Made by a program: the position numbers and the translations under genes. The notes below the pieces were generated by a model. That model had not been told where the DNA came from. It saw only the letters and a program-made list of their open reading frames with translations, and did not search any database. From NCBI RefSeq assembly GCF_021650975.2, contig NZ_CP091285.1:1922001-1986000 (forward strand): DNA of 64,000 nucleotides, read 5' to 3'. The DNA is from Flavobacterium jumunjinense (GTDB lineage Bacteria; Bacteroidota; Bacteroidia; Flavobacteriales; Flavobacteriaceae). Below, piece after piece: positions 1 to 64,000 of the stretch (positions are counted from its first letter, which is position 1; each line of letters starts with the position of its first letter).

Positions 1-417
1 AGTAATCAAATCGATTTTTTTTAGAATTTCTTCTAATTTGGCTTGGTTTTCAATCTGTAAAAAGTCGAATGTTGTACTGGATTTTAAAACAGTATCCCAA
101 ATGATTTTTGTTTTTTGCGAATGCTTTTTTATTTGGAAAACAATGTGTTCTAAATAATCCAAGGAAGGAACAATCCCAATTTTCACCGCTTTAATTTCGT
201 ATTTATTAAATAGAGTAGTTATCGATTCTAATACAAAATCAATTGCAATCCATTCCATTTTGATGAATTCGTTTTCTGTTTGAATGGTATTTCCTGTTAT
301 AATTGCCAAACCATAAACCTGATGTTGCTCGAATGTTTTCACATCGGCTAAAACACCAGCTCCACCAGAAGGATCAAAACCAGCAATACTTAAAACGAAT
401 GGGCGATTTGTTGACAT
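1..417 (-). CDS. thiD: Hydroxymethylpyrimidine/phosphomethylpyrimidine kinase ThiD (3' part missing)
   Basis: Kinase that phosphorylates HMP and HMP-P to HMP-PP for thiamine synthesis, in the cytoplasm. The reverse strand reads MSTNRPFVLSIAGFDPSGGA at the N-terminus; the SIAGxDPSGGAG motif is the hallmark of the ThiD ribokinase fold. About 139 residues are visible, and the C-terminal half with the second phosphate-binding region lies beyond the left edge. The ATG is at 417, inside the end of the preceding thiE frame (28-nt overlap), so the two are translationally coupled. It belongs to the thiS-thiC-thiE-thiD operon behind the TPP riboswitch at 3.3 kb. Confidence 0.93.
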   Translation of the reverse strand, partial: MSTNRPFVLSIAGFDPSGGAGVLADVKTFEQHQVYGLAIITGNTIQTENEFIKMEWIAIDFVLESITTLFNKYEIKAVKIGIVPSLDYLEHIVFQIKKHSQKTKIIWDTVLKSSTTFDFLQIENQAKLEEILKKIDLIT

Positions 418-995
418 ATTTTAAAGTTTTCTATTGGGTTTTTACTGTTCCAAATAGTTCCAAGTAAAGCGAAATCATCAAAGCCATTGGTGAGTACTTC
501 CTCAATGTTTTCCACTGAAACACCTCCTAAAGCAATTAATTTTGTATTTTGATTGGTTCGTTTCTTTATTTCTTCGAATGCATTTTTCGTTGGTACATAA
601 TTCTGTTTTGAAATACTTGGATAAATTGGACTTAAAAAGGCATAATCAAAAGCCTTTGTTAAACCATTAAAAGCTTCTATCGAATGTACCGATGTTGAAA
701 GAAACCTAACAGGTTTTTGAAACCTGTTAGGTTTAGCAAGTCTATCTTTTTCTGTAAAATGAAGCCTATCGATCTTAAATTCTTCTGCTAAATCATGACG
801 TTGATGCAAAACCAATTTGGAATAATAGCTCGAATTTATTTTTGATAGAAATAAACGCAATTCCTCTTTCGAATAATTCGGTTTTCGAATATGAAATAGC
901 TCCATGCCTTCTTCAAAAAGAGAATGAATTATGTTTATTTCATTTACTATTTCTATTGGATTCGAAATTACAATCATATCATTTTGACTAATCAC
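390..995 (-). CDS. thiE: Thiamine phosphate synthase / TenI-like protein
   Basis: A (beta-alpha)8-barrel protein of the ThiE/TenI family, 201 aa, near the usual length. ThiE joins HMP-PP and thiazole phosphate; TenI is a thiazole tautomerase. Visible features are a strand ending in FHIRKP near residue 34, RLHFTEKDR at 77-85, LSTSVHS at 99-105, FLSPIYPS at 120-127 and a C-terminal ALGGVSVENI phosphate-binding turn. The substrate-binding region departs from the canonical QLREK form, so this copy could be the TenI-like member of a pair; operons in this family often hold a second ThiE beyond thiD. Residues 88-98 (KPNRFQKPVRF) are encoded exactly by a perfect 33-bp inverted repeat that has no place in the usual family pattern. 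The start could also be Met7. It lies 26 bp after thiC. Confidence 0.85.
   Translation of the reverse strand: MISQNDMIVISNPIEIVNEINIIHSLFEEGMELFHIRKPNYSKEELRLFLSKINSSYYSKLVLHQRHDLAEEFKIDRLHFTEKDRLAKPNRFQKPVRFLSTSVHSIEAFNGLTKAFDYAFLSPIYPSISKQNYVPTKNAFEEIKKRTNQNTKLIALGGVSVENIEEVLTNGFDDFALLGTIWNSKNPIENFKICQQIAHSF
702..734. repeat. 33-bp perfect palindromic element inserted in frame in thiE
   Basis: AAACCTAACAGGTTT, a 3-nt spacer, then AAACCTGTTAGGTTT: a perfect 15-bp inverted repeat. Total length is 33 nt, that is 11 whole codons, and it coincides exactly with codons 88-98 of thiE. It resembles short palindromic elements of flavobacterial intergenic regions (from memory, not searched). Confidence 0.9.
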
Positions 996-1021
996 TAAGT
1001 ACTAACGACTAATTACTAATA

Positions 1022-2854
<1,833 letters not shown>

Positions 2855-2882
2855 TTAAATTTTTAAAATAGAATAGTTTTTT

Positions 2883-2961
2883 GCACGCTGATTTTGCAGA
2901 TGAAGCAGATTTTTTTAATATTTTAAAAACTGCTAACTAAAATCTGAACACTGCATACTAA
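2883..2961. repeat. Degenerate flavobacterial-type intergenic repeats between thiS and thiC
   Basis: Two simple-repeat stretches fill the spacer. At 2883-2917 a GCACGCTGATTTTGCAG-like segment is followed by a related TGAAGCAGATTT segment (repeated GCAGAT). At about 2929-2961 there are drifting copies of a CTAACTAA / CTGAACACTG type word. A similar drifting ACTAAgTACTAACgACTAATT stretch fills the thiE-thiC spacer at 990-1020. No coding potential. Confidence 0.45.
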
Positions 2962-2962
2962 A

Positions 2963-3169
2963 TTAACCGCCTTGTGTGGCAGTAATGATTAAAATGTCAT
3001 CGGAAGGAGAAAGCGAAAAAGTAGCCCATTGGTTTTTAGAAACCACAGTTTGGTTTACAGCAACTGCAATTCCGTTTTGTTTTTCGGGAAGTTCGAAATC
3101 GATAAGTTCTTGGACTGTAAGGGATTTACAATCGAAGGTTTTGTTTTTGTTGTTGATTTTTAATTCCAT
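2963..3169 (-). CDS. thiS: Sulfur carrier protein ThiS
   Basis: Small ubiquitin-fold sulfur carrier of 68 aa. Its C-terminal Gly-Gly (ending TATQGG) is adenylated and converted to a thiocarboxylate that supplies sulfur for the thiazole ring. N-terminal strand MELKINNK, then GIAVAVNQTVV and DDILIITATQGG, match the ThiS/MoaD beta-grasp. It is the first gene of the operon, 68 bp after the end of the TPP riboswitch. Confidence 0.96.
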   Translation of the reverse strand: MELKINNKNKTFDCKSLTVQELIDFELPEKQNGIAVAVNQTVVSKNQWATFSLSPSDDILIITATQGG

Positions 3170-3237
3170 TCCTTTTACTGAATTTAGTATATAGTTATAC
3201 TTTAGGAATGGCTATAATGGTACATGAATGTACAATG

Positions 3238-3325
3238 AAGTCATCTTACTTTTCCCTACGCTAGTATGAACTAGATCAGGTTCAGAGGGTAAAATCTCAG
3301 CCTGTAAAATTACAGACACCCCTAA
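3238..3325 (-). ncRNA. TPP riboswitch (thi-box)
   Basis: The minus strand carries the conserved thi-box core in order: GGGGTGTCTG, a P3 arm closed by CTGTAATTTTACAG, CTGAGATTTTACCC, TGAACCTGATCTAG and TACTAGCGTAGGGAA. These match the pyrimidine- and diphosphate-sensing arms of the TPP aptamer. A short hairpin (GTACAT..ATGTAC at 3220-3233) lies between aptamer and thiS without a U-tract, so control by access to the thiS start is more likely than by termination (inference). Confidence 0.97.
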
Positions 3326-3334
3326 AGTGAATAA

Positions 3335-3342
3335 CAAATGTA
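3335..3342 (-). promoter_or_regulatory. Promoter -7 element of the thi operon
   Basis: Minus strand TACATTTG fits the Bacteroidota -7 consensus TAnnTTTG and stands about 10 nt before the first aptamer base. No TTG is found at the ideal spacing, so the -33 element is weak. Confidence 0.6.
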
Positions 3343-3468
3343 GTGAAATGAAATGAAAAATAATCTTAAAGTTAGAAAAATAACAAAAGTTGTAATCCGG
3401 TTACTTTTGATTTTTACTTTGTGGGTAAGGATTATAAATTTATGCTATCAGGGGTTTTATAAAATTAT

Positions 3469-3683
3469 AAGTGCAACAAGGCACCTTACTATAGTAACCC
3501 ATACTAGTTACAAGTGTATCATAGCATTTTACTATAGTAAGTGATACTAGTTACAAGTGCAACAAGGCACCTTACTATAGTAACCCATACTAGTTACAAG
3601 TGTATCATAGCACTTTACTATAGTAAGTGATACTAGTTACAAGTGTATTATAGTACTATGCTATAGTAACTCATTATAAATGT
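3469..3683. repeat. Tandem array of five 43-bp units with nested palindromes
   Basis: Units start at 3469, 3512, 3555, 3598 and 3641. Units 1 and 3 are identical (A type, with GCAACAAGGCACC), units 2 and 4 differ by one base (B type, with GTATCATAGCA), and unit 5 is diverged, giving an A-B-A-B-C order with an 86-bp higher period. Units 1-4 hold the perfect palindrome TTACTATAGTAA and then TACTAGTTAC; unit 5 keeps GCTATAGTAA. B units can also pair GTATCA with TGATAC to form a longer hairpin. The array sits between the thi promoter and the stop of the FG-GAP gene. No open frame is convincing. Confidence 0.95.
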
Positions 3684-3741
3684 TTTATCCCTAGGAATGT
3701 TCTTGTAGTTATTTCTAATTGTCAAGCGAATCCAATAAAGC

Positions 3742-5742
3742 TTATTTTTTCATAATTTTTTTAGTTGCAGTGCCCGCATCTGTTTTTACATACAAAAAGT
3801 ATAGACCTTTTGATAGGCTAGACATATCTACTGCATTTTTACCGTTTATTAGCTCTCCTTTTTGAATTACTTGTCCGTTTATAGTTATTAATTGATAAGT
3901 AGCGTCAGTAGTAAGATTTACATTAATGCTAGAAGTTGTTGGATTGGGATAAATATCTGTTTCAGAAAGGATAAAATCTTCATTATCTAAAACATTATTT
4001 AAATCGTATATCTGCGTCCAATTTCCAGCATTATCTTCTAGGAATAAATATACATCAAAAGATGCATTTGCAGGTAAAGAAGAAACAACATTATTGACAT
4101 TTCCATTTTGGACATTCATTAAGAAATTACCATTTGCAATTGCTCCAGTTCCATTAAGGATGTCATTGTGGGTTACTGTTCCTGCGTTGTTTCCTGGGAA
4201 AATAGCATAGTGAATTGTTCCTGTTTCTGGACCATTAACAATCAAAGTAAGCGCTGTAGGTGTCACATTTTCAGTTTGTGGATATCCAATATTTAAAGGC
4301 ATCGCATAATGGTCTCCTCCAAAAATAACATAAGATTTCCCTATTTGTGTGGTTGGTGTATATGGACTACTTACAACAAAATCGGATATTCCATCTCCAT
4401 TTATATCTCCATTACCGCTAACAGGACGAGCTATATTGGTTGGGTTTAGTCCTTCTATAATAAAACCATTTACTCCATTTAGTGTAGTTTCGTTTATTGG
4501 ATTTGGAAAACCGCTAGTACTTCCAAAAACAATATATGCACGACCACCACTTCCATATACTGAAATGAAATCATCAATACCGTCTATATTTATGTCTCCA
4601 ATACCAGCAGATGTTAATTGTCCAGGAAGTGTAAATCCGTCTGTTCCGTTTAAACTACTTAAAGGAAAATGGGCAGGAAAAGGATCAGTACTTCCGTATA
4701 TCGCATTTGTTTCTGAGAAAAAATCATCAATACCATCATTGTTAATATCACCTAAAGTACCTACAAAGGTTAAAAAGTTTCCTCCATTGTTATCAATACT
4801 GAATCCATCAGTTCCGTCTAAAGTTGTTAAATCCACCAAAGGAGAAAATGGTGTTTCTTTTCCAAAAAGTAAATAGCTAATAGCTGGGTCAGTTGAATCC
4901 CAATTTCCAATAAGAATATCTTTGAATCCATCATTATTTATGTCGCCTGCTCCTCCAACTTTGTAAGATGGTCTTGAGCCAGGAAAACTACTGGTTTTAA
5001 AACCTTTTGTGCCATCTAACCAAGAGGCATCAATTGCTGTTGGAAAATTGCTTGAACGACCAAAAATAATCCATGCTTGTCCTGACCAATGTCGAGTGCC
5101 AATAATGAAATCGTTAATTCCATCACCGTTAACGTCACCTAAACCAGCTATTTGATTACTTCCTGGTGAATCAATTAAAAAGCCATTAGTGCTATTAATA
5201 TCATTAATTGTTATTAAAGCAGGAAAAGAAGTTGTCCCATAAATGACAATTTCATCTGGAGATGTACTGCTAGACCCAATGATTAAATCATCAATTCCGT
5301 CTCCATTAATGTCACCAGGTCCTGTTATTGTTGCTCCTCGTCTTTCATCATAAGCTATACCGTCTACAGTAAAACCATTGGATCCGTCTAAAGTTGATAA
5401 GTCAAACGGACTAGGGTAAGGAACGCTAGATCCAAAAATAATATACGCTGCACCTGCATATTGTAAGCCACTTGCTGTTGCAGTTCCAGAACCAAATGCA
5501 ATATCTTCTAGCCCATCGTTGTTAATGTCTCCTATAAACTGACTTTCTGCACCAAATTGTAAATTTGTTGAGAGTCCAGAAACTTCAAATCCATTACTAC
5601 CGTTTAAAGTACTAAGATCAAATGTTGTTGTATAGAGTTGATTTTGTGCTAGTATTTCATAGTTATGACAGTAAAAGCAATATAGAAATGCAATAAAAGC
5701 AAATTGTACCTTTTTTAATAGTTTGATTTTTAGGCTTTTCAT
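3742..5742 (-). CDS. Secreted FG-GAP (integrin alpha-like) repeat protein with T9SS sorting domain
   Basis: 666 aa. N-terminal signal peptide (basic start, hydrophobic run, ending near EILAQ). Residues 40-480 hold about seven FG-GAP beta-propeller repeats, each with an xxxDINNDGxxDxxxG calcium loop (DINGDGIDD, DVNGDGIND, DINIDGIDD and so on) followed by a YxxFGS strand and an L(D/N)G(S/T)(N/D)GF segment. A beta-sandwich of about 100 residues follows, then a type A T9SS C-terminal domain (IYPNPTTSSINV ... GLYFLYVKTDAG ... KKIMKK). It is predicted to be exported by Sec, translocated by T9SS and attached to the surface. Ligand unknown. No neighbour suggests a function. Confidence 0.88.
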   Translation of the reverse strand: MKSLKIKLLKKVQFAFIAFLYCFYCHNYEILAQNQLYTTTFDLSTLNGSNGFEVSGLSTNLQFGAESQFIGDINNDGLEDIAFGSGTATASGLQYAGAAYIIFGSSVPYPSPFDLSTLDGSNGFTVDGIAYDERRGATITGPGDINGDGIDDLIIGSSSTSPDEIVIYGTTSFPALITINDINSTNGFLIDSPGSNQIAGLGDVNGDGINDFIIGTRHWSGQAWIIFGRSSNFPTAIDASWLDGTKGFKTSSFPGSRPSYKVGGAGDINNDGFKDILIGNWDSTDPAISYLLFGKETPFSPLVDLTTLDGTDGFSIDNNGGNFLTFVGTLGDINNDGIDDFFSETNAIYGSTDPFPAHFPLSSLNGTDGFTLPGQLTSAGIGDINIDGIDDFISVYGSGGRAYIVFGSTSGFPNPINETTLNGVNGFIIEGLNPTNIARPVSGNGDINGDGISDFVVSSPYTPTTQIGKSYVIFGGDHYAMPLNIGYPQTENVTPTALTLIVNGPETGTIHYAIFPGNNAGTVTHNDILNGTGAIANGNFLMNVQNGNVNNVVSSLPANASFDVYLFLEDNAGNWTQIYDLNNVLDNEDFILSETDIYPNPTTSSINVNLTTDATYQLITINGQVIQKGELINGKNAVDMSSLSKGLYFLYVKTDAGTATKKIMKK

Positions 5743-5879
5743 GATAAATTAATGTTTTTTTATTAAAAAGCACATTTAATTCATCGATAAAAGGTTCACA
5801 TCACTATAAATGATGATATTTCCTGATTTGGAAAAAATAGTATTTTCTATTATGTCATCTTTTAAAAGGCATTTTTTCT

Positions 5880-6095
5880 TTATGAAAATTTCGGCAATGT
5901 TCTCACATACAGTTCTTCTACTTTTTTTCTTGCCCAATCAGTTTTTCGTAGAAAAGTTAAGCTTGATTTTACAGAAGGATTTTCAGTAAAACACTTAATT
6001 TTAATTAATTCTCCTAAAGTATCAAAACCATAGAAATCGACTAGTTGTTCTAGAATTGTTTTTAAAGTTTTTCCGTGTAATGGATCGTTGGACAT
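5880..6095 (-). CDS. VF530-family small DNA-binding protein
   Basis: 71 aa, the full length of the family (DUF2132). Diagnostic motifs are DPLHGKTL at the N-terminus, [10 protein letters not shown] in the middle, then [14 protein letters not shown] and [10 protein letters not shown]. The founding member from Vibrio fischeri was assigned DNA binding from its structure. It is transcribed as an isolated minus-strand gene, divergent from the potassium channel. Confidence 0.9.
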
Positions 6096-6207
6096 ATTGT
6101 TTGGATTAAATGAGTTTTGGGTAATGAAAATTGTAATGGTATAAAAATGTAAAAATATTTAATTAATTTTAACCACTTCTAATTAATCAAAATCATTTTA
6201 TATAATA

Positions 6208-7167
6208 ATGGCTTTTTACAAATTTAATAAAAATGCTCGTACTGATGAAAATACTGGTTTTGGTACAAATGCTTCCATTTATGGCGGTCGATTTATAAAT
6301 AAAAACGGAACAGCAAATGTTGTTAAACGTGGTGTTCATTTTATGAATAGAACAAGTTGGTATCATAAAATGTTGGAATTATCGCATGTGAATTTTTTAG
6401 CAGTGATTTTTTTATTTTATTTTTTGATTAATATTTTGTTTGCTCTGTTGTATTATTTTGTAGGTGTTGAGAATTTACAAGGCTTTAGAAGTTCTACGTC
6501 TGAATTGATAAATTTAGGAAATGCGTTCTTTTTTAGTACACAAACGTTTACAACAGTAGGTTATGGACATATTAGTCCTGTTGGTTTTTTAGCAAGTACA
6601 ATTGCGTCAATAGAAGCTTTAATAGGTTTGTTAAGTTTTGGAATTGTAACAGGTTTGTTTTTTGGTAGGTTTAGTAAGCCTACAGCTTATATTAAGTTTT
6701 CTGAAAACGCGCTTATTGCACCTTATAAAGGAGGGAAAGCTTTAATGATGCGTTTGTCTCCTTATAAAAACACGAATTTTACTGATGCAGAAGCGAAAAT
6801 CACTTTAGGAATGATTGTGGAAGAAAACGGAAAAAAGACAAACAAGTTTTTTTCTTTAGATTTAGAAATGACTAAAATTAATACTTTAACCCTAAGTTGG
6901 ACATTGGTTCATCCAATTACTAATGAAAGTCCTTTGTATCATTTAAGCGAGACTGACTTTAAGAATGGGGAAGGAGAGGTTTTAGTATTTCTAAAAACAT
7001 TTGACGATATGTTTAGTGGAGTTGTTTCTGTACAAACTTCCTATTTGTTTGATGAAATTATTTATGGTGCTAAATTTGATATTATGTATGCAGAAAATGA
7101 ATCTAAAACCAAGACGATTTTACATCTGGATAAATTAAATTCATTTTCTAAATACAATTTTGATTAA
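6208..7167 (+). CDS. Inward-rectifier (Kir/KirBac-type) potassium channel
   Basis: 319 aa inner-membrane channel. Two transmembrane helices (about 61-83 and 127-150) flank a pore helix and the selectivity filter TVGYG at 116-120. The region after residue 155 is the cytoplasmic immunoglobulin-like Kir domain, with KPTAYIKFSENALIAPYKGG and an RLSPYK segment. The N-terminal amphipathic slide helix region precedes TM1. It is monocistronic, divergent from the VF530 gene and convergent with tag, ending 1 bp before the tag stop. Role inferred: passive K+ flux and membrane potential. Confidence 0.93.
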   Translation: MAFYKFNKNARTDENTGFGTNASIYGGRFINKNGTANVVKRGVHFMNRTSWYHKMLELSHVNFLAVIFLFYFLINILFALLYYFVGVENLQGFRSSTSELINLGNAFFFSTQTFTTVGYGHISPVGFLASTIASIEALIGLLSFGIVTGLFFGRFSKPTAYIKFSENALIAPYKGGKALMMRLSPYKNTNFTDAEAKITLGMIVEENGKKTNKFFSLDLEMTKINTLTLSWTLVHPITNESPLYHLSETDFKNGEGEVLVFLKTFDDMFSGVVSVQTSYLFDEIIYGAKFDIMYAENESKTKTILHLDKLNSFSKYNFD

Positions 7168-7168
7168 A

Positions 7169-7732
7169 TTATTTTCTTGTGAAACAATCTTCAATATGAT
7201 CGTTAACCATTCCTGTGGCTTGCATGTGTGCATACATAACTGTCGAACCCACAAATTTGAATCCTCTCTTTTTTAAATCTTTACTTAACGTATCAGATAT
7301 TGGAGTCGTTGCTGGAACATCACTCAAGCTTTTTGGATTGTTGTCTATTGGCTTGCCGTCAACAAATGCCCAAATATATTTTGAAAAACTACCAAATTCT
7401 TTTTGAATTTTTATAAATGCTTGCGCGTTTGAAACTGCCGATTTTATCTTTAATCGATTTCTAATTATTCCAGTATCCAAACACAAAGATTCAATTTTTT
7501 CCTCATTGTATTTTGCAATAACTTCTACATCAAAATTATCGAATGCTTTTTTGAAATTTTCTCTTTTTGATAAAACCGTATACCAGCTTAACCCAGCTTG
7601 GAAAGTTTCAAGAATTAAGAATTCGAATAGTGTTGGATCATCATATACTGGTTTTCCCCATTCGTTATCGTGATAATCTCTATATAAATCGTCTTTTTCG
7701 CACCATCCACATCTTATTTTAGTAGTCATCAT
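7169..7732 (-). CDS. tag: DNA-3-methyladenine glycosylase I
   Basis: 187 aa base-excision repair enzyme that removes 3-methyladenine. The N-terminus RCGWC, then YHDNEWG, FQAGLSWYTVL and FDNFD, and the C-terminal HMQATGMVNDHIEDC are the Tag signature. The family's zinc snap is made by N-terminal Cys/His and C-terminal His/Cys, all of which appear present. The start at 7732 overlaps the 3' end of the TraB/GumN gene by 14 nt, so it is probably co-transcribed and coupled with it; Met2 at 7729 is an equal alternative start. Confidence 0.96.
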   Translation of the reverse strand: MMTTKIRCGWCEKDDLYRDYHDNEWGKPVYDDPTLFEFLILETFQAGLSWYTVLSKRENFKKAFDNFDVEVIAKYNEEKIESLCLDTGIIRNRLKIKSAVSNAQAFIKIQKEFGSFSKYIWAFVDGKPIDNNPKSLSDVPATTPISDTLSKDLKKRGFKFVGSTVMYAHMQATGMVNDHIEDCFTRK

Positions 7733-10700
7733 ACAAATAATTTATATTAGAATTTCGTTCTCTCTTTTTGAAACTAGCTCTAAGATGAGGTTCGTTTATA
7801 GTTTGATTAATGATTGTTTCAATATCTGTTTCAATCTTGTCTTCGTCAGTAATTACAGTGCTTCTTAGGTATCTATAAGTATAAAGTTCTAACTTATTGT
7901 TTTTAGTCACAAATGCAAAAGAACAAAGATTGTCTTCATAGTTTTTTGGTTCTTTTTCAGTTATCTTATAAAAGAAAAAAGTAATTTTATGATTATTACA
8001 GTCAACTAATTTTTTTTGTAAAAAGACAATACTATCATTTTTTTTAACATCATAGAAGTTGTTTAGAGCAAAATTTGCGATTTCGGTTTCAGAAAAGTCA
8101 TATGTGTTGTTCTCTAATTGCATTAATAAGAAAGCTTTTTTCGGATCAGATAGTATCTCTTTTTTGTCACTTTCTGTTAATGTGTTGTTTAGGCTAGAGA
8201 GACGCATTATCTCAATGTCTAAAGCAAGTATGTCTAGTTTTTTTAGCTTCGTAATAAATTCTTGTGTTTCATTATTGTTTTTGAAATGCTCTAATAAATT
8301 TAAATAACCAATCAACTCATCAACAGGAGCGTATTGCTGATCTGCTAGATATTCATCTTTATCATCATCATTGTACTCGGTGTTTTCTATTTTCCAACTT
8401 AAAACGCGTTTGTATTCTAATTTAGCATTCGTTAATATCATTTTTCTAAATGATTTAAGCTTAGAAGCAGAAGCATGTTTGGTTTCTATTAATTCATTAC
8501 AAAAATTAATTAATGGTTCGTTATATTCTGGAATACTATAAAATTGGAATATTTTAGGAAATAACTCTTTACTGTTTTCTTTATCTTCTAAAAAGGTATA
8601 GAATAGACTGCTAATATCATATTCACTGTTACTCAAGGGAAGATCATATTCTAAGAGTTCCATTATTTTTTGATATCCTTTTTTAGATTTTTGGAAGGTT
8701 AATGCCTTTAAAATATTTAATTGAATTTCTGCAGGAGCATTTTCTCTTTTGTAGTAGTTTTCTAAGAAAGGAATAATTCTTTCATCGTCTATAGAAGCTA
8801 GCTTGTTTAATAAGCTATTCTGAGCTGTTATTTCTGTTGCTTTAAAGCTAAATTCGTTCAAGAATTGAATTACTTTAGGAATGTCGCTCTCTAAAATTTT
8901 AAGTTCATGAGTAGAGTTTAATGCAGAATAACGAATTGTATCCTTTTCATTATAGGCATCCTTAATGTATTCGTCTATTTTACCTTCAAAAATACTGTTT
9001 TTGGGTTCATCATTAAAGGCTAGGCTAGAAAAAACCGTTTCAATGAATTCATCATCATTATTATAATCCTTATCAACTAAGACTTGAGTTACAATATATG
9101 CGTCTTCTCTAAAAAGAACATTGCTTTTTATGGCTTGATTGCTACCTTCCTTACTAACCAAATAGTTTATAGAAACAGTTTTGTTCTCTTTGTTTTCTGA
9201 GGTAGTTTCTTTAATTATAGTGTATTCTCTTTCTTTATCTTCAAAAAGAACTTCATACCAATTACTTCTTTTAAAACCTTTTTTACTGTAAACTGAAAAG
9301 CTTAAAACTGAATTGTTATTTACATAGTCATAATCATTCTCGTAATATGCGTCATCTGAATGAGTATAGAATTTGGTGAAATAATGTTTTAAGTTCGATT
9401 TTATAGAGTCAAGATTCTTGAAGTTGTCGTATTTATGAAATTTATAATACTCAAGGTTTATTTTTTTACCATTTTCGGCATTTATATATAGATACTTATT
9501 ATCTACATTGAAAATGTTTTTATTTTCGGTTTTTTGTTCACCAATACCATAAAATAATTTTTCATTTAATTTTCTTGGAATTTTTACAGAAAATTTACTA
9601 ATTGTATCGGTATAGACTTCTAAGGTGTCTTTGTAGATAAAAGGTTTTTCAACGAATGAATTGAAAAACGTTTCTTTGTCTTTTGCAGTTGCATTAACAG
9701 CTCCTAGTAGATAGTATTTATTTCCAAAAATGAATGACTCTAGAACAATTTCTTTTTTATTCAGTATTGCTTTCCCTTGTGTTTTCTTTCTTGAATTTAT
9801 AGAAAATGTAGGTTTGATTTCATGTTGAATGAAGAATTCTTCTTGCATTTGCTTTTCTTCAAACTCTTTGTTTTCTAATAAATGAAGTGTATTTAAATTA
9901 CGTTCTGTTACAAAAAAGTAACTTTGAGTTTCATTTTTATAGGCTTGAAGTTCGATGTTTTCGGGTGTAGTTGTGTTTTCACCATAGACTATAAAATAGG
10001 AAGGGATTTTAACATTAAAGCCACCTCTTGTTGGGGAATAATCTTGCCATTCGTTTGAGAATTCTTTCAGCTGAATAGATTCGAAGATATCTTTAGAGTA
10101 TAATTTTGCATAGTTTTTAGCACCAGTTAAAGAAACTGAAATAATTTCTAAAGGTGTGATGTAGAAATTAAAATGTTGACTATTTCCTGTTTTCGTTTCA
10201 TTGTCAATTTCAAATCGAGTGAAGTTTTTTTCTTCGGTTAGTTTTTTTGAGTGAATTGTACCAGGTATGTTTTCAAAAAACAGACTGTCTAACGATTTGT
10301 GATTGTATTCACCTTTTTTGCTTAAGAAATTATTTACTGGTTTTCTGATGATTTTAATAACACCTCCATTTGTATAGTCGGGAGAGCCAATAGAATACTT
10401 ATCAGTAACTACATATTTATTCATAGATAATGAAATCATATTGTCAGCCGTACTGTGTTTGTGAAGCGTTGGTTTTGGAAAGTTAGTTTCGATAGTTTTT
10501 TTTAAATCTTTTCCAATTTCAGAAAGTTCTGTGCTCACAGGCTTTACAGTATATCCTTTTTCTTTTAAAAGTTGAATGACGCCTTCTTTTCCAGCTAAAT
10601 GAGCAGCTCCTATTGCAGCAAAAAGAGATTTGTCTTGCATTATTTTCACCATACTGTCTGCCATTATTTTATTTCGGCTAACAATTAGAGCATCATGTGC

Positions 10701-11360
10701 TTTTGGAGATATCATTAATTTATAGAGTGAATCTAAAATAACGATGTTTTTTTCCCTGTAAGATTCTTTGATGAATTCATTCAGGTTTTTATTTTTCAAC
10801 ATTTTAAGAAGTATCGACTTATTTTCTTCTTTCGGTTTAGCTTCTTCTTCTGTTAATTTATAGATAGGAATTAAAGACGTTTTAGCATCTTCAAGTCCCA
10901 TTATTGTTTTGTTGTATTTTTTTCCAGTTTGAAAAATAAACATATCAAGAACTGTGTCTTCTTGATAATCTGCACTATTGTTGTTGTTACCCGAGATGAC
11001 ATTGTCAAAATAGGTAGTGTTCGTATTGAATAAGGTTTTTACTTCGTCTTTAGTAATAGCATCTAAATAGAATTCAGTATAAAGCTTATAGGCAGAGTTT
11101 AGGTCTCTAGAATACATAAGGTTTGTTAAGTCTCCCCAAGTTTCTGGATTGCTTTCGTTTGCTACAACTTCTACGTTTAGCAAAGCTTCAAAAAAAGCAT
11201 CAGAAAGATGATATGATATTTTATCGTTTACATGCATTGTTCCGTAAACGAAAGATTTTTTTTCTGAGCCTTTTTTAGATATTTCCCAGAGTAAATTATT
11301 TTCTTGTTGACCAAATAAAAAATAAGAAGATAATAGAGTTAAGAATAGTAATTTTTTCAA
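7719..11360 (-). CDS. Giant TraB/GumN-family protein with a long unassigned C-terminal part
   Basis: 1213 aa, about four times the usual TraB/GumN length. A signal peptide ends near FGQ (residue 18). Residues 20-290 form the TraB/GumN domain: LLWEISKKG, FVYGTMHVND, a conserved Glu in ANESNPETW, GLED and AAIGAAHLAGKEGV. The rest, about 900 residues, has no motif I recognise; residues 830-980 look helical and repeat-like (possible HEAT-type), and the tail ends with alternating charged segments. No lipobox, T9SS tail or extra membrane span was seen, so it is probably periplasmic. The next gene, tag, overlaps its end. Confidence 0.8.
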   Translation of the reverse strand: MKKLLFLTLLSSYFLFGQQENNLLWEISKKGSEKKSFVYGTMHVNDKISYHLSDAFFEALLNVEVVANESNPETWGDLTNLMYSRDLNSAYKLYTEFYLDAITKDEVKTLFNTNTTYFDNVISGNNNNSADYQEDTVLDMFIFQTGKKYNKTIMGLEDAKTSLIPIYKLTEEEAKPKEENKSILLKMLKNKNLNEFIKESYREKNIVILDSLYKLMISPKAHDALIVSRNKIMADSMVKIMQDKSLFAAIGAAHLAGKEGVIQLLKEKGYTVKPVSTELSEIGKDLKKTIETNFPKPTLHKHSTADNMISLSMNKYVVTDKYSIGSPDYTNGGVIKIIRKPVNNFLSKKGEYNHKSLDSLFFENIPGTIHSKKLTEEKNFTRFEIDNETKTGNSQHFNFYITPLEIISVSLTGAKNYAKLYSKDIFESIQLKEFSNEWQDYSPTRGGFNVKIPSYFIVYGENTTTPENIELQAYKNETQSYFFVTERNLNTLHLLENKEFEEKQMQEEFFIQHEIKPTFSINSRKKTQGKAILNKKEIVLESFIFGNKYYLLGAVNATAKDKETFFNSFVEKPFIYKDTLEVYTDTISKFSVKIPRKLNEKLFYGIGEQKTENKNIFNVDNKYLYINAENGKKINLEYYKFHKYDNFKNLDSIKSNLKHYFTKFYTHSDDAYYENDYDYVNNNSVLSFSVYSKKGFKRSNWYEVLFEDKEREYTIIKETTSENKENKTVSINYLVSKEGSNQAIKSNVLFREDAYIVTQVLVDKDYNNDDEFIETVFSSLAFNDEPKNSIFEGKIDEYIKDAYNEKDTIRYSALNSTHELKILESDIPKVIQFLNEFSFKATEITAQNSLLNKLASIDDERIIPFLENYYKRENAPAEIQLNILKALTFQKSKKGYQKIMELLEYDLPLSNSEYDISSLFYTFLEDKENSKELFPKIFQFYSIPEYNEPLINFCNELIETKHASASKLKSFRKMILTNAKLEYKRVLSWKIENTEYNDDDKDEYLADQQYAPVDELIGYLNLLEHFKNNNETQEFITKLKKLDILALDIEIMRLSSLNNTLTESDKKEILSDPKKAFLLMQLENNTYDFSETEIANFALNNFYDVKKNDSIVFLQKKLVDCNNHKITFFFYKITEKEPKNYEDNLCSFAFVTKNNKLELYTYRYLRSTVITDEDKIETDIETIINQTINEPHLRASFKKRERNSNINYLYDDY

Positions 11361-11385
11361 GCTTATAAAGATTTAGGTATTCTAT

Positions 11386-11393
11386 CAAATATA
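11386..11393 (-). promoter_or_regulatory. Putative promoter -7 element of the TraB/GumN gene
   Basis: Minus strand TATATTTG matches TAnnTTTG exactly and lies 26 bp before the ATG, just after the tsf terminator. No well-spaced TTG -33 element. Confidence 0.45.
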
Positions 11394-11398
11394 AAACA

Positions 11399-11434
11399 AA
11401 AAACCTTAATTTGATTAATCAAATTAAGGTTTTT
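11399..11434 (-). terminator. Intrinsic terminator after tsf
   Basis: Perfect 36-bp palindrome (AACCTTAATTTGAT mirrored around TTAATC) ending in a T-run on the minus strand, 31 bp after the tsf stop. It closes the rplM-rpsI-rpsB-tsf unit. Confidence 0.85.
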
Positions 11435-11465
11435 GTTTAAAATAAATTGCAATAATTTATTTAAA

Positions 11466-12290
11466 TTATCCTAAAGAAACTCTTTTGAATCCTGTAACTG
11501 TTAAATCAGCATTAACTGTTTTTACATATCCAGCAACATTCATAGAACCATCTTTAATATAGTCTTGGTTCACTAAAGTATTGTCTTTGTAGAAACGTTG
11601 AATTTTACCTTTAGAAATGTTGTCTAACATTGCTTCTGGCTTTCCTTCAGCGCGTAATTGCTCTTTAGCAATTTCTATTTCTTTTTCAATGATTGCAGCA
11701 TCAACACCATCTTCGTTTAACGCGATTGGGTTCATTGCAGCAGCTTGCATAGCAACGTTTCTTGAAGCTTCTTCTGCACCATCTACGTTAGCAGATAATG
11801 AAGTTAAAACAGCAATTTTGTTTCCAGCGTGAATATAAGAACCTATAAAAGCACCTTCTAATCTTTCAAAAGAACCGATTTCGATTTTTTCTCCAATTAC
11901 TCCAGTTTGTTCTATTAATTTATCAGCAACAGTCATACCGTTATAATCAGAAGCTAATAATTCTTCTTTAGTTGCATAATTTAATGCTTGGTTAGCTAAA
12001 TCAGAAGCTAATTTTACGAAAGAATCGTTTTTACCTACGAAATCAGTTTCACAGTTTAATGTGATAGCTACACCTGCAGTTTTGTCAGCGTTAACAACAG
12101 TAATTGCTGCACCTTCTGTAGATTCTCTATCAGAACGGTTAGCCGCTACTTTTTGTCCTTTTTTACGAAGGTTTTCAATTGCTAAATCAAAATCTCCATC
12201 TGCTTCAACTAAAGCTTTTTTGCAGTCCATCATACCAGCACCAGTTGCTGTTCTTAATTTGTTTACATCTGCAGCAGTAATATTTGCCAT
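11466..12290 (-). CDS. tsf: Translation elongation factor Ts
   Basis: 274 aa nucleotide-exchange factor for EF-Tu. The N-terminal UBA-like domain reads VNKLRTATGAGMMDCKKAL, followed by the core signature LNCETDFVGKND at about 78-89 and the dimerisation domain. Last gene of the ribosomal operon, 136 bp after rpsB and followed by a strong terminator. Confidence 0.99.
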   Translation of the reverse strand: MANITAADVNKLRTATGAGMMDCKKALVEADGDFDLAIENLRKKGQKVAANRSDRESTEGAAITVVNADKTAGVAITLNCETDFVGKNDSFVKLASDLANQALNYATKEELLASDYNGMTVADKLIEQTGVIGEKIEIGSFERLEGAFIGSYIHAGNKIAVLTSLSANVDGAEEASRNVAMQAAAMNPIALNEDGVDAAIIEKEIEIAKEQLRAEGKPEAMLDNISKGKIQRFYKDNTLVNQDYIKDGSMNVAGYVKTVNADLTVTGFKRVSLG

Positions 12291-12426
12291 AACTTTGTCT
12301 TTTTATTTTTTAAATGTAAAAATTCCAAAACTCAAAATCCAAATTCCTATTTTAAATTATTATCAACATTATGTTTCTAATAGAATAGGAATTTGAAAAT
12401 TGTTTTTTGGAATTGTTATTCTATTA

Positions 12427-13209
12427 TTATTCTTCTTTAGAAGTTGTTGTAGCTTCTGTTTTAGTTTCTACTTCTTTAGCGGCAACTGCTGGTGCAGCTG
12501 GTTGCTCATCTTTTTCAGCTTTTCTGTCAGAAAGACCTTCAATGATAGCAGCAGATACTAATCCTAAAACTTTATCGATTGATTTAGAAGCATCATCATT
12601 TGATGGAATAACAAAGTCAATTGGACGTGGGTCCGAGTTTGTATCAACCATTGCAAAAACTGGAATGTTTAATTTTTGAGCTTCTTTTATTGCGATATGT
12701 TCAGCTTTAACGTCAACTACAAAAAGAGCAGCAGGTAGTCTAGTCATGTCTGAAATAGAACCTAAGTTTTTCTCTAATTTTGCACGTAGACGATCTACTT
12801 GTAATTTTTCTTTTTTAGATAGTGTATTAAAAGTACCATCTTTTTTCATTCTATCAATCATCGCCATTTTCTTTACAGCTTTACGAATAGTGATGAAGTT
12901 TGTTAGCATACCACCTGGCCATCTTTCAGTGATGTAAGGCATGTTACAAGCAGCTGCTTTTTCAGCAACAATATCTTTAGCTTGTTTTTTAGTAGCAACA
13001 AAAAGTACTTTTCTACCTGAAGCAGCAATTTTTTTCAAAGCTTCATTAGCTTCTTCAATTTTAGCTGCAGTTTTGTATAAATTTATAATATGGATACCAT
13101 TGCGCTCCATATAGATGTAAGGAGCCATGTTTGGGTCCCACTTGCGAGTCATGTGTCCAAAATGTACACCAGCCTCTAATAACTCTTTAACGTCAATTTT
13201 GTTTGCCAT
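12427..13209 (-). CDS. rpsB: 30S ribosomal protein S2
   Basis: 260 aa from the ATG at 13209 (MANKIDVKELLEAGVHFGH). The open frame extends 13 codons further upstream, but homologues start at this MANK-type site. S2 motifs include GVHFGHMTRKWDPNM, NGIHIINLYKT, FVATKKQA and the PVFAMVDTNSDP segment near residue 195. An acidic and alanine-rich tail follows, as is common in Bacteroidota. Binds the head-body junction of the 30S subunit. It precedes tsf, the standard pairing. Confidence 0.98.
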   Translation of the reverse strand: MANKIDVKELLEAGVHFGHMTRKWDPNMAPYIYMERNGIHIINLYKTAAKIEEANEALKKIAASGRKVLFVATKKQAKDIVAEKAAACNMPYITERWPGGMLTNFITIRKAVKKMAMIDRMKKDGTFNTLSKKEKLQVDRLRAKLEKNLGSISDMTRLPAALFVVDVKAEHIAIKEAQKLNIPVFAMVDTNSDPRPIDFVIPSNDDASKSIDKVLGLVSAAIIEGLSDRKAEKDEQPAAPAVAAKEVETKTEATTTSKEE

Positions 13210-13385
13210 TATGTAATAGTTTACGTTCCGTGTTATAGCAATAATCAAGTAGTCACTTGCGTTAGTCTTGAAAATTTAGATGCTAAACTAATCCCCTTTT
13301 TACAAGGAATATCGACAACTTTGTTTTTAATTCAATTTTAATTGTAAAAATTTGTTTGAAAATATATTCAGATAATAATCGAATA
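13210..13385 (-). promoter_or_regulatory. rpsI-rpsB intergenic leader, candidate regulatory region
   Basis: 176 bp without a gene. On the minus strand it contains a small hairpin (CAAGTGACTACTTG, at about 13242-13255) and a GC-richer tract (CACGGAACG) shortly before the rpsB start. It may be an rpsB autoregulatory leader or an internal promoter region; I see no clear TAnnTTTG element. Weak evidence. Confidence 0.3.
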
Positions 13386-13772
13386 TTAACGTTTCGAGAA
13401 TTGGAATCTCTTACGTGCTTTCTTCTGACCAAATTTCTTACGTTCTACCATTCTTGGATCTCTTGTTAGTAATCCTTCTGGTTTTAAAATAGCTCTGTTT
13501 TCAGCTTCTACTTCACACATTACTCTAGCTAAAGCCATTCTCACAGCTTCTGCTTGTCCTGTTGAACCACCTCCATAAACATTTACTTTTACGTCAAAGT
13601 TTTCTGCATTTTCTGTCATTGCTAACGGTTGCATTACTTTGTACTGTAAAGTAGCAGTAGGGAAGTAAGTTGTAAATTCTCTTTTGTTTACGGTAATTTT
13701 ACCTGTTCCTTCAGTAACATAAACACGTGCAACTGCACATTTTCTTCTACCGATTTTGTGAATAACTCCCAT
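13386..13772 (-). CDS. rpsI: 30S ribosomal protein S9
   Basis: 128 aa. The IGRRKCAVARVY start, the GGGSTGQAEAVRMALARV core and the basic tail KKFGQKKARKRFQFSKR are the S9 signatures; the C-terminal Lys-Arg reaches the P-site tRNA. Its ATG overlaps the rplM stop by one base (TAATG), so translation is coupled. Confidence 0.99.
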   Translation of the reverse strand: MGVIHKIGRRKCAVARVYVTEGTGKITVNKREFTTYFPTATLQYKVMQPLAMTENAENFDVKVNVYGGGSTGQAEAVRMALARVMCEVEAENRAILKPEGLLTRDPRMVERKKFGQKKARKRFQFSKR

Positions 13773-14227
13773 TACTTAAGATCGTTTAGGTTTACGGTTT
13801 TAGGTTTTTGAGCCTCATGTTTGTGCTCAGTACCTACATATACATTTAAATTGCGGAATAATTCAGCACCTAATTTTGTCTTAGGTAACATTCCTTTGAT
13901 AGCTTTTTCTACTAATAATGCAGGGTTTTTTTGTTGCAATACTTTAGCAGTTAAACTTCTTTGTCCTCCTGGGTAACCTGTGTGTCTGATGTACGTTTTG
14001 TCATCTAACTTGTTACCAGTAAGGTTGATTTTTTCTGCGTTGATAACGATTACGTTATCTCCACAGTCAACGTGTGGTGTATAACTTGCTTTGTTTTTAC
14101 CTCTTAAAAGTATTGCTACTTTTGATGCAAAACGCCCTAAGTTATGACCTTCAGCATCTACAACAATCCATTCTTTCGATACGGTTGCTTTGTTTGCAGA
14201 TACAGTCTTGTAGCTTAATGTGTTCAC
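13772..14227 (-). CDS. rplM: 50S ribosomal protein L13
   Basis: 151 aa. Motifs [43 protein letters not shown] and GMLPKTKLG are characteristic of L13. First gene of the rplM-rpsI-rpsB-tsf operon, with a textbook Bacteroidota promoter 46 bp upstream. It assembles early into the 50S subunit. Confidence 0.99.
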
Positions 14228-14272
14228 AATAATTAATTTAAATTAAACATTCCATTCCCAATTAAGGGAGTG

Positions 14273-14302
14273 CAAAAGTACAATTATTTATGATAAATAC
14301 AA
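14273..14302 (-). promoter_or_regulatory. Promoter of the rplM operon
   Basis: Minus strand TTG (14302-14300), exactly 19 nt, then TACTTTTG (14280-14273): a perfect match to the Bacteroidota sigma-A consensus TTG-N19-TAnnTTTG. The leader downstream holds a short CCC/GGG hairpin around TTAATT. Confidence 0.85.
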
Positions 14303-14444
14303 ACAGGAAGTGTATAATATTTCTTGATTTTTATTTTTTATTATTCGTTGGTAATGTTTTGAAAATAAATAGTTTCTGTGTTTTATACAAATTAATCTAG
14401 AAATTAATCTTAAATTATTATTTTTATCCTTTTAAATTTTCTAC

Positions 14445-15473
14445 ATGAAGTCTAAAGCGACATTAAAACAAATTGCAAAAGAATTAGGAGTTTCAATATC
14501 AACAGTATCTAAAGCGTTAAATGATAGTTCAGAAATTAGTAAAGCAACAAAAGATAAGATTAAGGAATTTGCAGAGTTGAAAAACTATACGCCAAATTTG
14601 ATGGCTAAAAATCTCAAGTATCAAAAAACAAATACTATTGGTGTTGTTTTGCCAAATATTCTAAATTCTTTTTTTGCGAAAGTTTTCAGTGGTATTGAAA
14701 ATGTGGCTAGGGAGAAAGGATATAATCTTATTACAGCTATTTCGAATGAATCTTTAGAAAGGGAAAAGCAATTAATGGAAATGCTTAATAATGGTGCAGT
14801 GGATGGATTTATTTTGTCTGTTGCAGAAGAAACGCAGTTGTCTAAAAAATTAGATCATTATAATGCAATCATTAGAAGTGGAACGCCAATTGTTTTGTTT
14901 GATAGAATTGTTGATCTGCCTAAATCAGATAAAGTGATTGTTGATGATTTAGATTCTGCAATAGACGCAACTCAGCATTTAATAAATATTGGCTGTAAAA
15001 AAATAGCATTAATTTCTACTATTGATAACTTGAGTGTTGGAAAGTTGCGTTTTGAAGGCTATAAAAAAGCGCTAGAAAATAATGAAATACAAATTGATGA
15101 AGAATTAATTATTGTAGATAATGATATGGATTCATTCGATGATAAATTAAAACGAATCATGCAACAGCGATTGGTTGATGGTGTTTTTGCTTTAGATGAG
15201 CATGGATTAACTAAAGTACATAAAATTGCAATTCAAGAAGGGATTGCAATTCCTGAAGAAATTAATATTTTAGGTTTTGCTGATGGTGTTTGGTCTAGAA
15301 GAATGTCTCCTAGTATTTCAACGGTTAGTCAGCACGCACCAGAAATAGGTGAGAAGTCTGCAACACTATTAATTGATAGATTACTAAATAAAGACGAAGA
15401 AAAAGCATTCGATTATAAAACAATTATTATTAAAACAGAATTGAGGCAAAGAGAATCTACAAAAAAACTATAA
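14445..15473 (+). CDS. LacI-family transcriptional regulator
   Basis: 342 aa. An N-terminal helix-turn-helix (TLKQIAKELGVSISTVSKALN, residues 5-25) and hinge are followed by a periplasmic-binding-protein-like sugar domain (TNTIGVVLPNILNSFF; DGFILSVAEET; PIVLFDRIVD; ISTVSQHAPEIG). Bacteroidota members of this type usually govern a carbohydrate locus, yet no sugar uptake or hydrolase gene is adjacent, so the target is probably elsewhere. Its last 6 bases overlap the end of the convergent PnuC-like gene. Confidence 0.95.
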   Translation: MKSKATLKQIAKELGVSISTVSKALNDSSEISKATKDKIKEFAELKNYTPNLMAKNLKYQKTNTIGVVLPNILNSFFAKVFSGIENVAREKGYNLITAISNESLEREKQLMEMLNNGAVDGFILSVAEETQLSKKLDHYNAIIRSGTPIVLFDRIVDLPKSDKVIVDDLDSAIDATQHLINIGCKKIALISTIDNLSVGKLRFEGYKKALENNEIQIDEELIIVDNDMDSFDDKLKRIMQQRLVDGVFALDEHGLTKVHKIAIQEGIAIPEEINILGFADGVWSRRMSPSISTVSQHAPEIGEKSATLLIDRLLNKDEEKAFDYKTIIIKTELRQRESTKKL

Positions 15474-16199
15474 TTGTTTTTTTTGATCATCATTCCAAGT
15501 AATATAACCGATTATAGCATTGAAAAAATAAAATATATATTTAGCTGTATTAGCAATATTGAGCAATAGCAGATTTTGAATAATTTTTGTAAGATTGTAA
15601 AATTGCCATAAAAACCAATTGTCAGGATACATTCTAGCAGTATTGAAAGTACCTCCAAATGTTAGTCCAGCAGGAATTGAAATAGCAAAATAAAGTTTCC
15701 AATCGATTGTGTTGGTTGACAAATATTTAAAAGCAATATAATTAAGAAGAAAAGAGAAGAAGAACCCAAGAATAATATTTCGGTAAAAAATAAAATCTAT
15801 TTTTCGTAGTACTTTACTTTTTTTCCAAGAATTAAAAACAAGATAATTACCTATAAAAGAAACTGGGTAGGTTAATATCGCTCCAGCATTTCCGAGTAAA
15901 TAATCTATTGAACCACTCAAGAAAGTATTGCAAGTAGTTATAAAATTTCCAATATTATTTTTCTTCGTTACAAGTCTGTTTCCAATCATCGAAAAACTGG
16001 TATTAATAATAGAAACATAACCTAATAGAAACATATAATTTTTTCCATTGAAAGAAAAATTATAAACTGTTTTATGATACCCTAGGACTATAGAAGCTGT
16101 TATTACTATGATTAAACCAATAATATCTAGATAAGTACTATTTGTTATTGATTTAATTTGTGTTGTAAGCGCATTGGAAATTTTCAGTTTAAAAATCAT
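15468..16199 (-). CDS. pnuC: PnuC-like nicotinamide riboside/vitamin transporter
   Basis: 243 aa, about seven hydrophobic segments. The fold signature of PnuC proteins is visible: an early segment ending in GNRLVTKKNNIGNF, a central GNAGAILTYPVSFIGNYLVF with a Trp and basic stop, and the C-terminal NWFLWQFYNL ... YFFNAIIGYITW pair of helices. The family carries out facilitated uptake of nicotinamide riboside or related vitamins, trapped by phosphorylation inside. An N-terminal soluble stretch of about 20 residues is slightly longer than usual. It overlaps the upstream serine hydrolase by one base (TAATG). Substrate cannot be decided. Confidence 0.7.
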   Translation of the reverse strand: MIFKLKISNALTTQIKSITNSTYLDIIGLIIVITASIVLGYHKTVYNFSFNGKNYMFLLGYVSIINTSFSMIGNRLVTKKNNIGNFITTCNTFLSGSIDYLLGNAGAILTYPVSFIGNYLVFNSWKKSKVLRKIDFIFYRNIILGFFFSFLLNYIAFKYLSTNTIDWKLYFAISIPAGLTFGGTFNTARMYPDNWFLWQFYNLTKIIQNLLLLNIANTAKYIFYFFNAIIGYITWNDDQKKQL

Positions 16200-17512
16200 T
16201 ATTCCTTAGTAAAGTTAAATTTTGCCCCACCTTGATGCAAAATTAGACTTTTTTCTTGAAAGACGATTTGAATTCCAGCAGGAGAATATATAAAAGTTTT
16301 CTCGTCTTTAAAAGTTAGTGGAAATGCACTTTGTCCTGTTGCTTGCGCGAAAAAATCACCTTCTTTTTCAAAAATAGTTAATTTTAAAGCAATGTCATTG
16401 GAAGAATAGGTTCCAATGTGTTTAGAAATTAATGCTTTATCTATTTTTTTGAAATTTGGAAAAGGAAAAGGAATTTTATAATAAATACTTAAAATACCAA
16501 TCATAATGTCGTTTGTATTGTAGTTATCGCCATTAACAATAAGAGAAATACTAATTTTTTCTGTCGGATAATAGCCTATGTTAGATCTGAAACTCTCTAT
16601 TCCTCCAGTATGTCCATAAAACCGTCTTTCTCCAAACGGAAATTGAATCAAAGCTTTACCATAGCTGTCTTTTAGTGTTTTCATAGCTTCTAGAGAGCTT
16701 TGCTTAATTAGCTTTCCATCAAATAAGGCATAGATAAATTTTGTTAAATCAGAGGGAGTAGAAACTAACGCACCAGCAGAATATGCAATCTCGTTTTTCC
16801 ATTCTTCCGTTTTTTTCCATTGGTTATCATTAAAAAGAAAAGAATAGCTTTCGTTATTAGAAATCTGTACCCCATTTGAAGGATAAAACGTGTTTTTCAA
16901 TCCAATTTTTGAAACAATTCTTTTTTCTATATTTTCAGCAAAAGATTTTTTAGTGATTTGTTCAATAATTCCACCAAGGAGATAATAATTAGAATTACTA
17001 TACGCATATTTTGAATTTGGTTCAAAATTAGATTCATAATTGCTTATTTTAGTATAAATAGCTTCTTTCAAATCTGGAGCATTCAATTCTGCTTTTGTAA
17101 TAGAATCCTGGTTGATATAATCAGGAATACCAGTTCTTTGGTGTAATAAATGGTCTATAGTTATTTTGTCTGCATTCTTTACATTAGGAAAATAAGAAGT
17201 TAGTTTAGTGGCTAACGACAATTTCTTTTCTTCTACAAGCTGCATAATTATTACCGCAGTAAATGTTTTTGTAATAGATCCAATTTTATATTTGGTTTCA
17301 CTATTTGCTTTAGTCCTGCTCTTCGTGTCGCTATAACCATAGGCTTTAGAAAAGACAATTTTGTTTCCTTCTTGAATCGCCAACGACCCCATGAATTTAT
17401 TGTTTTTTTCTAAATGACTTAAAAGGCTATCAATTCTTTGTAGTCTTGGTTCTACTTGAGCAGAAACTGTAATTCCAAAATAAAGGAATGAAAGTAAAAG
17501 AAGTTTTTTCAT
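16199..17512 (-). CDS. Serine hydrolase of the beta-lactamase / penicillin-binding class C family
   Basis: 437 aa, exported: the signal peptide ends near VSAQ (residue 19). The three active-site motifs are visible: SITK (SxxK) near residue 79, YSNSN (YxN) near 165 and the GHTGG box near 302. A C-terminal beta domain (HIGTYSSNDIALKLTIFEKEG) resembles the accessory domain of EstB/D-aminopeptidase-like relatives. Probably a periplasmic esterase, peptidase or cell-wall-active enzyme rather than an antibiotic-resistance gene. Coupled to the PnuC-like gene by a one-base overlap. Confidence 0.9.
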   Translation of the reverse strand: MKKLLLLSFLYFGITVSAQVEPRLQRIDSLLSHLEKNNKFMGSLAIQEGNKIVFSKAYGYSDTKSRTKANSETKYKIGSITKTFTAVIIMQLVEEKKLSLATKLTSYFPNVKNADKITIDHLLHQRTGIPDYINQDSITKAELNAPDLKEAIYTKISNYESNFEPNSKYAYSNSNYYLLGGIIEQITKKSFAENIEKRIVSKIGLKNTFYPSNGVQISNNESYSFLFNDNQWKKTEEWKNEIAYSAGALVSTPSDLTKFIYALFDGKLIKQSSLEAMKTLKDSYGKALIQFPFGERRFYGHTGGIESFRSNIGYYPTEKISISLIVNGDNYNTNDIMIGILSIYYKIPFPFPNFKKIDKALISKHIGTYSSNDIALKLTIFEKEGDFFAQATGQSAFPLTFKDEKTFIYSPAGIQIVFQEKSLILHQGGAKFNFTKE

Positions 17513-17580
17513 GGTTTAAAATTACTTGTTTTGAATATATTAGACAATGAAATTGATTATTTGTTACGAGTGATTAATTA

Positions 17581-17608
17581 TTTTTTTTTTTTTTAAGAAC
17601 TATATTTG
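17581..17608 (+). promoter_or_regulatory. Promoter with a 14-T tract upstream of a -7 element
   Basis: Fourteen consecutive T (17581-17594) end 6 bp before TATATTTG (17601-17608), an exact TAnnTTTG element. The tract lies where the -33 to -7 spacer should be, so length changes would alter promoter geometry. No clear TTG -33 is present. Confidence 0.55.
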
Positions 17609-17632
17609 TTACTTAAACAAATAAATAAATTT

Positions 17633-18347
17633 ATGAAAACAACAATGTATTTTTTTTTTAGTTAGTGTATTATTTTCTTTTTCTGCTTTTTCACAGAATT
17701 GGGGATTAAATACAAATCAAGGAGCTGTATATACTACAACTCAAAGATTATTGATTGGAGCTGACCAGTCAAATACTACTCTTAACTCAAATGATGGTTC
17801 TATTGAATTATTTTCACCAAGTTATTCAGCTTTTTTTATGAATGCTGCAGATAAACATTTAGTTTATTGGTTAGGTCAGCAGGATTCGGGAATGAGAATA
17901 GATGACCATGGTCCATTTAAAATATATAAAGATGGTGTAGGTTTTGTGATGAATTTTAATAATAATGGAAGTGTAAGTGTAGGTACAGATTTAATACCAA
18001 CCGGCTACAAACTAGCAGTAGGAGGTAAAATAATTGCAGAAGAATTAAAAGTGCAATTGCAAACTGCTCCATGGCCAGATTATGTTTTTGCTAAAGATTA
18101 TAAATTACCTTCTTTGCTAGAAGTTGAAAAACAAATTAAAGAAAAGGGTCATTTAGAAAATATGCCATCTGCTACAACAGTAAAAGAAAATGGATTTGAA
18201 GTAGGAGAAATGAATAGGTTATTATTAGAAAAAGTAGAAGAACTTACTTTATATACTATTGACCAACAAAAACAATTAGACAAGCAAACTAGAGAAATTG
18301 AAGAACTAAAAGCTTTAGTAAATACATTGGTTCAAAAAAATAAGTAA
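17633..18347 (+). CDS. Secreted fibre-type surface protein, frame broken by a poly-T tract
   Basis: The ATG at 17633 reads MKTTMYFFFS and then TAG because the run at 17650-17659 has ten T. With nine T the same start gives MKTTMYFFLVSVLFSFSAFS followed by QNWGLN, a good signal peptide in frame with a 198-codon reading frame from 17751 to 18347. The mature protein has a beta-rich N-terminal part and, after residue 130, the widespread Bacteroidota tail with LAVGGKIIAEELKV, a WPDYVF box, LLEVEKQIKEKGHLENMPSA, GFEVGEMN and a coiled-coil end. Such proteins are associated with adhesin- or tail-fibre-like assemblies of unknown role. It is 25 bp upstream of the large HExxH gene and probably co-transcribed. 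Confidence 0.8.
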
Positions 18348-18372
18348 TCATTAATTTTAAAAAATAAATATA

Positions 18373-21300
18373 ATGAGAAAACTTATTTTTATAAAGCTAT
18401 TAGTGTTTTTGATGCTACAAAATGTTTTTGCTCAAGACCCAACAGTTGCAGAAACAGTCCACAGTCCAAATGGCTACTTCGATACTGTTTTTGACTATTA
18501 TGGGAATAGTTATCAATTAAAAGATTTATTTGCAGGCGTTGATGTTAAGGTGGGAAAAGAAACAACTTCAAGTATAGTTATTCCATGTGATACAGGAATT
18601 TTCGAATTGTATTTTGAAACTGGTTCAGGAATGGAAGACGTCACTGATGTTAATCATAATACTAGAAGAGCCGTAGTTTGTCAAGTTTTTCATGATTTAA
18701 GTGATTTTATTGTGACTCCTTTAAAAGATGCTGGAAATACAACTAGAGTAAAAATTTGGGTTAGAAATATTGCTAATGTTTCTAATTCTAGTTCAAATGT
18801 ATTAGGATTGGCATCTTCTTTTTTTACCATGCCTTATAATTCAAACACAAGTTTTGGAGGAATTGTTGATAATGAAATTTGGAAAACCATAACATTAGGT
18901 AGTGACTCTTATATTAATGTTGTTACACCAATTTTAACAAATAATGCTAATGGGGCTCCTAATGGTTCAGGAAATATTTATCATGGAATGATAGCTTTTA
19001 ATTTTAGTAACCCTAATTGGAATTGGAATACAGATTTAAGTAATAATACTCCTTTTGAATTAGTTGATTTATATAGTGTTGTTTTGCATGAAGTAACACA
19101 CGCTTTAGGTTTTGCAAGTTTAATTTATGCAAATGGAGAATCGGCCTTTAATAGTGGTTATAATTATTACAGTAGATATGATACTTTTCTTAAAAATAAT
19201 GATGGAACTCAAAACTTAATTACTAATACAGGAGCTTTCCCTTCTATGTATAATTATTCGTTTAATAATTCTTTTTTGAATACATCTTTTTTGCATCCAG
19301 ACACAAATAATTGCATTGCAGGACAGACTACTTGTATTGATGCTGTCAAATTTTCGGGAACAAGTATTAATGTACCTGTTTTTACTCCTAATTGTTTCAG
19401 ATATGGAGGCAGTTTGAGTCATTTTGAAGATACTTGTTCTTCTCCATCACATGTAGATAATACTTATTTTGTTATGAGCGATATTATTTCAAATAGCTTA
19501 ACTAAAAGATATTTGAAGCCTGAGGAAAGAAAAGCGCTCTCAGATATTGGTTATAGGCTAAATTCTACTTTTGGAAATAATTCAATAGTTTATAATAGTT
19601 TTATTGATTATCAAGAACCTATTTCTACTGGAATAAATGTAGCTGGAGTAAATGATGGTATTGATAATTTAGGCGCATTTACATTAACTGGAGCAAATGG
19701 AGTCTCATTCCCATTAAACAACATTTTTGATAATGATATTAATATTAGCAGCTTTGAAGGATTGGAAGATGTTTTTCACAGTAGCTCTATTTTTTCTGCA
19801 ACAAGTGGAAGTTCAAACATTACAGTAGATTATACAGGATTTGAATTTGGTTTACATCTTTTGAGATATATTCCTATTAATTCTAATGGGCAAAGAGGAA
19901 ATATAACTTATATCTATGTTTTTATTGATAATGGTGTTGACTGTACACCTTTAAGTTCTTGTAATTTAGTTTTAAATGGAGGTTTTGAGGAGTATTCAAT
20001 GGTTCCTAATGGACAAGGTCAATTAAATAGAGCCTGTGGATGGAGTCATGTTAATTTTCCAATTACAGGAGCGGCTGATGCTTATCATGTAAATTCAACT
20101 TCTCAACCTATTCCATGCAATAGTTTTGGATTTGAAACAGAAAATAATGATTTGTTAAGTTATGCAGGTATGTGGTTTCAAAGGAATAAATCTGGTCAGT
20201 ATGGGAAATATTTTGAAAATATTAGAACAAAATTATCGACTCCATTAACTCCAAATACAACTTATCAATTGAGTTTTGATGTATCTTTAAGTGAGGGAGC
20301 TAGTGCCAACGCAATCAAAATACAAGCTTACCTGGACCAAGATCTGATAGCTACTTCAAACTATGGTGAAATTAATATAACTAACAATAGCATGTTGTTT
20401 GAAAGTAATTATTTTCCTCAAACTACAAATGGGTGGGATAGTTTAGTTTTTACATTTAAAACAGGGGCTATCTCAGGCGAAGAATTTTTGTATATAGGAG
20501 GATTACATAACGTGCAATTTCAATCTATTACTCCAACACCAGCTCCATCTGGCTGTGTTGTAAATTCAAATAGTGGTACTCAAGCAGCTAGTTGGGGGTA
20601 TTCATATTACTATATTGATAATGTTAACTTAATTTCATTAAATGGTTCATCATTTGATTTACCTAATCAAGTATGTACTTACATGTTCTTAGCAAATTTA
20701 ACACACTTTTTACAAGCTGTCCCTACTAATGGTGTATTCACAGGAAATGGTGTTTCATTAAATAGCGGAGTTTATGTTTTTGATCCTTCATCAGTAAGTT
20801 TAGGTAATCATACCATTACTTACACTTATACTAATAGTAATGGTTGCGAGGTTTCAATTTCAGATACTATTGAAGTGGTTTCAGATAGTATTGTTCCAGA
20901 ATTTGATCCTATAGCCCCTATATGTTCAGGAGGAAGTATAGCATTGCCAACCACTTCGGTTAATTTTATAAATGGAACTTGGTTTCCAGCTATAAATAAT
21001 ACTGCAACAACAACTTATACTTTTACTCCAAATGCAAATCAATGTGGAGCGGTTACAACAAGTTTAACAGTTACTGTTTTACCAACAAACGATCCAAGTT
21101 GTAATAGTAATCCTTGTCTGCCTAATTTAACGTTATCTACTACAGAAAATAATAGTATGATAATATACAAAAGAGCAAATTGGATAGAAGCTAATTCAAG
21201 CTATGTTGTGGATGTAAATAAAAATGTAACAATGAAAGCAGGAGATTATATTGTTTTTAATACAGATTCTCATTTGAAATCGGGTTCTGAAGTGACAGCA

Positions 21301-21621
21301 TTAATTGAAGTTTGTACTCCTACAAGTAAAAGTAGTAATGTTAAAACAATAGAAAAAACAATCTTAGAAGAGGCTATTTTAAATGAATCTATAGTATTGT
21401 TTCCAAACCCTACAACGGATAGATTGACCATTGCTTCTGATAGTGCAGCTATGAATAGTGTGGTTATTACAGCTATGGATGGAAAAATTATTTATAGTAA
21501 TCAAACGGTAAATGCGTCTAAACTAGAATTAGATACCTCTAGTTATCAAGGTGGTATTTATATGGTTGCTATAACCACTACAAATGGAACTAGTTTTATA
21601 AAGAAACTGGTTAAAAATTAA
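18373..21621 (+). CDS. Secreted T9SS protein with HExxH metalloprotease-like domain
   Basis: 1082 aa. Signal peptide ends near VFAQ (residue 21). A zinc-protease motif HEVTHALGF lies near residue 238, in a region with the YNSNTSFGG and GMIAFNFSN stretches seen in bacterial metzincin-like proteins; the third zinc ligand expected after HExxHxxGF is not obvious (S in the equivalent place), so activity is uncertain. The middle contains a carbohydrate-binding-like domain starting CNLVLNGGFEEYS (about 532) and a PKD/immunoglobulin-like region (about 760-910). The C-terminus is a T9SS sorting domain (VLFPNPTTDRLTIAS ... KKLVKN). Confidence 0.82.
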   Translation: MRKLIFIKLLVFLMLQNVFAQDPTVAETVHSPNGYFDTVFDYYGNSYQLKDLFAGVDVKVGKETTSSIVIPCDTGIFELYFETGSGMEDVTDVNHNTRRAVVCQVFHDLSDFIVTPLKDAGNTTRVKIWVRNIANVSNSSSNVLGLASSFFTMPYNSNTSFGGIVDNEIWKTITLGSDSYINVVTPILTNNANGAPNGSGNIYHGMIAFNFSNPNWNWNTDLSNNTPFELVDLYSVVLHEVTHALGFASLIYANGESAFNSGYNYYSRYDTFLKNNDGTQNLITNTGAFPSMYNYSFNNSFLNTSFLHPDTNNCIAGQTTCIDAVKFSGTSINVPVFTPNCFRYGGSLSHFEDTCSSPSHVDNTYFVMSDIISNSLTKRYLKPEERKALSDIGYRLNSTFGNNSIVYNSFIDYQEPISTGINVAGVNDGIDNLGAFTLTGANGVSFPLNNIFDNDINISSFEGLEDVFHSSSIFSATSGSSNITVDYTGFEFGLHLLRYIPINSNGQRGNITYIYVFIDNGVDCTPLSSCNLVLNGGFEEYSMVPNGQGQLNRACGWSHVNFPITGAADAYHVNSTSQPIPCNSFGFETENNDLLSYAGMWFQRNKSGQYGKYFENIRTKLSTPLTPNTTYQLSFDVSLSEGASANAIKIQAYLDQDLIATSNYGEINITNNSMLFESNYFPQTTNGWDSLVFTFKTGAISGEEFLYIGGLHNVQFQSITPTPAPSGCVVNSNSGTQAASWGYSYYYIDNVNLISLNGSSFDLPNQVCTYMFLANLTHFLQAVPTNGVFTGNGVSLNSGVYVFDPSSVSLGNHTITYTYTNSNGCEVSISDTIEVVSDSIVPEFDPIAPICSGGSIALPTTSVNFINGTWFPAINNTATTTYTFTPNANQCGAVTTSLTVTVLPTNDPSCNSNPCLPNLTLSTTENNSMIIYKRANWIEANSSYVVDVNKNVTMKAGDYIVFNTDSHLKSGSEVTALIEVCTPTSKSSNVKTIEKTILEEAILNESIVLFPNPTTDRLTIASDSAAMNSVVITAMDGKIIYSNQTVNASKLELDTSSYQGGIYMVAITTTNGTSFIKKLVKN

Positions 21622-21630
21622 TGTTTTTTA

Positions 21631-21659
21631 AGAGGCTAACTGAAAAGTTAGCCTTTTTT
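21631..21659 (+). terminator. Intrinsic terminator after the HExxH gene
   Basis: GGCTAACT, GAAA loop, AGTTAGCC, then six T, 10 bp after the stop codon. Its T-run touches the stop of the convergent deaminase gene. Confidence 0.9.
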
Positions 21660-22230
21660 AATAAGGATGTTTTATGCTGTCAAAAGATTCATATCTTTTA
21701 AATAAATCATATTGTAATCGAGGATTTGTAGTTTGTTTCAAATTTCTGTAATAATTAAAATCTTTTTTTATAGAAATCAATTTATCTCGCGATTTTTTAG
21801 ATAAACCAAAAATTACATTGGAAATATCATATTCCTCAATTAATCCTCTACACATTTTACATGGCTCATAAGTTGTTATTAAATATAATTTATTTCTATC
21901 TAAAGCTTTAAATTTTTTATAACCAATTTTATCAAAACAATTTTTAACTGCATTTATTTCTGCATGTCCTGATGGATTATTATTCTTTGAGACATCATTA
22001 TATCCTTCACCTATTATGCTATCATTATATATTAACAAACTTGCGACAGGAACGTCATTTGAAGGAATACATTTTTCTGCTAAACTAGAAAGTCTTTTTT
22101 CATAATTTGTAATGTTTTTATTAGTTGAAAAAAGATACAAATTTGTGACAATAAGATAAATTAGGATAGTAAAAAAGGTGCCAAGAAATATATAAAAAAC
22201 AGGCCAAAACAATTTTTTTAAAAAATTCAT
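21658..22230 (-). CDS. Membrane-anchored cytidine/deoxycytidylate deaminase-fold protein
   Basis: 190 aa. One transmembrane helix at about 9-31, then a deaminase domain from residue 45. The zinc site is complete: GHAEINAV (His and catalytic Glu) near residue 89 and the PCKMC pair near 118-122, matching HAE...PCxxC of the CDA/TadA superfamily. The strand order (VPVASLLIYNDSIIGEGYN before, NVIFGL after) is closer to TadA or guanine-deaminase-like members. Enzymes of this fold are normally soluble, so the membrane anchor is unusual. The product is intact; substrate unknown. Divergent from the glycosyltransferase at 22.3 kb. Confidence 0.8.
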   Translation of the reverse strand: MNFLKKLFWPVFYIFLGTFFTILIYLIVTNLYLFSTNKNITNYEKRLSSLAEKCIPSNDVPVASLLIYNDSIIGEGYNDVSKNNNPSGHAEINAVKNCFDKIGYKKFKALDRNKLYLITTYEPCKMCRGLIEEYDISNVIFGLSKKSRDKLISIKKDFNYYRNLKQTTNPRLQYDLFKRYESFDSIKHPY

Positions 22231-22259
22231 TTATATTTACTTTCAGTATCTATAAAAGT

Positions 22260-22304
22260 ATGAAAATACTTTTAATTAATTTCTATCAAATTATAAAAAA
22301 GTAA
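22260..22304 (+). other. Short upstream frame with A_AAA_AAG slippery site preceding the glycosyltransferase
   Basis: ATG at 22260 encodes MKILLINFYQIIKK and stops at TAA (22302-22304), which overlaps the ATG of the downstream frame (TAATG). The last codons are ATA AAA AAG TAA, so the heptamer A_AAA_AAG stands in frame directly before the stop. A -1 slip continues as GTA ATG CAT into the glycosyltransferase. The peptide MKILLINFYQ looks like the true N-terminal strand of a GT-B enzyme. Confidence 0.7.
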
Positions 22305-23392
22305 TGCATAATAAAACGTTAGTAGATTTATTGTATTATACATTTAGTTTATCTAAAAGAGAAAATGTAATAGGCTCTTGTAATAGTACTCTTGGATACC
22401 TTTATAAGATAAGTGCCTTTTTTAGAGTAATTTCTGTTACTAGAACAACAAATAATTTTGAAAATATTCGAATGAATAATATTGATTTATGTTTTTATAA
22501 AACAAAACCATTATCAAAATGGAAAATACCTTTTAAATTTAATTCTTTTATAAAGTCTTTGCAACCTGATTATATTTTGGCGCATGGTTTTGGGTTTGTA
22601 CATTATTTAATTTTTTTAAAAATAATACTTCCGAAAACTAAAATCGTCTTACAAAGCAATGGTTTTGCTCCTAAACCTAAGGGGATTAAAAAATACATTT
22701 ATAAAGTTTCTGATGTATTTATTGATGGTTATTTATTTACGGGTATTGAAAATGCAAAGCCTTGGTATGAAAATAAAATCCTTACAAAAAATAAAATTTT
22801 TTCTGTAATGGAAGGCTCAACCTACTTTACGTTTTCTGGAAATGAAAACCGAAAGTCAAATACTTTTCTTTGGGTAGGAAGATTAGACACGAATAAAGAT
22901 CCATTAACAATACTAAAAGCATTTGATCGTTTTCTTATTATTCAAGAGGATGCAGTTTTAACAATGGTTTTTCATGAGAATCATTTATTAGAAGAAGTAA
23001 AAGATTTTATTTTGAATAGTGAAAAACTTAAAAATGCAGTTATAATAAAAGGATATGTAGCGCATCATTTATTAGAAAAAATATATAATGAAAATGAGTT
23101 CTTTATATTAGGTTCGCATTATGAAGGCAGTGGATATGCTTTAGTTGAGGCAATGGCTTGTGGTTGTATTCCAATAATAACAAATATAGCTCCATTTAGG
23201 TACATGACGAATGAAGGAGAATGTGCTTTTCTATTTACACCAAATAATGAAGAAGAATTGTTTTTTCAACTAATAAAATCAAACGATTGTGATTTATTAG
23301 TTATACAAGAAAAGGTATTAGAGCAATTTGAAAATAGATTGTCTTTTGAAGCCATAGCTAAAGCCATAAAAAATATTTTTCAGTCATTATAA
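22304..23392 (+). CDS. Glycosyltransferase family 4-type, GT-B fold
   Basis: 362 aa in the annotated frame, or about 377 aa if joined by -1 frameshifting to the upstream frame starting at 22260. C-terminal nucleotide-sugar half: LWVGRLDTNKDPLTILKAF (about 188-206) and the EX7E motif in SHYEGSGYALVEAMACGC (about 268-285). The N-terminal acceptor domain as annotated lacks its first beta strand, which the upstream frame would supply. Low GC even for this window. It converges with the last gene of the radical SAM cluster (13-bp overlap) and probably serves the same glycan pathway (inference). Confidence 0.87.
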   Translation: MHNKTLVDLLYYTFSLSKRENVIGSCNSTLGYLYKISAFFRVISVTRTTNNFENIRMNNIDLCFYKTKPLSKWKIPFKFNSFIKSLQPDYILAHGFGFVHYLIFLKIILPKTKIVLQSNGFAPKPKGIKKYIYKVSDVFIDGYLFTGIENAKPWYENKILTKNKIFSVMEGSTYFTFSGNENRKSNTFLWVGRLDTNKDPLTILKAFDRFLIIQEDAVLTMVFHENHLLEEVKDFILNSEKLKNAVIIKGYVAHHLLEKIYNENEFFILGSHYEGSGYALVEAMACGCIPIITNIAPFRYMTNEGECAFLFTPNNEEELFFQLIKSNDCDLLVIQEKVLEQFENRLSFEAIAKAIKNIFQSL

Positions 23393-24426
23393 AAATGATT
23401 ATAAATCACATTAATATTATCTTCCATTCTAAAGACCTGAATCCGTTTAGGTGCTATTAATTGGTTTAAAAGATTTTTTAATTTAGTACCTATATCGTTT
23501 TTATTTTCAGAATAATAAAAATTTTCAATACTTTTAGTGTTTTCTATGTCAATTGTGCTTACAACTTTGCATCCAGAATATAACGCTTCTTGTATTACTG
23601 TGCTATTACCTTCATATTTTGATGTATGCAGGAAAATTTTTGAATTATTTAAATATTTGAGAGTTTTTTTATGAGTCAAAAAACCAGTAAAAATTATATT
23701 GTCAGATAATCCAAGTTTTTTTACCTTATCTAAAAGTAATTGTTTTTCTTCACCATCACCAATAATTACTACGTTTAATTTTTTTATGTTTAAATGTGAA
23801 ATAATATCAATAAAGAAAGAATAGTTTTTTAAAGCACCAAGATTTCCAATGCCAACTATATCTATTTCTCTGTTATCTAAATTTAATTTTGGAAAAACAT
23901 CAGGATTAATAAAAACATTTGAAATTTTCCTTACATTATAGTTGAAGTTTTTGTTAAACAAAACTTTTTGTTTTTCTGAAATCATTACCAAATCATCTTC
24001 CTTTAATTTTAATATTTTGACATATTTATTATTTTTTTTTGCATCTTGACCTTGAAGCCAGACGAGTAGTTTTATCTTAAATATTTTACTAATTATAAAA
24101 CCAACTAATGAAGCTTCTCTGTACCAAAAACATATTATCCCATCGTAATTGTTTTTTCTGTGAAGAGAGGTTGCCTTTAAGATTGTTTTTAAAATTGTCG
24201 GAATTTGTTTTAGTTTAGAATTAAATTTTCCACCAATAGAGTGAATATTAACTTTATCCAATTGATAGTTCTTTTTGGAAAAAGGATACATCATACTTAT
24301 CACATCAATCTCTATATTCTTTTCATTTGCAAAGCTTTTAGTAAATTGACTAATAAAGGGTACAACATTATCTTCATGAATGTTTTTTGGAAAAATAGGT
24401 GTAATAAATAATAATTTTTTAGTCAT
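23380..24426 (-). CDS. Glycosyltransferase family 4-type (last gene of the radical SAM/GT operon)
   Basis: 348 aa GT-B enzyme. N-terminal LLFITPIFPKN strand; IVGIGNLGALKNYSFFIDII and VVIIGDGEEKQLL near the interdomain hinge; TSKYEGNSTVIQEALYSGC carries the EX7E catalytic-nucleotide motif near residue 283. It adds a sugar to an acceptor on the cytoplasmic side. The start ATG overlaps the ABC gene stop by 4 nt (ATGA). Convergent with the plus-strand glycosyltransferase. Confidence 0.92.
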   Translation of the reverse strand: MTKKLLFITPIFPKNIHEDNVVPFISQFTKSFANEKNIEIDVISMMYPFSKKNYQLDKVNIHSIGGKFNSKLKQIPTILKTILKATSLHRKNNYDGIICFWYREASLVGFIISKIFKIKLLVWLQGQDAKKNNKYVKILKLKEDDLVMISEKQKVLFNKNFNYNVRKISNVFINPDVFPKLNLDNREIDIVGIGNLGALKNYSFFIDIISHLNIKKLNVVIIGDGEEKQLLLDKVKKLGLSDNIIFTGFLTHKKTLKYLNNSKIFLHTSKYEGNSTVIQEALYSGCKVVSTIDIENTKSIENFYYSENKNDIGTKLKNLLNQLIAPKRIQVFRMEDNINVIYNHFYND

Positions 24427-26108
24427 AGCTTTTTTAAAATTCGATTTTCTAAGATATACTTTTTGTTTGAAAAATTGGAAGCTTCATCGTTATGTGAAAC
24501 TACAATTACAGAAAGTTTTTTTTCAAATGTTAATGTTTGAATATATTTAAGAATATCTTTTTCTAAAGATTGGTTTAATTGATTTGTAGCTTCATCTAAC
24601 AACAAGACTTTTGGTTTAAAGAATAATGCTCGTGCTATTGCAATTCTTTGCTTTTGACCACCTGATATTGTTTTGCTATCTAATAATAAATAACTATTTA
24701 TTTTTTCAGGTAACGTATTTATCCAATCATATAAATCAAGAGCAATTAATATTTTATTTAAGAATTCATAATCTATATTACTTTCATTTGTAAAAAGCGT
24801 TATGTTTTCTCGAATCGTTCCTTGAAATAGAAATGGTTGTTGAGATACATAACCAATAAAGTCAAAAATAGTATTGTTGGAATTGGCAGAAATATTATCA
24901 ATATATATATCCCCATTTTTAGGGCTTAATAATCCAGAAATTATATGTAAAAGAGTACTTTTTCCTTGGCCAGATTTTCCTGATATACAAATAAAATCTC
25001 CTAAATCAATCTGAAATGAAATATTTTCTAAAATGTTCTTTTTATTGAACTCAATACTAATATTCTTTAACTCTATTCTGTTATTGAAGGTTAGCTTACT
25101 GGTGGTTCTAATATTAGATTTGTTATAACTAGATAATATTTCAACACAATTTAGATTTGTTTTAATATCTATGAAAGAATTTAAAATTTTATTAAAAGAA
25201 GGTAAAATTTTAATGCTTGCACCTGCAAAAAAAGAAATTAATATTAAGGTATTCTTATCTGCTTGATTTATCATATAAAAAAGAATCATTGATGATAAAC
25301 CGATAATGATTAGTATTTCGAAATACCTTGAATTTGATTGTTTAAAAGCCGATAATAATGCAAGTTGTCTATTGTGAGATTCATTTGAATTTTGAAATTT
25401 TTTTTGAAATTCTTGCTCACTTTTAGTTGTTTTAATCTCAATAAGTCCGTAAAAAATATTATTAATATTTTTTAAATTATCTTCATATAACCTAACTATT
25501 GTCTCATTAAAAAAAACAATTTTTTTCTGTTTAATTTTTAACAACAAAAGGACAAATAATATTAGTGACAAAAGGGAAAATAATGTAATAGTCGGATTAT
25601 ACAATATACCAATTGAAATAATAAATAGTAGAATAATTAGTTCAGATAACAATGTGTAAAATGAAAATAGAATATTAGTTGAAAACACAATAGGTAATTG
25701 AAAAACATCTCTAAAAAATGCATTCTTATCTTTTTTAGTATAGTTAATATAGCTATTATGTATATACTCATTCATCAATTTTTCAGATATTAAGGAAGAT
25801 ATACTATAGATGAATAAAGATTGAAATCTTAGAATTACAGATTGAAGGATGTTTTTTATAATATAAAAAGCAATTAATGCAATAATCAAAAGAACAGTAA
25901 TCTTATTATTAAGATTTATATTAAATGTTGAAAATAGAACAGAACTTAAACGGTCTTTATCAAGTACAATTAAAAACAGTGGTACTAATAATGTTAAAGA
26001 AATAAAATCGAGAAAAGTATTAATTAGGAAGTAAACTATAAAAACAGGAAGTTTTTTCCTTTTAGAATGAGGAATTAATAAATAGGATTTTAAAATTAAT
26101 GTTTTCAA
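24423..26108 (-). CDS. ABC exporter, fused permease and ATPase (MsbA/PglK type)
   Basis: 561 aa half-transporter. Residues 1-300 have about five or six membrane spans; the ATPase has Walker A GKSGQGKSTLL (about 364-374), a Q-loop in YVSQQPFLFQG, signature SGGQKQR (about 466-472) and Walker B VLLLDEATNQL, ending with the switch VVSHND. The fused exporter type that flips lipid-linked glycans or lipids fits the neighbouring glycosyltransferases. The frame begins with TTG at 26108, and its TTGA overlaps the upstream stop; no better ATG is near. Confidence 0.93.
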   Translation of the reverse strand: MKTLILKSYLLIPHSKRKKLPVFIVYFLINTFLDFISLTLLVPLFLIVLDKDRLSSVLFSTFNINLNNKITVLLIIALIAFYIIKNILQSVILRFQSLFIYSISSLISEKLMNEYIHNSYINYTKKDKNAFFRDVFQLPIVFSTNILFSFYTLLSELIILLFIISIGILYNPTITLFSLLSLILFVLLLLKIKQKKIVFFNETIVRLYEDNLKNINNIFYGLIEIKTTKSEQEFQKKFQNSNESHNRQLALLSAFKQSNSRYFEILIIIGLSSMILFYMINQADKNTLILISFFAGASIKILPSFNKILNSFIDIKTNLNCVEILSSYNKSNIRTTSKLTFNNRIELKNISIEFNKKNILENISFQIDLGDFICISGKSGQGKSTLLHIISGLLSPKNGDIYIDNISANSNNTIFDFIGYVSQQPFLFQGTIRENITLFTNESNIDYEFLNKILIALDLYDWINTLPEKINSYLLLDSKTISGGQKQRIAIARALFFKPKVLLLDEATNQLNQSLEKDILKYIQTLTFEKKLSVIVVSHNDEASNFSNKKYILENRILKKL

Positions 26109-27085
26109 TTTTTTTTATTGTAAATATTTCGATTCATTATAATTCCAATAATCAATTTTAAGTTATATAAAAGTAATTTTTTTTCTAATTTAAATATTGA
26201 ATAAATTATATTTCCATTTAATGAGTTTAAAAGATAAAGTAAGTTAATAAAATTAAATCTTTTATTTTTAAGCATAATAAAGTGTAATGCAGAGACTCTA
26301 TAAAAGTATGCTTTTTTATTGTTTATTCTATTTGTTTTGTCTTTATGGTGATACGCTAAAGAGTTTTTCACAACATAAATTTCTGAATTGTTTTTTAAAG
26401 CAAAATCATAGTTGTCTCCAATACCGTTTTTATAAAATGCTGTTTCAAATTTTATTTTAGTATTTCTAATAACCGAAGCTCCTAAACCATATATGGGAGT
26501 TTTAAAAACAGGAGTTTTATAATCAATTACAATTGGCCAACCTGATTTAGCAATTCTGTTCCCTTTTTTTAAATAAAAGGCAATAAATTTTTGAATAATT
26601 TTATTTTTTGAATAATCTTCTTTTTTCAGGTCTACCCATACAGACAATCCAAAAATATAGTTGAAAATTAATTTAAGAAAAGGAATTCTCTTTTCTGAAT
26701 ATTTCCATTCATCATTTCTCTTTTCATAGATTAAACCACTAGTCATATTAACGGATGGGTTTTCATCTAGATAAGTTATTAAATTCTCTATATAATTTTC
26801 AGAAATTTCAATATCGTCATCGCATAAAAAAATAAATTCTGTTTTACATTGTTCAATACCAATATTTCTTTGCAAACATACAGAAGGTGAAGAATGTATA
26901 ATTTTTATATCTAATTGAGTAAAAAAAAGTTGGTTGCTATTTAATTTCTCATCGCTTGAATCAACAATTATAATCTCTTTTGGAAGATAGGTTTGTTTGG
27001 AAATAGAATTTAAAAGTCTATTTAAAGAATTTATTCTATTTCTTGTAGGTATTACTATTGTTATTTGAGATTTTTTTTCTTTCAT
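26105..27085 (-). CDS. Glycosyltransferase family 2
   Basis: 326 aa. The N-terminal GT-A nucleotide-sugar domain has QITIVIPTRNR, then EIIIVDSSDE and the DxD-like FLCDDDIEIS near residue 92. A central GWPIVIDYKTPVFKTPIYG stretch and GDNYDFALK follow, with a C-terminal membrane-associating region. It has ATGA overlaps with its neighbours on both sides, so it is part of the coupled operon. Donor sugar and acceptor cannot be read from the sequence. Confidence 0.92.
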   Translation of the reverse strand: MKEKKSQITIVIPTRNRINSLNRLLNSISKQTYLPKEIIIVDSSDEKLNSNQLFFTQLDIKIIHSSPSVCLQRNIGIEQCKTEFIFLCDDDIEISENYIENLITYLDENPSVNMTSGLIYEKRNDEWKYSEKRIPFLKLIFNYIFGLSVWVDLKKEDYSKNKIIQKFIAFYLKKGNRIAKSGWPIVIDYKTPVFKTPIYGLGASVIRNTKIKFETAFYKNGIGDNYDFALKNNSEIYVVKNSLAYHHKDKTNRINNKKAYFYRVSALHFIMLKNKRFNFINLLYLLNSLNGNIIYSIFKLEKKLLLYNLKLIIGIIMNRNIYNKKN

Positions 27086-27789
27086 TCTGGGTTTTTACAA
27101 AATAGATTTCCATGTAAGTTTTTTATAGGTAAACCTTTAATTATTTCTTTTATCTCTGTATTTTTTATCCATTTTTTTAAATGAAAATTTTGATTTTCGT
27201 TTAATGTATAATTGAAATCAATATTTTGATTTTTGAATAAATCTATTATTTTAAGAGTATCAGCGATTAATTTTCCTGTAAATTCAAATTCTATTATTGG
27301 TATTTGGTAATTTAAATTTGATAAAATTTCAAATTCATAGCCTTCAACATCGATTTTGCAATATTTTGGTAATCCATATGTTTCAATTAAATGATTAAAT
27401 GATTTAACTTCGACAAATTCATAGTCTTTCCAATATACTTTTTCAGTGGTGTAATTTTTAATGAACTTTTTTGATAGAGATGCAATTTCACTATAGTTTC
27501 CTAGATATAATTTTTTAATTTCATTTTTTGCACCAACAGCATATGGGAGATAATTAAAATTAACATTTTTTTGCTTTAACTTTTCTAAATGTAAGTGACA
27601 GGATTTTTGAGGCTCAAAAGCAATAACATTTTCACTAATATTGAGCATGATTTTACTTTTTGCTCCTATATTAGCACCTATATCAAAGCATAAATCTCCA
27701 TTGGAAATAATATTTGAATAAAATTTTATTTCTCTTTTTTTTATTTTTTTTGCAAAAATAATTTTATAAATTTTATTTACTAATTTCAT
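27082..27789 (-). CDS. FkbM-family methyltransferase
   Basis: 235 aa SAM-dependent methyltransferase. Motif I is CFDIGANIGAKSK (about 34-46), followed by VIAFEPQ, YAVGAKNE and the family-typical KIDVEGYEFEIL near residue 146. FkbM proteins O-methylate sugars or polyketides, so methylation of the glycan made by the adjacent transferases is a sound guess. ATGA overlaps at both ends. Confidence 0.92.
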   Translation of the reverse strand: MKLVNKIYKIIFAKKIKKREIKFYSNIISNGDLCFDIGANIGAKSKIMLNISENVIAFEPQKSCHLHLEKLKQKNVNFNYLPYAVGAKNEIKKLYLGNYSEIASLSKKFIKNYTTEKVYWKDYEFVEVKSFNHLIETYGLPKYCKIDVEGYEFEILSNLNYQIPIIEFEFTGKLIADTLKIIDLFKNQNIDFNYTLNENQNFHLKKWIKNTEIKEIIKGLPIKNLHGNLFCKNPE

Positions 27790-29156
27790 CTATTTAACAT
27801 CATCAACCCACTTGCTAAAACAGCTTTTGTCTTATGTTTTAAAGCTTGGGTTATATTCGTACTTTTCTTTTTGTAAAACTCTACTTCGTTTACTACTTTA
27901 CTTACAGCATAATCATAATATTTTCGAGAATAGGTTCGTTTAAAATCAATATCTCTATCTGTTGAGGTTTCCCAGTCAGGAGCAATTGTTATTTGGTTTT
28001 CAATTTCATTATAAAGGGAAGTTCCTTTTATAGGATAGGCTATCGTTATGGTATAATGTGTTGGGTTCGCTTCTTTTAGATACTGAATAGTTTCATGGAT
28101 GTCTTCTTCAGTTTCTCCTGGATAACCTAGCATGATAAATGTTCCCGTTTCAATTCCTAATTGATTGGTTTTCTGAATGGCTTCTTTTACAATATTAACA
28201 TCAACTCGTCTGTCCATTAAATCAATTATTTTTTGCGAACCACTTTCTGCTCCTATCCAAATTCTAAAACAACCCGATTCTTTTAATAATTGTAATATTT
28301 CATCATTTAAACGTTCAGCACGTGTAATACATTCAAACGGTATAATTGTATCTTGTTTAATAACTTCATCATGAAAGGCAGTCAACCATTTGTGACTTAC
28401 TGTGAAAACATCATCAACAAACCAAATAGCATCTGGATTATAAGTTTCTTTAAGCATTTTCATTTCCGCAGCAACTTGATCAGCAGGTCTTCTTCTGTAA
28501 CTTTGCCCGTAAACAGCAGTACTACACCATTTGCAAGTATATGGACAACCTCTTTGTGTAGAAATTGTCATAGAACTTTGACCATGATTTTTTTTCCATG
28601 TATCTAAATAGTTTTGCATATTTATAGCTTCTCTATTTGGTAATGGTAATTCATCTAATTCTTTAATTTTTACTCTTGCAGGTGTTTTTATGACACTATC
28701 ATTTTCTAAAAAAGCAAGACCATTTATAGTTTTAAAATCACCCTTTGAGAGTATTGCTTCATATAATTCGAAAGTTGTTTCTTCACCTTCACCAATCACT
28801 AAAAAATCGGCTCCTGCTTTTAAATAATTTTGAATATTATAAGAAACATCGGGCCCACCAAGTACAATTTTCGGATAATTGTATTTGTCGCTTTTTATAA
28901 TTTTTATCAACTTAATAACTTCAATTTTAGTCATTAAATTGGTATATATGCATATTACTTGTGGTTTTTTAGATAAAATGAAATGTAATTGTTCATCTTG
29001 AGTTGAAAAAGTACTATCAAATACATCGTTAGGAATGTTTTTATTTACTAAATAAGCAGAAACATACAACAAACCCAAAGGAGGGTAGGGCTTCATTATC
29101 TTCTGTTCTTTTGGATCGTCAGAGACATAGTAGGCATGTGTAAATAAAATGCTCAT
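27786..29156 (-). CDS. B12-binding-type radical SAM enzyme (second paralogue)
   Basis: 456 aa. The N-terminal B12-binding-like Rossmann domain (YPPLGLLYVSAYLVNK ... IVLGGPDVS ... FLVIGEGEETT) is followed by the radical SAM barrel with the [4Fe-4S] motif CPYTCKWC (CxxxCxxC) at about 205-212 and WIGAESGSQKI downstream. The cobalamin ligand motif DxHxxG is not apparent, as in many BchE-like proteins. It is clearly paralogous to the gene at 29.9-31.4 kb, sharing the N-terminal HAYY/HSYY start and a C-terminal (K/T)YS-YY block. It could perform a methylation, cyclisation or other C-H chemistry. Confidence 0.9.
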   Translation of the reverse strand: MSILFTHAYYVSDDPKEQKIMKPYPPLGLLYVSAYLVNKNIPNDVFDSTFSTQDEQLHFILSKKPQVICIYTNLMTKIEVIKLIKIIKSDKYNYPKIVLGGPDVSYNIQNYLKAGADFLVIGEGEETTFELYEAILSKGDFKTINGLAFLENDSVIKTPARVKIKELDELPLPNREAINMQNYLDTWKKNHGQSSMTISTQRGCPYTCKWCSTAVYGQSYRRRPADQVAAEMKMLKETYNPDAIWFVDDVFTVSHKWLTAFHDEVIKQDTIIPFECITRAERLNDEILQLLKESGCFRIWIGAESGSQKIIDLMDRRVDVNIVKEAIQKTNQLGIETGTFIMLGYPGETEEDIHETIQYLKEANPTHYTITIAYPIKGTSLYNEIENQITIAPDWETSTDRDIDFKRTYSRKYYDYAVSKVVNEVEFYKKKSTNITQALKHKTKAVLASGLMMLNR

Positions 29157-29929
29157 CGTTTTTCTAAAGTTATAATGTAATGATCTGAATATTTAGAAAG
29201 GAACGACCAATTAGAAGTTGTCTTTTCCAAAAAAAACAAAAAGTTAAATGTTTTTCTTTTATTCTTGAAAAATGGTTCTAAATAAGAAGGAGGTACAAAA
29301 AAACCAATTGGTTTGTATTCTACTAACTTAAAATATTCTTTTGCTAAATTTACAATATCTTTTGGATTATAATAATAAGTGGGTACATTTTCTCCATCTA
29401 CATTTGCAATTGCTACTTCTTTTCTTCGCCTAAGAGCTGTTGAAAACTTACCCTTCAACATGAAATAGAGTTGTTCCCAAATCGTGTTTTTTGGCATAAT
29501 TACTAATGATAACTTTCCCTTTTTATTTAGCGCATTGGAAATAGTGCTAAAGAAATGCTCTATTTCATTTTTAGACAAACAATTTAATCCACCAAAATTT
29601 GAAAAGACTAAATCAAATGTTCCAAAATCTTTTGTTTTACTAATTAAATTAATATCTAGTTGAGCAAAATCTAGGTTTTTATATTGATTTTTTGCTTGCC
29701 CAATTGCAATCATATTTTCAGAAATATCGGTTGCCAACACATTAAAATTTTGTTTCGCTAACCAAATAGCATCCTCGCCAGTTCCACAATTGACTTCCAA
29801 TATATCTTTACAATTACTTAAATGTTTGGTAAGGATTTTGTACACAGAATTTCGTTGTGCTTTTCCAATCAATGTGTCTGTAAAAGATTGGTCGTACGTA
29901 TTTGCAGCGTTATCAAAACTAGCTTCCAT
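29153..29929 (-). CDS. Class I SAM-dependent methyltransferase
   Basis: 258 aa. SAM-binding motif I ILEVNCGTGEDAIWLAK (about 41-57), then VLATDISENMIAIG, and FDLVFSNFGGLNCLSKNE as motif II/post-II. The last 90 residues form a less conserved acceptor region with PPSYLEPFF. It lies between the two radical SAM genes, with a 4-nt ATGA overlap downstream and an 11-nt overlap upstream. Acceptor unknown. Confidence 0.92.
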   Translation of the reverse strand: MEASFDNAANTYDQSFTDTLIGKAQRNSVYKILTKHLSNCKDILEVNCGTGEDAIWLAKQNFNVLATDISENMIAIGQAKNQYKNLDFAQLDINLISKTKDFGTFDLVFSNFGGLNCLSKNEIEHFFSTISNALNKKGKLSLVIMPKNTIWEQLYFMLKGKFSTALRRRKEVAIANVDGENVPTYYYNPKDIVNLAKEYFKLVEYKPIGFFVPPSYLEPFFKNKRKTFNFLFFLEKTTSNWSFLSKYSDHYIITLEKR

Positions 29930-31364
29930 TTTGAAGTGTTTTCAAAGCAACTTTATCCAAATATGCGCTAGGAATATAATAGCCTAATTTTACAATTGAT
30001 TTTATTTTCTGTATTGAAAACGAGAAGTTTTTTAAATTATAAAACCCTTGACTTTTTCGATATTCTTTATGAACAAACCGTTGTAGTTTTCTATAATAAT
30101 TGGAAGAGTAAGTTCCTTTAAACATCATGTCTAAGTCGTCAGAATCTTTCCAATTTGCTTTTAATTGCAAATCATCTTTTACTTTCTCATAGAATTTCGT
30201 TCCAGGTAAAGGATAAGAAACAGAAATGCCAATATTATCAGGTAACAATTCTTTTACCATAGCTATGGTCTTTTCAATATCTTCTTGAGTTTCGGTTAAA
30301 TAACCAAATTGCAAGAAAAAAGCAACTCTAATACTTTTTTGTTTTAGAAGGTAAGTAGCTTCATAAATTTCAGATACTTGAGTTCCTTTGTCCATAGCAT
30401 CCAAAATTTTCTGTGAAGCACTTTCTGCACCAACCCAAACTTCCTCTAATCCAGATTCGGCTAAAGCATCAATAGTATCTTCTTTCAATAGTAAATCTAC
30501 TCGACTTTGAATGAAATACTTAATTGAAATATTTTTTTTCTTTAGTTCTGTATTAAATTCTTGCACCCAATTGGGCTTTAAGCCAAAAATATCGTCACAC
30601 ATCCAAAAACGTTTTACACCAAATTCTTGTTGTAAATATTCAATTTCATTTACAATATATTCAGGTGAATGGGCATTATATCGATTCCCATAAATAGGTT
30701 TTGCACACCAATTGCATTTGTAAGGGCAACCTCTTGTTGTTGCTAAATTTAAGGTGAATTCTTGTCCACTTTGGCTCCAAATGTTTTTATATGCATTTAT
30801 ATTTATCAAATCCCAAGCAGGTAATGGCAATTCATCTAAGTTTTGTAAAACGGTACGTGGCTTAGTTATTATGACTTGTTCATTGACTGTGTAAGCTAAT
30901 CCAGCAATATCTTTTGTTTCTTTATTTTTCTCTAGCGCATTGATTAGTTCTAAAAGCGTAATTTCTCCTTCTCCTTTTATAATGAAATCGGCTCCTTTTT
31001 CTAAATACTCTTTATAATGATCGGTTGAATCGGAACTTGATATTATAACAATACAATTATGTTGTTTTCCATATTGAATCATTTCAAAGCAAGCATCTCT
31101 CATGTTTGTAAGACACATTTTGGTGAGATAATTAAAGCCATCATCATATATAACCAAATAGTTGGGTTTAGATTCTTTTAAAAGTGGTAAGATTGATTTT
31201 GGAGAATCTAATAGGTTTGTGTCAAACAGAGCAACATCATAATTGTTTTTTCTTAATGTTGAAGCCGCATATAGCGTTCCCAAAGGAGGAAAAGGAGTTT
31301 TGTTTTTCCATTGCTTTGGATCAAGCTTATAATAATAGGAATGTGAAAAAAGAATTTTAGACAT
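29919..31364 (-). CDS. B12-binding-type radical SAM enzyme (first paralogue)
   Basis: 481 aa from the ATG at 31364 (MSKILFSHSYYY), chosen because the paralogue downstream starts the same way; the open frame itself allows a start six codons earlier. N-terminal Rossmann-like domain (FPPLGTLYAASTLRKN, FIIKGEGEITLLEL), then CPYKCNWC (CxxxCxxC) at about 212-219 and VWVGAESASQKILD. No DxHxxG cobalamin motif is seen. It overlaps the nucleotidyltransferase stop by 8 nt. Two such enzymes side by side imply two consecutive or related radical steps on the product. Confidence 0.9.
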   Translation of the reverse strand: MSKILFSHSYYYKLDPKQWKNKTPFPPLGTLYAASTLRKNNYDVALFDTNLLDSPKSILPLLKESKPNYLVIYDDGFNYLTKMCLTNMRDACFEMIQYGKQHNCIVIISSSDSTDHYKEYLEKGADFIIKGEGEITLLELINALEKNKETKDIAGLAYTVNEQVIITKPRTVLQNLDELPLPAWDLININAYKNIWSQSGQEFTLNLATTRGCPYKCNWCAKPIYGNRYNAHSPEYIVNEIEYLQQEFGVKRFWMCDDIFGLKPNWVQEFNTELKKKNISIKYFIQSRVDLLLKEDTIDALAESGLEEVWVGAESASQKILDAMDKGTQVSEIYEATYLLKQKSIRVAFFLQFGYLTETQEDIEKTIAMVKELLPDNIGISVSYPLPGTKFYEKVKDDLQLKANWKDSDDLDMMFKGTYSSNYYRKLQRFVHKEYRKSQGFYNLKNFSFSIQKIKSIVKLGYYIPSAYLDKVALKTLQNGS

Positions 31365-32262
31365 GTTCTTTTGGTATATCAATATTATGTTTTTCTTTAA
31401 TTTCTAAATACTTAGTATTCAATAAATCAATTACTTTCTTTTGGAAATTCGATGGATGGTGTTTAGAAACTTTTTTAGACGATTTAAATGCAATAGCGAA
31501 ATCTTCGGGTTTCATTTTGTTTCTAAATTTTATTTTCCAAACATTGAAAGTAAGTGTAAAACAGAACTTTTCAACAAGTACTCCAAATCTTTTTTGAAGA
31601 ATAGTTTCTAATAATCGAGCAATCCAACTAGTTTCTACTGTTTCTTTTTCGAGGCTTTTATTCGTCTTGTTAGGAAGTAGGTTTCTATTCCAGTTATTGT
31701 TTTCAAAAAAACGATTAAAAACATCACCTTGTATAGGTATTAAAGTCGCTATTTCTGTTGCAGTGAAAATATTTTTTTCTTCAATTTCTAAATTATCAGA
31801 ACTTATAAAATAATTTAAACAGAAATATTTTCTTGAGTTGAACAGAAATATTTTTTTAAAAATAACCAAAAATGTTCTACAAGTCCATAAATGATTGGGT
31901 TTTGAAATAATGAAAAAATCAACATCACTATTCGCATCAAAATAACCTTTAGATAGCGAACCAGAAATTGATACACCTTCTACAAAAGGAAAATATTTTT
32001 TAATAAAATTGCCTTTCTTTTTCGCTTTTACTAATGCTTTTATTGCGTTCTTATTTCCTACTATTCTATTTGTAACATTTTCTTCTGTTAAGTTAGGATG
32101 AAAAAATACATCAGTTTGTGTTATGATTTTTTTTTCTAAAGCATCTTTCAATTCTTTTTCTACATCTTCCATTTTTTCATGAAGCGAGTATAGAAAAATC
32201 TCTTCTTTTTTTAATGGATGATTAAAAATTGAAAAATATAATAGTGGTCTTAAAATTTTCAA
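31357..32262 (-). CDS. Nucleotidyltransferase-fold protein (first gene of the cluster)
   Basis: 301 aa. The pol-beta-type nucleotidyltransferase motif GSLSKGYFDANSDVDFFI (about 101-118) has the GSxxxG and paired Asp expected for metal binding. An N-terminal winged-helix-like segment (YFSIFNHPLKKEEIFLYSL) precedes it, and the C-terminal half is helical without a motif I know. The frame opens with TTG at 32262; no ATG is found nearby. A TACATTTG promoter element lies 32 bp upstream. The protein could transfer a nucleotide to a sugar, lipid or protein; the substrate is unknown. Confidence 0.8.
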   Translation of the reverse strand: MKILRPLLYFSIFNHPLKKEEIFLYSLHEKMEDVEKELKDALEKKIITQTDVFFHPNLTEENVTNRIVGNKNAIKALVKAKKKGNFIKKYFPFVEGVSISGSLSKGYFDANSDVDFFIISKPNHLWTCRTFLVIFKKIFLFNSRKYFCLNYFISSDNLEIEEKNIFTATEIATLIPIQGDVFNRFFENNNWNRNLLPNKTNKSLEKETVETSWIARLLETILQKRFGVLVEKFCFTLTFNVWKIKFRNKMKPEDFAIAFKSSKKVSKHHPSNFQKKVIDLLNTKYLEIKEKHNIDIPKEHV

Positions 32263-32293
32263 TGCAATTTTAGTTAAGTTTTTTCAAATATAT

Positions 32294-32321
32294 CAAATGT
32301 ATGTCGGAATTAATAATTCAA
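32294..32321 (-). promoter_or_regulatory. Promoter of the radical SAM / glycosyltransferase operon
   Basis: Minus strand TTG (32321-32319), 17 nt, TACATTTG (32301-32294). A second TAnnTTTG match, TATATTTG, follows at 32292-32285. This is the only promoter-like site seen for the eight coupled genes. Confidence 0.6.
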
Positions 32322-32481
32322 TGATGAATAATTCAATTAGGTCAGTGTTTATGGGTGTTTTAGAAGTAGAGCTGATTCTAACTGATTCTTTTGTAGGGAG
32401 ATAAAAGTATTTGTTGATTAGAAAAAATAAAATTTTAACATTCGTAATAGAAAAAATATAATAAATGTTAATTATATTTAC

Positions 32482-32882
32482 AATGAAATTAATGGATATA
32501 TCGGATTTTTCTTTTATAAGCGTTTGTTTTTTGGAATTATATTGTTTTTTAGTAAGGTAGGTATTAATACTACTTTTCCTTCTGGAGATTTAGATGTGAA
32601 TGGAAGTAGTTTAAGAGTAATAAGTCTTGCTGGTGAAACAATTACCAGAATTGATAGTGGTGATTATAGAGTTGTGTTTTTTTTTACAATGTCAGTAGCT
32701 ATTGTATAATTATGTTGTCTGTTAAGGATTTCGATGGGAATAACAATTATGATAACCTTGAAATTGCATATTTAAACCAAACAAATGCAGGTTTTTACAT
32801 TAATGATGGAGACAGTGATAATGGAAGAAGTGTGAAAACGGATGTTGATTTAGAATTTATGTTTGTTGTTTATTCTATTTAA
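32482..32882 (+). pseudogene. Decayed small secreted-protein gene, copy 1
   Basis: One frame holds a hydrophobic leader without an ATG (RLFFGIILFFSKVGINTT) and FPSGDLDVNGSS, the VGINTT-LDVNG opening typical of Bacteroidota fibre-like proteins, and runs to a stop at 32709. A poly-T run (32677-32685, nine T) shifts the frame; with one more T it continues without a stop through SVKDFDGNNNYDNLEIAY to VKTDVDLEFMFVVYSI and a stop at 32882. The missing start and frameshift mark it as degenerate. The C-terminal part is homologous to the piece at 33207-33398. Confidence 0.65.
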
Positions 32883-32939
32883 TATTAATAGACAAACAAC
32901 CCTTTTAGATAAATTTATTGCATTAACCAAACTTAAAAA

Positions 32940-32970
32940 CTTAAACGTTAATTCGTTTAAGTTTTTTTTT
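32940..32970 (+). terminator. Intrinsic terminator after decayed copy 1
   Basis: CTTAAACG, TTAATT loop, CGTTTAAG, then nine T. Confidence 0.85.
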
Positions 32971-32975
32971 GTTTT

Positions 32976-33206
32976 ATTATAGAAAAAGTGTAATTATTGT
33001 TAAATAAAACAATATTGTTAATGCGTAATTGATTATAAAAATGCTTTTAAACGTTTTTATTATACACTTTGTCGATTTATTGTTTTCTGTTTTGCATTCT
33101 TGATATTGAAAATTATGTAAGTTCTAAATTTGACTAACGATTAAGAAGTGAATTTTTTTTAAATATTATTTTATAGTAAGTGTTTGAAAATGAATGAGCA
33201 GTTGAT
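32976..33206. other. Gene-free AT-rich spacer with an imperfect inverted repeat
   Basis: No open frame or RNA is recognised between the two decayed copies. An AAAAAGTGTAAT word (about 32982-32993) and its near reverse complement ATTATACACTTT (about 33059-33070) bracket an 80-bp stretch that could be the ends of a small vanished element. Nothing else seen. Confidence 0.35.
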
Positions 33207-33398
33207 ATGCTAGAGTTGTTATTTGACAATGGAAATTTGAGAGTTAAAGATTGTGATGGAAATAATAAGTATGATGATTTAGGAATTAACTATTACGATC
33301 AAACAGCATCGGGTTTTAGAATAAACATCGGAGATTGTAATGACGGTAATTCAGTAAAGACGGACGTCGATTTAGAGTTTATAGTATATGCTATTTAA
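33207..33398 (+). pseudogene. Decayed small secreted-protein gene, copy 2 (5' truncated)
   Basis: A 63-codon remnant, NLRVKDCDGNNKYDDLGINY ... RINIGDCNDGNSVKTDVDLEF, that aligns along its whole length with the C-terminal end of the copy at 32.7 kb, sharing VKDxDGNNxYDxL and SVKTDVDLEF. No signal peptide or VGINTT opening is found upstream. It is followed by the same ATTTATTGCATTAACCAAA downstream segment as copy 1, 522 bp away, so the duplication included the 3' flank. An alternative is a small functional protein, but the missing start argues against that. Confidence 0.6.
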
Positions 33399-33456
33399 TT
33401 TTGTGAGATGAATTGAATGGTACTTTTTAGATAGATTTATTGCATTAACCAAAAAA

Positions 33457-33483
33457 AGCTTAAACAATGTGTTTAAGCTTTTT
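33457..33483. terminator. Bidirectional terminator between decayed copy 2 and polA
   Basis: AGCTTAAACA, ATG loop, TGTTTAAGCT, with A-run before and T-run after, so it can end transcription from either side. polA stops 30 bp away on the minus strand. Confidence 0.85.
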
Positions 33484-33512
33484 GATGTTTTTACACCTAA
33501 AGGAATCGTTTT

Positions 33513-36335
33513 TTAATGTGCTTCTAGCCAGTTTTTACCAAGCCCTAAATCGACAGTAAGTGGCACTTCTAATTTGAAGGCATTTTCCATCTCGTGTTTT
33601 ATCATGGGTTGAATCTTTTCAAGTTCACTATTGTGAACATCAAATACAAGCTCATCATGTACTTGTAGAAGCATTTTAGATTGCCAATTTTCATCATTTA
33701 AGCGATTGTGTATGTTTATCATTGCAATCTTAATAATATCAGCAGCGCTTCCTTGTATTGGTGCGTTTACAGCATTTCTTTCAGCAGCACCTCGAACAAC
33801 CGCATTTGCAGAATTAATATCTTTTAAATAACGTCTTCTTCCTAATACAGTTTGAACATAACCATTTTCTCTAGCAAAATCAATTTGCTCTTGAATATAA
33901 GACTTTAATTTAGGGTATGTTTTGTAATATGCATCAATAAGATCTGCACTTTCACTTCTCGATAAATCAGTTTGATTACTAAGACCAAAAGCTGAAACAC
34001 CGTATATAATTCCGAAATTAACAGTTTTAGCATTACTTCTTTGCTCTTTAGTAACCTCTTCTAGAGCAACATTGAATACTTTTGAAGCTGTACTTTTATG
34101 AATGTCTTCACCGTTTTTAAAAGCTTCAATCATAGTTGTTTCTCCACTAAGTGCTGCAATAATTCGAAGTTCAATTTGAGAATAATCGGCAGCTAGTAAT
34201 GTGTAATTTTCATTTTTAGCTGTGAATGCTTTACGAATTTGTCTACCTCTTTCTGTTCGAATGGGAATGTTTTGAAGGTTTGGATTGTTAGAACTTAAAC
34301 GACCTGTCGCAGCAACTGTTTGCATGTAATCGGTATGTACTCGTGTTGTTTTAGGGTCAACCTGATTCGGAAGTGCATCTACATAGGTGTTTTGAAGTTT
34401 TACTAATTGTCTCCATTCTAATATGTAACGAACAATCTCATTGTCTTTTGCTAAATAGCTTAAAATTTCTTCTCCAGTTGCATATTGACCTGTTTTCGTT
34501 TTCTTTTGTTTTGTGCCACCAATTTTAAGTTTGTCAAATAATATATCGCCTAATTGTTTTGGAGAAGCTAAATTGAATGTTTCTCCTGCGATTTCATATA
34601 TTTTTTGTTCAAAGGAATTAATCTCGATTTGCATTTCTGAAGACATAGATTTAAGAAATGCTACATCCAATTGAATTCCTTCTCGCTCCATTGAAGCTAG
34701 AACTTTAACTAATGGAATTTCAATATCATCAAATAGTTTTTTTGTACCCACTTTTTCAAGAATAGGAGAGAAATGTTCTTTCAGTTGAAAGGTAATGTCA
34801 GCATCTTCTACAGCATATTCCTTCACATCTTCAATGCTAATGTCACGCATTGATTTTTGATTCTTTCCCTTTTTCCCTATTAAATCTACAATTGGTTTAG
34901 GAGAATATTTTAAATAAGTTTCACTTAAAATATCCATATTATGACGCATATCTGGGTTGATTAAATAATGAGCAATCATAGTATCAAAAAAATTGCCTTT
35001 TACTTGAATTCCATAGTTCGCTAAAATCTTTAAATCATATTTTAAATTTTGACCAATTTTTTCAATTTCTTCATTTTCAAAGAAAGGAATAAATTTATTC
35101 GCTAACTGTTGTGCTTCTTCTTGGTTTTCTGGGAAGGGTACATAGAAACCTTTTCCTTTTTCCCATGAAAATGCAATACCTACTAATGTTGCATTTAAAG
35201 CGTCTAAACCTGTAGTTTCTGTGTCAAAACAAACAGATTGTTGCTTTTCTAAATTTTGGAGTAATAATTTTGTTGCTAAATCACCTTGAATAATTTGATA
35301 AAAATGTTCGGTATTTTCTAATGAAGCATAGTAGGAAGTAGTTGTGTTTTCTGTTGCTTCAGTATCATTAAAACCAAACAAATCAAACTGATTTTCATCT
35401 TTTGGAGGTGTTTTTTTAGTATTATTTCCGTTTGTGTCTTCAGTAGTATTAGAATCATTAAATATTTTATCGAATTGCGTTTTCATTTGACGAAATTCTA
35501 ATTCCATAAAAATCGCATCTGTTTTTTCAACATCTGGTCTAGATAATTCGTAATCTTTCTCATTAAAAGTAACAGGACAATCGAGTAAAATTGTTGCTAA
35601 TTTTTTAGAAAGAATTCCCTTCTCTTTGTTAGCTTCAATATTCTCTTTCATTTTTCCTTTAAGCTCATGTGTGCTTTCTAGAAGCTTTTCCATAGAACCA
35701 TATTGAGCTAGGAATTTTTTAGCTGTCTTTTCTCCTACACCAGGTAAGCCTGGAATATTATCTACAGCATCCCCCATCATTCCTAAAAAGTCAATTACTT
35801 GAAGCGGATGTTCAATTTCAAATTTAGCTTGCACTTCTGGAACGCCCCATATTTCGATACCATTTCCCATTCTTGCAGGACGATACATGAAGATGTTTTC
35901 TGATACTAACTGTGCAAAATCCTTATCGGGTGTAACCATAAATACTTGAAAACCTTCTTTTTCAGCTTGTTTAGCAAGTGTACCAATCAAATCATCTGCT
36001 TCAAAACCAGCTTCTTCTATAATTGGAATATGCATTGCGTTTAATAGATCTTGAATGTACGGAATTGCTATTTTTATAGCTTCGGGTGTTTCGTCTCTAT
36101 TGGCTTTGTATTCTTCAAACATCTCTAATCGAAATGTACTTCCACCTTTATCGAAAGCTACGGCTAAGTGGTCTGGCTTCTCTCTTTTGATAACATCCAT
36201 TAAAGAATTCATGAATCCCATAATAGCTGATGTATTCATTCCTTTTGAATTAATTCTAGGGTTTTTTATGAATGCATAATACCCTCTAAATATTAAAGCA
36301 TAAGCATCAAGTAGAAATAATCGTTTTTGCGACAT
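33513..36335 (-). CDS. polA: DNA polymerase I
   Basis: 940 aa, full length. N-terminal 5'-3' exonuclease (LFLLDAYALIFRGYYAF, MGDAVDNIPGLPGVGEKTA), a middle 3'-5' exonuclease with an intact DxE motif in CFDTETTGL near residue 370 and YAVEDADITF, and the C-terminal polymerase domain with motif A DYSQIELR, the O-helix RSNAKTVNFGIIYG and motif C QVHDELVFD. Proofreading residues therefore seem present, unlike in some polA homologues. A charged linker of about 60 residues after the flap nuclease (TNGNNTKKTPPKDEN) is more variable. Role: gap filling and Okazaki fragment processing. Confidence 0.99.
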   Translation of the reverse strand: MSQKRLFLLDAYALIFRGYYAFIKNPRINSKGMNTSAIMGFMNSLMDVIKREKPDHLAVAFDKGGSTFRLEMFEEYKANRDETPEAIKIAIPYIQDLLNAMHIPIIEEAGFEADDLIGTLAKQAEKEGFQVFMVTPDKDFAQLVSENIFMYRPARMGNGIEIWGVPEVQAKFEIEHPLQVIDFLGMMGDAVDNIPGLPGVGEKTAKKFLAQYGSMEKLLESTHELKGKMKENIEANKEKGILSKKLATILLDCPVTFNEKDYELSRPDVEKTDAIFMELEFRQMKTQFDKIFNDSNTTEDTNGNNTKKTPPKDENQFDLFGFNDTEATENTTTSYYASLENTEHFYQIIQGDLATKLLLQNLEKQQSVCFDTETTGLDALNATLVGIAFSWEKGKGFYVPFPENQEEAQQLANKFIPFFENEEIEKIGQNLKYDLKILANYGIQVKGNFFDTMIAHYLINPDMRHNMDILSETYLKYSPKPIVDLIGKKGKNQKSMRDISIEDVKEYAVEDADITFQLKEHFSPILEKVGTKKLFDDIEIPLVKVLASMEREGIQLDVAFLKSMSSEMQIEINSFEQKIYEIAGETFNLASPKQLGDILFDKLKIGGTKQKKTKTGQYATGEEILSYLAKDNEIVRYILEWRQLVKLQNTYVDALPNQVDPKTTRVHTDYMQTVAATGRLSSNNPNLQNIPIRTERGRQIRKAFTAKNENYTLLAADYSQIELRIIAALSGETTMIEAFKNGEDIHKSTASKVFNVALEEVTKEQRSNAKTVNFGIIYGVSAFGLSNQTDLSRSESADLIDAYYKTYPKLKSYIQEQIDFARENGYVQTVLGRRRYLKDINSANAVVRGAAERNAVNAPIQGSAADIIKIAMINIHNRLNDENWQSKMLLQVHDELVFDVHNSELEKIQPMIKHEMENAFKLEVPLTVDLGLGKNWLEAH

Positions 36336-36529
36336 GAAGTGTTTTTTTAATTTGAGTCGTAAAAATACAATTCTTCTAAGATTTAGATCGGAATTATGTA
36401 AAAAAATACAGTATTTATTAATGTAGAAAAACTACATAAATTGTTAAAGTTTTGGTTTTCAGTGATTTTTATAGTTATATATAGAAGAATTTCGTAAATT
36501 CGAGAGAATTAATTAAACGACCCCTTACT

Positions 36530-37993
36530 ATGAAAAAATTTTACTCATCTATTTTGAATACAAAATACTTTGTATTCACTTTATTGTTCTTTGCGTTAAG
36601 CATGAATGGACAAGTTGGTATAAACACTACTACTCCAGACGCAAGTTCAATTTTAGACATAACTTCTACTACAAAAGGAATATTAACACCTAGAATGACA
36701 ACAGCTCAAAAATTAGCAATTGCATCACCTGCAAACGGATTGTTAGTATATGATACAGATTTAAATGGGTATAGTTATTATGATTTACCCACAACTACTT
36801 GGGATAATATACCACATGGGAGATCAAATTTTAAGAGAATTAAAGCTACAGATGTTTTGGCTTCAGCTTTAGCATCAGAATTAGCAGCAGGAGGAGGGTC
36901 TAAATATTTGTTGGACACAAATACTTTGTATGAGATTAATGGAACTGTAGTAGTTGATTTCCCTATAGAATTAAACAATGCTTATCTTGTTGGTTTAGAT
37001 TCTGGAGAAGATAAATTAATAAAATCTACAGGAGACTTATTTACAGGTACAACAGGTGGTTATATTAAGGTGTTGACTTTGGTTGCTTCTGCAGGTAATG
37101 TTTTTAATATTAACGGTGGAGGAACTCAGAATTTAGTTTTTAGAGATTTAATCATTGCAAGTTCTGCAAACGTGGGTGTAGTTGATAATTTTGCTTTAGT
37201 TTTTTCAAGTATCGTTCAATTTGTTGCAAATACTAATGGTGTAATATATAGAGATGTTTCTAAATTGTTGCTTGATAATCAAGGATGGTTTGGAAATAAT
37301 GCTGGGATTTATGAGAAGTTTGAAGGAACTTTTGGTTCTTTACAAAAGCAAGGGGGATTTATGGATGTTAATGGGGCGGTTATTGGGGTTGATGTATCTT
37401 CAAATCCAACAATTACGTCTGATGGAACAATGTTTGCTGTAAATTTTGCAGGAACTCTTACAACTGGTTTTTATGTGAAAAAATATACTGTTGGTTCGTA
37501 CACTGGTTTTAATTTTAATAATAAGTGGAACGTTAATTGTTCGGGAATACCCGAGGAAGGTGATCAAGTTGCATTAGGAGATGTGAATTATGATTATCCT
37601 GTTGGTTCAGGTGCATTAACAACGTTATCAGGAACACCGACTAAACTATTAGGTACTACAACATCTAATAATTTATATAGAGCCTCTCGTAATGGAGTTG
37701 ATAATAGAGTTCAGTATTTAGGAAACAAAAAAAGATTTTTTAGAGTAACTGGTGCTGCTTCTTTTCAAGCAACTGCAACAGGTACTATTTATGTCTTTTA
37801 TATTGCTAAAAATGGAACAGTGGTTAATCAATCTAAAGTATATGTAAACTCCAATTCAACTACAGATATTTTAGCGGTTCCTTTTCAAACTATTGTTGAG
37901 TTGTCTCCAAATGATTATATAGAAGTTTTTGCGCAGAGATTTAGTGGTTCTGGTAATATATTGACAGTTTCTTTAAATCTTTTAATGAATTAA
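36530..37993 (+). CDS. Secreted fibre-like hypothetical protein (VGINTTTPDASSILDI type)
   Basis: 487 aa. Signal peptide ending near MNGQ (residue 27), then the very common Bacteroidota surface-protein opening QVGINTTTPDASSILDI, followed by GILTPRMTTAQKLAIASPANGLLVYDTD, a stretch found in tail-fibre/trimeric surface proteins. The middle is beta-rich with glycine turns. No T9SS tail is present; the C-terminus (FFRVTGAASFQATATGTIYV ... VSLNLLMN) looks like a beta-sandwich, C1q/TNF-like by pattern only. Function unknown. The leader motif is the same as in the decayed copies at 32.5 kb. Confidence 0.75.
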   Translation: MKKFYSSILNTKYFVFTLLFFALSMNGQVGINTTTPDASSILDITSTTKGILTPRMTTAQKLAIASPANGLLVYDTDLNGYSYYDLPTTTWDNIPHGRSNFKRIKATDVLASALASELAAGGGSKYLLDTNTLYEINGTVVVDFPIELNNAYLVGLDSGEDKLIKSTGDLFTGTTGGYIKVLTLVASAGNVFNINGGGTQNLVFRDLIIASSANVGVVDNFALVFSSIVQFVANTNGVIYRDVSKLLLDNQGWFGNNAGIYEKFEGTFGSLQKQGGFMDVNGAVIGVDVSSNPTITSDGTMFAVNFAGTLTTGFYVKKYTVGSYTGFNFNNKWNVNCSGIPEEGDQVALGDVNYDYPVGSGALTTLSGTPTKLLGTTTSNNLYRASRNGVDNRVQYLGNKKRFFRVTGAASFQATATGTIYVFYIAKNGTVVNQSKVYVNSNSTTDILAVPFQTIVELSPNDYIEVFAQRFSGSGNILTVSLNLLMN

Positions 37994-38017
37994 TAGTTGG
38001 CTTAATTATAAATTTTG

Positions 38018-38051
38018 AAAAAAGATCAATGGTTATTCATTGGTCTTTTTT
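38018..38051 (+). terminator. Terminator after the fibre-like gene
   Basis: AAAAAAGATCAATG, GTTATT loop, CATTGGTCTTTTTT: 14-bp stem with one T-G pair, 25 bp after the stop. Confidence 0.85.
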
Positions 38052-38119
38052 GTGAGTTAAAGTTTTAATAATTAATATTCAGGGTTAATTTAATAGTTGT
38101 TTATTTGCAAAAAAAGATT

Positions 38120-39346
38120 ATGTTCCGTTGGATTATTTTAATACTTATCATAGTATTAATTGAGATTTACTCATTTCAAGTAATTAAAACTATTACTAAG
38201 AGTAGATGGATTATTGGTGCTTATTTAATAATTTCATTTGTTGTATTAGCGTATATTTTATTTTTTTTCTTAACCTATAATAGAGGTGAAGGACAAAATA
38301 AAGATTCATTATTTGCAATAGGATTGCTATTGATTACTGTTTTACCTAAAATAGTTCTTACAATAATACTCTTTGGAGAGGATATTTTTCGTTTTTTCGC
38401 TGGAATTATATCATCTTTTAGTAATAAAGAAGGTGATTTTTTACCAGAAAGACGAAAGTTTGTAAGCCATATAGCGTTAGGGTTGGCGGCAATACCTTTT
38501 TCATCTTTATTGTATGGAATGACGATAGGGAAGTATAACTTCAAGGTAATAAAAAGAACATTATTTTTCCCAGATTTACCTGAAGATTTTGATGGAACAA
38601 CAATAACACATATCTCAGATATACATAGTGGAAGTTTTGATAACCATGAAAAAATAGAGTATGCAATTGATTTGATTAATGAACAAAAATCGGATTTGGT
38701 TTTGTTTACAGGCGATATTGTTAATACACACGCTAAAGAAATGGATCCATGGATAGATACTTTTAAACGTATTGAAAGTTCAGGATTAGGGAAATATTCA
38801 GTTTTAGGAAATCATGATTATGGAGAATATTTCAAATGGAACTCTGAAGAAGAAAAAGAGGAAAATTTTCAGGCAATTAAAGGAATTCATGAGAAAATAG
38901 GTTTCAAATTGTTGTTAAATGAAAACGTGAAAATCAAGAAAGGAACAAGCGAATTAAGTTTAATAGGAGTAGAAAATTGGGGTAAGCATTTTAAGAAAGT
39001 TGGAGATCTAAAAACAGCTTCTGAGGGTGTAATGAAAGAAGATTTTAAAATTTTAATGAGTCACGATCCTAGTCATTGGGATTCAGAAGTACAACATCAT
39101 GAGAATCATTATCATTTAACACTTTCAGGACATACACATGGTTTCCAGTTTGGAATTGAAATTCCAGGATGGATAAAATGGAGTCCTGTGCAATATGTTT
39201 ATAAGCAATGGGCAGGATTGTATGAAAATTTAGGAAGATATGTCTATGTAAATAGAGGTTTTGGATTCCATGCCTATCCAGGAAGAGTTGGAATTATGCC
39301 AGAAATAACCGTAATTGAACTAAAAAAAGGAGAAAATGTAGCATAA
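38120..39346 (+). CDS. Membrane-anchored metallophosphoesterase (YkuE/YaeI-like)
   Basis: 408 aa from the ATG at 38120; the open frame extends five codons upstream only via a TTG. Residues 1-95 hold three hydrophobic helices and a further one is possible at about 115-135, followed by the catalytic domain with the metal sites DIHSG (about 166), GDIVN (about 197), GNHD (about 231) and GHTHG (about 341). Homologues of this type hydrolyse phosphoesters, including UDP-diacylglucosamine or lipid phosphates at the membrane. The following thioredoxin-like gene has its own promoter element. Confidence 0.9.
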   Translation: MFRWIILILIIVLIEIYSFQVIKTITKSRWIIGAYLIISFVVLAYILFFFLTYNRGEGQNKDSLFAIGLLLITVLPKIVLTIILFGEDIFRFFAGIISSFSNKEGDFLPERRKFVSHIALGLAAIPFSSLLYGMTIGKYNFKVIKRTLFFPDLPEDFDGTTITHISDIHSGSFDNHEKIEYAIDLINEQKSDLVLFTGDIVNTHAKEMDPWIDTFKRIESSGLGKYSVLGNHDYGEYFKWNSEEEKEENFQAIKGIHEKIGFKLLLNENVKIKKGTSELSLIGVENWGKHFKKVGDLKTASEGVMKEDFKILMSHDPSHWDSEVQHHENHYHLTLSGHTHGFQFGIEIPGWIKWSPVQYVYKQWAGLYENLGRYVYVNRGFGFHAYPGRVGIMPEITVIELKKGENVA

Positions 39347-39360
39347 TTCAGTAAAAATGC

Positions 39361-39368
39361 TAAATTTG
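39361..39368 (+). promoter_or_regulatory. Promoter -7 element of the thioredoxin-like gene
   Basis: TAAATTTG matches TAnnTTTG, 50 bp before the ATG at 39419 and directly after the metallophosphoesterase stop. No good -33 TTG at ideal spacing. Confidence 0.45.
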
Positions 39369-39418
39369 TATATAATTTTCTTTTGAAAAATTGTTTTTTT
39401 ATAAAAAAACTCGATAGT

Positions 39419-39715
39419 ATGTCAAAATTTGGAGAACTTATTGATGCTCAAGTACCAGTATTGATAGATTTTTATACTGAATGGAACGAGCCTTCTGTAG
39501 CAATGAACGAAGTAATTCGCGATGTAGCTGCAGCTCTTGGTGATAAAGCCAGAGTTATTAAAATTGATGTTGATAAAAATCGTGAGTTAGCAGAAGCGCT
39601 TAGGGTTAAAGGTTTGCCTACTTTAATGATTTATAAAGCAGGACAGATGATTTGGAGACAAAGTGGAGAAATGGATGCAAACACATTAATTTCTTTGGTT
39701 AAAGAGCAAGCTTAG
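39419..39715 (+). CDS. Thioredoxin-fold protein lacking both active-site cysteines
   Basis: 98 aa from the ATG at 39419 (MSKFGELIDAQVPVLIDFY); an upstream TTG in the same frame is an unlikely start. The fold is plain: VLIDFYTEW, KIDVDKNRELAEALRVKG, the cis-Pro loop LPTLMIYKAGQM. Where thioredoxin has WCGPC, this protein reads WNEPS, so both redox cysteines are absent, and no other cysteine occurs in it. It cannot act as a disulfide reductase and is more likely a binding or chaperone-like protein. The stop overlaps the convergent deacetylase by 4 bp. Confidence 0.92.
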   Translation: MSKFGELIDAQVPVLIDFYTEWNEPSVAMNEVIRDVAAALGDKARVIKIDVDKNRELAEALRVKGLPTLMIYKAGQMIWRQSGEMDANTLISLVKEQA

Positions 39716-40353
39716 TTTTTAATAGAATTAAATGTGTATCCTTTTTCTTTTAAAATTTGGATTGTTTTTGGTAATACAAATTTAAGATTCTTTTCAGCTT
39801 TCAAGCTGTCATGAAAAACGATAACGCTACCTGTGTTACAATTGCTTATTATATTCTTTAAGCACTTTTCACTTTTTAATTTTTTGTCAAAATCATAACT
39901 AATAATGTCCCACATAATTATTTTGTAACCTTTTTTTCTTAAATAGTAAGATTGACTAGGTTTTATTTTGCCATATGGCGGTCTGAAAAGGCGTGTTGGT
40001 TTTTTAGAAATCTTTTCATATTCACTGTTGAATAATTCTATATTATTAAAGTATTTTTCGTTATTGTTTTTCCATCCGTTTAAATGGTTTAAAGTGTGGT
40101 TTCCAATTGAGTGTCCTTCATTGATGATGCGCTTTAAAATATGAGGATGTTTTCTAATATTATCTCCTATACAAAAGAATGTAGCTTTTATTGCTTCTTT
40201 AGCTAATATATCTAAAACCCATTCAGTAACTTCTGGAATTGGGCCATCGTCAAATGTTAAGAATATTTCATTTTTAGTGTTTGGAATGTTCCAAACATAA
40301 TTTGAAAATAGTTTTTTGATTAAATACGGAGTTTTTGTCCAAAATAAATTCAT
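39712..40353 (-). CDS. Polysaccharide deacetylase (NodB-homology domain)
   Basis: 213 aa. Catalytic motifs are FLTFDDGP (about 27-34, catalytic base and metal Asp), SIGNHTLNH (metal His pair) near residue 93, RLFRPPYGK near 123 and a C-terminal IVFHDS. There is no signal peptide, but a basic N-terminus with a hydrophobic stretch could anchor it. NodB-type enzymes remove N- or O-acetyl groups from chitin-like, peptidoglycan or exopolysaccharide chains. Downstream of the DUF2723 gene but separated from it by a terminator. Confidence 0.93.
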   Translation of the reverse strand: MNLFWTKTPYLIKKLFSNYVWNIPNTKNEIFLTFDDGPIPEVTEWVLDILAKEAIKATFFCIGDNIRKHPHILKRIINEGHSIGNHTLNHLNGWKNNNEKYFNNIELFNSEYEKISKKPTRLFRPPYGKIKPSQSYYLRKKGYKIIMWDIISYDFDKKLKSEKCLKNIISNCNTGSVIVFHDSLKAEKNLKFVLPKTIQILKEKGYTFNSIKN

Positions 40354-40373
40354 TTAGTAAAAGTATAAAAATA

Positions 40374-40405
40374 AAAAATGTGACAATATTTATTGTCACA
40401 TTTTT
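40374..40405 (-). terminator. Terminator after the DUF2723 gene
   Basis: ATGTGACAAT and ATTGTCACAT pair around a TTTA-like loop, with A-runs and T-runs on both sides. 23 bp after the DUF2723 stop. Confidence 0.85.
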
Positions 40406-40427
40406 ATGTATTGTACTATTTTGCTCT

Positions 40428-43400
40428 TTATTCAATCATGTCCCTTTCAAATTGAGAAAACATCTTGTTGTAATTGTTGAATTTTATTTTTTCTTTATTA
40501 TAAAACGCAGTGTCATTAGCTCTTTCAGCTATTTCTACTAAACTTCTGTAGCGTTCAATACTTGATATTATATCAACGTAAATATCATTTTGTTCACTAG
40601 ATTTTAATCCTTTATAATAGGTTAATTCCTCGTTGTATTTTGTAATCAATTGTTTAAGAATATCTCTAGCCTTGTCTTTTTTGCCGATCTCATAATATCC
40701 TTCTGCAAAAGGCTCTATTAGAGTGTAGTATTCAAATTTATCTATTGGCATTTTAGCCATAGCAAGATCTATAATTTTTTCAGCTTTATCTTTCTTTCCT
40801 TCATTGATTAATGCTTCCATTAATCTAGAAAGATTTGTTCTATAAGTAATGCTGTTTTTACGAGTTTCAGGATCATGGTAAATATCAGGACTTCCGCTAT
40901 TTCCCCAATCCCATTTTGTAATAATACTATACATTTTTTCGGTATCGATTAATCCCATCTCTAATGGATTTGGACCACCTTTACCTCTTTTTGTTTTAAT
41001 TGGAACTAGTTTGAAGCACATTCCGTCTAATTGTAGGTATTCTTTCATCCAAAGATAGTCGTCTTCACCAAAGCTTCCACCTGTAAAATAGATAGGTCTT
41101 TTCCAATTATTTGTGTTAATGATGTCTAGCATCATTAGTCGATTTTTGTAAAGAGCGCTTCCTTTTATCGTGAACTCAATTGATGGAACGATAGAGTCGT
41201 AGTATTTTGGAGAAACTACTTTGTTTTTAATAATATTATCCTTGTTTATTGGAATAAATATTTTGTTAGAAGGGAAGTAATTTACAGATTGCCCACTTCT
41301 TAGTGTTACTTTTGCTCTTTCATCTTCTAGAGATATGAAGTTAATTAATTCGTCTAGTCTAATAGAGTCTTTCGTTCTTTCTTCAAAAAAACTATAATCT
41401 CTATTACTACCTTTGTATAGATCTCTAGACATTGATAACGGAATAGGGTCAGAATCATAAGCTTTACGTCTCATTTGGTCAATATACCAATCTGTCATGA
41501 ATAGACTTGTGTTAACAATTCGAATGTCTGTTCTGTATCCTTCAATTTCTTGTGCATACCATAAAGGGAAAGTATCATTATCTCCAATTGTGAATAGAAT
41601 TGCATTTTTTTCGCAAGAATCAAGATATGCTTTTGCGTTTGCTAGTGCTGTATATTTGTTCGCTCTACTATGATCGTCCCAGTTTTGGTTTGCCATCAAT
41701 ATAGGAGCTGCTAATAATGTTAAACCAAGAACAACAGGTATGGATACTTTCGGTTGTAAGTATTTTTTAGCTCCTTCGTATAAAGAATATACACCGAACG
41801 CAATCCACATTGCAAAGGCATAGAATGAGCCAACAAGTGCATAATCTCTTTCCCTTGGTTCAAAAGGTCTTTCGTTTAGGTAGACTTTTAATGCTAATCC
41901 TGTAAATAAAAACAAAACAAGCAATACATAGAAGCTTTTAAGGTCTTTCTTAGCATGGAAAATCATTCCAATTACAGCTAAAATAAAAGGTAAAAAGAAA
42001 TAAGTATTTCTTCCTTTGTTATTCAGCATGTCTGAAGTTAAATTGTCTTGACTACCAAGTCTAATTTCATCAATAGCTTTAACACCACTAATCCAGTTTC
42101 CGTCTAGGTTATCGTATTTTCCTTGATTGTCATTTTGACGGCCTGTAAAATTCCACATTAAATACCTCCAGTACATATACCCGAATTGATATTCAAACAT
42201 GAACTTAATATTGCTTGCAAAAGTTGGTTTTTCAACAATTAAATAGTCACCATATGCTTTTAAGAACTTATTGTAGTCATCTAAATCCAAACGTCCAGAA
42301 CTAAATGCTGTTCTAAAGTTAGAAACGATATCTATTAATTCAGGCTCATCTGCAAATTCGGGTTTTACTCTAAAGTCAAGAGGTTCTGTTAATAGCATAT
42401 AGTTTTCACTATGGTCAGTGCTCCACATTCTTGGCAATAAAGCTTTATGATTGTCGTCTGTATTTTGGTTGGCGTTTTTGTAATTATTTGTAATTACATA
42501 TTTACCGGTTTTATAATCTCTTTCGTAGTTTGGTTTTCCGTCTGTATAAGGATTGTCTTCATCTAATCCAGAATAAGCTTCAGAAAATTGAGATCCAAAA
42601 AACAATTGTTGTTCTCCATATTGTTCTCTGTTGTAGTAAGCAAGTACTTCAGCTGCATCAGATGGTTTGTTTTCATTGATAGGTGGGTTTGCATTGGCTC
42701 TAATAGGCAACATTAACCACGATGAAAATCCGATTAAAATAAATAAGACTGCAAGTATAATAGTGTTGTAAAAAACAAGACCTTTTTTTCTTGTGAATTG
42801 TAGTCCAAAATAAAAAGCTAAAATTAAACTTAAGAAAGCTAAAATTGTTCCTGAGTTAAATGGTAACCCAAAAGTGTTTACTAAAAAGATTTCTGTTTTA
42901 CCAAAAAAAGCAAGAGAATAAGGTAATAGAAGTTTGAAAATAAACAATAAAATAGCTACAATCACAATGTTTGCTATGATGAAACTTTTAATTGTGATGT
43001 TCTTATATTTTTTAAAGAAATATAGAAAACCAATTGCAGGAAATGTAAGTAAAGCCATAAAGTGTACACCGAAAGACAATCCGATTACTAATGATATAAT
43101 TAATAGCCATTTGTTTCCTTTTGGAGTCTCTAAGTCTTGTTCCCAACGTAATCCTAGCCAAAAAAGCAAGGCAATAAGGAACGATGCCATTGCATAAACC
43201 TCTGCTTCCACGGCATTAAACCAGAAACTGTCAGAGAATGTAAAGGCTAAAGAGGCAACTGCAGAACTACCTAGAATCATTATATAATTGCTGGTAGTGT
43301 CTTTTTCTGAATGACCAAAAATACGTTTCATTAGTAGGGTTAATGACCAAAACATGAAAAGCACAGTGAAAGCACTTGAGAAAACAGACATCATATTAAC

Positions 43401-43637
43401 CATTAATGCTATTTTGTCTGGACTTAGTGCAAACATTGCAAAGAAAGCGCCTAGCATTTGGAATAATGGTGCGCCAGGTGGATGTCCAACTTCAAGATTG
43501 GCAGATGTAGCAATGTATTCTCCACAATCCCAAAAACTCATTGTTGGTTCAACAGTTAATGTATATGTTATTAAGGCTACTGAAAAAACGATCCAGCCTA
43601 AAATGGTATTCCACTTCTTGAAATTAAATGCTTTCAT
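40428..43637 (-). CDS. DUF2723 / glycosyltransferase family 117 multi-spanning membrane protein
   Basis: 1069 aa. The first 670 residues hold about 12-14 membrane helices; the first extracytoplasmic loop contains the family signature TMSFWDCGEYIATSANLEVGHPPGAPLF (split here by position: SFWDCGEY at about 33-40, GHPPGAPL at about 51-58), reminiscent of GT-C enzymes such as protein O-mannosyltransferases. RPFEPRERDYALVGSFYAFA is the second conserved block. The C-terminal 350 residues are soluble and end in TPR-like helices. Bacteroidota homologues are thought to glycosylate exported proteins; the donor is not known from sequence. Confidence 0.9.
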   Translation of the reverse strand: MKAFNFKKWNTILGWIVFSVALITYTLTVEPTMSFWDCGEYIATSANLEVGHPPGAPLFQMLGAFFAMFALSPDKIALMVNMMSVFSSAFTVLFMFWSLTLLMKRIFGHSEKDTTSNYIMILGSSAVASLAFTFSDSFWFNAVEAEVYAMASFLIALLFWLGLRWEQDLETPKGNKWLLIISLVIGLSFGVHFMALLTFPAIGFLYFFKKYKNITIKSFIIANIVIVAILLFIFKLLLPYSLAFFGKTEIFLVNTFGLPFNSGTILAFLSLILAFYFGLQFTRKKGLVFYNTIILAVLFILIGFSSWLMLPIRANANPPINENKPSDAAEVLAYYNREQYGEQQLFFGSQFSEAYSGLDEDNPYTDGKPNYERDYKTGKYVITNNYKNANQNTDDNHKALLPRMWSTDHSENYMLLTEPLDFRVKPEFADEPELIDIVSNFRTAFSSGRLDLDDYNKFLKAYGDYLIVEKPTFASNIKFMFEYQFGYMYWRYLMWNFTGRQNDNQGKYDNLDGNWISGVKAIDEIRLGSQDNLTSDMLNNKGRNTYFFLPFILAVIGMIFHAKKDLKSFYVLLVLFLFTGLALKVYLNERPFEPRERDYALVGSFYAFAMWIAFGVYSLYEGAKKYLQPKVSIPVVLGLTLLAAPILMANQNWDDHSRANKYTALANAKAYLDSCEKNAILFTIGDNDTFPLWYAQEIEGYRTDIRIVNTSLFMTDWYIDQMRRKAYDSDPIPLSMSRDLYKGSNRDYSFFEERTKDSIRLDELINFISLEDERAKVTLRSGQSVNYFPSNKIFIPINKDNIIKNKVVSPKYYDSIVPSIEFTIKGSALYKNRLMMLDIINTNNWKRPIYFTGGSFGEDDYLWMKEYLQLDGMCFKLVPIKTKRGKGGPNPLEMGLIDTEKMYSIITKWDWGNSGSPDIYHDPETRKNSITYRTNLSRLMEALINEGKKDKAEKIIDLAMAKMPIDKFEYYTLIEPFAEGYYEIGKKDKARDILKQLITKYNEELTYYKGLKSSEQNDIYVDIISSIERYRSLVEIAERANDTAFYNKEKIKFNNYNKMFSQFERDMIE

Positions 43638-43736
43638 ATTTACTATTTTGTCATTTTCTATTTGTTTTACAAAGAAACTACTTTTTTGGAATTACTAGCG
43701 GATAAAAAATAATTTTAATATTTTTTTTAGAAAAAC

Positions 43737-43766
43737 TTGTAAACTAAAAAAAATGTTTTAGATTTG
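43737..43766 (+). promoter_or_regulatory. Promoter of tRNA-Gln copy 1
   Basis: TTG (43737-43739), exactly 19 nt, TAGATTTG (43759-43766), a perfect TTG-N19-TAnnTTTG promoter 20 bp before the tRNA. Confidence 0.85.
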
Positions 43767-43859
43767 CACTCGCATTCAGGAAATATGTCCCATGGTGTAA
43801 TGGTAACACACCGGTTTTTGGTACCGACATTCAAGGTTCGAGTCCTTGTGGGACAACAA
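43749..43859 (+). repeat. 111-bp direct repeat containing tRNA-Gln copy 1
   Basis: The sequence from AAATGTTTTAGATTTGCAC through the tRNA to GGGACAACAA recurs at 43994-44104, 245 bp downstream. The repeat starts inside the promoter, after the -33 region, and ends just past the tRNA. Confidence 0.9.
43786..43856 (+). tRNA. tRNA-Gln (UUG), copy 1
   Basis: 71 nt. Acceptor TGTCCCA pairs with TGGGACA, then discriminator A; D arm with GGTAA; anticodon loop TTTTGGT with TTG at 43818-43820; T arm GTTCGAGTC. CCA is not encoded. The lowest base pair of the anticodon stem is a C-A mismatch. Confidence 0.97.
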
Positions 43860-43864
43860 GTGAA

Positions 43865-43891
43865 AGCTTCTCTATTTAGAGAAGCTTTTTT
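43865..43891 (+). terminator. Terminator after tRNA-Gln copy 1
   Basis: AGCTTCTC, TATTTA loop, GAGAAGCT, T-run. Unlike the terminator of copy 2. Confidence 0.85.
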
Positions 43892-43993
43892 ATTTTAAAA
43901 AGATCTGTTTTGAATATCAGTGCTTTAATAGTATTGTGTTCTTTTTTTCTACTTTTTTGTTTAAAAAAATGAGTATAAGGTTTTTTTTTATTG

Positions 43994-44104
43994 AAAAATG
44001 TTTTAGATTTGCACTCGCATTCAGGAAATATGTCCCATGGTGTAATGGTAACACACCGGTTTTTGGTACCGACATTCAAGGTTCGAGTCCTTGTGGGACA
44101 ACAA
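43994..44104 (+). repeat. 111-bp direct repeat containing tRNA-Gln copy 2
   Basis: Second copy of the 43749-43859 block. The -7 element TAGATTTG (44004-44011) is kept, but the position of the -33 TTG, 19 nt upstream, now reads TTT, because the repeat begins downstream of it. Confidence 0.9.
44031..44101 (+). tRNA. tRNA-Gln (UUG), copy 2
   Basis: 71 nt, identical in every base to copy 1 as far as I can read. Anticodon TTG at 44063-44065. Confidence 0.97.
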
Positions 44105-44109
44105 AAAAA

Positions 44110-44136
44110 AACTCTTCAAATTGAAGAGTTTTTTTC
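44110..44136 (+). terminator. Terminator after tRNA-Gln copy 2
   Basis: AACTCTTCAA and TTGAAGAGTT with a single A between, then a T-run. Confidence 0.85.
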
Positions 44137-44157
44137 ATGACTATACCTGTTTAGGTA

Positions 44158-44982
44158 TTATATTTTAAAAGTTATAACGGGTCTTTTTGCATGATTAACT
44201 AAATCTTCGCTAATGCTTCCGTTAAAGAAATGTGCAATTCCTTTTCTTCCGTGGGTACTCATTCCAATTAAATCAGCGTTAATGTCTTTTGCAAAGTGTA
44301 GAATTCCTTTTTCAACATTAATGTCGTTGTAGATGTGTGTTGAGAAACGATTTATTTTAAATTCAGCTGTAAATTTGTCCATTATTTTTTGAGCAACACT
44401 AGTTGATTTAAAGTTATTAGGAGTGTTTATGTTTACAAGATGAATATGTGAGTTGAATTTGTTTGCGAAATCGACAACTTTTTCAAAAGGTTTTTTTATT
44501 TCATCAGAAAAGTCAGATGCGAAAACAAAATTTTCAGCATTGAAATTTTCTTCTTCTTTTTTTATCACTAGAACGGGAACGTCAGAGTTTCTTACAACTT
44601 TTTCAGTGTTTGATCCTATAAACATTTCTTGAAATCCACTTGCGCCATGTGATCCCATGATAATTAGGTCTGCATTGTGGCTTTTTCCGTTGTTCATAAT
44701 TCCATCAAAAGCTAATTCAAATTGAAGGACTTTAGAGATTTTTATACCATCAAGATATGGTGAATTCATTATGCTGTCAAGTTTTGAGATTGCAGCATTT
44801 TTAAAAAGCATTAATTCTGGAATTTCATGAGAAGTAGTTATAGCATCATTTCCCGTTGTCGGTAATTCAAGCATATGAATAAGAATAATTTCGCTATTGT
44901 CTTTTTTTGCTATTTGAGCAGCTACTTTTAATGCATATTCTGCGTGCTTTGAAAAATCGGTGGGAACTAAAATTTTCTTCAT
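44158..44982 (-). CDS. Universal stress protein, tandem UspA domains
   Basis: 274 aa with two UspA domains. Domain 1 (1-142): MKKILVPTDFSKHAEYALKVA at the start and GSHGASGFQEMFIGSNTEKV near 112-131, the G-2x-G-9x-G(S/T) ATP-binding pattern. Domain 2 (150-274): FVFASDFSDE at its start and STHGRKGIAHFFNGSISEDLV at its end, also with the nucleotide motif. Cytoplasmic stress protein, monocistronic, divergent from the rimP operon. Confidence 0.95.
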   Translation of the reverse strand: MKKILVPTDFSKHAEYALKVAAQIAKKDNSEIILIHMLELPTTGNDAITTSHEIPELMLFKNAAISKLDSIMNSPYLDGIKISKVLQFELAFDGIMNNGKSHNADLIIMGSHGASGFQEMFIGSNTEKVVRNSDVPVLVIKKEEENFNAENFVFASDFSDEIKKPFEKVVDFANKFNSHIHLVNINTPNNFKSTSVAQKIMDKFTAEFKINRFSTHIYNDINVEKGILHFAKDINADLIGMSTHGRKGIAHFFNGSISEDLVNHAKRPVITFKI

Positions 44983-45073
44983 ATTAAATGGTTTAGGGTT
45001 ATAAATTGTTTACTATAAAGTTACTAAATTATATTAAGAAATACACATTTTTTTTTAATTTAAAAATATTATG

Positions 45074-45081
45074 TATATTTG
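45074..45081 (+). promoter_or_regulatory. Promoter -7 element of the rimP-nusA-infB operon
   Basis: TATATTTG, exact TAnnTTTG, 72 bp before the rimP ATG. The upstream region is T-rich (ATTTTTTTTTAA) without a clear TTG at 19 nt. Confidence 0.65.
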
Positions 45082-45110
45082 CATCGATTATTTAGTTCGG
45101 ATTTAGATAA

Positions 45111-45137
45111 TGAGGCACGCAATGCGTGCCTCTTTTT
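45111..45137 (+). promoter_or_regulatory. Terminator-like hairpin in the rimP leader (possible attenuator)
   Basis: GAGGCACGC, AAT loop, GCGTGCCTC, then TTTTT: a perfect 9-bp GC-rich stem followed by a T-run, lying between promoter and rimP start with only 8 bp to the ATG. It has the structure of an intrinsic terminator inside the 5' leader, which would stop rimP-nusA-infB mRNA unless read through. The upstream leader part TTCGGATTTAGATAA is a candidate for competing pairing or factor binding. Confidence 0.75.
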
Positions 45138-45145
45138 ATAAAAAT

Positions 45146-45613
45146 ATGACATTTAAAGAGAAAGTAGAAAGGTTGTTAGATGCAGCTATATTAGAGCGTA
45201 GCCATTTGTTTTTAATTGATTTAAAAATTGATGAAGCTAACAAAATCAATGTTGTTTTGGATGGTGATAATGGAGTTAATTTGCAAGACTGTATAGATAT
45301 AAGTAGAGTGGTTGAGCAAGATCTTGATAGAGAAGAGAATGATTTTTCTCTAGAAGTGGCTTCTGCTGGAGTATCTTCACCATTAAAGTTAGTTCGTCAG
45401 TATAAAAAAAATATTGGAAGAAAGCTTAAGGTCAAGACAGCTGATGATCAAGAAATAGAAGCGGACCTTGTAGATGCTGATGAATCGGGGATTTCATTAG
45501 AATGGAAAGCAAGAGAACCAAAAAAAATAGGAAAAGGAAAGGAAACAGTGGAAAAATCTGTAAATTTGCCTTATTCTGAAATAAAAGAAGCGATAGTAGT
45601 AATATCATTTTAA
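45146..45613 (+). CDS. rimP: Ribosome maturation factor RimP
   Basis: 155 aa from the ATG at 45146 ([15 protein letters not shown]). The open frame reaches 12 codons further upstream, but that stretch is the leader hairpin. RimP helps 30S assembly. Motifs: [38 protein letters not shown] and [14 protein letters not shown] (the LEVSSPG-like box). It starts the rimP-nusA-infB operon, in the usual order. Confidence 0.95.
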
Positions 45614-45626
45614 ATAAAGAGTTGAC

Positions 45627-46865
45627 ATGGAGAATATTGCATTAATTGAATCGTTTTCAGAATTTAAAGACGATAAGCTCATTGATAGAGTTACCTTAAT
45701 GGCAATTTTAGAAGATGTGTTTAGAAATGCATTGAAGAAAAAATATGGTTCTGATGATAATTTTGACATAATCATTAATCCTGATAAAGGAGATATGGAA
45801 ATTTGGAGAAATAGAACTGTTGTTGAGGATGGAGAAGTAGAAGATGAGAATTCTGAAATTTCATTGTCAGCAGCTAGAAAGATCGAGCCAGATTTCGAAG
45901 TTGGAGAAGATGTTTCTGAAGAAGTGAAATTATTTCAATTGGGTAGAAGAGCGATTTTGGCTTTACGTCAAAATTTAATTTCTAAAATTCATGAACATGA
46001 TAACACAAATCTTTATAAACAATTTAAAGATTTAATAGGTGATATTTATACAGCTGAAGTGCATCATGTAAGACCTAGAATGGTTGTGTTGATGGATGAT
46101 GAAGGAAACGAGATAGTATTGCCAAAAGAGAATCAAATTCCTAGCGATTATTTCAAAAAAGGAGATAATGTTAGAGGGATTATTGAAAACGTTGAATTAA
46201 AAGGGAATAAGCCTCAGATTATAATGTCAAGAACAGCTCCAGAATTTTTGGAGAAACTTTTTGAACAAGAGATACCTGAAGTCTTTGATGGTTTAATCAA
46301 TGTTAAAAAAGTAGTTAGAATTCCTGGTGAAAAAGCAAAAGTAGCTGTAGATTCTTATGATGATAGAATTGATCCAGTCGGTGCTTGTGTGGGTATGAAA
46401 GGATCTAGGATTCATGGAATTGTTCGAGAATTAGGTAATGAAAATATAGATGTAATTAATTTTACAACTAATATTCAGCTATATATAACAAGAGCCTTAA
46501 GTCCAGCAAAAGTATCTTCTGTTAAAATTGACGAAGAGAATAAAAAAGCGGAAGTGTTTTTGAAAATTGAAGAAGTTTCAAAAGCAATTGGTAGAGGAGG
46601 TTATAACATTAAATTAGCAAGTTTGTTAACGGGTTATGAATTAGATGTTATAAGAGAAGGTGTTGTTGAAGTAGATGATGTAGAATTAAGAGAATTTTCA
46701 GATGAAATCGAAGAATGGATAATCGAAGAGTTTGAAAAAATTGGTTTAGATACCGCTAGAAGTGTACTTGGTCAGGATGTCGAAGATTTAGTAAGAAGGA
46801 CTGATCTAGAAGAAGAAACAATATTAGACGTTGTTCGTATTTTGAAAGATGAGTTAGAAGACTAA
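45627..46865 (+). CDS. nusA: Transcription termination/antitermination factor NusA
   Basis: 412 aa, the short form typical of Bacteroidota. N-terminal RNA polymerase-binding domain with RVTLMAILEDVFRNALKKKYG, an S1 domain (about 130-200), then KH1 with EIPEVFDGLINVKKVVRIPG and KH2 with VGACVGMKGSRIHGIVREL and IGRGGYNIKLASLLTG. No acidic C-terminal repeats. 13 bp after rimP. Confidence 0.98.
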   Translation: MENIALIESFSEFKDDKLIDRVTLMAILEDVFRNALKKKYGSDDNFDIIINPDKGDMEIWRNRTVVEDGEVEDENSEISLSAARKIEPDFEVGEDVSEEVKLFQLGRRAILALRQNLISKIHEHDNTNLYKQFKDLIGDIYTAEVHHVRPRMVVLMDDEGNEIVLPKENQIPSDYFKKGDNVRGIIENVELKGNKPQIIMSRTAPEFLEKLFEQEIPEVFDGLINVKKVVRIPGEKAKVAVDSYDDRIDPVGACVGMKGSRIHGIVRELGNENIDVINFTTNIQLYITRALSPAKVSSVKIDEENKKAEVFLKIEEVSKAIGRGGYNIKLASLLTGYELDVIREGVVEVDDVELREFSDEIEEWIIEEFEKIGLDTARSVLGQDVEDLVRRTDLEEETILDVVRILKDELED

Positions 46866-46915
46866 TTTTAAAATTAAACAACACGCAAAATAAAAAGAAT
46901 TAGAAAAAAGATTAT

Positions 46916-49828
46916 ATGTCTGATAAAAGAGTTATAAGAATCAACAAAGTTTTAAGGGAGTTAAACATTTCTCTAGATAGAGCAGTGGACTTTTTGAAAG
47001 AAAAGCATCATGAAATTGAAGCGAGTCCAAATGCGAAAATATCTGAAGAAGAGTATGATGTCTTATGCAATCAATTTTCTGCTGATAAAGGAAAGAAAGA
47101 AGCTTCTCTAGAGGTAAGTGAGGAGAAAAAGAAGGAGAAAGAAGCACTTAAGAGAGAGCTAGAAAAAGAAGTTGAATTGAAACGTCAGCAGGAAGAAATT
47201 CAGAAACAAGAAGTAATCAAAGCAAAAGCTTCTTTAGCAGGACCAAAAGCAGTTGGTAAAATTGACTTAAATCCTAAAAAACAACAACCAAAACTAGAAA
47301 CTCCTCCAGTTGTTGAAGAAAAAGCTAAAGTTGAAATTGAAGCGAAAGAAGAAAAACTTGAAGTAATTTCTACTCCTAAAGTAGAGCCTGCAAAAGTAGA
47401 TGCTCCTAAGGTTGAAGTGCCTAAAGTGGAAGTTCCAAAAGTTGAGAAAGTTGAAGTAGCTAAAGTGCAACCAAAAGTAGGGATTCAGAAAAAATCTTCT
47501 GAGACTAAAACTTTTGTTAAGCAAGAGGCTAAAAAAGTAGATGTCGTTAAGGTTGATGAGAAAGCGGTTGAAGATAAAAAAGTAGAAGAAGCTCAGACTG
47601 AAGAGGAGATTCTTAAAACGAATTATCAAAAACTTTCTGGAACAACTTTTACTGGTCAAAAAATTGATTTGTCTCAGTTTGATAAAGCTAAGAAAAAACC
47701 AGACGATAAAAAAGAATTTAAGAAAGCGGGTCAAGGAAATCAAAATAAAAAAGAAGCCGGAGATCCAAATAAAAAACGTAAAAGAATTACGAAGCCAGCT
47801 GCAGGAGGTAATAACTCGGGTACTGCAGGAACTACTACTGGAGGAACTAAAAAAATCTTTACAAAAGATAATAGTCGATTCAATAAAGGTAAGAAGGTTG
47901 TAATTCAAAAAACGGAGCCTACAGAGGAGGATGTTAAAAACCAAATCAAAGAAACTCTTGAAAGATTACAAGGGAAAGGTAAAAAAGGAGCGAAATCTGC
48001 TAAACACCGTAAAGATAAAAGAGATAGTCACCGTCAACGTGTAGATGATGAACAACAACAACAAGAATTAGAAAGCAAAATCTTAAAAGTAACAGAATTT
48101 GTTACTGTAGGAGAAGTTGCTACAATGATGGACGTGCCAATTACAAAAGTTATTGGAACTTGTATGATGTTAGGAATCATGGTTACAATGAATCAACGTT
48201 TAGATGCTGAAACATTAACTATCGTTGCTGACGAGTTTGACTATAAAGTTGAATTTATTACAACAGATATCGAAGAGGCAGCTGAAGTTGTTGAAGATAG
48301 ACCAGAAGATTTAAAATCGAGAGCGCCTATTGTTACTGTAATGGGACATGTCGATCACGGTAAGACATCTTTATTAGATTATATTCGTAGCGCAAATGTT
48401 ATTGCAGGAGAATCTGGAGGAATTACGCAGCATATTGGAGCATACGGAGTGAGATTAGAAAATGGTGAGAAAATCGCATTTTTAGATACTCCTGGTCACG
48501 AGGCCTTTACTGCAATGCGTGCTCGTGGTGCTAAAGTGACGGATATTGCAATTATTGTTATTGCGGCTGATGATGACATCATGCCTCAAACAAAAGAAGC
48601 AATTAGTCATGCTCAAGCAGCAGGTGTGCCAATGATTTTTGCAATTAATAAAGTAGATAAGCCAACTGCAAACCCTGAAAAGATCAAAGAAAGATTAGCA
48701 GCAATGAACTTGTTAGTAGAAGATTGGGGTGGTAAATATCAATCTCATGATATATCAGCAAAAACAGGTTTAGGTGTTAAAGAGTTATTAGAGAAAGTAT
48801 TATTAGAAGCAGAAGTTTTAGAGCTTACTGCAAATCCAAATAAAAATGCAGTTGGTACTGTAGTAGAAGCTCAGTTAGATAAAGGTAGAGGATATGTTTC
48901 AACTATCTTAGTTCAAGCGGGTACTTTAAAAATTGGTGATTATATGTTAGCGGGTAAGAATCATGGAAAAATTAAAGCCATGTTTGATGAAAGAGGACAT
49001 AATATTACTAGTGCTGAGCCTTCAACTCCAGTTTCTATATTAGGTTTAGACGGTGCTCCAACAGCAGGTGATAAATTTAATGTATATGACGATGAGAGAG
49101 AAGCGAAACAAATTGCTGCTAAGCGTACACAGTTACAACGTGAGCAATCTGTTAGAACTCAAAAGCATATTACCCTTGCAGAGATTGGAAGACGTATTGC
49201 TTTAGGTCAGTTTAAAGAATTGAATATAATTCTTAAAGGAGATGTTGATGGTTCTGTAGAAGCATTATCAGATTCATTTTCTAAATTGTCAACAGAAGAA
49301 ATCCAGATTAATATAATTCATAAAGGAGTTGGTGCTATTACTGAATCTGATGTGTTGTTAGCTTCTGCTTCTGATGCAATTATTATAGGATTTAATGTTC
49401 GTCCACAAGGGAATGCAAAACAATTAGCAGAAAAAGAAGAAATCGATATCCGTAATTATTCAATTATTTATGCAGCGATCGACGATTTAAAAGATGCAAT
49501 GGAAGGAATGTTGTCTCCAGAGTTGAAAGAAGAAATCACAGGTACTGCTGAAGTTCGTGAATTATTCAAAATTTCTAAAGTGGGTACAATTGCTGGATGT
49601 ATGGTTACTGATGGTAAAATTCTAAGAAATGGTCAAATCCGTTTAATTAGAGAGGGAGTCGTAATCTATACTGGTGAGCTTGTTGCATTGAAACGTTTTA
49701 AAGATGATGCGAAAGAAGTTTCTAAAGGATATGATTGTGGTATGCAGATAAAAGGATATAACGATCTTAAGGAATATGATGTTATTGAATGTTTCCATGA
49801 AATTGAAGTAAAAAAGAAATTGAAGTAA
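46916..49828 (+). CDS. infB: Translation initiation factor IF-2
   Basis: 970 aa GTPase that brings initiator tRNA to the 30S subunit. An N-terminal helical domain ([20 protein letters not shown]) is followed by a long Lys/Glu/Pro/Val-rich linker, about 80-370, with tandem [17 protein letters not shown] repeats. The G domain from about 465 has [17 protein letters not shown] and NKVD; C-terminal domains end with [20 protein letters not shown]. Length is expanded by the linker, as in other flavobacteria. The stop is followed 9 bp later by the left end of an insertion sequence. Confidence 0.98.
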
Positions 49829-49876
49829 AATTTCAATTGAGTCGTCCTAAAATAAGTTGACGAGTTTTACAATAAA

Positions 49877-50713
49877 TTAATTAAAACCAGTGAAGTTAAC
49901 TTCACTGGTTTTTTCATATACAAAGTTAGGTGTTTTCATATTTAAACTCAAATGAGGTCTTTTACTATTATAGCATTCCACAGACTCTCTAACTAAAAGG
50001 TTAAGTTCATCACCTGATTTACATTTGTATATGAGGAATTCTTGTTTTAGAATACCATTTATTCTTTCCGCTAGAGCATTTTGATAACAATCATAGCCAT
50101 CGGTCATAGAAGCAATAATATTATTTTTGGTTAATTCATTTTGATAAATTTTAGAACAATATTGTAAACCTCTGTCTGAGTGATGTATTAATTGAAGGTT
50201 TGTTTTTCTGTTTTTTACTGCCATTCTTAAGGCCTTAACCACACTTTCTGCACTCATGTCATCACTCAAATGATAACCAACTATTTTTCTGCTAAAAACA
50301 TCTGTAACTAATGATAGATAATGAGTTCTTTTATTAGATTTTATATAAGTTATGTCACTAACAAAAACCTGTTCTATTCTGTTGATATCGATATCTTTAA
50401 ATAAATTGGGGTACTTACGTAACCAGTGTTTAGAAAAGGTGGTTTTTGTGTAATTTTTCATTGGTTTAACTAGCATTTTTTCTCTTTTCAAATAAGCAAA
50501 AAATGCATCTCTCCCGATTTTAATTCTATTTTCAACAAAAGATTGTTCTAGTAAAAAATAAAGTTTTCTTGTGCCTAATCGAGGCATAATTCTTCTTTGT
50601 TTTTCAACGAGTTGCTTTACTATTAATAATTCTTTCTCTCGTTCTAAACAACGTGCTTCCTGCTGATAAATAGCTTGTCGGCTTACCCCAAACAATCTAC
50701 AAGTTCTGGACAT
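49877..50713 (-). CDS. IS3-family transposase OrfB (integrase core, DDE)
   Basis: 278 aa from ATG at 50713, but in IS3 elements it is made chiefly as an OrfAB fusion by -1 frameshifting. A helix-turn-helix (CRLFGVSRQAIYQ) and HTH_21-like segment precede the rve integrase core, with the catalytic D in FVSDITYI (about 110), D in HHSDRGLQY (about 174) and E in NALAERINGILKQE (about 210). All three appear intact, so the element may be active. Its frame is open upstream of 50713 into the slippery site, which supports the fusion. Confidence 0.95.
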   Translation of the reverse strand: MSRTCRLFGVSRQAIYQQEARCLEREKELLIVKQLVEKQRRIMPRLGTRKLYFLLEQSFVENRIKIGRDAFFAYLKREKMLVKPMKNYTKTTFSKHWLRKYPNLFKDIDINRIEQVFVSDITYIKSNKRTHYLSLVTDVFSRKIVGYHLSDDMSAESVVKALRMAVKNRKTNLQLIHHSDRGLQYCSKIYQNELTKNNIIASMTDGYDCYQNALAERINGILKQEFLIYKCKSGDELNLLVRESVECYNSKRPHLSLNMKTPNFVYEKTSEVNFTGFN

Positions 50714-50715
50714 AC

Positions 50716-51108
50716 TTATGCCTTCTTCTTGTTGGATGCGTCGGATGGTTTGGGTGAAAACTTTTTTCTAATTTGAGTACCGTATTGACTATCTGAGATA
50801 TCAATCATGGTGTTTAGCACTGTGTTTTTAAGCTTCTCATCAGCTAATTCTTTCTCTAATCTTTTAATGCTTTGGGCTGGAGTTTCTTTAGATTTGACCA
50901 TAAACAAAAGCTTGGGGTTACTCCAATCTAAATTACCAAATTTTCTTAACCAAACCAAAACTGTACTTCTACCTTGAATTCCATACTTCTTTTGAGCTTG
51001 CTTATAGGTAAGTTCGCCTTTTTCTACTTGAGAAATAACAGCTAATTTAAAGCCCAGATTATAATCGCGTTGACTACGCTTTGCTGGCCTGTTTTCTGAT
51101 TTATTCAT
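50716..51108 (-). CDS. IS3-family transposase OrfA (HTH protein)
   Basis: 130 aa. A helix-turn-helix region (GELTYKQAQKKYGIQGRSTVLVWLRKFG, about 32-59, given here as positions with the motif QKKYGIQG) is followed by a coiled-coil leucine-zipper-like segment (IKRLEKELADEKLKNTVL). The C-terminal codons read AGA AAA AAG TTT, so the slippery heptamer A_AAA_AAG lies in frame, about 12 codons before the TAA. It binds the terminal repeats and forms the N-terminus of the OrfAB transposase. Confidence 0.95.
   Translation of the reverse strand: MNKSENRPAKRSQRDYNLGFKLAVISQVEKGELTYKQAQKKYGIQGRSTVLVWLRKFGNLDWSNPKLLFMVKSKETPAQSIKRLEKELADEKLKNTVLNTMIDISDSQYGTQIRKKFSPKPSDASNKKKA
50761..50767 (-). promoter_or_regulatory. 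-1 programmed frameshift site of the insertion sequence (A_AAA_AAG)
   Basis: Minus strand heptamer AAAAAAG in the orfA frame (AGA AAA AAG). After a -1 slip the reading continues GTT TTC ACC CAA ACC ATC and so on, open to the orfB ATG and beyond (VFTQTIRRIQQEEGIS-MSRTC). Confidence 0.92.
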
Positions 51109-51153
51109 AATAAGTCGATTTTATGTCAACTTATTTCAGGACGGGACAGGTAT

Positions 51154-51192
51154 AAAAAAACCGCAAACTAATATAGCTTGCGGCTTCTTTTT
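51154..51192. terminator. Bidirectional terminator between the IS and the TonB receptor gene
   Basis: CCGCAAACT, loop, AGCTTGCGG with one mismatch; a run of seven A precedes it and a T-run follows. On the minus strand it ends the TonB receptor gene; on the plus strand it would have ended infB before the insertion. Confidence 0.85.
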
Positions 51193-51204
51193 AATTTTAA
51201 AAGT

Positions 51205-53406
51205 TTAGAAGGTGTATTTTAAGCCTCCATAAATATTTCTTCCAGGAGAATTGATACCAGAAGCGAAGACTCTATATTGTGTGTCTAAGATGTTTTCTAT
51301 TCCTGCAAATAATTTCGCATTTTTAAAAATAGAGTAACTTCCTTTTAAATTATAAGTTTCCCAAGCAGGCATTCCTCCTTTTGGAGCGTATTGTTCGTTA
51401 TCTTCACCATTAGCAAAATAATCTTTAATGTCTTTTTTTCCATTGTATAACATATATACATCAATAGCATATTTGTTTTTAGCATAACTTAGTCCTAATT
51501 TCCCAAAGTAAGGAGAAATATGATCTAAAGGACTTTCATTTTGTTCTTCAACAATTCTTCCATATGTGTAATTGAAACTTGCGTTAAATTGTAATGCATC
51601 AATAATATAACCTCTAACATTAGTTGAAATTCCTGTAATGTAAGCTTTTCCTTTATTTTGATTGGCTAAAACTTGACTGTTTGATCCATTGTATAATATA
51701 GTAGATTGTCCTTCATATTCAAAAGCATCTGTTACAATCGCATCATACATACGTGTGTAAAAATAGGTGTTTTCAAATTTGAAGCGCTTTGAATCCGATT
51801 GTATAACAAAACCAATATCTCCAGTTAATGTTTTTTCTGGTGTTAAATCTTCATTTGGAACAATTACGAAACCATCTCCAGATTCGAAAACTTTACCAAA
51901 ATCATCAATATTAGGTACTCTAAAACCTGTAGAAAGATTTGCTTTTAGTGCTATATTTTTTGAAGTGTTTTGTACTATTCCTAAGGAACCACTATAAGTA
52001 AAATTACCTTGATTTATCTTAGAAAAAGGTAACGGAAAATAAGTGTCATCTGTAATTGTGCTTTTTAAAGTAGTATATCCAGCTCTGAAACCTGCACTCC
52101 AAGCAGTTTTTTCATTTGATTTTTCATTATAGGAAACGTATAGATCATTTCTATGCATCATGTTTTCTCCATTAGGATAGCGTGTATCTAAGCCAGAAAT
52201 CTCACCTGTTACTATATTCTCTTTGTTAGCAGTTGAGTTTAGTGTCTCATAATATGATTCAAGACCATAAAACAATTCTCCTTTATTGAATTTTTTATGT
52301 AAATCGGCACTAAAAGAATACATATTTACATTTTCTTCTCGGCTTTGTAAATTCATGTTTCCAAAACGTCTGTTATGACGACTTTCTTTAGCGTTCTGAT
52401 ATGCAATACTAATTTTCACGTCACTATTTAGGAATGCTTTTTCTTTGTCTAAAGTATAAGCAGCCAATATTCTTTGTTGCGGACCATAATACCATTCTGA
52501 ATTCTTGAAACCAGTTGTGGAAGAAACATCTGTTAGTCTGTCGTATCTAGGAATGTTAGATGTCGTTGAGAATTGAAGATTAATATTGTGTTCAAAACCT
52601 GAATCCGTCTTGTACGCTAGTTTTTGTAAAGCATTATATTGTGTATATCCCGAGTTTTTTTGAATATATTTATTACTGTTTTCAACTACCTGATCTATCC
52701 CGTTTATAGTTGTTGTGTAAAATAATCGTTCTCCAAAATAATCGGAGCGTCTATTTTTCTTTTTACCCATTTTTAAGTCATCAAAATCATTGAAAGAAAA
52801 GACAGTTAACGAAGCAAATTTCGAAGTTGCATAGTTCAAATCAAAAGCAATAGATTTTTCATTATTAACACTTCCATATCGTGTATTTATACTTCCAGAA
52901 AACGCTTTGTGAGTTTGAGATAGAAATTTAGGATTCTTTGTTGTCATATTTACTGTTCCTCCTAATGCATCACTCCCAAATATAGTAGAAGTAGGTCCGT
53001 AAAATATATCAACACTTTCAAGTAAATTCTCATCAACAGTTATTGCGTTTTGAAGGTGTCCGGTTCTAAAAATTAAATTGTTCATTCGGAAACCATCAAC
53101 TAATAGTAACACTCTACTTGCTTCGAAACCTCTAATGGCTGGGCTTCCTCCTCCTTGTTGAGATTTTTGCACAAACAAAGAACCTGAGTTTGAAAGCATT
53201 TCTGCTGTAGATTGATAGTTCTGAAACTCAATTTGTTTAGCACTTATTGACTCTACTTGATTGGGTAGAATCTTTTTGTTTTTTGGAATTTTATATGAAG
53301 TTACAATGACTTCTTCTAAACTGGTAGTTCTTGTTGAGTCTTTTTTTGTTTGGCTATAACTCAAAATACTAATTAAAGATAGTATAAGTATGATTTTTTT
53401 TTTCAT
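51205..53406 (-). CDS. TonB-dependent outer-membrane receptor (haem/haemoglobin-receptor type)
   Basis: 733 aa. Signal peptide ends near SYSQ (residue 19). A plug domain, about 30-160, begins LEEVIVTSYKIPK (TonB-box-like region) and contains QKSQQGGGSPAIRGFEASRV and VDGFRMNNLIFRTGHLQNA, features seen in TonB-dependent haem, haemoglobin, transferrin or lactoferrin receptors. A 22-strand barrel follows and ends in an aromatic residue (GGLKYTF). No carboxypeptidase-like N-terminal domain and no SusD partner, so it is not a glycan receptor. Ligand is inferred, probably iron/haem. Monocistronic. Confidence 0.85.
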   Translation of the reverse strand: MKKKIILILSLISILSYSQTKKDSTRTTSLEEVIVTSYKIPKNKKILPNQVESISAKQIEFQNYQSTAEMLSNSGSLFVQKSQQGGGSPAIRGFEASRVLLLVDGFRMNNLIFRTGHLQNAITVDENLLESVDIFYGPTSTIFGSDALGGTVNMTTKNPKFLSQTHKAFSGSINTRYGSVNNEKSIAFDLNYATSKFASLTVFSFNDFDDLKMGKKKNRRSDYFGERLFYTTTINGIDQVVENSNKYIQKNSGYTQYNALQKLAYKTDSGFEHNINLQFSTTSNIPRYDRLTDVSSTTGFKNSEWYYGPQQRILAAYTLDKEKAFLNSDVKISIAYQNAKESRHNRRFGNMNLQSREENVNMYSFSADLHKKFNKGELFYGLESYYETLNSTANKENIVTGEISGLDTRYPNGENMMHRNDLYVSYNEKSNEKTAWSAGFRAGYTTLKSTITDDTYFPLPFSKINQGNFTYSGSLGIVQNTSKNIALKANLSTGFRVPNIDDFGKVFESGDGFVIVPNEDLTPEKTLTGDIGFVIQSDSKRFKFENTYFYTRMYDAIVTDAFEYEGQSTILYNGSNSQVLANQNKGKAYITGISTNVRGYIIDALQFNASFNYTYGRIVEEQNESPLDHISPYFGKLGLSYAKNKYAIDVYMLYNGKKDIKDYFANGEDNEQYAPKGGMPAWETYNLKGSYSIFKNAKLFAGIENILDTQYRVFASGINSPGRNIYGGLKYTF

Positions 53407-53524
53407 TTTGATGATGTTGTTTTTTTTTACAAAAAATAGCTTGTTTTTATTTTAAAGAATAGCTAAAATAGGTGTTTTTGGGTACTTGTAGTTCTACTAA
53501 TTAAATCAGAAAGGCTTAATTAAT

Positions 53525-53559
53525 AAAAGTTCTCACCTTTTAAAAGATGAGAACTTTTT
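53525..53559 (-). terminator. Terminator after the SPOR-domain gene
   Basis: AAAAGTTCTCA and TGAGAACTTTTT flank CCTTTTAAAAGA; T-runs on both strands. It lies between the SPOR gene and the TonB receptor gene. Confidence 0.8.
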
Positions 53560-53640
53560 ATGATAACAAAAAACTCTAAAACGTAAGATTTGTTGTCTTA
53601 GTATATTGTTATATCATCGTATCATATAATTTTTTTAGAA

Positions 53641-54027
53641 CTAAGATGATTTTATAAGAAGTGCAGTTGGATATTTCTTCTTAATTTCAGCTAGATTTTT
53701 TTCAGCATGAATTCTTAACTTGTAATTTCCAACCCAAACTTTATAAGTAGGATTAGTGTATAAGATTGTTGCTTCGATTTCCTTAAATTCTCTTTTGAAA
53801 GAGATTAAATTTCTTTTCGCGCTTTCCTTTTCACCATAAAAAATCTGGATTTTATAATTTCCATCGATATTAATTTCACTATTAATTTGTCGCTTCTGTT
53901 TTAATAGTTTTTCAAATCTAGGATCTTGTTCTACTGTGGTTTTTGTTTCTTGTGAAAAAGATTTTGGAATAAAAAAAAGACTAAAAATAGTCAATGATAA
54001 AATGTTTTTAAGTGCTAAATTTCTCAT
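53641..54027 (-). CDS. Exported SPOR-domain protein
   Basis: 128 aa. Signal peptide ending near SFSQ (residue 26). From about residue 56 the segment YKIQIFYGEKESAKRNLISF ... VWVGNYKLRIHAEKNLAEIKKKYPTALLIK is a SPOR fold, which binds denuded peptidoglycan glycan strands. It is a periplasmic or lipid-free exported protein with no other domain. A TATTTTTG promoter-like element lies just upstream. Divergent from the act operon. Confidence 0.85.
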   Translation of the reverse strand: MRNLALKNILSLTIFSLFFIPKSFSQETKTTVEQDPRFEKLLKQKRQINSEINIDGNYKIQIFYGEKESAKRNLISFKREFKEIEATILYTNPTYKVWVGNYKLRIHAEKNLAEIKKKYPTALLIKSS

Positions 54028-54045
54028 AATGAATAAAATTTAAAG

Positions 54046-54053
54046 CAAAAATA
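54046..54053 (-). promoter_or_regulatory. Putative promoter -7 element of the SPOR gene
   Basis: Minus strand TATTTTTG matches TAnnTTTG, 19 bp before the ATG. No clear -33. Confidence 0.4.
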
Positions 54054-54156
54054 CATTTTTTTAAGTAAAACGATGTGACTGAAATTATTTAGAATAGATA
54101 TAAATTACATTTTAAGATAATATTAAGGTTTTTAGAATAGTTCTAAAATCGTATTT

Positions 54157-54191
54157 TTGTCGGAGTTTAAAATAAAGTATGATTATATTTG
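54157..54191 (+). promoter_or_regulatory. Promoter of the act-cox operon
   Basis: TTG (54157-54159), 24 nt, TATATTTG (54184-54191), followed 54 bp later by the actA ATG. Spacing is longer than the 19-nt ideal. The only promoter-like site seen before the long act-cox transcription unit. Confidence 0.6.
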
Positions 54192-54245
54192 TGCCAAAAT
54201 ACATTTAGAATCATACTAAATTTACTAGATAATCATTAACTAAAT

Positions 54246-55550
54246 ATGAAAAAGGTGGGTAACCATAAATCGTTTTCAAGGATTTTCTTCAGCTTAGCTT
54301 TATCGCTGACTTTTTCTTTATCTGTGTTTTCACAGGAAGCTGCGGCAGAAGCTCCAGCTCCAGCAGGTGCTGATCCTGCTAAAGGTAAAGAGTTGTTTAA
54401 TGCAAATTGTGCCGCTTGTCACGCTTTAGATAAAGCAATGACGGGTCCAGCATTAAGAGGTGTTGCAGATAAGTATGACAAGGAATTCCTTTACAAGTGG
54501 ATTAGAAATAACACGGAACTTATTAAAGCAGGAGATCCTACTGCGTTAAAAATTTACAATGACAATGGTCAAAAAGCAATGACCAATTTTCCAGCTTTAT
54601 CAGATGGAGATATTGAAAATATTTTGGCGTATACTTCGCAAGTAGCACCGCCTAAAACGGAAGTAATTGTTGATGGTGGAGGGCGTGTAGATAATTCTTC
54701 TTCGGGTATTTCAAACAACATTATTCTTGGTGCTTTATCATTGGTTTTATTAATGTTAATTGTTATGTTGTTCTTGGTGAACAATGTGTTAACTAAGATT
54801 GCTAAGGCTAATAATATTGAGATTCCAGCAGATAAAAAATCATTGCCAATTTGGAAAGCATTTATTAAAAATCAATTTTTATTAGTGGTTTCTGCAATAT
54901 TTTTCTTATTGTTTGCGGCTTATTTTGCATATGGATTTTTAATGCAAGTGGGTGTAGATCAGGGTTATGAGCCAATTCAGCCAATTCATTACTCACATAG
55001 AATTCATGCAGGAGATAATGCTATCGATTGTAAATATTGTCACTCTGCAGCTAGAGTAGGTAAGCACTCAAATATTCCATCATTGAATGTTTGTATGAAC
55101 TGTCATAAGAATATTAGTTCTGTAGCAGATGAAACTTTAGCAGAAGGAAATGAATTTGGTGTTGATTATAATAATGAAATTCAAAAACTTTATGATGCTG
55201 TAGGTTGGGATAAAGAAAATCAGAAATATACTGGTAAAACCGCTCCAGTTAAATGGATTAGAATACATAATTTACCAGATTTCGTTTATTTCAATCACTC
55301 GCAACACGTATCAGTAGCTGGAGTAGAATGTCAAACATGTCATGGTCCTGTTGAAGAAATGGAAATCATGAGGCAACATTCTTCATTAACTATGGGATGG
55401 TGTATTAATTGTCACAGAGAGACAAACGTGAAAGTGGAAGACAATGAATACTACACGAAAATTCATGAAGAACTTTCTAAGAAGTATGGTGTTAAGCAAT
55501 TGACAGCTGCTCAAATGGGAGGTCTAGAATGTGGTAAATGCCACTATTAA
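54246..55550 (+). CDS. actA: Alternative complex III multihaem cytochrome c subunit ActA
   Basis: 434 aa. Signal peptide ends near VFSQ (residue 29). Six CxxCH haem motifs: CAACH near 55 (a separate N-terminal monohaem cytochrome domain) and CKYCH, CMNCH, CQTCH, CINCH and CGKCH between about 262 and 433 (the pentahaem ActA part). Two membrane helices around 160-178 and 204-226 lie between the two domains. In Bacteroidota ActA accepts electrons from the iron-sulfur subunit ActB and passes them to the oxidase. The N-terminal monohaem domain is a fusion not found in all ActA proteins. Confidence 0.95.
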   Translation: MKKVGNHKSFSRIFFSLALSLTFSLSVFSQEAAAEAPAPAGADPAKGKELFNANCAACHALDKAMTGPALRGVADKYDKEFLYKWIRNNTELIKAGDPTALKIYNDNGQKAMTNFPALSDGDIENILAYTSQVAPPKTEVIVDGGGRVDNSSSGISNNIILGALSLVLLMLIVMLFLVNNVLTKIAKANNIEIPADKKSLPIWKAFIKNQFLLVVSAIFFLLFAAYFAYGFLMQVGVDQGYEPIQPIHYSHRIHAGDNAIDCKYCHSAARVGKHSNIPSLNVCMNCHKNISSVADETLAEGNEFGVDYNNEIQKLYDAVGWDKENQKYTGKTAPVKWIRIHNLPDFVYFNHSQHVSVAGVECQTCHGPVEEMEIMRQHSSLTMGWCINCHRETNVKVEDNEYYTKIHEELSKKYGVKQLTAAQMGGLECGKCHY

Positions 55551-55586
55551 TAAATAAAAATTAAGAAGCTAATATCAATATACAAT

Positions 55587-58500
55587 ATGGCATCAAACAA
55601 AAAATACTGGAAAAGTGTTGAAGAGCTAAACGAAAATAGCTCTATTGTTGAGACGCTAAGGAACAACGAGTTTGTGGAACAGATTCCTGTTGATGAGTTC
55701 TTAGGAAACGAAGAAAACTTATCTAACTCTGCTACTTCTCGTCGTGACTTTTTAAAATATGTAGGATTTAGTACTGCAGCTGCTTCGTTAGCTGCGTGTG
55801 AAGGTCCTGTTGTGAAATCTATTCCTTATGTGGTTCAGCCAGAAGAAATTATTCCTGGTGTAGCAGATTTTTATGCTACAACAATTGCAGATGGTTTTGA
55901 TTTTGCTAATATTCTCATCAAAACACGTGAAGGTCGTCCGATTAAAGTTGAAAATAATAATTTAGAAGGTTCAAATACTGGTGCAAACGCAAGAGTACAC
56001 GCATCTGTTCTTTCTTTATATGATAGTTTGCGTTTAAAACAACCTAAAATTGCTGGTAAAACTGCATCTTGGGGAGAAGTAAATGCAAAAGTGAAAGCTA
56101 GTTTAGAAGATGCAAATGTAAAAGGAGCATCTGTTGTGTTGTTAACAAATACAATGGCAAGTCCTTCTACAGATGCTTTAATAACTGAACTAAAAGCAAA
56201 ATACCCAACTGTTAAACAAGTTGTTTATGATGCTGTTTCTGAATCAAATGCTTTAGATGCTTTTGAATCAGTTTACGGAGTTAGAGCTTTAGCTAACTAT
56301 GATTTCTCAAAAGCAGATGTCATTGTTTCTATTGGTGCAGATATCTTGGGTGATTGGCAAGGTGGAGGATATGACGCAGGTTATGCGAAAGGTAGAATTC
56401 CAAAACAAGGAAAAATGTCTAAGCATATCCAAATTGAGGCAAACATGTCTTTAGCTGGAGCTAATGCTGATAAAAGACTACCAATGACTATTGCGCAACA
56501 AAAATTGACTTTAGTTAAGATATATAAAGCAATAACTGCAGCTGCTATTTCTGACGTTAAAGTTGAAAAAGAAGCAGAAGTAAATAAAGTTATTGAACAA
56601 TTAAAATCTGCAAGAGGAAAAGGTGTTTTAGTGTCAGGTTTAGATGATGTTGATGCTCAAATGTTAGTATTAGCAATTAATAGTGCTATTGCTTCTGAAG
56701 CATTTGATCCAAATGGTGCTAAATTGATTAGAAAAGGTAATAATAAAGATGTCGCTCAATTGGTTGCCGATATGAAAGCAGGAAGCATTCATACGTTAAT
56801 TATGAGTGGAGTAAATCCAGTATATACGTTACCAAATTCTAAAGATTTCTCTGAAGGACTTAAAAAAGTAAAGCTATCTGTTGCGTTTTCTATGAAAGAA
56901 GATGAAACAGCTAAGAATACCACGATTGCAGCAGCTGCTCCTCACTATTTAGAATCTTGGAGCGATGTAACAATTGTAAGAGGTCATTATAGTGTAATGC
57001 AACCAACAATACGTCCATTATTTGACACGAAGCAATTTCAAGAAGCTTTGATGACTTGGTCTGAAAATAGTGCAAAATATTATGATTATTTAAAAGCTTT
57101 TTCTGCTACTCAAATAGTTGATAAATCTTGGAATCAAATAGTTCATGACGGTTTTTCGAAATCTGAAGTTATGCCTTTAGTTGCTAATCCTGAATTTTCT
57201 GTTACTGCTAGTGCAAGTAAATTAGCACAAGCAAAAGCTGTAGGAATGGAATTAGTATTGTATACTAAAACAGGTTTAGGTGATGGTCAACAGGCGAATA
57301 ACCCTTGGTTACAAGAATTTCCTGATCCAATTACAAGAGTATCTTGGGATAATTATGTTACCGTTTCTAAAGCTGATGCAGATAGATTAGGCTTAAAGAA
57401 TTGGAATGTTGCAAATGGAGGAATGAATGGTAGTTATGCTACTTTGAAAGTGGGTGATGCTACTTTACTTAAAGTTCCTGTTATTGTACAGCCAGGTCAA
57501 GCAAAAGGTACTGCTGGTTTAGCTTTCGGATATGGTAAAGTTGAAGGAATGAAACAGGATATGCAAGTTGGAGTTAATGCGTATACTTTATATAGTAACT
57601 TGAATGCAAATCAGTTTGTAAGTATTACTAAAGAAGATGGAGAGCATGAATTTGCATGTGTTCAGTTGCAAAAAACATTAATGGGTCGTGGAGATATTAT
57701 TAAGGAAACGACACTTGATATATTTAAAAAAGAAGATGCTAAAGTATGGAATCCAGTTCCTATGGTTTCTTTAGATCATAAAGCAACACCAGCTACTGAG
57801 GTTGATTTATGGACATCTTTTGATAGAACTACTGGTCATCATTTCAATTTATCTATTGATTTGAATGCTTGTACTGGATGTGGGGCATGCGTTATCGCTT
57901 GTCATGCTGAAAACAACGTTCCTGTCGTAGGTAAAGATGAAGTAAGAAGAAGTAGAGATATGCACTGGTTGCGTATTGATAGATACTATTCTCATGAAGA
58001 AACTTTCAGTGGAGATGTTAAGTTAAAAGAGGATACGACTGGTTTAATGGCTTCTATCAATACCTTAAGTGATATGGAAGATCCATCAGATAATCCACAA
58101 ATTGCATTCCAACCGGTAATGTGTCAACACTGTAATCACGCTCCTTGTGAGACTGTGTGTCCAGTGGCTGCTACATCACATGGTAGAGAAGGGCAAAACC
58201 ACATGGCATATAATCGTTGTGTTGGTACTCGTTATTGTGCAAATAACTGCCCATATAAAGTTAGACGTTTCAACTGGTTCTTATATAACAAAAATTCAGA
58301 ATTCGATTATCATATGAACGATGACTTAGGTCGTATGGTATTGAATCCTGATGTGAATGTACGTTCTCGTGGAGTAATGGAGAAATGTTCAATGTGTATT
58401 CAAATGACACAAGCGACAAAACTTAATGCTAAGCGTGAAGGTAGATTAATTAAAGATGGTGAGTTCCAAACTGCATGTTCTGCTGCTTGTTCAAGTGGGG

Positions 58501-58640
58501 CAATGATTTTTGGTGATGTCAATGATAAAGAAAGTCAAGTAGCTAAATTAGCTGAAGATGACAGAATGTATCATTTACTAGAGCACATTGGTACAAAACC
58601 AAATGTATTCTATCACGTTAAAGTTAGAAATGATAAATAA
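55587..58640 (+). CDS. actB: Alternative complex III iron-sulfur / molybdopterin-like subunit ActB
   Basis: 1017 aa. A Tat motif SRRDFLKYVG at 51-60 is followed by a lipobox-like LAAC at 68-71, so it is exported folded and perhaps lipid-anchored. A large oxidoreductase domain without molybdenum in known ACIII (about 75-730) is followed by a four-cluster ferredoxin domain: CTGCGACVIAC (about 762-772), CQHCNHAPCETVCPV, CVGTRYCANNCPYK and CSMCIQM...CSAAC. It connects quinol oxidation by ActC/ActF to the haems of ActA. 36 bp after actA. Confidence 0.96.
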   Translation: MASNKKYWKSVEELNENSSIVETLRNNEFVEQIPVDEFLGNEENLSNSATSRRDFLKYVGFSTAAASLAACEGPVVKSIPYVVQPEEIIPGVADFYATTIADGFDFANILIKTREGRPIKVENNNLEGSNTGANARVHASVLSLYDSLRLKQPKIAGKTASWGEVNAKVKASLEDANVKGASVVLLTNTMASPSTDALITELKAKYPTVKQVVYDAVSESNALDAFESVYGVRALANYDFSKADVIVSIGADILGDWQGGGYDAGYAKGRIPKQGKMSKHIQIEANMSLAGANADKRLPMTIAQQKLTLVKIYKAITAAAISDVKVEKEAEVNKVIEQLKSARGKGVLVSGLDDVDAQMLVLAINSAIASEAFDPNGAKLIRKGNNKDVAQLVADMKAGSIHTLIMSGVNPVYTLPNSKDFSEGLKKVKLSVAFSMKEDETAKNTTIAAAAPHYLESWSDVTIVRGHYSVMQPTIRPLFDTKQFQEALMTWSENSAKYYDYLKAFSATQIVDKSWNQIVHDGFSKSEVMPLVANPEFSVTASASKLAQAKAVGMELVLYTKTGLGDGQQANNPWLQEFPDPITRVSWDNYVTVSKADADRLGLKNWNVANGGMNGSYATLKVGDATLLKVPVIVQPGQAKGTAGLAFGYGKVEGMKQDMQVGVNAYTLYSNLNANQFVSITKEDGEHEFACVQLQKTLMGRGDIIKETTLDIFKKEDAKVWNPVPMVSLDHKATPATEVDLWTSFDRTTGHHFNLSIDLNACTGCGACVIACHAENNVPVVGKDEVRRSRDMHWLRIDRYYSHEETFSGDVKLKEDTTGLMASINTLSDMEDPSDNPQIAFQPVMCQHCNHAPCETVCPVAATSHGREGQNHMAYNRCVGTRYCANNCPYKVRRFNWFLYNKNSEFDYHMNDDLGRMVLNPDVNVRSRGVMEKCSMCIQMTQATKLNAKREGRLIKDGEFQTACSAACSSGAMIFGDVNDKESQVAKLAEDDRMYHLLEHIGTKPNVFYHVKVRNDK

Positions 58641-58670
58641 GTATTAATTTAAGAAACAATATAAAGGATT

Positions 58671-60080
58671 ATGTCGTCTCATTACGAAGCACCCATTAGA
58701 AAACCTTTAGTAGTAGGAAATAAATCTTACCACGATGTTACTGTAGATGTAGCTAAACCTGTTGAAGGAAGAGCTAATAAACAATGGTGGATTGTATTTT
58801 CAATTGCCTTAGCAGCGTTCCTTTATGGATTGGGCTGTATGATTTATACAATATCTACAGGTATTGGTACATGGGGATTAAATAAAACTGTAGGATGGGC
58901 CTGGGATATTACCAACTTCGTTTGGTGGGTAGGTATCGGGCACGCTGGAACTTTAATCTCTGCTGTATTATTATTATTCCGTCAAAAATGGAGAATGGCA
59001 ATTAACCGTTCTGCAGAAGCAATGACAATTTTCTCTGTAATGCAAGCAGGTTTGTTTCCAATTATTCACATGGGTCGACCATGGTTAGGATACTGGGTAC
59101 TACCTATTCCAAATCAATTTGGATCATTGTGGGTAAACTTTAACTCCCCATTGCTTTGGGATGTATTTGCAATTTCGACGTATTTATCAGTATCATTAGT
59201 TTTCTGGTGGACTGGATTACTACCTGATTTTGCTATGCTAAGAGATAGAGCAATTACACCATTTACAAAGAAAGTATATTCAACTTTGTCTTTTGGATGG
59301 AGTGGAAGAGCGAAAGATTGGCAACGTTTTGAAGAAGTTTCACTTGTATTAGCTGGTTTAGCTACTCCTCTTGTACTTTCTGTACACACTATTGTATCTT
59401 TTGACTTTGCTACTTCTGTAATTCCAGGATGGCATACAACTATTCTTCCTCCATATTTCGTTGCAGGTGCAATTTTCTCAGGATTTGCTATGGTAAATAC
59501 TTTACTAATAATCATGAGAAAAGTATCTAACTTAGAAGATTATATTACAGTTCAACATATCGAATTGATGAATATTGTAATTATGATTACAGGTTCGATT
59601 GTTGGTTGTGCTTATATTACTGAGTTATTTATCGCTTGGTATTCAGGTGTGGAATATGAACAATATGCTTTCTTGAATAGAGCAACAGGTCCTTACTGGT
59701 GGGCGTATGCATTGATGATGACATGTAATGTGTTCTCACCTCAGTTCATGTGGTCTAAAAAGTTAAGAACTAGTATTGCTTTCTCATTCATTATTTCGAT
59801 TGTTGTAAATATTGGTATGTGGTTCGAACGTTTTGTAATTATCGTAACTTCGTTACATAGAGATTACTTACCTTCATCATGGACAATGTTCCAGCCAACT
59901 TTTGTAGATGCAGGAATCTTTATTGGGACAATTGGATTTTTCTTTGTACTTTTCTTATTGTACTCTAGAAGTTTTCCAGTTATTGCTCAAGCAGAGGTTA
60001 AAACTATTTTGAAATCGTCAGGAGACAATTACAAGAGGGAGAGAGAATCAAAAGAGAGTAATCATTCAGACAATCATTAA
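58671..60080 (+). CDS. actC: Alternative complex III NrfD/PsrC-like membrane subunit ActC
   Basis: 469 aa with about ten membrane helices of the NrfD/PsrC fold, which contributes to quinol binding and possibly proton transfer. Visible: WAWDITNFVWWVGIGHAGTLISA, MGRPWLGYWVLPIP and AGAIFSGFAMVNTLLI. The paralogue ActF is encoded four genes downstream. 30 bp after actB. Confidence 0.96.
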   Translation: MSSHYEAPIRKPLVVGNKSYHDVTVDVAKPVEGRANKQWWIVFSIALAAFLYGLGCMIYTISTGIGTWGLNKTVGWAWDITNFVWWVGIGHAGTLISAVLLLFRQKWRMAINRSAEAMTIFSVMQAGLFPIIHMGRPWLGYWVLPIPNQFGSLWVNFNSPLLWDVFAISTYLSVSLVFWWTGLLPDFAMLRDRAITPFTKKVYSTLSFGWSGRAKDWQRFEEVSLVLAGLATPLVLSVHTIVSFDFATSVIPGWHTTILPPYFVAGAIFSGFAMVNTLLIIMRKVSNLEDYITVQHIELMNIVIMITGSIVGCAYITELFIAWYSGVEYEQYAFLNRATGPYWWAYALMMTCNVFSPQFMWSKKLRTSIAFSFIISIVVNIGMWFERFVIIVTSLHRDYLPSSWTMFQPTFVDAGIFIGTIGFFFVLFLLYSRSFPVIAQAEVKTILKSSGDNYKRERESKESNHSDNH

Positions 60081-60084
60081 TATC

Positions 60085-60609
60085 ATGAGTAATAAAGTTA
60101 TACACGCTATATATAATGACGATGATGTTTTAATGGATGCTGTAAAGCAAACTAGAGCAGCACATCATCATATTGAAGAAGTTTATACACCTTTTCCAGT
60201 ACATGGTTTAGATAAAGCAATGGGATTAGCTCCAACAAGAATTGCAATAGCTTCATTTTTATATGGTTTAGTCGGAATATCAGTTGCTACTGCAATGATG
60301 AGATATATCATGATTGTAGATTGGCCACAGGATATTGGAGGTAAACCAAGTTTTAGTTATTTAGAAAACATGCCTGCGTTTGTGCCAATTATGTTTGAGT
60401 TGACTGTGTTTTTTGCAGCCCATTTAATGGTTATTACTTTCTATATGAGAAGTAAATTATGGCCATTTAAGCAAGCTGAAAATCCAGATATTAGAACAAC
60501 AGATGATCATTTTTTAATGGAAGTTGGAATTCACGGAGATGAAGAAGAAATGATTTCTTTTTTCAAATCTACAGGAGCTGTTGAAGTAAAAGTAATAGAA
60601 AAGCATTAA
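60085..60609 (+). CDS. actD: Alternative complex III subunit ActD (DUF3341)
   Basis: 174 aa. Two membrane helices (about 50-75 and 95-118) with a soluble N-terminal ferredoxin-like part (VIHAIYNDDDVLMDAVKQTR, IEEVYTPFPVHGLDKAMGL), the DUF3341 pattern. 4 bp after actC. Confidence 0.95.
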   Translation: MSNKVIHAIYNDDDVLMDAVKQTRAAHHHIEEVYTPFPVHGLDKAMGLAPTRIAIASFLYGLVGISVATAMMRYIMIVDWPQDIGGKPSFSYLENMPAFVPIMFELTVFFAAHLMVITFYMRSKLWPFKQAENPDIRTTDDHFLMEVGIHGDEEEMISFFKSTGAVEVKVIEKH

Positions 60610-60617
60610 TACAAGAT

Positions 60618-61163
60618 ATGAAAAGCTTATATAAAATAGTAGCAGTAGTAGGTTTATCAATAATGGCAACGTCATGTTTTGATAAATCGAAGCCGAACTA
60701 CCAGTTTTTTCCAAATATGTATGAATCCGTTTCTTATGAAACATATTCAGAACATGAAGCATTTGAAGGTGGAAAAGAAGGTCAAATACCAGCAGAAGGT
60801 TCTATTAAAAGAGGTTTCGTGCCTTATGAGATACCGAACACTAATGAAGGTTATGCTTTAGCTAAAGAAACACTAAAAACTCCTTTAGATTCAATTTCGA
60901 TTAATCCCGAAAAAGGAAAAGAATTGTTTAATATCTACTGTGCAATTTGCCATGGTGATAAAGGAGACGGAAAAGGAACACTTGTTAAAAGAGAAAAGTT
61001 TTTAGGAGTTCCTAGTTATAAAGATAGAGAGATAACTGAAGGTAGTATTTATCACGTAGTTACTTATGGATTAAACTCTATGGGTTCACATGCTAATCAA
61101 TTGTCGCAAGAGGAAAGATGGCAAGTAACAGATTACGTTTTAAAACTTAAGTCAGAATTATAA
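60618..61163 (+). CDS. actE: Alternative complex III monohaem cytochrome c lipoprotein ActE
   Basis: 181 aa. Lipoprotein signal with lipobox ATSC near residue 18. The cytochrome c motif CAICHGDKGDGKG lies near 110-122 and a Met ligand is likely in the GLNSMGSHA segment near 157. Takes part in electron output from the complex. It is 8 bp after actD. Confidence 0.95.
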   Translation: MKSLYKIVAVVGLSIMATSCFDKSKPNYQFFPNMYESVSYETYSEHEAFEGGKEGQIPAEGSIKRGFVPYEIPNTNEGYALAKETLKTPLDSISINPEKGKELFNIYCAICHGDKGDGKGTLVKREKFLGVPSYKDREITEGSIYHVVTYGLNSMGSHANQLSQEERWQVTDYVLKLKSEL

Positions 61164-61193
61164 TTGTAAAACACTTTTTTGAAAATCATTAAT

Positions 61194-62549
61194 ATGTATA
61201 CGTTTTCAAGTAAATTAAAAGCTTTTTCATTAGCCTTAATGGTTATAGGAATCATTGGGATTGGTATCGGTTTTATGACTGTACCAAGTAAAGAGAAAGT
61301 TGAAGAAATGTTAAAGCATGGTGATGGTCATCATGGTAGTGAAAAAGCACATGATGCTCATGGTTCACATGATGTTCATACTGAACAAGCGGTATCGCAT
61401 GATAGTCATAAATCAGAAGATACTCACGCTAGTAAAGAACATGATGAGCATGTAGAACATGTATTGCATCAACAACAAAATAAACCATGGTCTGCATTTT
61501 ATGTAGCATGTATTTTCTTTATGTTGTTAAGTGTTGGTGTTCTTGCATTTTACGCGATTCAACAAGCAGCACAAGCAGGATGGTCTCCAATATTATTTAG
61601 AGTTATGGAAGGGATAACAGGTTATTTATTGCCTGGATCAATTATTTTCTTTTTAGTATTAGTAGCTTCGGGTCTTCATTTAAATCACATATTTGTTTGG
61701 ATGGATAAAGAGGTAGTTGCAAATGATCATTTGTTACAAGCAAAAGAAGGATATTTAAACGTACCATTTTTCTTAATTAGAGCAGCAATATTTTTAGCAG
61801 GTTGGAATATCTATAGATTTGTTTCTAGAAGAAATTCTATTGCTCAAGATAATGCAACTGATAATACTTTTTATAAGAAAAACTTTAAATGGGCAGCAGG
61901 TTTCTTAGTATTTTTTATTGTTTCTGAGTCAATTATGTCTTGGGATTGGATAATGTCTGTAGATCCTCATTGGTATAGTACTTTATTTGGATGGTATGTA
62001 TTTGCAAGTTTCTTTGTTAGTGGAATCACTTCAATAGCTTTAATTACACTGTATTTAAAATCTAAAGGTTATTTGCCAGATGTTAATACAAGTCATATTC
62101 ATGATTTAGCTAAATTTATGTTTGGAATTAGTATTTTCTGGACATACTTATGGTTCTCTCAGTTTATGTTAATTTGGTATTCTGATATTCCTGAAGAAGT
62201 AACTTATTTTATAACAAGAATCGAAAATTATAATTTACCATTTTTCGGAATGTTAGTTATGAACTTTATATTTCCTTTATTAATCTTAATAAACACAGAT
62301 TTTAAACGTTTATCATGGATTATTGTTATGGCTGGTATTGTTATTTTATTCGGACATTATATTGATTTCTATAATATGATTATGCCTGCAACGGTAGGTG
62401 ACCAATGGTATATTGGTTATGCAGAATTAGGATCAATAGCTTTTTTCCTTGGTTTGTTTATATTTGTAGTGTTTACTACTCTAACAAAGGCTCCGTTAGA
62501 AGCAAAAGGAAACCCTTTAATGGGAGAGAGCAAACATTTTCATTATTAA
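61194..62549 (+). CDS. actF: Alternative complex III quinol-interacting subunit ActF, histidine-rich
   Basis: 451 aa from the ATG at 61194 (MYTFSSKLKAF); an upstream TTG in frame is less likely. About ten membrane helices, NrfD-like and paralogous to ActC. Between the first helix and the second is an unusual loop (about 35-90) rich in His and Asp, with HGDGHHGSEKAHDAHGSHD followed by further His-Asp-Ser repeats. Such a loop could bind metal ions (inference). The rest follows the family pattern with HLNHIFVWMD, SWDWIMSVDPHWYS and FWTYLWFSQFML. Confidence 0.95.
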   Translation: MYTFSSKLKAFSLALMVIGIIGIGIGFMTVPSKEKVEEMLKHGDGHHGSEKAHDAHGSHDVHTEQAVSHDSHKSEDTHASKEHDEHVEHVLHQQQNKPWSAFYVACIFFMLLSVGVLAFYAIQQAAQAGWSPILFRVMEGITGYLLPGSIIFFLVLVASGLHLNHIFVWMDKEVVANDHLLQAKEGYLNVPFFLIRAAIFLAGWNIYRFVSRRNSIAQDNATDNTFYKKNFKWAAGFLVFFIVSESIMSWDWIMSVDPHWYSTLFGWYVFASFFVSGITSIALITLYLKSKGYLPDVNTSHIHDLAKFMFGISIFWTYLWFSQFMLIWYSDIPEEVTYFITRIENYNLPFFGMLVMNFIFPLLILINTDFKRLSWIIVMAGIVILFGHYIDFYNMIMPATVGDQWYIGYAELGSIAFFLGLFIFVVFTTLTKAPLEAKGNPLMGESKHFHY

Positions 62550-62568
62550 TATTTAAAGTAATAAACAA

Positions 62569-63723
62569 ATGACAAGTTTATTGATATTCTTAGTTTTAGT
62601 TTTAATTGGAATTGCTATATGGCAATTAACTAAAATTTTCGATTTAACTCAAGTAGGTGTAGATTCAGAAAATTCTGAAGTTGCAAACGATAAGGATAAT
62701 GCAGTTAATGGCTATTTAATGTTTGCCTTTGTTGGGTTTATCTATATATTTACAATATATTCTGTTGTAAAATGGGGAGATTTAGTATTAGGTACTCCAG
62801 CTTCAGAACACGGTGCAGATGTAGATAATTTAATGAACATTTCACTTGTTTTAATATTCTTCGTTCAGACGATAACTCAATTTTTATTACACTTCTTTAC
62901 TTTTAAATATAGAGGAAGAAAAGGGCAAAAAGCTTTATATTTTGCAGATAATAATAAATTAGAAGCTATTTGGACTATTATCCCAGTAATTGTTCTTGCG
63001 GGTTTAATCCTTTATGGATTGTATACTTGGAATGAAATTATGTACTATGAGGAAGAAGAAGATGTTATCTATGTAGAATTGTACGCAAAACAATTCGGTT
63101 GGGAAGCTAGATATGCAGGAGAAGATAATACTTTAGGTAAAGCTAATGTTAGATATATTGAAGGAATTAATACTTTAGGTGTTGATTTAGCAGATCCTGC
63201 TGCTCAAGACGATAAAGTTGTTACTGAATTGCATTTACCGAAAGGGAAGAAGGTTGTTTTTAAAATGCGTTCACAAGATGTATTACACTCAGCTTATATG
63301 CCTCATTTTAGAGCACAAATGAACTGTGTTCCAGGTATGGTAACTCAATTTGCTTTTATTCCAACGGTTACAACTGTTGAGATGAGAGAAGATGAAGCAA
63401 TCAAATTTAAAGTAGATAAAATTAATAAGATTAGAGCTAAGAAGAGTATTGAATTAGCTGCTAATGGAGAAGAAGCTTTAGATCCATATACATTTGATTA
63501 CTTACTATTATGTAATAAAATTTGTGGTGCATCTCACTATAACATGCAAATGAAAATTGTAGTTGATACACCAGAGGATTTCAAAAAATGGTTGAATGAA
63601 AAGCCAACATTGTCATCACAATGGAAGGAAGCTAATGCACCAGCTCCTGAACCAGTACCAGTTGTTGTTCCAGTTGAAACAGTTGTTGATACTACTAAGG
63701 TTTTAGCTCAAGTTATAAAATAG
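62569..63723 (+). CDS. coxB: Cytochrome c oxidase subunit II
   Basis: 384 aa. Two membrane helices (an N-terminal segment and about 85-140) and a periplasmic cupredoxin domain. CuA ligands: QDVLHSAYMPHF (His), then CNKICGASHYNMQM (two Cys, His, Met) near residues 316-330. Linker QTITQFLLHFFTFKYRGRKGQKALYF before the domain is as in other Bacteroidota enzymes. The C-terminal tail (APAPEPVPVVVPVETVVDTT) is a proline/valine-rich extension. 19 bp after actF, so ACIII and the oxidase form one operon. Confidence 0.97.
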   Translation: MTSLLIFLVLVLIGIAIWQLTKIFDLTQVGVDSENSEVANDKDNAVNGYLMFAFVGFIYIFTIYSVVKWGDLVLGTPASEHGADVDNLMNISLVLIFFVQTITQFLLHFFTFKYRGRKGQKALYFADNNKLEAIWTIIPVIVLAGLILYGLYTWNEIMYYEEEEDVIYVELYAKQFGWEARYAGEDNTLGKANVRYIEGINTLGVDLADPAAQDDKVVTELHLPKGKKVVFKMRSQDVLHSAYMPHFRAQMNCVPGMVTQFAFIPTVTTVEMREDEAIKFKVDKINKIRAKKSIELAANGEEALDPYTFDYLLLCNKICGASHYNMQMKIVVDTPEDFKKWLNEKPTLSSQWKEANAPAPEPVPVVVPVETVVDTTKVLAQVIK

Positions 63724-63753
63724 ATTTTAAGATATATAAAATAGTATAAGATT

Positions 63754-64000
63754 ATGTCAGCACACGAACACGGTCATCATAAAGAAACATTTATAACTAA
63801 ATATATTTTTAGTTTAGATCATAAGATGATTGCTAAGCAATACCTTATTACAGGTTTATTAATGGGAATTATAGGAGTTTTATTATCTATTTTTTTCCGT
63901 ATGCAAATTGCTTGGCCAGGAGAATCTTTTGGTTTATTTAAATTTTTCTTAGGAGAAAATTTTGCACCAGGAGGTGTAATGAAAAATGATATTTACCTTG
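63754..64000 (+). CDS. coxA: Cytochrome c oxidase subunit I (5' part)
   Basis: Reads MSAHEHGHHKETFITKYIFS at 63754, then LDHKMIAKQYLITGLLMGII, the start of the haem-copper oxidase subunit I fold, with FFRMQIAWPGE. The haem ligands and CuB site lie beyond the right edge. Confidence 0.95.
   Translation, partial: MSAHEHGHHKETFITKYIFSLDHKMIAKQYLITGLLMGIIGVLLSIFFRMQIAWPGESFGLFKFFLGENFAPGGVMKNDIYL

Follow-up and report, generated by a model that had tools for sequence, protein, structure and literature searches.

A constant radical SAM gene core followed by exchangeable glycosyltransferase and flippase genes at a candidate glycan locus of Flavobacterium jumunjinense

Results

Gene content and chromosomal position of the locus

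The window is a stretch of 64,000 nucleotides of the Flavobacterium jumunjinense genome. As the preliminary description reported, it contains eight overlapping open reading frames on one strand (reverse), and Pfam and NCBIfam agreed with the domains proposed there for all eight. The first four, henceforth the core, encode a nucleotidyltransferase with an additional N-terminal domain (NTase, 31357..32262; NTP_transf_2, PF01909, 22.8 bits against a cut-off of 21), a B12-type radical SAM enzyme (rSAM1, 29919..31364; PF04055, 72 bits), a class I SAM methyltransferase (MT, 29153..29929; Methyltransf_25, PF13649) and a second B12-type radical SAM enzyme (rSAM2, 27786..29156; PF04055, 93 bits); both radical SAM enzymes combine a Radical_SAM with a B12-binding-like domain. 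The last four encode an FkbM-family methyltransferase (27082..27789; TIGR01444, 76 bits, above the cut-off of 37.7), a GT2 glycosyltransferase (26105..27085; PF00535), an ABC transporter (24423..26108) and a glycosyltransferase of the GT1/GT4 type (GT4, 23380..24426; PF00534, 77 bits). The overlaps, given earlier as 4-11 nt, are 8, 11, 4, 4, 4, 4 and 4 nt with rSAM1 starting at the ATG at 31364, which we took instead of the TTG further upstream at 31382. The NTase starts with a TTG at 32262 that aligns with the first methionine of 19 relatives, whose starts were assigned mechanically as the first ATG, GTG or TTG. Upstream of the NTase we read by eye a possible reverse-strand -7 promoter box of the Bacteroidetes type, TATATTTG (32285..32292, running from 32292 to 32285); no good -33 element was seen by eye near it, so the single promoter proposed earlier is only putative.

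Two further genes belong to the island. GT4b, a second GT4 glycosyltransferase, is convergent to the operon (22304..23392, forward strand; PF00534, 80.6 bits), and a membrane-anchored TadA/guanine-deaminase-like protein (21658..22230, reverse strand; PF00383, 64.6 bits) has a single, N-terminal hydrophobic segment. A profile search of the pooled ORFs recovered no relatives of the latter beyond that in L013 and those located close to the core in L154, L158 and L163.

Comparison within the genus places the island in a slot between polA (33513..36335, reverse strand), its left border, and a right border made up of a beta-lactamase-fold protein, a PnuC-like transporter and a LacI regulator (14445..17512, from Pfam), ahead of rplM (13772-14227). 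We compared this slot in 28 of 39 genomes, and 11 were dropped because a gene was missing or because the genes lay on different contigs or opposite strands. The polA-rplM gap measures 9.9-19.3 kb in the five genus genomes with the core or a remnant and 1.4-4.8 kb in 22 of the 23 without it. The former group includes one genome (G345) whose locus, L152, retains no more than a broken NTase plus cargo. According to Pfam, the right-border genes are also present in four core-less slots (L177-L180), and the genes tested in these slots included no glycosyltransferases. Among the 81 loci described below, a polA relative lies inside the fetched stretch in 46.

Conservation of the core

We built a set of 81 loci for which the top 80 of 426 relatives were kept, a choice that favours close kin. 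Their ORFs were first filtered mechanically, longest first, and the genes were then grouped into families by single linkage of BLAST matches. NTase, rSAM1, MT and rSAM2 are consecutive in at least 57 of the 81 loci, a minimum because the filter lost the NTase in some others. The full eight-gene order, which the preliminary description had suggested searching for in other genomes, was recovered in only two, the window and Flavobacterium sp. J49. Constancy across loci is limited to the first four genes, so the eight-gene order is not the conserved pathway unit that had been proposed; partial conservation was the outcome that the preliminary description itself had named as refuting it.

NTase and rSAM1 also occur together elsewhere in the phylum. 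Among 28 other genomes with an NTase match we surveyed 25 loci (G233, G180 and G076 were left out), of which L152 and L162 are from the same genus as the window. NTase and rSAM1 are no more than 3 kb apart in 23 of the 25; in L155, rSAM1 is truncated at the end of the stretch, 4.3 kb away. Most survey loci have no rSAM2. Within the family the core is patchy and was found in 19 of 299 genomes at E 1e-120, the window's own genome included.

We aligned the core proteins with those of 19 relatives, taken as every third of the 56 loci whose four genes are of normal length. Identity to these relatives is 67-85% for rSAM1, 46-73% for MT and 68-86% for rSAM2. The NTase residues SGxLSK...D...D.D are invariant in the alignment, and one regular expression for the motif matched 63 of 73 family members. 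The best match of the NTase to solved structures reached only E 0.084, and a protein search with its alignment gave uninformative names only among the best 120 of 4809 matches. Two fusions were detected, GT4-NTase in L167 and rSAM1-MT in L161. MT falls into two subtypes at a border of 44% identity to the window, which was chosen after the data were seen: rSAM2 accompanies subtype A, at or above it, in 73 of 74 loci and subtype B in none of six, one of which (L026) stops 0.6 kb past MT. The rSAM1/rSAM2, c9 and c16 families together contribute three genes in 41 of the 81 loci and four in one.

The radical SAM enzymes

rSAM1 and rSAM2 are 35% identical, in keeping with the paralogy ascribed to them. 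Measured against class 1 cobalamin-dependent radical SAM enzymes (MetH-like domain), the CxxxCxxC cluster motif is present in all 20 rSAM1 and all 20 rSAM2 sequences aligned, window included, and the DxHxxG ligand is absent from every one, as had been noted for the window. The B12-binding model PF02310 (cut-off 32.1) scores 41.7 bits in rSAM2 and 25.5 bits, below the cut-off, in rSAM1. The missing DxHxxG is no argument against cobalamin because OxsB, TsrM and TokK lack a histidine ligand and still bind it (PMC13331322).

The best solved relatives of rSAM1 by sequence are 9ccb (MgmA) and 6fd2, and OxsB, CysS and TokK are also among the nearest. We take 6fd2, from the apramycin pathway, to be AprD4. 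Like the cobalamin-dependent radical SAM enzymes MgmA, 6fd2, OxsB, BchE, HpnJ and PhpK, the enzymes of the window join a B12-binding-like domain to a CxxxCxxC radical SAM core, and at 450 residues MgmA is close to them in length. All of the 25 best NCBIfam models listed for rSAM1 and for rSAM2 score under their cut-offs. BchE, the best for rSAM1, scores 174.5 of 481 bits, and HpnJ, PhpK, HpnR, the ladderane model TIGR04072 and TIGR04295 likewise fall below for both. None of the named or solved relatives reveals a substrate.

We rejected several candidate functions. A hopanoid-type pathway was discarded after squalene-hopene cyclase (TIGR01507) gave no match at E 0.001 in the window's own genome; no control genome passed the cut-off, so the sensitivity of the search is uncertain. 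A phosphonate/phosphonoglycan or P-methyl pathway, suggested by the similarity to PhpK, was also rejected; PEP mutase (TIGR02320) gave no match there at E 0.001, and the controls matched only below the cut-off. For anti-phage defence, PADLOC, run on eight proteins (six of the window, two of relatives) with the cargo genes outside the scan, returned only one radical SAM and one methyltransferase model, which we took as generic. Finally, an HpnG-like role for a phosphorylase family found in 10 loci was dropped after one representative matched DeoD-type enzymes best and HpnG at only 18.5 bits.

Exchange of the genes behind the core

Judged from gene content across loci, the last four genes are exchangeable cargo behind a constant core. 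Of the 81 loci, the FkbM family occurs in nine, the GT2 family of the window in seven and that of its GT4 (23380..24426) in 30; GT4b is found in nine, all with the ABC transporter. Deacetylases (17 loci), GDSL-esterases (16) and GT87 proteins (18) recur in the set, and GT9 and Wzy_C genes each appear in single survey loci. Pfam supports a glycosyltransferase family in 71 of the 81 loci, or in 73 if c5 and c30, counted as GT-C-like by inference, are added; c5 had a single match to solved structures (E 0.46). Five of the eight to ten loci without one lie on stretches cut to 4-15 kb. In the survey, 17 of the 25 loci have a glycosyltransferase match and eight have none, where none means no BLAST match to nine reference families and not a full annotation. 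Ten neighbours sampled in five of these eight (L154, L160, L161, L164 and L165) gave no glycosyltransferase matches, and four of the ten matched nothing. The core may thus stand outside a glycan cluster in such loci.

The "ABC exporter" of the preliminary description is indeed an ABC transporter and is better termed a lipid-oligosaccharide flippase: the profile of its family matches PglK over the entire length (positions 7-563 to residues 2-562, 6hrc/5c73), which is also its best NCBIfam match (202.9 bits, under the cut-off of 1000). A second family, c8, is probably a MOP flippase, judged by its size, its roughly ten hydrophobic segments and a PF01943 match in one of 13 members; a structure search found no solved relative. 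Either family is present in 47 of the 81 loci (PglK-like ABC in 22, c8 in 25), both in none and neither in 34 (Fisher p 8e-5; all our Fisher p-values ignore kinship). On a quick rSAM1 tree (LG+G4), flippase type among the 47 loci that have one changes 14 times against a mean of 15.8 after shuffling, and 43 of 200 shuffles gave 14 or fewer changes. Flippase type thus switches almost at random along the tree.

The 22-28 kb part was earlier remarked to be more AT-rich than its surroundings, which is correct and can be resolved more finely. The FkbM, GT2, ABC and GT4 genes have 22-24% GC and the NTase gene 25.5%, while rSAM1, MT and rSAM2, at 29-31%, are near polA (32.5%). The suggested transfer is supported for the cargo, as transfer or replacement, and not for the core.

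Comparison with known glycan systems

The half-size transporter resembles PglK of Campylobacter N-glycosylation by its end-to-end profile match; unlike in Campylobacter, the rest of the pgl set was not identified here. No initiating phosphoglycosyltransferase was found among ten window proteins scanned. Wzx/Wzy or ABC-type O-antigen and capsule loci share with this one a fixed chromosomal slot and serotype-like cargo exchange, but their constant part consists of priming or sugar-nucleotide genes, whereas here it is the radical SAM/NTase/MT core.

PMC12871550 describes a Bacteroidota protein O-glycosylation locus (locus of fragilis glycosylation, LFG) in which constant genes likewise frame variable glycosyltransferases and a flippase. 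The Bacteroides-type LFG begins with metG and then wzx, whereas our locus adjoins polA; the best metG match is about 440 kb from the operon, beside an EamA gene and a LanC-like gene. The constant part again differs, and the two conserved terminal glycosyltransferases of the LFG were not seen here.

Discussion

Sequence comparison establishes the constancy of the core, the exchange of the cargo, the exclusivity of the flippases and the slot between polA and rplM. We favour, as moderately probable, a polymorphic locus for a lipid-linked glycan, in which the constant core either builds or alters a single special sugar or sugar-derived unit. The glycan nature of the product, its carrier, its display at the surface and the entire chemistry are inferred. 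Radical carbon chemistry on the unit (C-methylation, deoxygenation or a ring change) is probable, in addition to ordinary methylation, and the NTase may activate or cap the core-made unit. The cargo glycosyltransferases would add more sugars on a carrier of the polyprenyl type, and the flippase, PglK-like here and probably MOP-type elsewhere, would turn the product to the periplasm. Behind the same core the cargo has been replaced many times, as in O-antigen loci. Against this reading stand the survey loci with no glycosyltransferase match, the lack of rSAM2 in most survey loci, a c8 family with no solved relative, the failure to find an initiating phosphoglycosyltransferase among the ten window proteins scanned, and named and solved relatives that point to no radical SAM substrate. 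The earlier reading as a glycan or glycolipid pathway is thereby retained, through the swappable glycosyltransferases, the PglK-like flippase and the core-gene fusions, and given up for the eight genes as a unit.

The core might instead be an independent modification unit, acting on a lipid, protein, RNA or cofactor and merely sharing a transcript and a slot with a variable glycan cluster. The survey loci with NTase and rSAM1 yet no glycosyltransferase match nearby point in this direction, as does a cargo type that is near random with respect to the core tree. We regard this as unlikely given the GT4-NTase fusion, the glycosyltransferases in 17 of the 25 survey loci and in 71 to 73 of the 81 family-level loci, and the short overlaps that run through the whole window operon. 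Somewhat less likely still is that the locus is a flavobacterial form of the LFG, its product being the outer part of protein O-glycans. Both share the logic of a constant gene set framing variable glycosyltransferases plus a flippase, and methylated O-glycans are common in the phylum (PMC12871550); the metG/wzx start is lacking, however, with the best metG match about 440 kb off, and a core found in 19 of 299 family genomes fits poorly with a system described as widespread in Bacteroidota. The secondary metabolite entertained in the preliminary description, a core-built small molecule glycosylated by GT2 and GT4 and exported by the ABC transporter, fared worst and appears very improbable. Antibiotic pathways are indeed the source of several solved proteins closest to rSAM1 (6fd2, OxsB, CysS and TokK), but the transporter family matches PglK over its full length and is never found at one locus together with the other flippase-like family, and polysaccharide-type genes recur in relatives.

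Returning to the polymorphic glycan locus, we tentatively propose a more specific version, which is possible but doubtful: conserved in several Bacteroidota families, the NTase-rSAM1-MT core might make a new radical-SAM-built sugar or linker that is the constant anchor of an entire class of surface glycoconjugates, to which each species attaches its own exchangeable glycan. Literature searches found no published description of the gene set, and those on HpnJ chemistry gave no lead. Surface glycans govern the encounters of bacteria with phages, predators and hosts. Exchangeable glycan genes behind a constant radical core would represent a novel arrangement for antigen-like variation in Bacteroidota, and would hint simultaneously at what several orphan radical SAM families act on. 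The locus offers a single deletion target in laboratory flavobacteria.

Gene content of the window locus

The window derives from a 4.68 Mb host genome in two contigs. We recovered the eight ORFs of the preliminary description at 23380-32262, and its domain assignments stand: a nucleotidyltransferase (NTase), a B12-type radical SAM enzyme (rSAM1), a class I SAM methyltransferase (MT), a second B12-type radical SAM enzyme (rSAM2), an FkbM methyltransferase, a GT2, a PglK-like ABC flippase and a GT4. With the rSAM1 start placed at the ATG at 31364, the ORFs overlap by 8, 11, 4, 4, 4, 4 and 4 nt. Convergent to this operon is another GT4 (22304-23392), and beyond it lies a membrane-anchored TadA-like deaminase (21658-22230). 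These two genes are probably members of the same island, the core and cargo stretch between polA and rplM, since all ten genes recur in identical order in Flavobacterium sp. J49 (L013). The island also encodes a 1082-residue protein (18373-21621) with a T9SS C-terminal sorting domain and, in translation, a HEVTH metallopeptidase-like motif. Between NTase and polA (32300-33500) are a repeated motif and two related plus-strand ORF remnants (32712-32882 and 33207-33398) that share 'VKDxDGNNxYD...SVKTDVDLEF'; all are probably decayed duplicates.

A conserved core and exchangeable cargo

We compared the window with the best 80 of 426 relatives, giving 81 loci that are nearly all titled Flavobacteriaceae or kin. 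Although the eight genes had been read as one unit, this comparison separates them into a conserved core and a non-constant cargo. NTase-rSAM1-MT-rSAM2 are consecutive in at least 57 of the 81 loci and NTase-rSAM1-MT in at least 65, both being lower bounds since the mechanical ORF filter lost NTase in some loci. Across 19 sampled relatives, identity to the window proteins is 67-85% for rSAM1, 68-86% for rSAM2, 46-73% for MT and 43-64% for NTase; the nearest named rSAM1 relative in the scan comes from Flavobacterium jejuense (85%). Only the window and L013 have FkbM-GT2-ABC-GT4 behind the core; the order GT2-ABC-GT4 occurs in six loci. Cargo elsewhere includes GT87, GT-C-like, deacetylase, GNAT, GDSL, ASST and further radical SAM and methyltransferase families. 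Three B12-type radical SAM family genes are present in 41 loci and four in one. Of the 74 loci with MT subtype A, 73 also carry rSAM2; none of the six with subtype B does, and one of those six stops soon after MT. This co-occurrence suggests that the two enzymes, MT and rSAM2, may share a substrate.

All 21 members of family c14 (e.g. L015:14413-15537) have a haem-c-type CxxCH motif, its representative had no Pfam match at E 0.001, and the GT87 family is also present in 16 of the 21 c14 loci. A phosphorylase-superfamily protein (c24, e.g. L031:15837-16589) is found in 10 of 11 loci with the c22 GT2 family; its role may be removal of 5'-deoxyadenosine or the release of a base. Three metagenome bins (L017, L026 and L033) are titled Bifidobacterium breve, Sphingobacterium thalpophilum and Lutibacter flavus. 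Their rSAM1 is of Flavobacterium type (74-76% identity) and placed among Flavobacterium on the rSAM1 tree; the species labels of at least L017 and L026 look wrong.

Neighbours on the rSAM1 tree can carry different cargo (window/L004, L009/L010 and L013/L014). GC content in the window is 22-24% for the cargo and 29-31% for the radical SAM and MT genes, which agrees with cargo replacement. PglK and the ABC family align over their whole length, and a second family, c8, is only a probable MOP-type flippase. ABC is present in 22 loci, c8 in 25, neither in 34 and both in none (Fisher p 8e-5 for all loci and 4e-5 for the 67 with at least 7 kb downstream, kinship uncorrected), as expected if each locus needs one lipid-oligosaccharide flippase. 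Flippase type requires at least 14 changes on the rSAM1 tree; with shuffled labels the mean was 15.8 (range 11-21), and 43 of 200 shuffles needed 14 or fewer.

Distribution and chromosomal slot

The core is patchily distributed, with a strong match in 3 of 36 other genomes of the genus and a match at E 1e-120 in 19 of 299 family genomes, own included. A phylum-wide NTase-profile search (E 1e-10) matched 29 of 395 genomes, own included, and we examined 25 of these loci, two from the same genus. rSAM1 lies within 3 kb of NTase in 23 of the 25, and in 20 MT is no more than 3 kb from rSAM1; rSAM2 of the window type is absent from most. Fusions occur: rSAM1 and MT form one 727-residue protein in L161, a locus additional to those 20, and a 662-residue protein in L167 joins an N-terminal GT4 to a C-terminal NTase.

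Among 39 genus-level genomes, 28 allowed polA and rplM to be compared on a single contig and strand. In the five genomes with a core or core remnant the gap between these genes measures 9.9-19.3 kb. Of the 23 without, 22 have a gap of 1.4-4.8 kb, and the exception, G022, is rearranged with a gap of 69.9 kb. ORFs of at least 90 residues in four core-less slots gave LacI, beta-lactamase-fold, PnuC-like and SdpI-like matches, with one ORF matching nothing and no glycosyltransferase match among them. The window, too, has beta-lactamase-fold, pnuC and lacI genes between island and rplM. One slot remnant (L152, genome G345) reads polA, broken NTase, GT2, SPASM radical SAM, rSAM3 and MT3; rSAM1-MT-rSAM2 were not found in this slot, and the other part of its NTase matches a different contig.

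Proposed pathway and relation to known systems

We propose that NTase would activate or cap a sugar-like unit, whose carbon skeleton rSAM1 and rSAM2 would rework and to which MT would add a methyl group; cargo glycosyltransferases would lengthen the chain and the flippase would carry it across the inner membrane. In both radical SAM enzymes the cluster motif is present and DxHxxG is missing. This absence does not exclude cobalamin, because OxsB, TsrM and TokK are described as using it without a His ligand (PMC13331322). The nearest solved relative by sequence is 9ccb, MgmA, reported as a cobalamin-containing methylase (PMC11796369). Cobalamin use is plausible given the MetH-type sequence that the genome encodes in two ORFs (C1:912848-916386). 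The two represent a split metH and cover 2-325 and 323-1181 of the model.

Counting against a glycan product, glycosyltransferase matches were limited to 17 of the 25 survey loci. Ten sampled neighbours from five of the other eight loci include a histidine kinase, ROK, MFS, a RelA/SpoT enzyme, a phosphoesterase and an HlyD protein, and four of the ten had no match at all; L158, also without a glycosyltransferase match, has a Wzy_C ligase-type gene. In layout, the closest known system is the Bacteroidota O-glycosylation locus; its Bacteroides version is described with metG and wzx at its start and two conserved glycosyltransferases at its end (PMC12871550). The window locus does not share this layout: it adjoins polA, and the best metG match is ~440 kb off. 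According to the same source, the layout is not kept phylum-wide. Beside metG in the own genome, large ORFs adjoin a LanC-like gene (L176:10249-16703), which could be a lanthipeptide cluster. For each radical SAM enzyme, the 25 best NCBIfam models listed all score below their cut-offs, and a literature search, with subscription papers mostly outside it, found no published description of this gene set. On these grounds, we regard the window locus as a polymorphic glycan locus whose radical core is apparently undescribed.
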